Shown here: positions 1-26,826 of the stretch, one piece after another | Position numbering within the stretch: the stretch's first letter is position 1 | Layout of the letters: every line of letters starts with the position of its first letter | IMG/VR virus record: IMGVR_UViG_3300037264_007326 | Location: 1-26,826 of that record | Strand: one strand, 5' to 3' | Length of the DNA stretch: 26,826 nucleotides | Source of the DNA: a virus | Translations under genes and position numbers: made by a program | Notes under the pieces: generated by a model | What the model was told of the DNA's origin: nothing | Databases searched by the model: none | What the model saw: the letters and a program-made list of their open reading frames with translations, nothing else

Positions 1-664
1 TTCTGATTGCCTCTTTATATTTTCCCCAATCTTGTTCCTCACTAGCGAATCTGTCAGAGTCGTCCCCATCTTTGTTCTTCCATTTGACGTTCTGTTGCCA
101 CTCGCCCTTGAATCTGACGCCGTAACCGTCGGTAGTAAGGCTCCCGGCAAACAACTCTTGTCCTTCCTCTGGTTGTTTCCCTTGTGGTCCCGTGCCTGCG
201 GAGTCGGTAATAATAAAGACTCTTTCTCTTCTATGTGGCGCCCCAATGTCGGAAGATCGTAAGCTAAACCATTGTGCATTATACCCTCCTTTGGCCAAGT
301 CACCGAGGACTTTATCGAATCCTCTTTTTCTGAGTCCTGGTACATTTTCCACGACGACGATTTTTGGTCGTAATAGCAATATGGTTCTATAGAATGCAGG
401 CCAGAGCCATCTGTCATCTTTCTCCCCTTTCTTTTTTCCGGCTTGACTTACTGGTTGACATGGAAATCCACCGACAAGAATATCAACTTTGTCTGGCTCA
501 AGTTCATTAACATCTCCTAAATTTGGTATGTTGGGGAAATTTTTTTCTAATATTTCGCTACACCATTTGTCTGTTTCGGAAAACCATTTTGTTTCAAATC
601 CCGCTAATTCAAAACCCAAATCGGCGCCACCACAACCAGAAAATAATGAGCCAACGCTATTCAT
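1..664 (-). CDS. C5-cytosine DNA methyltransferase, C-terminus cut by window edge
   Basis: Transfers a methyl group from SAM to carbon 5 of cytosine in a DNA target. Read on the minus strand from the ATG at 664, the frame stays open for 221 residues to the window edge, so the target-recognition and last motifs are missing. Visible motifs are FSGCGG (residues 8-13, SAM binding), GGFPCQPVSQAG with catalytic Cys69 (motif IV), VVVENVPGL near 103-111 (motif VI) and HRRERVFII near 144-152 (motif VIII). The start codon overlaps the stop of the upstream SLOG gene as TAATG, so translation is probably coupled. It may protect phage DNA from host restriction. The target sequence cannot be read from the protein. 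Family assignment is very secure. Confidence 0.95.
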   Translation of the reverse strand, partial: MNSVGSLFSGCGGADLGFELAGFETKWFSETDKWCSEILEKNFPNIPNLGDVNELEPDKVDILVGGFPCQPVSQAGKKKGEKDDRWLWPAFYRTILLLRPKIVVVENVPGLRKRGFDKVLGDLAKGGYNAQWFSLRSSDIGAPHRRERVFIITDSAGTGPQGKQPEEGQELFAGSLTTDGYGVRFKGEWQQNVKWKNKDGDDSDRFASEEQDWGKYKEAIR

Positions 665-1209
665 TATAGCATCATGTCCACTACATAATCCATATGTTCT
701 TGATCCGCTAAATCATAAATAGGAACTTTATAGTTATTTGCAATTCTTATCGCCTGACCAGTTCCTCCACCAGCCTTGGCTCCCTTTGTCCAGCAAATAA
801 CAAAATCAGAAAGAATTGGAGTTGTAACGTTTGCTCCAAGAATTTGATGAACATTTCTTGCATGAAGTTTTTTTGCACCTTGTTTTAAAAAATTCCAACT
901 AGGGTGAAAGCGTTCCGCTGTTTCAAATGCTTCTGCTTGAGGTTCAATTCTTTTTGGTAATATCCAACTTCTATTATTTTCTTCAAAACTTTTCCAGGGT
1001 AAATATATTTCCACCCTTGCTTGTATTAGGCTTCTGTTTGGATCAGCCAAAGCCGCACCTTGTTCAAAGGCTTGATCTGCTCCGGGTGCGCCGCCACTTC
1101 TTAGCGTGTATCCTTTGTGAAAAAGGCGATTAGCACACCATCTCATTACTTCTTTAATATCCTCTGGAGTTTCCCTTGATCCAATTCCTGTATATATTTT
1201 ATTTGTCAT
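664..1209 (-). CDS. SLOG/LOG-like Rossmann-fold nucleotide-binding protein
   Basis: A 181-residue protein that opens with a short strand and the GIGSRETP motif, followed near residues 35-50 by LRSGGAPGADQAFEQGA and near 145-155 by the glycine-rich KAGGGTGQA. This layout is that of the SLOG superfamily (DprA/LOG/YspA-like), whose members bind nucleotides or nucleotide-derived ligands. Phages often carry such stand-alone copies, and their role is mostly unknown. It lies in the early minus-strand operon. Its start overlaps the end of a 53-residue gene and its stop overlaps the methyltransferase start. A DprA-like recombination role or binding of a nucleotide signal are both possible, and the sequence does not decide. 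The fold is likely and the function is open. Confidence 0.8.
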   Translation of the reverse strand: MTNKIYTGIGSRETPEDIKEVMRWCANRLFHKGYTLRSGGAPGADQAFEQGAALADPNRSLIQARVEIYLPWKSFEENNRSWILPKRIEPQAEAFETAERFHPSWNFLKQGAKKLHARNVHQILGANVTTPILSDFVICWTKGAKAGGGTGQAIRIANNYKVPIYDLADQEHMDYVVDMML

Positions 1210-1360
1210 TTAAAATTCTTTCAGCTAGAACTCTGGCAACGTATTGCCAAGGGGGGAATCCCCCAATAGAGACTTCTCTTGTCCAGTCTGGCGCGTGTTG
1301 CGATAAAGCGTCTTTTGCCAAAATTTCTGTAGGTATATATTTAAGATAATCTTTTTTCAA
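1199..1360 (-). CDS. Small hypothetical protein, 53 aa, TTG start
   Basis: A short gene filling the gap between the phosphoesterase and SLOG genes. A TTG at 1360-1358 is preceded at six bases by GGAG inside the 3' end of the phosphoesterase gene, and the frame runs to a TAA at 1201-1199. The product is a mixed, soluble-looking peptide beginning MKKDYLKYIPTEIL, with a central GGFPPWQYVARVLAERIL stretch. It overlaps its upstream neighbour by 20 bases and the SLOG start by 11, matching the packing of the whole operon. I do not recognise the family. The Shine-Dalgarno site and the exact gap fit are the support for it. Confidence 0.6.
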   Translation of the reverse strand: MKKDYLKYIPTEILAKDALSQHAPDWTREVSIGGFPPWQYVARVLAERILNDK

Positions 1361-1877
1361 GAATGTCTCCAAGTTTCCATGGCTTATAATCCATTACTTC
1401 TATTGACACATTGATCCATCTTGGATCATTTTCCCAATCAAAATTATAATCATTCCTATGAGCATTATTGTGGACATGACCATGAATATTTACATCCCAT
1501 TCATCTGAAGATTCTTGCGGCTCGTGGGAAAATATAATTTTTATTTTATTAATTGTTAAAGAAATTTTGTCATCTAACATTTTAGATTTACACATTATCG
1601 TATAATAATATTTTTCTTGTTCATCATGATTTCCACGAATAATTGTTTTATAACCAGGAAGATTACTTAAATTCTTATGCCACATGTCTCTTGTTGGACC
1701 AAACCATATTGCAACGTCTCCAAGATGAAGAATATGACAATTTTTGTCAACCAATTTATTCCAATTATTAATAATTTTCTCATTAAAATTAAGAGGACGA
1801 CCACACAACTTGATCATGTTATAATGTCCAAAATGGGTATCCGAAATAATCCAAGTATCAAGATTAATTTCAGACAT
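1341..1877 (-). CDS. Calcineurin-like metallophosphoesterase
   Basis: A 178-residue binuclear-metal phosphoesterase. The metal-binding motifs appear in the family's order: SDTHFGH near residues 12-18 (D-x-H), LHLGDVA near 50 (GD), IIRGNHDEQ near 80 (GNHD), IFSHEP near 115, and NIHGHVHNN near 130-138 (GHxH). Length is normal for the small phage and bacterial members that act on phosphodiesters or phosphomonoesters, and the substrate cannot be told from sequence. The ATG at 1877 overlaps the stop of the 55-residue membrane protein as TAATG. It sits between the helicase and the SLOG/methyltransferase genes, so a role in nucleotide or DNA metabolism, or in removing a nucleotide signal, is plausible but inferred. 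Confidence 0.9.
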   Translation of the reverse strand: MSEINLDTWIISDTHFGHYNMIKLCGRPLNFNEKIINNWNKLVDKNCHILHLGDVAIWFGPTRDMWHKNLSNLPGYKTIIRGNHDEQEKYYYTIMCKSKMLDDKISLTINKIKIIFSHEPQESSDEWDVNIHGHVHNNAHRNDYNFDWENDPRWINVSIEVMDYKPWKLGDILEKRLS

Positions 1878-2044
1878 TAAGCATCACCTCCAGATTTCCT
1901 CCTTATTTCCTGTTCAACAGTCCGGGCAAGATATCCAAACATGGCGCCAAAATAGAACCAATCGAGTCCAAACATTGTAGCTGACAGACCTAATAAAACA
2001 GCTCCTATAAAAAAGACATTAGCTAGCTCTATTTTTATAGTCAT
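1877..2044 (-). CDS. Small membrane protein, 55 aa
   Basis: The minus-strand ATG at 2044 overlaps the helicase stop codon as ATGA. GGGGA lies six bases upstream, inside the helicase's last codons, and the gene ends with a TAA overlapping the next ATG at 1877. The peptide has a short polar start, a hydrophobic stretch at about residues 9-24 (NVFFIGAVLLGLSATM), an aromatic and glycine-rich segment at 27-39 that could be a second membrane pass, and a charged end (EQEIRRKSGGDA). No family is recognised. An inner-membrane location is inferred. Its position in a replication operon argues against a late holin, though that cannot be excluded. Confidence 0.7.
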   Translation of the reverse strand: MTIKIELANVFFIGAVLLGLSATMFGLDWFYFGAMFGYLARTVEQEIRRKSGGDA

Positions 2045-3285
2045 TTTATTTCCCCTGTATTCCTATCTACAAAGGCATATGCGTCTTGCCATGGTCCAAA
2101 TGTCATTGTCTTCATTTTCCATAGAAGATCAGCCTCTCCTGCTTCTCCATCTCTATTCTTGAGCATTCTTACCTTCATTTGATTGTTGGCTTTCATTTCC
2201 TCATCGGAATGAAGACCTAGAATAATATCCGAGTCGTTGACAATACTTTGCGAGAAGGCAACATTATCTAGTTGGGCGCCAGATTGAAAGGACGATCTAT
2301 TTGTTTGCGCCACTCCAATGATTGGTATTTTTAGTGTACGTGCCGTTTGTTTAAGTGATTTTGTCAAGTATTGTATTTTTTCCCACATTGGTCCGCCTGC
2401 GCTTCGATGCGTATCCATTAGAGATATATAATCAATACAAAGAATGTCAGGTTGATATCTAGTTAATTCCGCAAAAACACGATCAACGCTACAGCCACGC
2501 ACATCGTCCATAATCAAAATATCATTTGGATTGTTTCTTATTTCAATGGCTTTTTCTTTCCATCTAGACAAATCCTTATCATGTAGAGTTTGTCTTTTAA
2601 GGCGATGATATTCAAACTGCATCAACATTGTATCCCATTTTCTTAAAAGGGCATTTGCCTCCATCTCCAAAGAAATATACATTGGAGTTTTACCCTGTTG
2701 ATAGGCATTGAATAAGATCCACTGAGCAAGGGTGCTTTTACCCACCCCGGTATAACCAGAAATAGTAACGTATTCATGAGGTTGAATTCCAGCGGTTATA
2801 AAATCAAAGTCTGGAATTCCCATTTCTATTCCATGAATTAAATCCTCACCTATCTCATATTTATGAATTCGATCCTCCATCTCAGAGAATTTACTCATTT
2901 TTTGAGATGGTACAATTTGTGCCAATTCCCTGCTTTTTTCCAAAAATAAGGAATCAATGTCACCAACTAGATTTGTATCATTAGCGGCTTCAGCTAAATC
3001 AACAATGGCTGCCATTGCGTGGCGCCTTTTCACTAACTTTAAAAATTCATCTATAAGGTAACTAATTGAATCAGTGCAAATTTCAAATAAATGATCCGGG
3101 AATCTTGTTCTTAATGTTTCAATCGAGGGGGATATTTTATAATTTCTAAAATGTTCCACCATATATGAAAAAATAGGCTTATGCCCATCAACTACAAAAT
3201 GTTCTTCTCTTATCCCGGCGGATAATAATGGTTCAATGTTTCCAGAGGTTGAAGCCTTATTAATTAATAATCTTTCATAGTCCAA
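2041..3285 (-). CDS. DnaB-like replicative DNA helicase
   Basis: A 414-residue RecA-fold helicase that unwinds DNA at the phage replication fork. An all-helical N-terminal region (about 1-125) resembles the DnaB N-terminal domain. The ATPase core has Walker A GYTGVGKST at 177-185, the DnaB motif YISLEME at about 203-209, Walker B ILCIDY at 281-286 and the VAQTNR sensor at 325-330. Near the C-terminus, KVRMLKNRDGEAG corresponds to the family's arginine-finger region. The start is a TTG at 3285 with AAGGA seven bases upstream. The ATG of the next gene overlaps its stop. It belongs to the early minus-strand operon with the dCMP deaminase. No primase is seen in the window. Confidence 0.93.
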   Translation of the reverse strand: MDYERLLINKASTSGNIEPLLSAGIREEHFVVDGHKPIFSYMVEHFRNYKISPSIETLRTRFPDHLFEICTDSISYLIDEFLKLVKRRHAMAAIVDLAEAANDTNLVGDIDSLFLEKSRELAQIVPSQKMSKFSEMEDRIHKYEIGEDLIHGIEMGIPDFDFITAGIQPHEYVTISGYTGVGKSTLAQWILFNAYQQGKTPMYISLEMEANALLRKWDTMLMQFEYHRLKRQTLHDKDLSRWKEKAIEIRNNPNDILIMDDVRGCSVDRVFAELTRYQPDILCIDYISLMDTHRSAGGPMWEKIQYLTKSLKQTARTLKIPIIGVAQTNRSSFQSGAQLDNVAFSQSIVNDSDIILGLHSDEEMKANNQMKVRMLKNRDGEAGEADLLWKMKTMTFGPWQDAYAFVDRNTGEIK

Positions 3286-3327
3286 TTTAATTCCTTCCTG
3301 AACAATTTGTTGGTATTGAAGTAGTCA

Positions 3328-3855
3328 TTATTTTGGATTAATTATCTTTCCACTATAAATATAAACAGGATATCCTAATTCTCTAAAAACATTTAAACCA
3401 TTTTCATTTCTATATACATTTCCTACATGTAATTCTTCAACGTGTGCATTTATTAATGCAATGGCACAAAGTTCACAAGGGCTTATTGTAACATAAGCAA
3501 TGCGTCTCCCAGGGAAGTCTGCTTTAATAACAGCATTTGTCTCTCCATGTAGGCAGCCGCAAACACCTGTACCCTTTCTGGCGCATTTGTTTCGTCCTCC
3601 CTTTGGGCCTCCGTTGTATCCAATGGCGATCTTTTCGCCAAACTCATCGGTTATCACACAACCAACTTGCATTCTATCACAAGTGGAGCGTTTGGCGACA
3701 ACTCTTGCAATCTCCATGAATGTTTCATGTTTAGATGGCCTATATTTTGCAAGAGAAGTTGCACTCAAATAAAAGTTTGGATGAACCAAACTGTCTAAAT
3801 ACTTCTTTATCTCTTCTTTAAGTTCTTGTTTGTAATAATCAGTATATCTTGGCAT
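3328..3855 (-). CDS. Deoxycytidylate (dCMP) deaminase
   Basis: A zinc enzyme that deaminates dCMP to dUMP, feeding dTMP synthesis. It is 175 residues long. The active site is CLHGETNA (His103 and Glu105, a Gly variant of the usual HAE) plus SPCELC (Cys127 and Cys130). Extra cysteines at 59, 91, 99 and 101 suggest a second zinc site, as in the T4 enzyme. Length and the N-terminal RSTCDRMQVGCVI segment fit phage dCMP deaminases. It is the first gene of the minus-strand operon, with a leader of roughly 100 bases behind the promoter proposed at 3971-3979. Its ribosome binding site is unclear: the nearest GGGG lies about 17 bases upstream, separated by a T6/A7 run that could fold. Confidence 0.92.
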   Translation of the reverse strand: MPRYTDYYKQELKEEIKKYLDSLVHPNFYLSATSLAKYRPSKHETFMEIARVVAKRSTCDRMQVGCVITDEFGEKIAIGYNGGPKGGRNKCARKGTGVCGCLHGETNAVIKADFPGRRIAYVTISPCELCAIALINAHVEELHVGNVYRNENGLNVFRELGYPVYIYSGKIINPK

Positions 3856-3879
3856 TTTTTTAAAAAATTTTCACCCCAT

Positions 3880-3916
3880 ATATAAAGCTCCCTCGCTTCG
3901 CTCGGTCGCTTTATAT
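3880..3916 (-). other. Leader hairpin upstream of dCMP deaminase
   Basis: The arms ATATAAAGC (3880-3888) and GCTTTATAT (3908-3916) are perfectly complementary over nine bases around a 19-base GC-rich loop. In the minus-strand transcript the hairpin lies in the leader, 25 to 61 bases before the deaminase start. Read on the plus strand it is followed by a T-rich tract and would resemble a terminator, but no plus-strand gene precedes it. A leader or attenuator role is possible. Confidence 0.5.
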
Positions 3917-3970
3917 TTTTTTCTTTTTCTACTTTAACTTTCTTTTTTCTTTTTTTTAAGGTCTAAAGAG

Positions 3971-3979
3971 ATTATAGCA
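3971..3979 (-). promoter_or_regulatory. Extended -10 promoter for the early minus-strand operon
   Basis: The minus strand reads TGCTATAAT here, a perfect extended -10 element (TGnTATAAT). No good -35 is visible at 16-18 bases, as is common for extended -10 promoters. Transcription would start near 3964, about 109 bases before the dCMP deaminase ATG. The same nonamer recurs at 8481 and 18343, which strengthens the call. Confidence 0.6.
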
Positions 3980-3994
3980 ACCCATGGGTGGGTT
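3979..3994. promoter_or_regulatory. Operator-like palindrome in the early promoter spacer
   Basis: AACCCA, four bases, then TGGGTT: a perfect 6-base inverted repeat. It starts directly at the TGn of the extended -10 site and covers the spacer up to the -35 position, so a bound protein would block the early promoter. No repressor gene is in the window. Confidence 0.45.
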
Positions 3995-4029
3995 AAAAGT
4001 AAGATTTTATTAAGAATTTGTTAAAATTG

Positions 4030-4046
4030 TGTTAAGTTCCTTAACA
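4030..4046. promoter_or_regulatory. Second operator-like palindrome, TGTTAAG arms
   Basis: TGTTAAG (4030-4036) and CTTAACA (4040-4046) are perfect inverted arms around TTC. A further GTTAA half-site lies just upstream in the direct repeats TTGTTAA and TTGTGTTAA. The spacing and symmetry fit a dimeric DNA-binding protein. It lies between the two divergent promoters. Confidence 0.5.
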
Positions 4047-4104
4047 TTTGAGTATTAAAACATATAAAAATGATATTAGTGCCATTTAAATAACTCCCTA
4101 GCTT

Positions 4105-4110
4105 TATAAT
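4105..4110 (+). promoter_or_regulatory. Candidate -10 box for the packaging operon
   Basis: A consensus TATAAT 18 bases before the TerS ATG. No TG extension and no recognisable -35 at the right spacing. Transcription would start near 4117, leaving a leader of about 12 bases. Confidence 0.35.
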
Positions 4111-4128
4111 TTTGTATATCCTATATGT

Positions 4129-4587
4129 ATGGGAAAAATGGTTAATATTTCTGATGAAGAAAGAGAAAGAAGAAGACAAAATGCTTTGGCTTTAAAGGCT
4201 GAAGGAAGAATTGGACCTCAGTTTGGAAAATTGGGTGGACGCCCGAGAAAACCCCGCGCCTCTACTACTATAGCTGAAAAGGTATCCCAGGATGGAACTA
4301 AAATTTATGATCGTCTGATAGAAATAGTTGAATCCGGTATGGATGCAAATTCTGTTAGAGCCGCTCTTGCTCTGTTGAAGACAGAGGATCAAGAGAGAAT
4401 AATTGAAGAAAGAGAGATGTTGAACCTTGAACAAGCAAAACGAGACGACCTCCTTGAAATCGTCGCCGGAGGGCTTAGAGAGCTTCAGGAGTCAGGGATT
4501 ATCATTGACGGATGGGCTGTCGAAATTACCGACGCAGAACTTGAGGGAACTGGCGAAGGCTTTGGAGGCTCTAAGGAGACAATCTAG
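4129..4587 (+). CDS. Terminase small subunit (TerS), putative
   Basis: A 152-residue, charged, mostly helical protein directly upstream of the large terminase, where the DNA-recognition subunit of the packaging motor is expected. The N-terminal half holds a basic segment with FGKLGGRPRKPRAS (about residues 34-47), seen in small terminase-like phage proteins. A helical middle (RAALALLKTEDQERIIEEREML) could form the oligomerisation region. Two start codons are close: ATG 4129 has no upstream Shine-Dalgarno site, while ATG 4138 has a weak GGGA four bases away. The 3' end overlaps the TerL frame. The call rests on position and general character, since no single diagnostic motif is present. Confidence 0.7.
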   Translation: MGKMVNISDEERERRRQNALALKAEGRIGPQFGKLGGRPRKPRASTTIAEKVSQDGTKIYDRLIEIVESGMDANSVRAALALLKTEDQERIIEEREMLNLEQAKRDDLLEIVAGGLRELQESGIIIDGWAVEITDAELEGTGEGFGGSKETI

Positions 4588-6283
4588 AACTAGAGGCCCA
4601 CAAACGGACGATGAACTTCACGCCTGGATTTTAAAATGGCTGAAAATGAACATACCAAGGGTATCCGTCTGCGATGACCATCAGGCGCCTTTTGATTTTA
4701 TAGCTGACCTCTACTTTGAGAGAGTCACCTCTGCTGTTGCAATGGCAAATCGTGGAGGTTCAAAAACAATGTCTAGCGCCATACTTCATCTATTAAATTC
4801 CCTATATAAAAACGGCTGTGAGAGCCTTACAGTTGGCGCCATTGAAGCCCAATCAAAAAGGGCATATGAAAACCTCAAGAAACTTCTTATTCAGCATGGC
4901 GGACAAGGAGTTTATGAACCAAAGGACCATCCAGAAATAATAAGGACAATTGAATCGGAAACAAGATTTAAAAATGGCTCCTTGGTGGAAATTGTGCCAG
5001 GAACAATCGCGGCAACTAGCGGCCCACACAATCAAAAAGTTCATGCAGATGAAGTAGACCAAATGGATGAATCCGTCTTTCAACAGTCGAGGCACATTTC
5101 ACAAAGCAAAACAATAATAAATGATGATGGAACGGAAACAGTAATTAAGGCTCAGGATTGGATTACTTCAACAAGACAAAAGCCCTATGGTCTGATGCAA
5201 AAATTGGTTGATGAAATAATAGAGGCAAAGAAAAATGGACATAAACCTCCTTGGGAAATGTATATTTGGTGCGTATATGAAACAGCCAAGCCAGTTAAAA
5301 ATTGTATGATTGCAAATCCAAATTTATCCGAAGAAGAAGGTTGTGGTTGTGACAAAGTTGTTAAGGGCAAGTGGGAGGATGGGAGTCCAAGAAGATTTTC
5401 AGATTGTTGCAAAGGTAGGTTGGCAAAGAGTCAGGGATTTGTTGAGTTAGACAATATTCACAAGAGATTTTTATCTTCGGATCAAGATGAGTGGGAGGCT
5501 CAACAGGAGTGTTCCAAGCCAGAAGTTGGCGGGATGGTATTTAAGACCTGGGACAAAAGAAGGTATGGAATTAAGTGGTGGAGTCCTGATCCAGATTTAG
5601 GACCAATCTACCAGGGAGTTGACTTTGGAGGTGGAACCAATCCAGCCGCCGTTAATTGGTATCAAGTTCTCAATAGAGATATAAAATGGTGGGGAATTGA
5701 CCAAGCAAAATCAGATGATCCACAAAGATTGTTAAAGGCAGGAACAAGAGTTTGCTTTGATGAAATATACATATCCGAAATAGGTAATAATGAATTGGGT
5801 CTAAGAGTTAAAAGAAGAGAAAAGGAATATCAAGATATATATCCAAAATTTCATGTTGAAAGAAGATTTGTTGATCCTGCTAATAAGGCTTCAAGACACG
5901 ACTGGCACGCAATGGGGTTGAAAACTCAATTTCTTTGTACTAGAGATATTAAGGAACAAATAAAAACCTGCAATACAATATTAAAGGCAGATGATTTTGC
6001 CTATGATGATGTGAAATGTAAAATGCTTCCATTGGAGGCGGAGGCTTATCATTATCCAGAGAGAAAGGCTTCAATGGAATATGATCCAGAGATCCCAATT
6101 GATGACTTTAATCACGTAATCTCGAATTTTAGGTATGTAATGGAAAATTTGAAGTATCTGGAAAGACGAGGATCAATCATAGGGAAGATACCAACCTTTG
6201 GAGATAGAATTTACAGAACGGCGAAACAAAAATCGCCAATAAAGTCTTCTGCCCCAAGATATATGCCAAGAAAAGAAAATTAA
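4505..6283 (+). CDS. Terminase large subunit (TerL)
   Basis: The ATPase and nuclease of the DNA-packaging motor. The ATPase part shows a Walker A-type ANRGGSKT (about bases 4746-4769), HADEVD as Walker B with the catalytic Glu (about 5041-5060), and WITSTR as the coupling motif (about 5159-5176). The RNase H-like nuclease starts at GVDFGGGTNPAA (about 5620), continues through RFVDPANKASRHDW and ends with DDFNHVISNFRY. A Cys-rich insertion (CGC then CC, about 5343-5410) between the domains looks zinc-binding, as in many relatives. The start is uncertain. The TTG at 4505 has AGGGA about seven bases upstream. A TTG at 4427 would give 618 residues but lies deep in TerS and has no good site. Family call is secure. 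Confidence 0.92.
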   Translation: MTDGLSKLPTQNLRELAKALEALRRQSRTRGPQTDDELHAWILKWLKMNIPRVSVCDDHQAPFDFIADLYFERVTSAVAMANRGGSKTMSSAILHLLNSLYKNGCESLTVGAIEAQSKRAYENLKKLLIQHGGQGVYEPKDHPEIIRTIESETRFKNGSLVEIVPGTIAATSGPHNQKVHADEVDQMDESVFQQSRHISQSKTIINDDGTETVIKAQDWITSTRQKPYGLMQKLVDEIIEAKKNGHKPPWEMYIWCVYETAKPVKNCMIANPNLSEEEGCGCDKVVKGKWEDGSPRRFSDCCKGRLAKSQGFVELDNIHKRFLSSDQDEWEAQQECSKPEVGGMVFKTWDKRRYGIKWWSPDPDLGPIYQGVDFGGGTNPAAVNWYQVLNRDIKWWGIDQAKSDDPQRLLKAGTRVCFDEIYISEIGNNELGLRVKRREKEYQDIYPKFHVERRFVDPANKASRHDWHAMGLKTQFLCTRDIKEQIKTCNTILKADDFAYDDVKCKMLPLEAEAYHYPERKASMEYDPEIPIDDFNHVISNFRYVMENLKYLERRGSIIGKIPTFGDRIYRTAKQKSPIKSSAPRYMPRKEN

Positions 6284-6285
6284 AT

Positions 6286-7896
6286 ATGATAAATGAACTT
6301 CCAGACCATTTAGGTTCTATGGCGCATTTTGCCGAGTCAAATGGAGACGCCAAAAATAGATTAAAGAAGAGATTATCCCAGGATAGAAGACCAACAACAC
6401 AAACCTCTACTGACTCCTGGGTTAATTGGGGAGGTATGGCTGATGTTTTGGGACAACCATTTGATGTTGCCAAAATTCCCCTTTCTAAATTGGAACAAAT
6501 GCAAAGAGATCCAATGCTTTCCTTTGGATTGATGTTTGTTAAGGTTCCGTTAATTCGCGCCCCCTGGTATATACAAAGTTCTGATGCAAGGAGGGCATCT
6601 TTTGTAGATAATGCCCTTAGAAAAATATATGGAAGATTAATACTTGCATATTCAAATTGTTTTTCATTTGGCTTTTCAGGAATAATTAAAAGATTTGAAT
6701 ATGAAAATCCTGATTGGGTATTTATAGATAAGAATGATCCAGAAAGCACAGAAGCAAAAGTTTGGGACACTGACATACAGGCGTTAACCTGGAAGCCATT
6801 CTTGGCATTAAACCCTCGTCAGGCATCTCCTCATTGGAATGCCAAAGGGGAGTTTGCAGGAATTGATTATGTTCCAGCTCAATCAACGTTTCCTTTTTTC
6901 AATATAGGAAATAGCAATACAGGAAGGGCGGCAGATGTCCCTCTTGATTGGGCGCTTTGGGCTACAAATGAAAAGGATTCTGTATACGGTTCACTTTGGG
7001 GGTATCCAAGACTAGGATATTCTTATCGCTATTGGTGGTCCTATTGGTATTTGTTCGGATTAGCAGATAGAGCATTTGAGAGATGGGCTGATCCTCCAAT
7101 TGTTGTTTATCATCCAAATGAAGTTGGTATAGACGACGAAGGTAATGAAGTTAACTATGCGATAGAAGGCCTGACCGTTGCAGAAAAATTTAGATCAGGA
7201 GCAAATATTTCTCTCCCTGGTTCAGCCATCACAAGCGGACTTGACGATAAGGCTTCCAATATGAGAGAATGGGAAATAAATCAAATGAAGTCTGAAGCAA
7301 ACTTCAATGCCATGGACACATGGTTCAAATATTTGGATGTTCAAAAACTTAGATCAATGATGGTTCCAGAACAAAGTCTTATGGAGGGCCAAGGTGGATC
7401 AAGTTCAAGAAACGTGGCAGAGCAATTTGGCGATATATTCCAGGAATCTCAAGCTGTTGTTATGCAGGAAATTGACGATATGATTAATAGATACATGATT
7501 CCTCAACTTCTTGAAGCCAACTTTGGGCCGGGAGGAGCCACATGCAAGAAAATAACTACAGGGTTTGATCCAGCGGATATTGAGACAATGAGATCTATAG
7601 TTGGAGCCTTTGCAAATAAGGATACGGAAATTCCAGTGGATATGAGGGAAACATTGGAGCGTCTTGGAGTTCCAACTATGAGCCAAGAGGCATATATGAG
7701 ACATCTTCAGAAAAAGGCAGAAGAGTCCGAAAAAATAAGAACTCAAGAGATTGAAGCCAAACAAGGAAATGCAGGTGTAACAAAAGAAGGTCTTTATTAT
7801 GACGAAAAAGAGGTAATTGTTCTTTCCGATGATGAACACGGTGGCTTTAAAAAGTGGCTTGATAAAGTAAGAGGAAAGGGCGACACAAATATTTAA
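6286..7896 (+). CDS. Portal protein
   Basis: At 536 residues it has the normal size for a portal, the dodecameric ring at the DNA-entry vertex. It starts two bases after TerL. Supporting features are the early segment with QMQRDPMLSFGLMFVKVPL (entry helix and beta region), the aromatic WWSYWYLFGLADRAFERWADPP stretch, the KLRSMMVPEQSL segment leading into an acidic and Gln-rich helical crown (SSSRNVAEQFGDIFQE), and a charged, flexible C-terminal tail (about 470-536). These resemble portals of the phage_portal/DUF935 type. The ribosome binding site is weak (AAGAAAA), so coupling to TerL is likely. It is followed by 90 gene-free bases. Confidence 0.88.
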   Translation: MINELPDHLGSMAHFAESNGDAKNRLKKRLSQDRRPTTQTSTDSWVNWGGMADVLGQPFDVAKIPLSKLEQMQRDPMLSFGLMFVKVPLIRAPWYIQSSDARRASFVDNALRKIYGRLILAYSNCFSFGFSGIIKRFEYENPDWVFIDKNDPESTEAKVWDTDIQALTWKPFLALNPRQASPHWNAKGEFAGIDYVPAQSTFPFFNIGNSNTGRAADVPLDWALWATNEKDSVYGSLWGYPRLGYSYRYWWSYWYLFGLADRAFERWADPPIVVYHPNEVGIDDEGNEVNYAIEGLTVAEKFRSGANISLPGSAITSGLDDKASNMREWEINQMKSEANFNAMDTWFKYLDVQKLRSMMVPEQSLMEGQGGSSSRNVAEQFGDIFQESQAVVMQEIDDMINRYMIPQLLEANFGPGGATCKKITTGFDPADIETMRSIVGAFANKDTEIPVDMRETLERLGVPTMSQEAYMRHLQKKAEESEKIRTQEIEAKQGNAGVTKEGLYYDEKEVIVLSDDEHGGFKKWLDKVRGKGDTNI

Positions 7897-7904
7897 TATA
7901 TGAC

Positions 7905-7910
7905 TATAAT
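7905..7910 (+). promoter_or_regulatory. Candidate -10 box before the first virion-type gene
   Basis: A consensus TATAAT lies in the 90-base gap between the portal gene and the next gene. There is no matching -35 or TGn extension and the surroundings are AT-rich, so chance is a real alternative. No terminator hairpin is seen in this gap. Confidence 0.3.
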
Positions 7911-7986
7911 ACAACTAATATTATAAATAACTCATGTAAGATTTTAAAGGAAATAAAAATAATTTACAAAAGGCAGGTGACTTATT

Positions 7987-8436
7987 ATGCCAGTAACAAG
8001 CAAATGGTTTGGTAACGGACTTTTAGGGCAATATAGTGTAACAGCAGCAAGACGAGTTGATTGGGCAACAGATGCAATTACCGTTTCTCTTCACACGGTA
8101 ACATATGTTCCCAGCCAGGACGCAGATGATTTCTGGAATGACGCCACAAATGAAATTTCAGGAACAGGATATTCAACTCCAGGTTTGGTGCTTGGTTCAA
8201 AAACAACAGCATATGATTCAGGCACAAATGAAACAAGACTTGATGCCGCAGATGCAGCATGGACTACTGCTTCATTTACAGCAAGAATCGCCGTTGTATA
8301 TTCAAATACAGGCGGTGCATCAACAACAGACCCGGTTCTTACTTATGTGGACTTTGGTGGAGACGAAACAGTGTCTTCAGGAACATTCACAATTCAGTGG
8401 GACGCGACGGGCGTGGCTAAGATTACCGCCTCATGA
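7987..8436 (+). CDS. Small beta-rich virion-type protein
   Basis: A 149-residue protein made of short beta strands separated by Gly/Asp/Thr turns. It starts MPVTSKWFGNGLLGQYS and contains the VDWATDAITVSLHTVTYVPSQDADDFW block, then VSGTGYS-like and YVDFGGDETVSSG segments. Similar small proteins are widespread in actinobacteriophage structural regions, usually without a defined role, and I recognise that general pattern only. A good site (AGGTGA, seven bases before the ATG) supports the start. It directly follows the portal gene but is too small to be a normal major capsid protein. A head-decoration or tail accessory role is inferred. Confidence 0.7.
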   Translation: MPVTSKWFGNGLLGQYSVTAARRVDWATDAITVSLHTVTYVPSQDADDFWNDATNEISGTGYSTPGLVLGSKTTAYDSGTNETRLDAADAAWTTASFTARIAVVYSNTGGASTTDPVLTYVDFGGDETVSSGTFTIQWDATGVAKITAS

Positions 8437-8480
8437 TTTTCGTAACACTCTAAGATATAGCTCCCAAGGTAATGTGTTTG

Positions 8481-8489
8481 TGCTATAAT
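8481..8489 (+). promoter_or_regulatory. Extended -10 promoter before the HNH gene
   Basis: TGCTATAAT, a perfect extended -10, begins 17 bases before the HNH start codon. The predicted transcript start (about 8496) is almost at the ATG (8498), so the message would be nearly leaderless. No -35 is visible. The 61-base gap 8437-8497 holds no hairpin. Confidence 0.5.
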
Positions 8490-8497
8490 GAAGAGAT

Positions 8498-9220
8498 ATG
8501 AAAAATTATGAGAAAGACTTCAACGGGCAATGGTGGTATGTTTATAAGAGTGGAAGAGACAAAGCTCTCGAAAGAATCTGCCTCTATTGCGGAAGTTTAT
8601 TTTATTGTCGCGCAGCAGAGAAAAGAGATTGTTGCACACAAAAATGCACTAGAGCAAGTGAACCACCCAAAGAAATGGCTATAGCTAAAGAACCAGAGCA
8701 AGTCAGAGAAAAGTATAATTATTCTAAAGATGAATTTGGTTGGTGGTGGTATATAGCCGGAGGAACTAAATGCAGATGCAAGGTAAAAAAATGCGAACAA
8801 TGCAATAAATATTATATAATTGCGCCCCAACATTTCAAAACTTCACGTTTTTGCACAAGACATTGTAGCTCCAAATCTCAACCTAAACAGGGAGAAAAGT
8901 CTCGCAGATGGAATGGTGGAAGGAGAAAAAATAATAGTGGTTATGTTGAAATTTGGATTTCCAAAGAAGAAAGACAAAAAAGAAACAGAAAAAGACAATA
9001 TATATTAGAGCATAGACTTGTAATGGAAAAAAAACTTGGAAGAAAATTACAGGAAAATGAATCCATACATCATATAAATGGCGTTAAAGATGATAATAGA
9101 CCAGAAAATCTTGAATTATGGGTTAAGCATTCTACACCAGGTATTAGAACCAAAGATGTGATAGAATGTATTTGTTGTCAAGGCAAGGGTTATATTTTGA
9201 AAGAGGATTCCATTGGTTGA
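8498..9220 (+). CDS. HNH endonuclease with duplicated zinc-ribbon modules
   Basis: A 240-residue, basic, probably homing-type nuclease. The C-terminal half has an HNH_3-like core: EHRLVMEKKLGRKL (about 171-184), SIHHINGVKDDNRPENLELW (189-208, catalytic His pair and Asn). The N-terminal half contains two copies of one module, each with a WWY motif followed by CxxC and a second Cys pair: residues 12-50 (C28, C31, C46, C50) and 82-123 (C99, C102, C119, C123). A last CICC lies near 225. It sits between virion-type genes, has its own promoter candidate and a poor ribosome site (AAGAG very close to the ATG), and looks like an inserted element. It overlaps the next gene by 8 bases. Confidence 0.88.
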   Translation: MKNYEKDFNGQWWYVYKSGRDKALERICLYCGSLFYCRAAEKRDCCTQKCTRASEPPKEMAIAKEPEQVREKYNYSKDEFGWWWYIAGGTKCRCKVKKCEQCNKYYIIAPQHFKTSRFCTRHCSSKSQPKQGEKSRRWNGGRRKNNSGYVEIWISKEERQKRNRKRQYILEHRLVMEKKLGRKLQENESIHHINGVKDDNRPENLELWVKHSTPGIRTKDVIECICCQGKGYILKEDSIG

Positions 9221-9647
9221 AATTATAAAATCAAATAATATTTTTTCAAAGGATGTTTTAATTGACGCCCCTCCTGCAATTTTTGGTTCAACCCCAAATG
9301 AAAGGCAACTAAAAAAGATAATCAAATCAATAATTCCTGGTGTTGAAATTGACGCCAAGGATGTTATTGATATGCAACAGGCAACGATTAGGGAATTAGA
9401 AAGTAATTTAGAAAAAACAAGAATTGTGGCAACAACAATTGCCAATTCCTGTCTTTGTTTATATAAAATGTTATTGGATGAGGGCTATACTGATGACGGG
9501 GAATCAGTTAGATTTTCGAAGGAATTGGTAGATAGAATGAAGGGTGCAGAGATATCTATAACCGAAGATGGTTTTGGAGATAGATATTTGCGCATAACTT
9601 CAAGACATGATCATCCAGTTTGGGAAGGAAGGCAAATAGATGAGTGA
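9213..9647 (+). CDS. Hypothetical protein, 144 aa, TTG start
   Basis: The TTG at 9213 has GAGG six bases upstream, inside the end of the HNH gene. The product is acidic and mixed helix/strand: an N-terminal segment with a DAPPAIFGSTPNERQLKKIIKSII stretch, a helical centre (IDMQQATIRELESNLEKTRIVATTIANS) that may form a short coiled coil, and a C-terminal part with strands (ISITEDGFGDRYLRITS). The stop overlaps the next gene by eight bases. I do not recognise the family. Its place in the virion-type operon suggests a structural or assembly accessory, but nothing in the sequence proves this. Confidence 0.6.
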   Translation: MVEIIKSNNIFSKDVLIDAPPAIFGSTPNERQLKKIIKSIIPGVEIDAKDVIDMQQATIRELESNLEKTRIVATTIANSCLCLYKMLLDEGYTDDGESVRFSKELVDRMKGAEISITEDGFGDRYLRITSRHDHPVWEGRQIDE

Positions 9648-9900
9648 TTTTGAAGAAGAAGTTTCTGAATTATTAGCAGAGCCAGTGCAATTAAAACTTT
9701 ATAAGGTTGTTTCACAACCAGAAGGTGAGCCAACATTTGTTGATGAATCAAGTGGTAATGAAAGACCATATATGATTCAAACGGTTCTCTTGGCTGAAAG
9801 TGAAAAATTGGCCAAGAAACAAGTTGAAGCACAGAATTGGGATCTACATTTGTCTGGTGATTTACTTTATGATGTGGTTAGTGTAGAAGAACAGGAATAG
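9640..9900 (+). CDS. Small acidic hypothetical protein, 86 aa
   Basis: Begins MSDFEEEVSELLAEPVQLKLY, strongly acidic, with a central region rich in strands and a helix (LAESEKLAKKQVEAQNWDLH) ending in an acidic tail. It overlaps the previous gene by eight bases and ends three bases before the next ATG, so it is part of the same operon. The layout of a strand, a loop, then a Lys-rich helix recalls small phage proteins of unknown role. I do not recognise it. Confidence 0.6.
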   Translation: MSDFEEEVSELLAEPVQLKLYKVVSQPEGEPTFVDESSGNERPYMIQTVLLAESEKLAKKQVEAQNWDLHLSGDLLYDVVSVEEQE

Positions 9901-9903
9901 TAT

Positions 9904-10347
9904 ATGGCTATTTATTCAGCGGCAGGAAGAAGTACGGGCGCTGGCACAACATTGTTGCCAACTGTTTCCTTGTACGCTGTTACGGCATCCGGCGGTGCTA
10001 TTAGAGAGATTGGTGTTTTTAATACAACTGTTACCGCTGTTGCGCTTAGAGTTGCAAGATTAACGACAGCAGGAACTCCAGGCACAGGCTTTACAGAAGT
10101 TGAATATGATGAAGATTCTCCTGCTCCAGTAATGACGGCGTTTGATACGCATACATCTACGGGCCCTACAATTGCAACAGGATCATTTAGACAGGCATCT
10201 CTTGGTGCAGCTATTGGTTCAGGACTTATATGGACATTTGGCGGAAGAGGACTTGTTATTCCCCCTGGAACTGCTAACGGTATTGGCATTATTGTTGCAG
10301 TAGGAACAGGACAAATAATAGACTTTTATTTTGATTGGGAAGAATAA
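9904..10347 (+). CDS. Beta-sandwich virion-type protein, 147 aa
   Basis: Starts MAIYSAAGRSTGAGTT and continues through IREIGVFNTTVTAVALRVARLTTAGTPGTGF, a conserved-looking middle, and GLVIPPGTANGIGIIVAVGTGQ before an acidic end (FDWEE). This order of an N-terminal glycine loop, an IREIGVFN strand and a VIPPGT strand is one I recognise from small proteins in actinobacteriophage structural regions, where they are annotated as hypothetical. GGA lies seven bases before the ATG. It abuts the next gene. A role in decorating the capsid or tail is inferred. Confidence 0.7.
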   Translation: MAIYSAAGRSTGAGTTLLPTVSLYAVTASGGAIREIGVFNTTVTAVALRVARLTTAGTPGTGFTEVEYDEDSPAPVMTAFDTHTSTGPTIATGSFRQASLGAAIGSGLIWTFGGRGLVIPPGTANGIGIIVAVGTGQIIDFYFDWEE

Positions 10348-10851
10348 ATGTCAACATATCGTATCCCTATCTTGGATTATGCCAATCCATCTGGAGGTAC
10401 AGCGGGAGCGGTTTTTTGTGAGCCTTATGCAATAAAAGCCACAAATGATGTGTGGAACCGACTTGTGTGGATCTTTGTCAACACAGCCACTCGTGATGGA
10501 TTACATTCAGGTTTTTCTGTTCCTAAAAATTATTCAACGGGCGCCAAATTTGTTGTTGTATGGACATCTACTGTTATAACAGGAGATGTAGTTTGGGATT
10601 TAGATTATCGCACTGTTGCAGGTGATGATGCAAATAGTTTAGATCAAACTGGAAATGAGGAATCACTAACTGTTACGGATACAGCTCCAGGAGCAGCAAA
10701 TAGAAGAATGGAAGTATCAATGACAGCAACCGCAGCAAATTTTGCCGCTGACGAAGAAGTTGAATTTGTCTTATTTAGAGATGGTGCAGCAACGGATACA
10801 TTGGCTGGGGATGTTGTTGTGTTTCAACTACTTTTTGAATATCAGGACTAA
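10348..10851 (+). CDS. Beta-rich virion-type protein, 167 aa
   Basis: Begins MSTYRIPILDYANPSGG directly after the previous stop, with GGA seven bases upstream. The body alternates hydrophobic strands with Asp/Thr/Asn turns (FVVVWTSTVITGDVVWDLDYRTVAGDD) and ends FQLLFEYQD, a pattern of a jelly-roll or Ig-like sandwich. It is the last of a run of genes with the local, AT-rich composition before the GC-rich modules begin. The family is not known to me by function. A virion surface role is inferred from neighbours and fold character. Confidence 0.65.
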   Translation: MSTYRIPILDYANPSGGTAGAVFCEPYAIKATNDVWNRLVWIFVNTATRDGLHSGFSVPKNYSTGAKFVVVWTSTVITGDVVWDLDYRTVAGDDANSLDQTGNEESLTVTDTAPGAANRRMEVSMTATAANFAADEEVEFVLFRDGAATDTLAGDVVVFQLLFEYQD

Positions 10852-10853
10852 TT

Positions 10854-11606
10854 GTGGCGCTCACATTTGGAGCCGCCACAACAGACCGGGTTGACATCGC
10901 CCTCGGCCTTGGAACTCCATCCGCGCTCTCGATCCTGATGTGGGTGTATCCGACGACCCGCACGAATGCTCGGCGTTGGTGGGCGCAATCGGGGACAGAA
11001 GGGGGTGTCTATTCACACAACATCTTGTGGAACTTCGTCGGCACCGGAATCGAGATCGAGGTTGTGCGCACAACCTCTTCCGCTATTGTCGTCACGTCTG
11101 ACACGTGGACGCTGAACAAGTGGTGGTGTCTCGTGGTGACGTACTCGGAGGCGGACGGAATCGACGCCTACCGGGGCGATCTCACCACCGAGCTTGCGCA
11201 GCTCACCTACTCGACGGACACGACCGGGGTTGGCACCACCAAGACGGCGGCCGAGGACAGACACCAAATCTCCAACATCGGCACCAATAACACGTTCCAG
11301 GGTCGGATCGCCCGCGCCGTCCGCTGGCGTCGCAGAATGACGCTCGCGGAGGCGATCGGCCAGCAATGGATCACCCGCCCCGACGCCGACACCGACTTCT
11401 TCTTCGAGCTTGGCTACGCGGGCACCGGCACACAGCCGAACCTCACGAGCCTGGGGAACGGCAAGAACGGGACTGTGACGGGGGCGACGGTGTCGGATCA
11501 TGCTCCTTTGCCAATGAAAATTATCCCAAGACGATCTTATTATAAGCCACCAACAGAAACAAGTGGTCTTCAATTACGTACTATTACTTCTCAATTGAGG
11601 TTCTAG
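10854..11606 (+). CDS. LamG/concanavalin A-like protein with GC-rich N-terminal module
   Basis: A 250-residue protein starting with GTG at 10854, with AGGA six bases upstream. Residues about 1-217 form a LamG-like jelly roll: LTFGAATTDRVDIALG, FSxxxW-type strand SILMWVYPTTRTNARRWWAQ, WWCLVVTYSE and QGRIARAVRWRRRMTLAEA. Such domains bind sugars or proteins on phage surfaces. The DNA of this part is very GC-rich (42 of 60 bases in the line from 11341). Near 11505 it changes abruptly to AT-rich DNA that codes for a basic tail (PLPMKIIPRRSYYKPP...) rich in Arg/Lys/Tyr. The foreign composition points to recent exchange with a high-GC phage, leaving the native tail in place. Confidence 0.8.
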   Translation: MALTFGAATTDRVDIALGLGTPSALSILMWVYPTTRTNARRWWAQSGTEGGVYSHNILWNFVGTGIEIEVVRTTSSAIVVTSDTWTLNKWWCLVVTYSEADGIDAYRGDLTTELAQLTYSTDTTGVGTTKTAAEDRHQISNIGTNNTFQGRIARAVRWRRRMTLAEAIGQQWITRPDADTDFFFELGYAGTGTQPNLTSLGNGKNGTVTGATVSDHAPLPMKIIPRRSYYKPPTETSGLQLRTITSQLRF

Positions 11607-11607
11607 G

Positions 11608-12369
11608 ATGCCGTTCCCCACTATTCCAACTGTTGCCGCTGGCCGTGTTCTTACGACGAACATCGACGGCACCGGCACCCGCACGTTCCCTGACCTGTCC
11701 GGGCTGACCAAGAACGAGGGCGACCTACTGATCGGGATCATCGTCGCCTACCAGTCGTCGGCCGGGGCGGGCGCACCGGGCGGCACCGTGTTCTCCGCCT
11801 GGGGTGCGTCGTTCACCGAGTTCTGCGACCAGATGACCGCCGACTCCTCCACGATGGCGATCGGGGCGGCGTACAAGTGGTCTACGGGGTCGGAGACGGG
11901 GACGTTCACGGTGACGCAGGCGGCGACGATCACGGGAGGCGCCTCTTTGATCCTGCTCTCGATTCCAGCCTCGGACGGCATAACAGCGCCGGAGGCTGGA
12001 ACCATAGCCGACGGCACTGGTGCCGCAGCCGACCCCGGCTCCTTCGACCCGGCAGGGTGGGGCGCGGAGGACACCCTGTGGATCTCCGTCAACTGCAACG
12101 GCATGATCAACGCGGGCGGGTCGTGGACGGCGACGGTCGCGACCGCGCCGACCAACTACACCGACAGGGTGGACACCAACAGGGCGGACGACAGCATCGT
12201 AGGCCGGGTCGAAGGGGCGGTCGCGTTCCGCCAGTTGAACGCCGCAGCCGAGGATGTCGGCGCGGGCAGCTCGGATGTGTCGAACGCACGCAACTCGGCT
12301 CTGCTGATCGCGGTACGCCCGCGTCCTATTATTCCAATAGTTGTTATTCCAAGGGGCTGGCAACAATAA
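11608..12369 (+). CDS. Virion-type protein, GC-rich body with AT-rich ends
   Basis: A 253-residue protein starting MPFPTIPTVAAGRVLTTN. The ribosome site GAGG lies in the AT-rich end of the upstream gene, seven bases before the ATG. The body has strands and Gly/Ala/Thr loops (LSGLTKNEGDLLIGIIVAYQ, AAYKWSTGSETGTFTVTQAA, EDTLWISVNCNGMI, ARNSALLIAVRPRP). I recognise this order from small actinobacteriophage structural proteins of unknown role. From about 11640 to 12325 the DNA is GC-rich. The last 14 codons (PIIPIVVIPRGWQQ) are AT-rich and echo the IIPR of the preceding protein's tail. This is a second module swap beside the first. Confidence 0.75.
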   Translation: MPFPTIPTVAAGRVLTTNIDGTGTRTFPDLSGLTKNEGDLLIGIIVAYQSSAGAGAPGGTVFSAWGASFTEFCDQMTADSSTMAIGAAYKWSTGSETGTFTVTQAATITGGASLILLSIPASDGITAPEAGTIADGTGAAADPGSFDPAGWGAEDTLWISVNCNGMINAGGSWTATVATAPTNYTDRVDTNRADDSIVGRVEGAVAFRQLNAAAEDVGAGSSDVSNARNSALLIAVRPRPIIPIVVIPRGWQQ

Positions 12370-14790
12370 ATGAGTAATAATTATAGATCTCCTATTGTTC
12401 AGCCAAAATTAGAGAAACGAGATATCGCTCCTCAAGTTATTTTTGCTTTAACTCTTGCTGCTCCTGTCTCTGTAACAATAATTTCTCCTGCTGCAAGCGC
12501 AACATCCTCTGTAGCTTCACAAATTCCAGAAATTAAAATTTCAGCAGTTGCTACATCAACCGCTTCTGTTTCTATAACAGCAACAGATATTACAATATTC
12601 CCTCTGTCATCAAGTTCAACTGCTTCGGTTGTTTCTCCTATACCTCTTGTAACAGCAATAGCAACAGTATCAATAGCTACAGCATCGGTTGTTGCTTCAA
12701 TTCCTGCAATAACAGTTGCTTCAAATTCAATCGCAACTGCTTCTATTGTTTCTCCCGTCCCGCAAGTTACCGTTACTTCTGTAGCCAATGCATCAGCATC
12801 AATTTCAAGTCCAGTTCCAGAAGTTAAGGTTACAGGAATTGCAATTGCAACAGCGAGCATTTCTGCCCCTGTTATTTCAACTGGAAATAGTGTAACAATA
12901 ATTTCTCCTGCTACAAACGCAACAGCCAGCATATCATCTCCTGTTCCAACTATAACTATTTCTACAAATGCAACCTCTACGTCTTCTGTAACTTCACCAA
13001 TTCCTGTAATAACAATAACAAGTGTTTCAAGTTCTATAGCTTCTATTGTAAGTCCTACTCCAAAAATAACTGTAACTTCTGTTGCTAATTCAACAGCTTC
13101 AGTATCGTCACCTGTTCCTGAAGTCAAGGTTTCATCAATTGCTTTGGCCACAGCTAGTGTTGGACAAGTAAATGTAGACAATACTGTTTCTCCGCCAGCT
13201 ATATCAACAGCCTCAATAACAAGTCCTATTCCCGTTATTACAATTGTTGCAGGGGCGGGTTCCAATGCTTCTGTAGTTTCTCCAACACCAAATATTACAG
13301 TAACTTCTGTAGCTATTACTACGGCGTCAGCAAATAGTCCTGTAATTTCTGTATCTAATACAGAAGTATCTCCGGCAGCAATTGCAACAGCTTCAATTTC
13401 TTCTCCTGTGCCAACAATTACAGTAACAACGGGTGCATCTGCGACAGGAACATCTAGTTCAACGCCAGCAATAAATGTTCCATTAACTGCTGCTCTTGCT
13501 ACAGCAAGCGTTTCTGCGCCAATAATAAGCACTTCTGGAAATATAACAATAATTGTTCCGTCTACGAATGCAACAGCAAGTGTTTCAACTGTTGTTCCAA
13601 AAATAACTATTACTGCGATTGGAACATCAACAGCTTCAATTTCTTCGCCAATTCTAGAAATTTCTGTTTCAACTGTAGCAGGCGCCACAGCCTCTTCTAA
13701 CTCTCCAATACCTTCAATCACAATAACAAGTATCGCCTCTGGAACAGCCTCTTCTGCTTCAACTCCAACAATAACTGTTCAGGCTCCAGTTGCTATAGCC
13801 AATGCATCTGTAGACACAACTGGCGCATCAATAGATGTCACAATTGGTCCATTAAGCGCAACAGCAACTTCATCTATTGTAAGTTCAATTCCGGAAGTAT
13901 TGGTGACAGCAGTTGCTACATCTACGGCATCAGGGATATCACCAATACCAACAATTACTATTGTTTCAATACCAGCTTCAGTAAACGCCTCTGTAACATC
14001 TCCTGCTCCTGGCCTTACCTTTGTGGCAAATGCTATAGCTACTGCCTCTATTGTAACCCCACTACCAAAGATAACAATTACTTCTGATTCAGCAATAGCT
14101 GTGGCCAATGTTGTTGCTCCAATAATCTCAATATCAACAAATATAACAATACTGGCTCCAGTAGCCATATCTACAGGAAGTATAAGTGCGCCAATTATAA
14201 AGATTATTGTTGCCACTGTATCGGAAGCTATAGCGCAAACCAATAATCCAATACCACTTATTACAATAACAACAGGGGCTATATCAACTGCCTCAACATC
14301 TTCAACTCCAGTAATAACAATAATTTCTGATGCCTCAATAGCAACAGCAAATATTTCTGCTTCAACACCCAAAATAACAGTTACATTTGCTCCCGCAATA
14401 GCTACAGCAAGTGTTATTGCTCCAGTTATTCCAACACAATCTAGTGTAACAATATTGGCACCAACAGCCAGTTCTATTACAATTAACGGTATTCCAATAC
14501 CAACAATTTCTGTTTCTTCTGTATCATTTTCCACAGCGGCAGGAATTTCACCAATACCTTCATTAACAATTAATCCTAATTCTGCACTAGCCAATGCAAT
14601 TGCCTTTGGAACAATTCCTTCTAAAAAAGGTTATGCTAATTTCTCTATCTTAAGTAGAGGTAGTTCTGCTAATATATATAGCATAAAGCCAGTTGATATT
14701 GAAATATCTCCAAGAAGTTCGCCAAATATTGTCACAAGAAAAACAACTTCTAAGATATATGCGCCAACCTCTGACCATAGCGAGACATAA
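12370..14790 (+). CDS. 806-aa Ser/Thr/Ala-rich repeat protein, putative mucin-like fibre
   Basis: After an N-terminal region of about 30 residues (MSNNYRSPIVQPKLEKRD...), some 700 residues are built from a degenerate unit of about 19 residues with the pattern SxxSPxPxITVTSxAxATA. Ser and Thr make up about a third (21 of 60 in one stretch counted). Ala, Val, Ile and Pro fill most of the rest, aromatic residues are almost absent and Cys is not seen. The C-terminus (about 750-806) is different: GYANFSILSRGSS... with Tyr, Arg and Lys. A long beta-strand-and-turn fibre is likely. It lies among virion-type genes and ends on the start of the next. The high Ser/Thr content makes it a candidate O-glycan acceptor for the glycosyltransferases downstream. 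Function is inferred. Confidence 0.8.
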   Translation: MSNNYRSPIVQPKLEKRDIAPQVIFALTLAAPVSVTIISPAASATSSVASQIPEIKISAVATSTASVSITATDITIFPLSSSSTASVVSPIPLVTAIATVSIATASVVASIPAITVASNSIATASIVSPVPQVTVTSVANASASISSPVPEVKVTGIAIATASISAPVISTGNSVTIISPATNATASISSPVPTITISTNATSTSSVTSPIPVITITSVSSSIASIVSPTPKITVTSVANSTASVSSPVPEVKVSSIALATASVGQVNVDNTVSPPAISTASITSPIPVITIVAGAGSNASVVSPTPNITVTSVAITTASANSPVISVSNTEVSPAAIATASISSPVPTITVTTGASATGTSSSTPAINVPLTAALATASVSAPIISTSGNITIIVPSTNATASVSTVVPKITITAIGTSTASISSPILEISVSTVAGATASSNSPIPSITITSIASGTASSASTPTITVQAPVAIANASVDTTGASIDVTIGPLSATATSSIVSSIPEVLVTAVATSTASGISPIPTITIVSIPASVNASVTSPAPGLTFVANAIATASIVTPLPKITITSDSAIAVANVVAPIISISTNITILAPVAISTGSISAPIIKIIVATVSEAIAQTNNPIPLITITTGAISTASTSSTPVITIISDASIATANISASTPKITVTFAPAIATASVIAPVIPTQSSVTILAPTASSITINGIPIPTISVSSVSFSTAAGISPIPSLTINPNSALANAIAFGTIPSKKGYANFSILSRGSSANIYSIKPVDIEISPRSSPNIVTRKTTSKIYAPTSDHSET
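12460..14600 (+). repeat. Degenerate coding repeats of about 57 bases
   Basis: The protein repeat has a period of about 19 residues with some longer units. At DNA level the copies have diverged through synonymous change, so few exact repeats remain. The clearest pair is 12471-12503 and 12891-12923, offset by exactly 420 bases with two mismatches in 33. Endpoints of the repeat region are approximate. Confidence 0.75.
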
Positions 14791-15086
14791 TGACACAAAC
14801 ATTTTATCAAGATGAACAAATAATTTTTAATATTACTTTTTATAGTGATGCGGCTAAAACTTTACCTGTTGATCCCACTACAGTAACTCTTGAGGTTCAA
14901 AAACCAAACTTATCAGTTGTTAATCCAACTGTAAGTCCAGATGGCGCACGACCAGCAAATACAGGTAAATATACAGCAAGCTATGTAGTGGTTGATTATG
15001 GTTTGCATGATTGGCGCTGGATAACAGTCAGTCCAATTATTGTAAGACAAGGAAATATAAAAGTTGAAAGGAAATCAACAGCTTAG
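14790..15086 (+). CDS. Small Ig-like phage protein, 98 aa
   Basis: A compact beta-sandwich: an N-terminal QDEQIIFNITFYSDAAKT, DPTTVTLEVQKPN in the middle, the DGARPANTGKYTASYVV strand-turn with the GKY(T)A signature, and GLHDWRWITVSPI near the end. This order (strand, DPTTVTL, GxYxA, W-x-W) is typical of short Ig-like domains in actinobacteriophage structural operons. The ATG overlaps the last base of the preceding stop. It is the last gene before the third swapped module. An adaptor or decoration role is inferred. Confidence 0.7.
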   Translation: MTQTFYQDEQIIFNITFYSDAAKTLPVDPTTVTLEVQKPNLSVVNPTVSPDGARPANTGKYTASYVVVDYGLHDWRWITVSPIIVRQGNIKVERKSTA

Positions 15087-15106
15087 TTTCTTAGAGGAGA
15101 ATTATT

Positions 15107-15148
15107 TTGGCACTACTTACCAAAGTCATCTTCATCGACAAAACCTAA
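15107..15148 (+). pseudogene. 13-codon remnant or leader with strong Shine-Dalgarno site
   Basis: GAGGAG precedes a TTG at 15107 by about six bases, the best ribosome site in this neighbourhood. The frame gives MALLTKVIFIDKT and then stops (TAA 15146-15148). That N-terminus looks like the start of a virion-type protein, so it may be the stump of a gene replaced by the GC-rich module that starts at 15163. A short leader peptide coupling translation to the next gene is the alternative. Confidence 0.4.
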
Positions 15149-15162
15149 CCTTGGAAATATAG

Positions 15163-15993
15163 ATGGCTGTCGCTCACGCTCACGCATCCGAATCTCATAC
15201 TGGCGCAATTGGCTCGATTTCGGAAGCGTCCTTCAACTGGCAGCATGATGATCCGGCTGCAACGCCCGCCCCCAAGGGTGTTCTTATTTTTGTCGTAAAT
15301 CTCGTCTCGAATACTGATATTGTTTCCTCGGTTACCTACAACAGTGTCTCAGTTCCAAAGGTGACGGGGGCAGAGGCCGGTGATACGACGACAGAGCCAG
15401 GTCACGTCACTACATACTTCCTTGGATCAGGCGTATCAACCACAGATCCGGCGACTGTTGTCGTCAACCGCACAAATAACACAGATGAATTGTGGGCGGT
15501 TGCCGTTACTGTTACTGCTGCCGCAGGTAAAGATACAGATATCCACACGGCTGGTATCGTGTTATTGCAGGATGACGGAACTCTGGCAGAGCAGAGTGTG
15601 ACAGACGGCTCGCCTGGTTCTAACTCGGTCCGCTACGCCGCCGCTTTCTCCGGTCTTCCCAGCTTTCCCCCTACTGGCGCCAGTTCAACTGCCCTGTTTG
15701 ATTTCGACACAGGTCAACAGACAGCGGCGGTGGTTAGAGAGACAACTGCCGGTCAGGGCGCACGCAATGTGGGTTTCGCCTCGGGTACGTCTGACGACCG
15801 CGCCGTTGTACATCTAGCAATAAAAGAAATTTCTCAATCTATAACAATTGTTTGTCCCGCTGTAAATTCAACTGCAAACATTGCCACAGTTATACCCAAA
15901 ATTGATATAATAAGTATTTCTACTGCAATTGCTACAATTAATTCTGCTGTTGTCGAAATAAGACCATTTGCAAGAATAGCCATTAGTTTATAA
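15163..15993 (+). CDS. Virion-type protein with swapped N-terminal module and repeat-like tail
   Basis: A 276-residue protein. Residues about 1-218 form a beta-rich domain (SFNWQHDDPAATPAPKGVLIFVVNL, VTTYFLGSGVSTTDPATVVV, YAAAFSGLPSFPPTGASST, FASGTSDDRAVVHLAIKE) encoded by GC-rich DNA: 39 of 60 bases in the line from 15601. Near 15815 the DNA becomes AT-rich, and the tail SITIVCPAVNSTANIAT...KIDIISIS matches the unit of the 806-residue repeat protein upstream. Recombination through the repeat is a simple explanation. No ribosome site directly precedes the ATG, so translation may depend on the short frame at 15107. A virion surface role is inferred. Confidence 0.7.
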   Translation: MAVAHAHASESHTGAIGSISEASFNWQHDDPAATPAPKGVLIFVVNLVSNTDIVSSVTYNSVSVPKVTGAEAGDTTTEPGHVTTYFLGSGVSTTDPATVVVNRTNNTDELWAVAVTVTAAAGKDTDIHTAGIVLLQDDGTLAEQSVTDGSPGSNSVRYAAAFSGLPSFPPTGASSTALFDFDTGQQTAAVVRETTAGQGARNVGFASGTSDDRAVVHLAIKEISQSITIVCPAVNSTANIATVIPKIDIISISTAIATINSAVVEIRPFARIAISL

Positions 15994-16019
15994 ATTTATA
16001 TTTTAAAAGGGATGTAAAA

Positions 16020-18314
16020 TTGGAAGATAAAAGAGTTGCATGTTGTATTATAACAGGGGATGATTGGCGAGAAGAAGAAGTAAAGAAGCTACTAGAGTCT
16101 CTTGAACCTCATGTTCATGGAATTTTTGTCAATTATAATGGAAAAAACAAAAAATTAAATTGGCAAAAATGGACTACGTTGCCAATAATATATAAAAAGT
16201 TTAAATGGGAAGATGATTTTTCTCTTGCCAGAAACCAATCTTTTTCTCTTGTACCAGAAAATGAATATTCTTATCGTCTTTGGATAGACACAGATGACAT
16301 TTTGGTTGCTCATAATGGAGCCTTACAAGAGATGTTTGATTCTCTTGATGAATATACAGAGGGAATATTTATTAGGTATGCATATGCAGTAGAACCAGAC
16401 ACAGGGATGGTTGTTGTTGAACAGTGGCGCGAAAGATTTTTATCAACAAAGGTTGATTGGAATTGGGTGTTTCCCATACATGAAGTTTGTAGGTCGCAAG
16501 GTGTTCAATTTGCTAAAAGGGATCATTGTTTTATTCAACATCAAAGAACAAGCGGAGAAGATAGAGGGGCAAGAGAAAGAAATAGAAGAATAATTTCAAA
16601 ATCTCTCAGAGAAAATCCAAACGAACCAAGATTTCACTTTTATTTTGCCGGGGAAACCTTAGCTGAAGCAGATGCGGAACAAGAACCAGAAAAAAAATTG
16701 GGATTAATTGAAGCCTCTCTTCTTGAATATAAAAGATACAGAGAAATGCAGAATGATCTTTCTGACGATGTTTATTTGGCAACATCTAGAATGGCTGAAT
16801 TAAATAGAATGAAAAATGATCATGCCGCCGCCTTGGAATGCGACCTTGAATGTATTGCAATTTATCCAGATTGGCCAGATGGATATGTTGGGGCGGCTAA
16901 ATCCTGCATGGAATTGCAGGATTGGCGCAGGATGAAGTCCTTTGCTGATATGGCTACAAGATGCGGAAGTCCTCAAACGGCGGCAAGCATTGAGCCAATG
17001 ATGTCTGGTTTTACTCCTTTATTTTTAAGGGCTTTAGCTAATGAAGAATTAGGGGATATAGATCAGGCGCTTGAAGACTATAAGGAAGCCCAAAAAATAT
17101 GGCAGCCAGCCAACGGAGATTTGCAAAAAAAGATTGAATTTCTTGAAGGACTTGAAGAAAATAAACCCAATGAAGAACGATGGACCCTAAGAAAGAAATT
17201 AAGGGGAACAAAATCAGAAAAAAGCATTTGTTTCTTTACGCAGCCTATACCGGATATTTGGCATCCAGAGACTTTAAAGGAAGGAGGAGCGGGAGGCGCC
17301 GAAACATGTATAATGAAATTGGCTCCAATGTTTGAAGCAGACGGCTGGAGAGTTGTTGTTTTTGGAACTCCAGGGGCACACAGAGGCTTACATGAAGGCG
17401 TGGAATACTGGAACTCCGATGAATTTTTACCCTCTGAAAAGTTTAAGGTGTTTGTTTCAAGTAGATCCTGCTTTCCTTTCGAAGCCAATATTAAGGCAGA
17501 TGCATCATTTTTGTGGTGCCATGATGTTAATGTTGGAGAACAAAACAGAGAATTATTTATGAAACCAGATGCGGTATTGGGGTTAACCAATTGGCACGCT
17601 CAACATTTATCTAAACTATATAAGATTCCAAAAAATAAATTAAGAGTTATACCAAACGGTATAAATTTGGAAAGATTCCCTATAGAAAAATGGAATAATG
17701 AGGAGAAACAAAGATTAATATATTCATCCTCGCCAGATAGAGGTTTAGATACTATTTTATCATTGTGGCCAATAATAAAACAAAGATATCCAGAAATTGA
17801 AATTCATGTTTTTTACGGATGGAATATAATAGATAAAATAATTGAAATTTCTAGGAGTCGCGGCGCTCATAATACTCATTTAGAACAGTTTAAAAAGAGA
17901 TGCCTATTACAAGTCGAGGCTCTTGGTGGAGAAGATGCAGGAATTTTTATGCGCGGAAGAGTTAATCAAGACATATTGGCCGAAGAGATGATGAATTCCT
18001 TAATTTGGGCATTCCCTACGATGTTTATGGAAACTTTTTGCATTACAAGCATTGAAATTCAGGCGGCTGGAGTTGTTCCCGTGACATCTAATTTGGCGGC
18101 TCTGACGGAGACAATACATCCTGACTATCATAAGGTGGAGGGGTGGCCAAATAATGCGTCATATCAGAGAGAATGGCTGTCTCTTTTGGCTTTTGCCCTT
18201 GAAAATAAGGATTATAGGGAGAAAATTAGACCAAAGGCAAGAGAGCTTGCAGAACAATTCACTTGGGAAAAAAGTTATTCTAAGTGGAATGATTTAATAA
18301 AGGAATTTATATAA
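16020..18314 (+). CDS. Two-domain glycosyltransferase: GT2-like, helical repeats, GT4-like
   Basis: A 764-residue fusion. Residues about 5-200 are a GT-A (GT2-like) domain with LWIDTDDIL near 90 as the metal and nucleotide-sugar site. About 200-370 are helical, TPR-like repeats (AALECDLECIAIYPDWPDGYVGAAKS; LRALANEELGDIDQALEDY). From about 400 a GT-B (GT4-like) domain follows: EGGAGGAET near 420 (phosphate loop), VIPNGINLERFP near 545, SSSPDRGLDTILSLWP, and the ETFCITSIE E-x7-E motif near 670. The start is TTG 16020 with AAGGGATG six bases upstream. Two activities suggest building a disaccharide on a protein or glycan. It lies just downstream of the Ser/Thr-rich repeat protein, its possible substrate. 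Enzyme class is secure, target inferred. Confidence 0.9.
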   Translation: MEDKRVACCIITGDDWREEEVKKLLESLEPHVHGIFVNYNGKNKKLNWQKWTTLPIIYKKFKWEDDFSLARNQSFSLVPENEYSYRLWIDTDDILVAHNGALQEMFDSLDEYTEGIFIRYAYAVEPDTGMVVVEQWRERFLSTKVDWNWVFPIHEVCRSQGVQFAKRDHCFIQHQRTSGEDRGARERNRRIISKSLRENPNEPRFHFYFAGETLAEADAEQEPEKKLGLIEASLLEYKRYREMQNDLSDDVYLATSRMAELNRMKNDHAAALECDLECIAIYPDWPDGYVGAAKSCMELQDWRRMKSFADMATRCGSPQTAASIEPMMSGFTPLFLRALANEELGDIDQALEDYKEAQKIWQPANGDLQKKIEFLEGLEENKPNEERWTLRKKLRGTKSEKSICFFTQPIPDIWHPETLKEGGAGGAETCIMKLAPMFEADGWRVVVFGTPGAHRGLHEGVEYWNSDEFLPSEKFKVFVSSRSCFPFEANIKADASFLWCHDVNVGEQNRELFMKPDAVLGLTNWHAQHLSKLYKIPKNKLRVIPNGINLERFPIEKWNNEEKQRLIYSSSPDRGLDTILSLWPIIKQRYPEIEIHVFYGWNIIDKIIEISRSRGAHNTHLEQFKKRCLLQVEALGGEDAGIFMRGRVNQDILAEEMMNSLIWAFPTMFMETFCITSIEIQAAGVVPVTSNLAALTETIHPDYHKVEGWPNNASYQREWLSLLAFALENKDYREKIRPKARELAEQFTWEKSYSKWNDLIKEFI

Positions 18315-18323
18315 TTAAGTTTG

Positions 18324-18351
18324 TTGTCATTAATATACAATTTGCTATAAT
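18324..18351 (+). promoter_or_regulatory. Strong promoter for the lysis region
   Basis: TTGTCA (18324-18329, five of six matches to the -35 consensus), a 16-base spacer, and TATAAT (18346-18351) extended by TG at 18343-18344. This is the best promoter in the window. It lies in the 57-base gap between the glycosyltransferase and the 86-residue gene. No terminator hairpin precedes it. Confidence 0.75.
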
Positions 18352-18371
18352 AAAATTAAAAGGAGAGTAAT

Positions 18372-18632
18372 ATGTCGGAAAGTCAAGCTTTAGTAAAACC
18401 ATATTGGGTTCAATTTCACACATATGATGAAGAAAATGGAACTTCAAAGGCATATCCATTTTTGGTTGTTCACGAAGGAACATCAGAAAGCGGAGGCAAC
18501 CAAAAGTGGGGATGGGTTTTTGCAAACGATACCGAGCCAAATGTAGCCGGTTTATCAGATGGAGAAAACTGGAGAGGAGATATTGGGCAAGGCGGTCCCG
18601 GAAAGAATGTTTCTTGGTCTGTTTTTGAGTAA
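18372..18632 (+). CDS. Small hypothetical protein, 86 aa, first gene of lysis operon
   Basis: Starts MSESQALVKPYWVQFHTYDEENG, with AGGAG six bases before the ATG and the strong promoter just upstream. Rich in Trp and Gly (WGWVFANDTEPN, GENWRGDIGQGGPGKNVSW), polar, with no membrane segment or signal peptide. I do not recognise the family. It is followed four bases later by the endolysin, so it may be a lysis accessory or a highly expressed virion component. Nothing in it decides between these. Confidence 0.65.
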   Translation: MSESQALVKPYWVQFHTYDEENGTSKAYPFLVVHEGTSESGGNQKWGWVFANDTEPNVAGLSDGENWRGDIGQGGPGKNVSWSVFE

Positions 18633-18636
18633 ATAA

Positions 18637-19317
18637 ATGGGAAAATTAATTAGAAATTTAAGGGAAGGTAGTTCTCCAGGCAAGGATATTTATGCGTCTA
18701 AAAGGATTGTGTTTAAATATCTTGGAGATGAATATTCATGGAAAAAATTAACAAGTAATCTTCCTTTTATTAGAAATAAATTTATTTCTTCATTCACAAA
18801 AAGTGTTAATAAGGCAAGAATTAAATCCAGTTTGCCGCAAAACGGGATTATGAATAATACTTTGTTGGAAAAGATGAGAGCGGCGGGAGCAGTTGATTCA
18901 TATTCAGATAAATTGCTGCAAGATTATGCCAAAGAACAACTAACAAAAATAGTGGAGCCATATCAGGGATTTTCTTCTCTTCATAAATCTCTATGGGAAG
19001 TATACTCCATTGGACGCAACATGGGGTTAAAAGATGGACCTGGCTTAGCCAGTGGAACATACAATCCTGGTTCTAGATTGCCAAGCGGAAAAAAATCAGA
19101 TCACGCCCATCTTCCCTCTTATGCGTTTGATCTAGACATTGTTCAATACACAGGTTGGAATAATCTTAACGCTAGAGCTTATTTTAATAAAATTATTAAT
19201 CGTCCAGAAATAAATTATGCCATATTAGGAAATAAAATATGGAGTAAAAGTAACGGTCTTAATAGTTATAATTATGGCGGACATGAAAATCATATTCATA
19301 TAAGTGCAGTTCACTAA
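18637..19317 (+). CDS. M15-type metallopeptidase, probable endolysin
   Basis: A 226-residue protein that probably cuts peptidoglycan peptides at the end of infection. Zinc-site residues fit the M15 (D-Ala-D-Ala/L-Ala-D-Glu peptidase) pattern: SDHAHLPSYAFDLD with His158 and Asp165 (H-x6-D), then GGHENHIHIS with His219 and His221 (HxH). Residues 1-70 are basic and could be a wall-binding or linking region. No signal peptide is seen, so it needs a holin for export, and the next gene encodes a holin-like protein. The ribosome site is weak. The peptidase fold is fairly secure, the exact bond cut is not. Confidence 0.82.
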   Translation: MGKLIRNLREGSSPGKDIYASKRIVFKYLGDEYSWKKLTSNLPFIRNKFISSFTKSVNKARIKSSLPQNGIMNNTLLEKMRAAGAVDSYSDKLLQDYAKEQLTKIVEPYQGFSSLHKSLWEVYSIGRNMGLKDGPGLASGTYNPGSRLPSGKKSDHAHLPSYAFDLDIVQYTGWNNLNARAYFNKIINRPEINYAILGNKIWSKSNGLNSYNYGGHENHIHISAVH

Positions 19318-19331
19318 GAAAGGAGGAAAAA

Positions 19332-19757
19332 ATGAAGAAATTACTATATGAAGCAGGAAGAGAAGCTCTGAAGGCATTTGTCATTACATTTCTAACATTT
19401 GTAACAGGTCTTTTGGCTGCAACAAACTTAGATGAGTTTCAGGCAATTGGTGTTGCTGGCTTGGTGGCATCAGGAGTGGCGGCATTGAAGGCGCTTAAGG
19501 TCTTTGCGCCCAAACTTTCCTTTGCCTCGCTTGTTAGACAGCCATTCGCCTCTTGGCTTGATGCCTTTACAATAGCGGGATTGTCATCTTTCTTGGTTTT
19601 GATAGATGGCCTGTCAAATGCACCAAATTATGAAACCACTAAGGCTGTTTTTGTTGCCGCAGTAGTTGGTGGATTACAAGCTGGTTTTAGAGCAGTTGAA
19701 GGATTGTTCACTAAGAGCGAAACACCATTGCCTTCTTTTGGAACAGATAACTCATAA
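19332..19757 (+). CDS. Holin-like membrane protein
   Basis: A 141-residue protein with about four hydrophobic segments: near 14-34 (ALKAFVITFLTFVTGLLAA), 40-58 (IGVAGLVASGVAALKALKV), 78-92 (FTIAGLSSFLVLIDGL) and 104-122 (AVFVAAVVGGLQAGFRAV). The ends are charged or polar. A near-ideal ribosome site (AAAGGAGG, six bases before the ATG) predicts high expression. It lies 14 bases after the endolysin gene, where holins usually occur. Holins are too diverse to prove by motif, so the call rests on topology and place. Confidence 0.7.
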   Translation: MKKLLYEAGREALKAFVITFLTFVTGLLAATNLDEFQAIGVAGLVASGVAALKALKVFAPKLSFASLVRQPFASWLDAFTIAGLSSFLVLIDGLSNAPNYETTKAVFVAAVVGGLQAGFRAVEGLFTKSETPLPSFGTDNS

Positions 19758-19759
19758 TA

Positions 19760-19966
19760 ATGACCACCAAGGAATCGGAAAATGTTGTGAAGGAATTGTC
19801 TCAACTTCAAGAACATAAGCTGTATAATTTTGTGCGGCTTCTTGGAGATGAATATTCCATTGATGTTTTGGAAGGTCTAATAGAAAATCAAATAGATTAT
19901 CATGAATTAGAAAATCTTTTAGAGAAAGGATGTTCAAAGGATTTAGCTATTGAAATTTTGTCTTAA
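19760..19966 (+). CDS. Small helical hypothetical protein, 68 aa
   Basis: Starts two bases after the holin stop, without a clear ribosome site, so coupled translation is likely. Strongly helical and acidic: VVKELSQLQEHKLYNFVRLLG, then LEGLIENQIDYHELENLLEKG, ending with AIEILS. The regular leucine spacing suggests a small helical bundle, of the sort seen in regulatory or accessory phage proteins. The family is not recognised. It is the last gene before the hairpin block. Confidence 0.55.
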   Translation: MTTKESENVVKELSQLQEHKLYNFVRLLGDEYSIDVLEGLIENQIDYHELENLLEKGCSKDLAIEILS

Positions 19967-19969
19967 AAA

Positions 19970-20065
19970 CTTGCTGTTTACAGCAAGAGTGGTAGTAGCA
20001 GAAGGTTTTCCGTCCCTTCCTTCTGCTCCCACACGGGAAAGGGTAGAACCGCAACTACCCTTTCC
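19970..20065 (+). ncRNA. Three consecutive stem-loops, possible structured RNA
   Basis: Three perfect stems stand in 96 bases: 19970-19976 with 19981-19987 (7 pairs, loop TTTA); 19997-20005 with 20019-20027 (9 pairs), extended by GTGG 19989-19992 with CCAC 20029-20032; and 20036-20046 with 20055-20065 (11 pairs, loop AACCGCAA). The block lies between a stop codon and a promoter. It could be a stable small RNA, a 3' protective element for the lysis message, or a double terminator. It is not a tRNA. Confidence 0.5.
20036..20065 (+). terminator. Intrinsic terminator after the lysis operon
   Basis: The third stem (GGAAAGGGTAG / CTACCCTTTCC, 11 pairs, 8-base loop) is followed directly by ATTTTAT, a short T-run. 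It is placed after the last lysis-region gene and before a new promoter, as expected for an intrinsic terminator. Confidence 0.6.
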
Positions 20066-20071
20066 ATTTTA

Positions 20072-20080
20072 TGCTATACT
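20072..20080 (+). promoter_or_regulatory. Extended -10 promoter for the nucleotide and glycan operon
   Basis: TGCTATACT, one base off the TGCTATAAT seen at three other places. It lies seven bases after the terminator stem and 30 bases before the TTG start at 20110. A -35 is not obvious. Confidence 0.5.
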
Positions 20081-20109
20081 AAAAATTAAACAAAACAGAG
20101 AGGACGGAA

Positions 20110-20655
20110 TTGAGTATACAAGAGATGGGAATTAAATCAGGTAACATGTTTACTTACTCCGGCAGGTTTTTTAATCCTTTGGAGCCAGACACAGATTTAA
20201 TAGATATATATGATATAGCAAACGCCTTGTCTCATATTGGGAGGTATGGAGGGCATACAAGAAGCTTTCTAAGTGTGGCTGAGCATTCGATAAGAGTTGT
20301 TGATCAAACAAGTAGAGAGAATGGCAAATGGGCTTTGCTTCATGACGCAAGTGAAGCCTATTTGGGCGACATACCTGCTCCTCTTAAGTATCATGAAGAT
20401 TTCTCTTTTTATAGAGAGGCAGAGCGTAATTTAATGAAGGCTATTTGTGATAAGTTTGATTTGGATTATGAGGAGCCAGAGGAAGTTAAATATTTCGATA
20501 TGGTTGTTAGGGCAACAGAAATGAGAGACTTAACTAATATACCAATAGAATTTTATAATGGTTATACACCTCTCACTGTAAGAGTGCGTTGTTTTTCTCC
20601 AGAGGAGGCGTATAATATATTTATTGAATATGCAAGGATGTTGAGGATTTTATAA
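20110..20655 (+). CDS. HD-domain phosphohydrolase
   Basis: A 181-residue metal-dependent phosphohydrolase of the YfbR-like HD family, which acts on nucleotides. The metal ligands fit the pattern GGHTRSFLSVAEHS (His49, His59), ALLHDASEAYLGDIP (His78-Asp79) and a later Asp in RATEMRDL. The N-terminal SGRFFNPLEPDTDLIDIYDIANALS is typical of a branch common in phages and plasmids. The start is TTG 20110 with GAGG six bases upstream. The TAATG at 20653-20657 couples it to the next gene. It probably adjusts nucleotide pools. The exact substrate is unknown, and the DatZ role in Z-DNA synthesis cannot be claimed from this alone. Confidence 0.87.
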   Translation: MSIQEMGIKSGNMFTYSGRFFNPLEPDTDLIDIYDIANALSHIGRYGGHTRSFLSVAEHSIRVVDQTSRENGKWALLHDASEAYLGDIPAPLKYHEDFSFYREAERNLMKAICDKFDLDYEEPEEVKYFDMVVRATEMRDLTNIPIEFYNGYTPLTVRVRCFSPEEAYNIFIEYARMLRIL

Positions 20656-20819
20656 TGGATTATATTAGCGATAGAGATTTTGGAGACGAAACAAACAATG
20701 AAGAAGAAGATGAGCCTGATATTGGCGTAAGGGAGCCAATATTGCCTCTTAAACCTTTATTGAGTGATGCAGCAAAGATTTCCTTGGAAAACATAGAGGA
20801 ATTAATAAACGCAGTATAA
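20655..20819 (+). CDS. Small acidic hypothetical protein, 54 aa
   Basis: A short gene exactly filling the gap between the HD hydrolase and the next glycosyltransferase, with TAATG overlaps at both ends. The peptide is very acidic (DRDFGDETNNEEEDEPDIG), followed by a Pro/Leu segment (REPILPLKPLLSD) and a short helix (AKISLENIEELINAV). No family is recognised. The perfect fit between neighbours and the coupling signals support it as a real gene. Confidence 0.6.
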   Translation: MDYISDRDFGDETNNEEEDEPDIGVREPILPLKPLLSDAAKISLENIEELINAV

Positions 20820-21625
20820 TGAAGGTTGCAATTTTTACTCCAACCGCACATTTTGGAAATTTAGATGTGTTGGAGGCATCCTTAACTAGACAAACATATA
20901 AAAATTTTGTTTGGATAGTTGCTGATGAATTAAAAGGAAAAAGAAAATATATTTGGTATAAAATAATAAGTAGGGTTGATTTTCCAATTTTATTTATACA
21001 ACCAACAAAAGAAAAAAATAAAAAAAGAAATTTAGCCAAGGCTTATAATGTGGCGGCGGATTACGCCTCTCTTGTCGAAAATTCTGATTTATTTATATCC
21101 TTACAGGATTTTATATGGTTGCCAGAGAATGGTATTGAGAGATTTATTGCGCTTTATGAATGGAAGCCAACTGATTTATATACAGGGGTAACACATATTT
21201 CCAATGATCCTTTCCCCAAGAATGTTAAAGATATAAATGGTCTTTATACAATATTTGATTCCCCTTTTGTAGAAAAACCTAAAAGAATAGGGTGGGAGGA
21301 TGTTAGAGTTAAGAAAATTTACTCCGGTTACCCTGAAGACTCAGTAGTGAAAATAGATCCGCATCATTGGGAGGCGAATTGGGCTGGCGTTCCAGTTAGT
21401 CTTCTGAAAAAAGGTTTAAGATGGAATGAAGACTATGATTATGGAATTGCATATGAAAATTGTGACTTTGCACAAAGGGCAACAAGGGAATATGGAGCAA
21501 ATGTTCTTTTAGATACAGGAAATATTGCTATAAGTCTTCCTCATAAAAAATATTTTAAGGGGGAAGAAGAAGAAATAATAGAATTTAGCAATAGAGAGCG
21601 TTATGAAAAGGATTGGAATCTTTAA
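20819..21625 (+). CDS. Glycosyltransferase-like protein, GT-A fold
   Basis: A 268-residue protein starting MKVAIFTPTAHFGNLDVLEASL, then TYKNFVWIVADE, the usual first strands of GT2 enzymes. FISLQDFIWLPENGIERF (about 98-115) takes the place of the DxD loop as LQDF, a degenerate form. WNEDYDYGIAYENCDFAQRA (about 201-220) matches the later ED-type acceptor loop of GT2 enzymes. The start overlaps the small acidic gene's stop. It is the second glycosyltransferase-like gene of the window and is coupled to a MazG-like gene. The missing canonical DxD leaves activity uncertain. Confidence 0.75.
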   Translation: MKVAIFTPTAHFGNLDVLEASLTRQTYKNFVWIVADELKGKRKYIWYKIISRVDFPILFIQPTKEKNKKRNLAKAYNVAADYASLVENSDLFISLQDFIWLPENGIERFIALYEWKPTDLYTGVTHISNDPFPKNVKDINGLYTIFDSPFVEKPKRIGWEDVRVKKIYSGYPEDSVVKIDPHHWEANWAGVPVSLLKKGLRWNEDYDYGIAYENCDFAQRATREYGANVLLDTGNIAISLPHKKYFKGEEEEIIEFSNRERYEKDWNL

Positions 21626-21897
21626 TGGGAGTTTTGGATATATATAGAATGATACAGGAAGAAAGAGAGCGTCAACTATATAAATATGAACATGGCGAAC
21701 TCGCTTGGATCTGTTCCAGCCCATATAATGAGGCAACTCATGAAATGAAATTGGGTCTTCTTGGTGAAGAGTTTGGTGAGGTTTGTAGAGCTATAAATGA
21801 TGGAGAAGAACCAGAAAGACTTATAGAGGAACTAATTCAATTGGCTGCGGTTGCTGTTGGATTTGTGGAGAGCATAGAAAATGAAAATTACAAATAA
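21625..21897 (+). CDS. MazG-like nucleotide pyrophosphohydrolase
   Basis: A 90-residue all-helical protein. LGEEFGEVCRAIND (ExxE metal motif) and LIEELIQLAAVAVGFVE (second acidic helix, E-x-x-x-A pattern) fit the MazG-like fold, which hydrolyses nucleoside triphosphates to monophosphates. The ATG at 21625 overlaps the upstream stop (TAATG) and has GGA seven bases upstream. A TTG at 21613 is less likely because AAGGA touches it. Lies in the same operon as the HD hydrolase, suggesting pool clean-up. Confidence 0.8.
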   Translation: MGVLDIYRMIQEERERQLYKYEHGELAWICSSPYNEATHEMKLGLLGEEFGEVCRAINDGEEPERLIEELIQLAAVAVGFVESIENENYK

Positions 21898-22087
21898 TTA
21901 TGAAGCCTCTATAGAAATTCAAATTCCAAAAGAAATTAGAGTTTTGGTGTTTAGTTCATATTCACCTTCGGACGACTCTTGTTCTGCGGCGACGAATCTT
22001 ATCATAAAGTGTAATTCTAATTCTTCTGCCAAAGAAGCACAATATATACTTGAAAAATTTATTAAAAATATTGAAAAATATTTATAA
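21881..22087 (+). CDS. Small hypothetical protein, 68 aa
   Basis: The ATG lies inside the end of the MazG-like gene, overlapping by 17 bases, with GGAG about ten bases upstream. The product has strands (YEASIEIQIPKEIRVLVFSS), an Asp/Ser/Asn-rich loop with two cysteines, and a C-terminal helix (KEAQYILEKFIKNIEKYL). I do not recognise the family. Its codon use matches its neighbours. Its reality rests on this and on the overlap. Confidence 0.5.
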   Translation: MKITNNYEASIEIQIPKEIRVLVFSSYSPSDDSCSAATNLIIKCNSNSSAKEAQYILEKFIKNIEKYL

Positions 22088-22096
22088 AAATAAATA

Positions 22097-22333
22097 ATGA
22101 AAATAATTTTTGGAAATAATAAATTTGAAATTGAGGAGCACGCCAAGGAAGTTATTTCTTCCATTAAGAATGAAGAAATGAGGTATCCGAGAAGATCCAT
22201 ACCAATGGGAATACCTTTTCACGCAGTAAGATATCCTTTTGTTTGCGATGACTGTGGGGAGTCATACTGGTCCAACAATGAGTATGGACAGCATGTTAAA
22301 TGTGATAAAAAGGGAAATAGTTTAGGATTTTAA
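22097..22333 (+). CDS. Small zinc-finger protein, 78 aa
   Basis: Contains one C2HC finger: CDDCGESYWSNNEYGQHVKC (about residues 50-69), with a Cys pair, a 12-residue spacer, His and Cys. The N-terminal part is helical (EIEEHAKEVISSIKNEEMRY), followed by a Pro/Arg segment. Such short fingers in phages bind DNA, RNA or host proteins. No ribosome site is visible. It starts nine bases after the previous stop. Function is unknown. Confidence 0.6.
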   Translation: MKIIFGNNKFEIEEHAKEVISSIKNEEMRYPRRSIPMGIPFHAVRYPFVCDDCGESYWSNNEYGQHVKCDKKGNSLGF

Positions 22334-22340
22334 TTAAAAT

Positions 22341-23075
22341 ATGAAATTGGCAATTATAACAAATGCGTTGCAAGAGGAAAAATTAATTTTTGGTTGTGTG
22401 GCGCAATTTAAACATTATGAACTTGATCATCTTGTTTTGATTCCATATAAATCCTGGAATGGAGATTATGAATCACAAAATGACAAAACAGGAGAGATAG
22501 CCCTTGATGCTGGCGCACTAGTCGCCTATGGAGATTGGAAAACAGAGGCGGAACAATTAAATTATGGTCTTTGGTATTTTTCTGATTATGATTGGATAAT
22601 AATTTGTGATGCCGACGAAAGATATACAAGAGATGGATTTAGCGTGTTATATAGAGAGTTATCATTGCTTTATGGATTTGATTCCTTAAGAACCAACAAG
22701 TGGCATGTTTATTGGAAGACGATGGATTATGAATTGATGCCCCCGCAAACAGACTTTCCGCTTATTGCAGTAAGACCTTTTGTTAAATTCCTTAATAAAA
22801 GATCCTGTAATTGCGTTAATACGGCATGGACAAGCGTTCCAATGTATCATGCCAGTTATGTCAGGTCAAATGAGGAAATGTTAAGAAAGATTTCAAGTTT
22901 TAGTCACTCTTCGGAAATCAATATAAACGAATGGTATAATAACGTATGGTTGAAATGGACTCCAGATATGGAAAATTTGCATCCTGTGCAAAGTGAACAG
23001 TTTAAAAGTGCTGTTTTTTCTCCAGCGCCAGACGAGATAAAGAAAAAATTGCTAAATCCAAATTTTTCCGGCTGA
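22341..23075 (+). CDS. Glycosyltransferase-like protein with DAD motif
   Basis: A 244-residue protein: MKLAIITNALQEEKLIFGCVAQFKHY, ELDHLVLIPYKSWNGD, then AEQLNYGLWYFSDYDWIIICDADERY (about 72-97). The DADE at the end of a hydrophobic strand is the expected position of the GT-A metal site, and the NYGL..F segment before it fits the family's helix. The rest (SLRTNKWHVYWKTMDYELMP) resembles no subfamily I can name. The start has no close ribosome site. A GT-A sugar-transfer role is likely, donor and acceptor unknown. Confidence 0.72.
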   Translation: MKLAIITNALQEEKLIFGCVAQFKHYELDHLVLIPYKSWNGDYESQNDKTGEIALDAGALVAYGDWKTEAEQLNYGLWYFSDYDWIIICDADERYTRDGFSVLYRELSLLYGFDSLRTNKWHVYWKTMDYELMPPQTDFPLIAVRPFVKFLNKRSCNCVNTAWTSVPMYHASYVRSNEEMLRKISSFSHSSEININEWYNNVWLKWTPDMENLHPVQSEQFKSAVFSPAPDEIKKKLLNPNFSG

Positions 23076-23091
23076 ATAAAAATAAAACATC

Positions 23092-23103
23092 TTATCATGA
23101 TAA
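23092..23103. promoter_or_regulatory. Perfect 12-base palindrome TTATCATGATAA
   Basis: A perfect palindrome in the 45-base gap before the methyltransferase, ending 17 bases before its ATG and just before the AAGGA site. It might be a protein-binding site or control access to the ribosome site. Chance cannot be excluded in AT-rich DNA. Confidence 0.3.
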
Positions 23104-23120
23104 TATAAAGGAATAAATTT

Positions 23121-23702
23121 ATGATAATAGCAAATAAAACAAAAAAGGAAAGTCAAGGGGAAAATTTAGATACATGGTGTTATGAAGTTGGAACAAGATT
23201 TGAAGAAGTCAATATTGAAGCCGCAAAACACTTTGAACAAATTTTGAGCTTATTTAGAAGACCAAAATCTGTTACCGAACTTGGTTGTGGAGATGGGGCG
23301 GCAACTAATTGGTTTTTTTCCAATGGATTTGTTATTGACGCCGCCATAGATATAAATTTTGCCAAATTGATGAAAGTAAAGACAGAAAGCAAAAGATTGA
23401 AGGATATAAATGATTATGTTACCGAAGTTGGTCTATTGAGAAATGTTTTTGCCCATCATTCCTTGGAGCATACAATAGACGCAAAGGATACTTTGAAAAA
23501 AATATCACAGAAAATGACGCCAGGAGATATTTTTTATGGAATTGTTCCAGCAGAGGATTATCTTCATTCAGTACACCATATTGTTTTTGAATCCCCCGAG
23601 GAACTATTGCCACCAAACTTTATTCCTTTAATTTTAAAATATCAGAAAAGATTGGAGCCGGAATACTTATGTGTGGCAATGAAACCACTAAAGAAGGGAT
23701 AA
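23121..23702 (+). CDS. Class I SAM-dependent methyltransferase
   Basis: A 193-residue Rossmann-fold enzyme. Motif I is VTELGCGDGAATNWFF (about 52-67), the SAM glycine loop. VIDAAIDINFAK corresponds to the acidic strand 2 and FAHHSLEHTIDAKDTLKKISQKM to the motif IV-V region of Methyltransf_11-type enzymes (the HSLEH form). The start has AAGGA eight bases upstream. Small-molecule or sugar methylation is typical of this type and fits the neighbouring glycosyltransferases and the CmcI-type enzyme. The substrate cannot be read from the sequence. Confidence 0.85.
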   Translation: MIIANKTKKESQGENLDTWCYEVGTRFEEVNIEAAKHFEQILSLFRRPKSVTELGCGDGAATNWFFSNGFVIDAAIDINFAKLMKVKTESKRLKDINDYVTEVGLLRNVFAHHSLEHTIDAKDTLKKISQKMTPGDIFYGIVPAEDYLHSVHHIVFESPEELLPPNFIPLILKYQKRLEPEYLCVAMKPLKKG

Positions 23703-23708
23703 TTTAAT

Positions 23709-24374
23709 ATGGGATATACATGGGAGGAAATTGAGGCCAACAAAGAAGACATTGCGGAACGTTTTCGTTGGCTTTTCTTTTATGAGAAGGACACAATTGA
23801 CCCCAACACCTGGATGGGGAGAAGAATTCAAAAAAATCCTCTTGATTTATTTATTTATGCCGAGATAGCATATGAAGTTAAGCCTAAAGTTGTTATTGAA
23901 ACAGGATCATTTTTTGGAGGTAGTGCTATTTTTTGGGCTGACATAATGAAATTAATACATGGAGATGATTCAGGGAAGGTAATTTCTATTGATGTTAACA
24001 AGATGGAGCCAACAGACAGAAATGTTGATTTCATTCAGGGCAGCAGTCTTGACCCAAATATTGTTAATACTGTTAATTCTCTTATAGGACCAAACGATAC
24101 GGTTCTTGTTAATTTAGACTCATTGCACGATATGGAACATGTCCATCATGAAATGGATATATACCATAATTTTGTTACCTCTGGCTCCTACATGATTGTG
24201 GAAGATGGAATTATCAATGGACATCCTACACATTTGGAATATGGGCCAGGTCCTTATGAAGCCTGCGAGTTATTCTTGTCTGAACATCCAGAATTTGAAG
24301 TTGATCTTTCCCGCGAAAGATTAATTGTTACAGCAAATCCAAGGGGATTTTTAAGGAAAATTGGAGAAAAATGA
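23709..24374 (+). CDS. CmcI-type (cephalosporin hydroxylase family) methyltransferase
   Basis: A 221-residue member of the CmcI family. VVIETGSFFGGSAIFWADIM (about 58-77) is the SAM-binding motif, GKVISIDVNK strand 2, and NLDSLHDMEHVHHEM (about 138-152) the metal and acceptor region. SYMIVEDGIINGHP and GPGPYEACELFLSEHPEFEVDLSRER near the C-terminus are typical of the family. CmcI-type enzymes are often found in glycan and rhamnan loci, where O-methylation of sugars is proposed. AGGGA lies nine bases before the ATG. The stop overlaps the next gene as ATGA. Confidence 0.88.
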   Translation: MGYTWEEIEANKEDIAERFRWLFFYEKDTIDPNTWMGRRIQKNPLDLFIYAEIAYEVKPKVVIETGSFFGGSAIFWADIMKLIHGDDSGKVISIDVNKMEPTDRNVDFIQGSSLDPNIVNTVNSLIGPNDTVLVNLDSLHDMEHVHHEMDIYHNFVTSGSYMIVEDGIINGHPTHLEYGPGPYEACELFLSEHPEFEVDLSRERLIVTANPRGFLRKIGEK

Positions 24375-24529
24375 GATATTCTGTTGAAATAACCATAAGA
24401 ATGAGTCCAATTGAAACGGATTCAAAGGAAAGGGCAACTGAAATTGCCATAAAGCAAATCAATAATGGCCTCAACGATAGAAGCCAGATAATAGAATATG
24501 TCGCCTATGAACTAGAGGATATAGATTAA
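24371..24529 (+). CDS. Small hypothetical protein, 52 aa
   Basis: Starts at the ATGA overlap with the CmcI stop, with GGAG six bases before the ATG, and ends on the ATG of the next gene (TAATG). The sequence starts MRYSVEITIRMSPIETDSKERATEIAIKQINNG and ends acidic (YELEDID), with strand-helix-strand character. Not recognised. The exact fit and coupling on both sides support it. Confidence 0.6.
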   Translation: MRYSVEITIRMSPIETDSKERATEIAIKQINNGLNDRSQIIEYVAYELEDID

Positions 24530-25083
24530 TGATTAGTTTTATTGTTCCGCATTTTGAATTGCCTGGGACAAGAGATGCGTTAAAAAGACTTCTTTTTTCA
24601 ATCAATGGACAGAGAAATATCGAATTAGTTCTTCAAATAAACGAAGGATCAGGATTTGGGCCGTCAGTTAATGCTGCTCTTAGACAGGCAAGAGGGGATT
24701 ATCTAATTGTGGCCAATAATGACACGCAATTAATGGAAGGTAATCTCTCAGACTTATGCCTAGATGACGCTGTAATCGTTCCTAAGCTACTTCCAGAGCA
24801 TAGAGATGCAATGCCTAGGGCTTTTTATTGTATGCCCCGTTGGATTTATGAAAGGCTACTTGCAAAAGATGGTTTTTGGTATGACGAGAGATTTGAAATG
24901 GGTTATTTTGAAGACGACGATTTAATAAGGCGCCTTCAAAGAGAAAATATTTCTATTAAGGAAATTGATTCCGTTGTTGTTTATCACCAAGGGGGCGGAG
25001 GTCTTTCTATGAAACAGGTTGGAGAGCAGGAATATTTTAATGTTAATAAAGAAAAATATGACGAAAAATGGAGCAATATTTAG
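24529..25083 (+). CDS. Short GT2-family glycosyltransferase
   Basis: A 184-residue GT2-like enzyme, short for the family (usually above 250). MISFIVPHFELPGTRDALKRLL is the first strand. GPSVNAALRQARGDYLIVANNDTQL (about 44-68) holds NND in the DxD position. YDERFEMGYFEDDDLIRRLQ (about 122-141) is the ED acceptor motif of rhamnosyltransferase-type GT2 enzymes, followed by VVYHQGGGGLS, the usual His-Gly motif. These motifs are complete, so it is likely active. It is the last plus-strand gene, and its stop overlaps the stop of the convergent gene by four bases. Confidence 0.87.
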   Translation: MISFIVPHFELPGTRDALKRLLFSINGQRNIELVLQINEGSGFGPSVNAALRQARGDYLIVANNDTQLMEGNLSDLCLDDAVIVPKLLPEHRDAMPRAFYCMPRWIYERLLAKDGFWYDERFEMGYFEDDDLIRRLQRENISIKEIDSVVVYHQGGGGLSMKQVGEQEYFNVNKEKYDEKWSNI

Positions 25084-25316
25084 GCTTCTTTAAAACCAGG
25101 TAATTGCTTTCCTTCCTCTCTAAGTCTTTTTATAAATGTTTTTGCTGTATAGAAATCCTTATTAATTCTTTTCATGTCTCTTCCAAGTGTTCTTCCTGTG
25201 GCGACTGAGGCGCCAAAATATTCACTGGCCTTATCTCGTTGGCCATTTAATAGGGCTATGGCATGTCTATAGACATAATTTCTATATAAACTTCTAACTT
25301 CTTCCTCGGAACGCAT
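25080..25316 (-). CDS. Small helical hypothetical protein, 78 aa
   Basis: On the minus strand, convergent with the GT2 gene. The product begins MRSEEEVRSLYRNYVYRHAIALLNGQ and is helical and basic (DFYTAKTFIKRLREEGKQLPG). The ATG at 25316 has AAAGG about nine bases upstream. A TTG nine bases earlier touches that site and is less likely. The gene overlaps the HNH gene upstream by 23 bases. Not recognised. Confidence 0.6.
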   Translation of the reverse strand: MRSEEEVRSLYRNYVYRHAIALLNGQRDKASEYFGASVATGRTLGRDMKRINKDFYTAKTFIKRLREEGKQLPGFKEA

Positions 25317-25770
25317 ATTTTTCAACCTTTCTTCTATCCCTTAAGTCTTGTTGGTTTTTCTTTCTACAAATTCTACAAAATCTTTTTGACCTGTAGAAAT
25401 ATGTATTTTTTTCATTATATTCGTGTTTGTTTTTACAATGAGTTTTAGATTTATCTAATTCTCTTGCATATTTTGCCATCTGCAAAACATGCTCTCTATG
25501 GATAATTCCTGCATGTACCGCCGCTGAAACACAATCTAAGTGTTCTATGTTTATACACTTCTTATTTTTACATTTGTGATGAACATGAAACCCCTGCGGA
25601 ATCTCTCCAAATTTAATTTCATAAATCAATCTATGAACAAGATATTCTTTATAATCTATTCCTATTCTAGCATATCCATTGTTTAAATTTCCAGTCCATT
25701 CTAAACATCCACTATATGAGGGATTAATTTTTTGCTCTATTATATAGAGTATTTCTTGTTCATTTCTCAC
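25294..25770 (-). CDS. HNH endonuclease with C-terminal zinc motif
   Basis: Probably a homing-type nuclease. CLEWTGNLNNGYARIGIDYKEYLVHRLIYEI is the family's N-terminal region, and FHVHHKCKNKKCINIEHL the HNH core (His-His, Asn, His, with Cys pairs). The C-terminus has C..H (THCKNKHEYNEKN) and CRICRKK as a further zinc site. I place the start at GTG 25770 because AAAGGAG lies nine bases upstream, right after the stop of the transglycosylase gene, giving 158 residues. A longer frame from TTG 25857 lies inside that gene and its extra residues are out-of-frame reading. Confidence 0.82.
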   Translation of the reverse strand: MRNEQEILYIIEQKINPSYSGCLEWTGNLNNGYARIGIDYKEYLVHRLIYEIKFGEIPQGFHVHHKCKNKKCINIEHLDCVSAAVHAGIIHREHVLQMAKYARELDKSKTHCKNKHEYNEKNTYFYRSKRFCRICRKKNQQDLRDRRKVEKYAFRGRS

Positions 25771-25786
25771 TTTCCTTAACTCCTTT

Positions 25787-26191
25787 TTAAATTCTTGGGC
25801 CGTATCTAACCCACCAATGGTCTTTTCCTTTAAAGCAACCCCAAGGGCTATGCCCAAATTTCTTGAATAATATTAATGCAACAGTATATTGCTGTCTTGG
25901 TGTAGCATATTTTGCTCTCTTGGCTTTTATCCATTTTGGCTTATAATCTGTCCATGTTTCAGTATAAAATCCAAATGCCCCTTCATAATCTCCTCCATCA
26001 TGCTTCCAGTTGGGAGGATTTGGATATGAGCCAGATTCACAAACACCTAGATTATACCATTTATTTGGCAGCCACGGATAAAGAATTTTTTCTTGCGAGG
26101 CTTCTGATTTTTGAATAAATAATATAAAAAAAATTAATATAAAAATAATAAAAAATAAAAATTTAGAAAATATTTTTTTATTAAAAAACAA
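25787..26191 (-). CDS. Secreted Rpf-like transglycosylase
   Basis: A 134-residue protein with a signal peptide or membrane anchor (residues 7-27, IFSKFLFFIIFILIFFILF, then QKSEAS before a possible cleavage site) and a transglycosylase-like (resuscitation-promoting factor) domain. CESGSYPNPPN has catalytic Glu52, DGGDYEGAFGFYTETW follows, and ATPRQQYTVALILF leads to SPWGCF. Cys51 and Cys119 can form the conserved disulfide. The enzyme cuts peptidoglycan glycan strands outside the membrane. The start is TTG 26191 with AAGGAG eight bases upstream. It is encoded apart from the endolysin-holin pair. The fold is typical of Actinobacteria, which guides the host guess. Confidence 0.85.
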   Translation of the reverse strand: MFFNKKIFSKFLFFIIFILIFFILFIQKSEASQEKILYPWLPNKWYNLGVCESGSYPNPPNWKHDGGDYEGAFGFYTETWTDYKPKWIKAKRAKYATPRQQYTVALILFKKFGHSPWGCFKGKDHWWVRYGPRI

Positions 26192-26222
26192 AATTTTTTC
26201 TCCTTCGTTTGATTATAAAACA

Positions 26223-26249
26223 GGCGCAATATTTAACTACTATTGCGCC
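26223..26249 (-). terminator. Terminator hairpin between zinc-finger and Rpf genes
   Basis: The arms GGCGCAATA (26223-26231) and TATTGCGCC (26241-26249) pair perfectly over nine bases around a nine-base loop. On the minus strand the stem lies 39 bases after the zinc-finger stop and is followed by TGTTTTATAAT, a short T-run. The TATAAT there (26212-26217) could also be a -10 box for the Rpf gene. Confidence 0.65.
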
Positions 26250-26287
26250 CTTCACCTTTTTAAAAGTGGATGTTAAAATTATATCAT

Positions 26288-26572
26288 CTAAGATTCATTA
26301 GAATTTAACATTAGTTTCTTTTCTTCTCTAGCTTTTCGCAAATTTTCGGCTCTTAATTTTGCTGCAGCCTTCTTTTTTCTTTTTATTAGACTTTCTCTTT
26401 CCTTTTTGTGATAATCAATATGATCCTCTACAATTGTTAAAGATATGTATTTATCACAAATCTTACACATTATGTCTGCCCCAAGTTTTGGCCCAAAAAG
26501 TGTATCCGGCCTCCAATTTTTTAGCCACAAAAAGGATTCTAAGTCTTCATCTGGTGTTTTTTTTACGCCCAT
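26288..26572 (-). CDS. C2H2 zinc-finger protein, 94 aa
   Basis: The N-terminal 30 residues (MGVKKTPDEDLESFLWLKNWRPDTLFG) are acidic and aromatic. CKICDKYISLTIVEDHIDYH (about 36-55) is a C2H2 finger with a Cys pair and a His pair. The C-terminal 40 residues are a strongly basic helix (KKERESLIKRKKKAAAKLRAENLRKAREEKK), well suited to nucleic-acid binding. Small C2H2 proteins of this plan occur in actinobacteriophages. It overlaps the upstream partial gene by ten bases and is followed by the terminator hairpin. Confidence 0.7.
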   Translation of the reverse strand: MGVKKTPDEDLESFLWLKNWRPDTLFGPKLGADIMCKICDKYISLTIVEDHIDYHKKERESLIKRKKKAAAKLRAENLRKAREEKKLMLNSNES

Positions 26573-26826
26573 TTATTATAGTTATTTTGTCCTATATCGT
26601 CGCCACAGTAAATAGAATATGGCTTCTTCTCTAAATTATACCATATTGGTTGCGCCCCACCATAGGCGCCATAACAGACAAAGACATTATTAAAGCCGAT
26701 TTCCTTTGCATGGGCAATGCAATCAAGAGGTTTTTTAGCAGCCTCGGCTTCCTGCGGGAAGATTTCCAAAACTACTGGTCCTAATTCAATTAAAGGTTCC
26801 CAGCCATTTTTCTTGGGATTATAAGG
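26563..26826 (-). CDS. Hypothetical protein, N-terminus beyond window edge
   Basis: The minus-strand frame is open to the window end, so its start is not in view. At least 87 residues are visible: NPKKNGWEPLIELGP, VVLEIFPQEAEAAKKPLD, CIAHAKEIGFNNVFVCYGAYGGA, and YSIYCGDDIGQNNYNKWA at the end. The alternating strands and helix suggest a small alpha/beta domain. Not recognised. The first in-frame TTG (26769) would start mid-domain, so the true start is probably upstream of the window. Confidence 0.6.
   Translation of the reverse strand, partial: PYNPKKNGWEPLIELGPVVLEIFPQEAEAAKKPLDCIAHAKEIGFNNVFVCYGAYGGAQPIWYNLEKKPYSIYCGDDIGQNNYNKWA

Follow-up and report, generated by a model that had tools for sequence, protein, structure and literature searches.

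GC-rich cores and AT-rich ends in two adjacent phage genes: evidence for recent transfer from a high-GC phage

Two adjacent genes of an AT-rich phage, here termed M1 (10854-11606, plus strand) and M2 (11608-12369, plus strand), carry GC-rich cores that show recent horizontal transfer from a high-GC phage. This conclusion is supported by the outlying composition of the cores, by a close high-GC relative and by conflicting gene trees. Together with codon use, these observations uphold the proposal, made in a preliminary description of this DNA, that the cores were recently imported from a high-GC phage while the native C-terminal ends were kept. The genes lie in the window, the whole 26,826-nt stretch analysed here (IMG/VR record IMGVR_UViG_3300037264_007326; GC 0.388), whose genes include a terminase, a portal and a glycosyltransferase. 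It is probable that two in-frame swaps replaced the cores within existing M1 and M2 genes at an exchange locus, and that the source was a GC-rich phage related to the viral contig L002.

Two-state segmentation of the window (GC 0.39) delimits GC-rich stretches at 10858-11501 (GC 0.63) and 11616-12325 (GC 0.68), in agreement with the compositional switches previously placed near 11505 and 12325. The reading frame is continuous through each junction, as had also been noticed. M1 comprises an imported GC-rich core (10854-11505, plus strand; GC 0.63) and a native AT-rich tail (11506-11606, plus strand), and third-position GC (GC3) is 0.80 in codons 1-216 versus 0.21 in codons 217-250. M2 comprises a head (11608-11652; GC3 0.27 in codons 4-14), an imported GC-rich core (11653-12324; GC3 0.88 in codons 15-236), an all-beta domain in its structural model, and a native AT-rich tail (12325-12369; GC3 0.29 in codons 237-253), all on the plus strand. 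Both cores are outliers in synonymous codon use (z -12.3 each): none of 824 control segments from the phage's other genes is as low as the M1 core, and none of 802 as low as the M2 core. Codon use in the tails is ordinary for this phage (z -1.0 for M1 and -1.1 for M2).

Both genes had been described as a GC-rich N-terminal part followed by an AT-rich tail. The tails are indeed AT-rich, but the AT-rich head of M2 had been overlooked. M2 is a native–foreign–native gene with an AT-rich head of ~15 codons, in which the family-consensus peptide FPTIPTVAAGRVL is written in AT-ending codons; the head is either native or derived from a lower-GC allele. Because of this head, an AT-rich island of ~140 nt, consisting of the M1 tail and the M2 head, parts the two GC-rich cores. 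The IIPR and VIPR letters said to be shared by the tails are present, but the match is no better than chance: the longest run common to both tails is reached in 15% of shuffles, or in 11% with a reduced alphabet. Since [IVL]IPR also occurs in none of 14 other tails, the common anchor deduced from this motif was rejected. A direct repeat flanking M2 at its junctions (11617-11635 and 12325-12343, 79% alike) was likewise considered; 18 other families occur in the same region, and nothing is claimed for it.

The closest M2 relative is in L002, a contig of GC 0.68, with 89% DNA identity over 674 nt and 92.4% identity between the core proteins over 238 aa. Directly upstream of M2 in L002 lies the only M1 relative found; it is truncated 5′ by the contig edge, and the 3′ part of M1 is 80% identical to it in DNA over 220 nt. 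Along the alignment, similarity is high before ~11506, slight as far as ~11640 and once more high up to ~12325, and a single blastn match of 1034 columns bridges the AT-rich island. The M1 tail has little DNA similarity to L002, though its peptide aligns in part; the M2 heads, and the M2 tails in part, also align between window and L002. The L002 head is GC-rich (0.69) and has a 6-nt deletion, and the window head carries the residues missing there. Among 18 heads compared, those of L070, L064, L067 and L083 are nearest to the window's, by an ungapped count that penalises the deletion in L002.

L002 differs from the window at 83 of the 690 sites compared and is thus not the immediate donor, and none of the contigs compared is identical to the window's insert. 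GC3 of the M2 core is 0.87 in the window and 0.90 in L002; with third-position GC so near that of L002, and thus little amelioration, the import appears recent. L002 and L011, the nearest kin of the window's backbone, stem from one metagenome. In L002, a cassette of M1, M2 and a repeat gene precedes a gene with a near-threshold BppU N-terminal match; this gene after the cassette is 36% identical to a Pontimonas phage neck protein, and the next genes, judged by eye from their sequences, resemble tail tube and tape measure genes. At the place of the window's 98-aa gene (14790), L002 has a gene that does not match it, so that a common gene order is established for M1 and M2 only and merely suggested for the repeat gene. 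The neck-protein match, together with fold matches of M2 to Mycobacterium and Gordonia minor tail proteins, speaks weakly for the actinobacteriophage-like donor envisaged earlier.

M2 relatives are present in many viral contigs, and the GC of the M2 core normally follows that of its contig. The difference ranges from -0.035 to +0.059 in 33 of 35 copies, a count that includes near-identical pairs such as L077/L078 and L091/L092 twice, and omits duplicate contigs, the incomplete copies L061 and L093, and L086, which is nearly the same as L085. The outliers are the window (+0.303 over its contig) and L015 (+0.142), and the GC excess of the window's core has rank 0 among 254 windows. The phylogenies of M2 and of the portal conflict. 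In the M2 tree (32 rows), the window groups with GC-rich L002 (support 100/99), and its pairing with AT-rich L067 was rejected (p-AU 0.000175). In the portal tree (33 rows), the window groups with AT-rich L011 (GC 0.40; support 98).

The M2 of L015 sits on a distant branch of the M2 tree, and a clade uniting it with L066 (the contig of L013) and L067 (the contig of L019), whose portals are ~88% alike, was rejected (p-AU 6e-7); the pair of L066 and L067 as a clade was not rejected (p-AU 0.119). Neither the portal nor the terminase of the window was matched in the GC-rich contigs with M2, within flanks that for most contigs span at most 8 kb per side. Across the M2 family, the N-terminal domain is the constant part and the C-terminal part is variable, which does not support the idea that the C-terminus is the docking part. 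Many other phages have M2 joined to a long C-terminal part, often repetitive, and M2 therefore behaves as an N-terminal module whose continuation varies.

The structural model of M2 (pLDDT 90.7, pTM 0.90) is nearly all beta, with the first strand starting at residue 14 and the last long strand ending at residue 236. From the alignment, the codon profile and this model, the crossovers would fall at the edges of the predicted folded domain. No Pfam or PHROG family was matched by more than one of 32 members, and no PDB sequence matched M2. Against PDB structures, matches of the model were weak (best Z 4.5). Against BFVD, 52 matches were obtained at E <= 1e-3, with TM-scores below 0.7 among the matches listed; several are named minor tail protein, from Mycobacterium and Gordonia phages (query-normalised TM up to ~0.5, E 2e-5 and weaker). 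M1 matches Laminin_G_3 (PF13385) at 24.4 bits, below the gathering cut-off of 27.6 (E 3.7e-5), and is possibly lectin-like, of the LamG/ConA type; its fold model, built from two sequences, has pLDDT 30. M1 and M2 are most likely accessory virion proteins and putative adhesins at the neck or tail.

Searches of isolated phages by tblastn with M1, M2, M3, the M2 protein of L003, the L018 gene and the beta-helix gene of L011 gave no match. Named bacterial genomes scanned with M2 and with the portal yielded no relative, by short peptide patterns that can miss relatives. In the titles and abstract openings of the literature surveyed, neither the M2 family nor a core swap of this kind is described.

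M1 and M2 lie in an exchange locus (7897-16019, plus strand) bordered on the left by the portal gene (6286-7896, plus strand; Portal_Mu, 42.1 bits, and PHROG portal) and on the right by a glycosyltransferase gene with TPR (16020-18314, plus strand; Glyco_transf_4 and Glycos_transf_1 above cut-off). The two border genes abut in L021, L023, L024 and L025; in the window, L013, L017 and L019, 4.8 to 8.1 kb of cargo lies between them. Other cargo than the window's is found in L011, L015, L017 and L018. In L011, which the portal marks as the window's nearest kin, the locus holds a beta-helix gene plus one other gene, in DNA of GC ~0.46-0.59, so that resident AT-rich versions of M1 and M2 were not found in this nearest kin. 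The clearest example is the comparison of L015/L061 with L017, which are 98% identical in DNA outside the locus and have different genes inside it: similarity stops at a stop codon and restarts at a start codon, and L015 and L017 have identical portals. The L015 module recurs in the separate contig L061 (97% over 388 nt). At the same locus, an ORF of L018 (4399-5115) has, in frame, an AT-rich head, a GC-rich core (0.68) and an AT-rich end; like M3, this module has no further relatives in viral contigs.

Across 12 contigs, high-GC windows of 150 nt make up 19 of 276 inside the locus versus 2 of 588 outside, counts drawn from non-independent windows, with 9 of the 19 contributed by the analysed window itself. 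Inside the locus, none was found in L013, L017, L060, L012, L020, L022 or L027. By a per-gene test for a GC-rich core, with a threshold chosen after the cases had been seen, five of six passing genes lie inside the locus, as do 48 of 165 ORFs; the only passing ORF outside is on the minus strand of L023 (2479-4341). Also outside the locus is the window's largest GC step within a gene, in ORF 25787-26191, whose AT-rich start resembles a signal peptide. In another contig, L036, a stretch of GC ~0.6 (16942-18769) was seen downstream of the portal in a contig of GC 0.48.

Two other observations concern gene content in the window. An HNH endonuclease gene (HNH_3; 8498-9220) lies within the exchange locus, and a candidate role as a homing-type driver of exchange is conceivable. 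Beyond the right border, positions 20819-25083 hold a cluster of sugar-related genes, including an RMNT_CmcI-type O-methyltransferase (E 4e-54), a second methyltransferase and a GT2 glycosyltransferase; L023 has similar genes.

The preliminary description was confined to M1 and M2, both of which stand, and missed the exchange site in kin as well as a third switching gene, M3 (15163-15993, plus strand). M3 has a GC-raised core up to 15806, where GC drops from 0.55 to 0.30, a weaker switch than those of M1 and M2 (codon z -6.6 in the core and -0.1 in the tail). Its AT-rich tail is of the repeat type found in R806 (12370-14790, plus strand), a gene directly after M2 that encodes 806 aa of short Ser/Thr/Ala/Val repeats (GC3 0.14) and matched no family in profile searches. 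The M3 tail and R806 are 44% identical over 52 aa (E 3e-10), and given this homology M3 resembles a domain joined to a stalk of repeats. Profile comparison ruled out M3 as a relative of M2, and no donor of M3 was found.

It is proposed that the AT-rich phage already carried homologues of M1 and M2, and that each folded core was replaced in frame through recombination with a siphovirus-like phage that was GC-rich, related to L002 and otherwise unrelated to the recipient. This would have involved two separate swaps, one per gene, which kept the native tail of M1 and the native head and tail of M2. Recombination inside existing homologous genes would explain the native ends and the preserved frame, and retention of these ends would leave neighbouring genes, start sites and stop sites intact. 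M1 and M2 may bind sugars or polymers on the host surface; an exchange of cores would then alter binding while the ends and gene order stay fixed, and the benefit would be a changed binding target. Considerably more tentative, and on the doubtful side, is a broader reading of the locus as a standing hub, at which the clade repeatedly replaces only the folded cores of surface proteins while short terminal adapters stay fixed by gene neighbourhood, with cores drawn from phages of hosts as different as 39% versus 68% GC suggests. If that reading were true, virion parts would cross supposed host barriers.

The whole M1–M2 pair may instead have been imported as one GC-rich block, with ends that later gave way to resident DNA or were formed anew. 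L002 likewise has M1 next to M2 in this order, with a repeat gene after them, and one blastn match covers both; as that match bridges the island, a single import followed by local replacement is conceivable. The island, however, holds the M1 tail and the M2 head with native codon use, which calls for resident homologous DNA under core swaps and block import alike, and import as a block is considered unlikely. A narrower alternative concerns the M2 head, whose AT-richness could stem from a tendency of gene starts towards weak mRNA structure, leaving only one intragenic crossover in M2, on the 3′ side. The start of M1 is mildly AT-rich (GC3 0.55 in codons 2-12), and the M2 head is only 11 to 15 codons long, with a codon z of -1.7. 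Yet GC-rich copies of M2 have GC-rich heads, as in L002, and the window's head has little DNA continuity to L002 besides its extra residues; this explanation is accordingly given low probability.

An assembly chimera, formed when reads from a GC-rich phage were wrongly built into an AT-rich contig, is highly improbable. The window is a single unverified fragment, and the shared metagenome of L002 and L011 indicates that both kinds of phage can co-occur. Against a chimera, the junctions are in frame and restore family-consensus peptides in native codons, L018 has the same kind of switch, the L015 module was seen again in L061, and the insert has no identical counterpart among the contigs compared. 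The probability of an old, stable difference in composition, kept by selection on protein or codon use, is close to negligible. Nothing beyond the GC profile itself favours it; the contrast sits in synonymous sites, and the M2 and portal trees conflict. AT-rich phages with whole-length homologues of the same GC profile had been named as its signature. Whole-length M2 homologues do occur in AT-rich or mid-GC phages, but with native GC: L067 (core GC 0.46, GC3 0.30), L087 (core GC 0.47, GC3 0.33), L070 (GC3 0.37) and L066. For M2, and for M2 only, these low-GC3 homologues refute an old difference.

The favoured core swaps would represent a recent and finely resolved transfer of putative virion domains between phages 30 GC points apart, with no detectable common terminase or portal in the flanks compared. 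Such a transfer means that both phages came together in a single cell, or that another phage or a host acted as intermediary, and it thereby offers a way to gauge to what extent host barriers restrict recombination between phages. As a large GC contrast marks crossovers without a reference genome, the same scan could count core swaps across metagenomes.

Module mosaicism and domain shuffling are well described in phages. In the portion of PMC10684548 considered here, tail fibres and tail spikes are the only proteins in which recent domain exchange across phage families is seen. The present case resembles that recently emerged mosaicism in its recent exchange at more than 90% identity and in the virion or host-contact type of the proteins. 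The fragment shared there is at 70-90% identity or more, a level that the M2 core (92.4% over 238 aa) also reaches. The mosaicism as described in that portion, however, links otherwise unrelated proteins, whereas the M2 proteins belong to the same family, with heads and part of the tails aligning; here the exchange affects the core, M2 retains both of its ends, and the partners are ~30 GC points apart.

The same portion of PMC10684548 describes the neck passage structure proteins of Lactococcus phages as a diversity hotspot with carbohydrate-binding domains. Likened by description and gene neighbourhood, both systems have variable modules with suspected sugar binding, and the L002 cassette adjoins a neck-protein gene; the site in the window's clade, in contrast, is between portal and glycosyltransferase. 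Distantly related Alteromonas phages share a host recognition module thought to be horizontally transferred, according to the part of PMC10579305 considered. Both cases have unrelated phages sharing virion modules, but the part considered describes whole modules within one host genus, whereas single domains across a large GC gap are involved here. The M2 model is also alike in predicted fold to minor tail proteins of actinobacteriophages, at 10-18% sequence identity among the matches listed. What is new here is a family unnamed in the libraries searched, the retention of ends on both sides of a core, and the 30-point GC gap: a sharp variant of known mosaicism, not a novel type of system.

Follow-up and report, generated by a model that had tools for sequence, protein, structure and literature searches.

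Our analysis suggests, with a probability that we put at roughly 60%, that the stretch described here is the late surface-protein region of a tailed phage and carries a phage-encoded cassette for virion glycosylation. The window, by which we mean the whole 26,826-bp record of an uncultured virus, has the gene content of a tailed phage: a DnaB-type helicase and a dCMP deaminase (3328-3855) are encoded on the minus strand, and the plus strand then carries the genes of the terminase, the portal and small proteins of surface type, together with lysis-type genes. This soil-type phage has an enzyme set that probably attaches and methylates sugars on proteins of its own particle. Within the plus-strand run, two presumed surface proteins of 250 and 253 residues (10854-12369) precede the gene of an 806-residue Ser/Thr-rich repeat protein (12370-14790). 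The first of the two is LamG/ConA-like (PF13385, 3.7e-5, under the cut-off), and the second is kept in relatives (62% identity to 5823-6590 of contig L003, E 2.5e-94). The stop of the repeat gene is overlapped by a 98-residue protein (14790-15086, plus strand), after which come a 276-residue protein (15163-15993, plus strand) and, 26 bp further on, a 764-residue GT2-TPR-GT4 fusion (16020-18314, plus strand) with a TTG start, predicted to be a protein glycosyltransferase (GT) with two catalytic domains. Our comparisons were all made by sequence, on a fragment of an uncultured phage and with small counts.

The fusion lies on the same strand as the repeat gene and starts 1,230 bp after its stop, as the first-pass annotation had noted, and the domain layout proposed there was borne out too. 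Pfam recovers the GT4 and TPR parts (PF13439, 7e-10; PF00534, 2.6e-8; TPR_1, 3e-4), and the GT2 half, in which the Pfam family PF00535 was not matched, is recognised by phrog_13126 (6.9e-22) and by comparison of a profile with the PDB. The solved structures nearest to the fusion-family profile were GmaR (1.1e-14), the Listeria flagellin O-GlcNAc transferase, and the SunS family (5e-12 and 8e-11) of peptide S-glycosyltransferases, followed by the TPR repeats of eukaryotic OGT. GmaR glycosylates flagellin with GlcNAc, recognition of that protein being the role proposed for its TPR (PMC9638930), and FlmG, a TPR plus GT-B enzyme, is a flagellin O-glycosyltransferase (PMC7591256). The fusion shows the arrangement of a GT2-TPR protein glycosyltransferase, in which a GT2 domain with DxD and IHE motifs is followed by TPRs, as in GmaR and SunS; because its GT2 half is nearest to these two and is succeeded by TPRs, its acceptor is, judging by homology, probably a protein. 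Unlike either of them it has an added GT4 domain, and we saw no sign of the antirepressor domain of GmaR. The match to SunS in NCBIfam (3.4e-7) is far under the cut-off, and since it reaches 29.4 bits against the 350 required for TIGR04195, the fusion is not a SunS and was rejected as a SunS equivalog. The DxDD and IHE motifs of GT2 and the GGxGGxE, SSPDRGL and first Glu of GT4 are retained down to 26-28% identity, so that both halves look active. Glycosylation of virions is known in other phages; the GT2-TPR-GT4 enzyme design is not, and a pattern scan of bacterial and archaeal genomes retrieved no relatives of the fusion. An AlphaFold2 model of the fusion built from five sequences had a pLDDT of 46, and only its TPR helices were usable.

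The fusion heads a cassette, since three further GTs and two methyltransferases lie 3' of it between 20819 and 25083, all on the plus strand. The first is a predicted glycosyltransferase of 268 residues (GT268, 20819-21625), with 29% identity to 22180-23109 of contig L015 (E 2e-28); as it has no Pfam match, its assignment rests on the annotation of the homologue (gtA) and on context. It is followed by a weakly GT2-like glycosyltransferase of 244 residues (22341-23075), for which PF00535 gave 0.062 by hmmscan, under the cut-off, and 6.7e-4 in a one-genome search, its counterpart in contig L005 giving 0.0039. Then come a class I methyltransferase of 193 residues (23121-23702; PF13489, 5.8e-6, just under the cut-off; phrog_22502, 1.6e-5) and a 221-residue member of the rhamnosyl O-methyltransferase/CmcI family (23709-24374; PF04989, 4e-54, 183.9 bits against a cut-off of 23.2). 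The last is a GT2 glycosyltransferase of 184 residues (GT184, 24529-25083; PF00535, 5.4e-5, over the cut-off), which also matches the galactosyl transferase family phrog_29879 (1e-4). A cluster of GT genes with methyltransferases is therefore encoded by a tailed phage here, and it is syntenic in two close relatives, L003 and L005, where GT268, GT2 and methyltransferase genes also stand behind the fusion. Inside the glycan cassette of L005 there is in addition a cytidylyltransferase (17954-18481), related to glycerol-3-phosphate/heptose enzymes, whose product could be an activated donor, either of a sugar or of a polyol.

Regarding the 806-residue protein, the first-pass annotation was right that about one third of it is Ser/Thr (19.2% and 14.6%, in sum 34%) and that its repeats hold few aromatic or charged residues (4 aromatic or His and 21 charged in a 710-residue core). 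Between a short N-terminus and a basic C-terminus, residues 30 to 740 approximately are made of strand-turn-strand units of about 19 residues, and these repeats are not a product of chance: the identity between residues 19 positions apart is 0.265, whereas none of 300 shuffles rose above 0.19. The DNA of the gene has no significant tandem array, and the repeats are for this reason old or fast-diverging. No match to the protein was obtained in Pfam, PHROG or NCBIfam, by tblastn among 50,697 phage records or by a pattern search of viral contigs. The description of the protein as mucin-like did not hold. Its core does not fit a mucin-like domain, in which a Pro/Thr/Ser tract poor in hydrophobic residues would be extended and lack an ordered fold: about 29% of the core consists of Ile, Val and Leu, the longest stretch free of VILMFYW has 15 residues, and AlphaFold2 predicts an ordered beta repeat. 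The model, of medium confidence, covers residues 126-300 as a monomer, with the other repeat segments of the protein as the alignment; it has a pTM of 0.68 and a pLDDT of about 70-85 across the first 140 residues, and in each 19-residue unit it shows a strand, a two-residue turn, a strand and an SPxP-type loop. Foldseek searches of this model against PDB and BFVD gave nothing at E of 0.001 or below (best BFVD hit 0.047), and accordingly no fold family is claimed. The protein is thus predicted to be an ordered beta-repeat fibre shaft, and it is probably located in the virion as part of the host-binding apparatus. The same repeat recurs in the last 60 or so residues of the 276-residue neighbour (BLASTP, 44% over 52 residues, E 9e-7), which the first-pass annotation had missed together with the downstream GTs and methyltransferases.

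In each of the four close relatives (L003, L004, L005 and L007) the portal gene is likewise followed by surface proteins, the repeat protein and the fusion, except that the short contig of L004 does not reach the portal, and the order of the cassette can be seen in the two contigs of sufficient length, L003 and L005. The four share the TTG start of the fusion as well. The link between the fusion and a repetitive surface-type protein, anticipated from the window, therefore extends to 4/4 of them. The protein in this slot follows the same general plan, with a sequence unrelated or barely related to that of the window (best E 0.2-0.3, no detectable shared sequence). In the relatives it is made of acidic 18-residue repeats with a common C-terminal domain, with inserted globular domains in the proteins of L005 and L007, and it has no match in phages. 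In L003, too, the large repeat protein (6591-8300) and the small protein before the fusion (8889-9518) share a repeat type (E 0.003). The repeat type differs between phages, yet is the same within the pair of the window and within that of L003, as if repeats were being homogenised genome by genome.

More distant phages carry the enzymes in another setting. In the Manatee Spring podoviruses MW202524, MW202718 and MW202743, the fusion is annotated as beta4glucosyltransferase and lies two genes behind the capsid gene. It has the same three domains over 96% of its length, GT268 next to it and methyltransferases nearby; it differs in its 25-28% identity, in belonging to an unrelated phage and in having an unrelated neighbouring repeat protein. 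The run of MW202718 comprises the fusion, GT268, another GT, a Ser/Thr-rich repeat protein of 598 residues, methyltransferases and a GT, with the capsid gene before it and later structural genes after it. Relatives of GT268 occur in only 3 of the 50,697 phage records, namely these podoviruses, in every case directly behind a fusion, and fusion and GT268 thus travel together between very different phages. In another record, L044 (MW202497), the GT2-TPR and GT4 parts are separate genes (3472-5175 and 7201-7791), and the ORF that divides them is labelled groEL.

Virion proteins of the mycobacteriophages Che8, Corndog and Myrna have been reported to be glycosylated, by cassettes described by Freeman et al. 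(2023), and later articles citing that work name capsid and tail tube as the acceptors (PMC12363180, PMC11600133, PMC12619734; cassettes also in PMC11256854). The cassette of the window fits, by analogy, phage-encoded virion glycosylation of this type. In Che8, too, the phage encodes several GTs in a run together with a methyltransferase, where gp108 matches a GT and a methyltransferase and gp109 and gp110 are GTs, and GT184 is faintly like gp109 (26% over 62 residues, E 0.005 in a database of six proteins). By profile, no homologue of the fusion or of GT268 was detected among gp108-110 (E 0.08 or worse). A further difference is that the acceptors there are capsid and tail-tube proteins, and the GTs of the window adjoin a repeat fibre. 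In serine-rich repeat adhesins, Ser-rich repeats are glycosylated by GtfA/GtfB encoded alongside. The window resembles these systems in having Ser-rich repeats and an adjoining enzyme that contains GT4, and departs from them in that it belongs to a phage, its repeats are rich in Ile/Val and its enzyme begins with GT2-TPR; no LPXTG anchor was seen when the 806-residue sequence was read by eye.

We propose that the TPRs of the GT2-TPR half would bind a phage surface protein, that GT2, acting in the cytoplasm, would attach the first sugar to Ser/Thr, by homology with GmaR and SunS, and that the fused GT4 domain would add a second. Chain extension may then fall to the GTs encoded at 20819, 22341 and 24529, and capping by O-methylation to the methyltransferases at 23121 and 23709. 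Genes, homologies, synteny, catalytic motifs and the separability of fibre and cassette were read from the sequence, and the beta repeat is predicted by the model; virion location, acceptor, sugar transfer, the sugars themselves and the order of action are what we infer. The idea of phage-encoded glycosylation put forward in the first-pass annotation is sustained by a GT2 plus TPR of GmaR/SunS type, for which a protein is the likely acceptor, and by two catalytic domains with conserved motifs; its choice of acceptor stands less firmly. The 806- and 276-residue proteins are the nearest candidates, with capsid, tail tube and smaller surface proteins as their rivals, and the 806-residue protein is the leading single one, although we hold its being an acceptor to be somewhat less than an even chance. 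A fuller version, that a two-step GmaR/SunS-like GT2-TPR plus GT4 enzyme coats an interchangeable repetitive fibre shaft with a methylated glycan, is more speculative; equally tentative is its corollary that the enzyme stays constant while the shafts are exchanged among neutral beta, acidic beta or Thr-containing collagen-like repeats.

Among the alternatives, the one that survives best is that the cassette glycosylates other virion proteins (capsid, tail tube or small surface proteins) and the repeat protein merely adjoins it, which we consider a real though minority possibility. It agrees with the acceptors named for Che8, Corndog and Myrna, and the Ser/Thr richness of the 806-residue protein has a structural reading too, with polar residues on the faces of the ordered 19-residue beta units and Ile/Val inside. 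The co-occurrence of repeat protein and fusion suggested as a check gave a divided answer: both are present in 4/4 close relatives, and they separate in two members of a wider set of relatives gathered through the terminase. G003, the record of L034, whose terminase is 43% identical, encodes in the same slot (17351-25555, minus strand) a repeat protein of 2,734 residues with 33% Ser/Thr, a period of 20/61/81 and 'RTTSDSWTISDA' units, and its 91.9 kb gave no detectable fusion, GT268, PF00534 or PF00535. In G004 the fusion and GT268 keep their order, but collagen-like, Thr-containing GXY proteins occupy the slot, and none of its ORFs of at least 250 residues reaches 25% Ser/Thr. These two genomes rule out that repeat fibre and fusion strictly co-occur. 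In the 11 records compared, Ser plus Thr reaches at least 25% in 10 of the 263 ORFs of at least 250 residues; such proteins are uncommon, yet not tied to the enzyme. The C-termini of the Che8 MCP and tail protein contain 15% and 7% Ser/Thr, and because they are not Ser/Thr-rich and because of the exceptions of G003 and G004, Ser/Thr content is a weak guide to the acceptor. Against this alternative, the repeat gene shares an operon-like run with the fusion in the window and in 4/4 close relatives, and capsid and tail-tube genes are distant in the 102.8-kb relative G001 (13.9-17.1 kb against 64.7-67.0 kb for the fusion); furthermore, the collagen-like proteins of G004 are themselves partly Thr-rich repeats.

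It is rather improbable that the targets of the enzymes are glycans or proteins of the host surface, modified for instance as a block to superinfection, instead of the virion. Such a role has been proposed for phage GTs (PMC10202952), GT4 domains are commonly used in polysaccharide synthesis, and the kinship of the L005 cytidylyltransferase points in the same direction; however, the GT2-TPR half resembles enzymes with protein acceptors, in the close relatives the fusion is part of the late run from portal to lysis genes and in the podovirus it follows the capsid gene, and no membrane-spanning lipid-linked GT was noticed on reading the window. Glucosylation of hypermodified phage DNA, as in T4, is very unlikely. 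The dCMP deaminase and a DNA cytosine methyltransferase predicted by eye (2-664) would suit it, but a thymidylate-synthase-type hydroxymethylase (PF00303) is absent from G001 and from the record of L003 in a search whose control matched 9 genomes, G001 has instead a ThyX-like ORF (by eye), and the fusion resembles protein GTs; Tet/JBP also gave no match, in a search whose control was silent as well. Finally, that the repeat ORF is no protein gene, given that minus-strand ORFs of 429 (12432-13721) and 271 residues (13779-14594) lie opposite it, can be practically dismissed, as the sense ORF starts immediately 3' of the upstream stop, shares its repeat with the 276-residue protein, has repeat proteins in its slot in five related records and is modelled by AlphaFold2 as a regular structure, and the antisense ORFs are a by-product of the composition of the repeat gene.

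If the fusion does glycosylate a virion fibre, long fibres would join capsid and tail tube as targets of phage virion glycosylation, and one enzyme that combines two catalytic domains with a TPR for acceptor binding would be at hand for testing in a heterologous host. If the enzyme stays constant while shafts are swapped, one could also test whether glycosylation adapts the fibres of phages to soil conditions or to the defences of the host. G003, as a counter-example, is of no less use, since it indicates that composition alone is no ground for calling Ser/Thr-rich phage fibres glycoproteins.

Some further features of the window deserve mention. The two genes at 10854-12369 have 59% and 66% GC, in a phage that is otherwise mostly near 33-45%, and this sharp compositional island probably consists of surface-protein genes acquired recently. 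An HNH endonuclease gene (8498-9220, phrog_20891) adjoins the structural genes, and a second HNH-like protein was recognised by eye on the minus strand (25294-25857). Also on the minus strand, 25787-26191 encodes a Transglycosylase-like domain (PF06737, 1.8e-5, just under the cut-off) of a type common in actinobacteria, which hints at an actinobacterial host.
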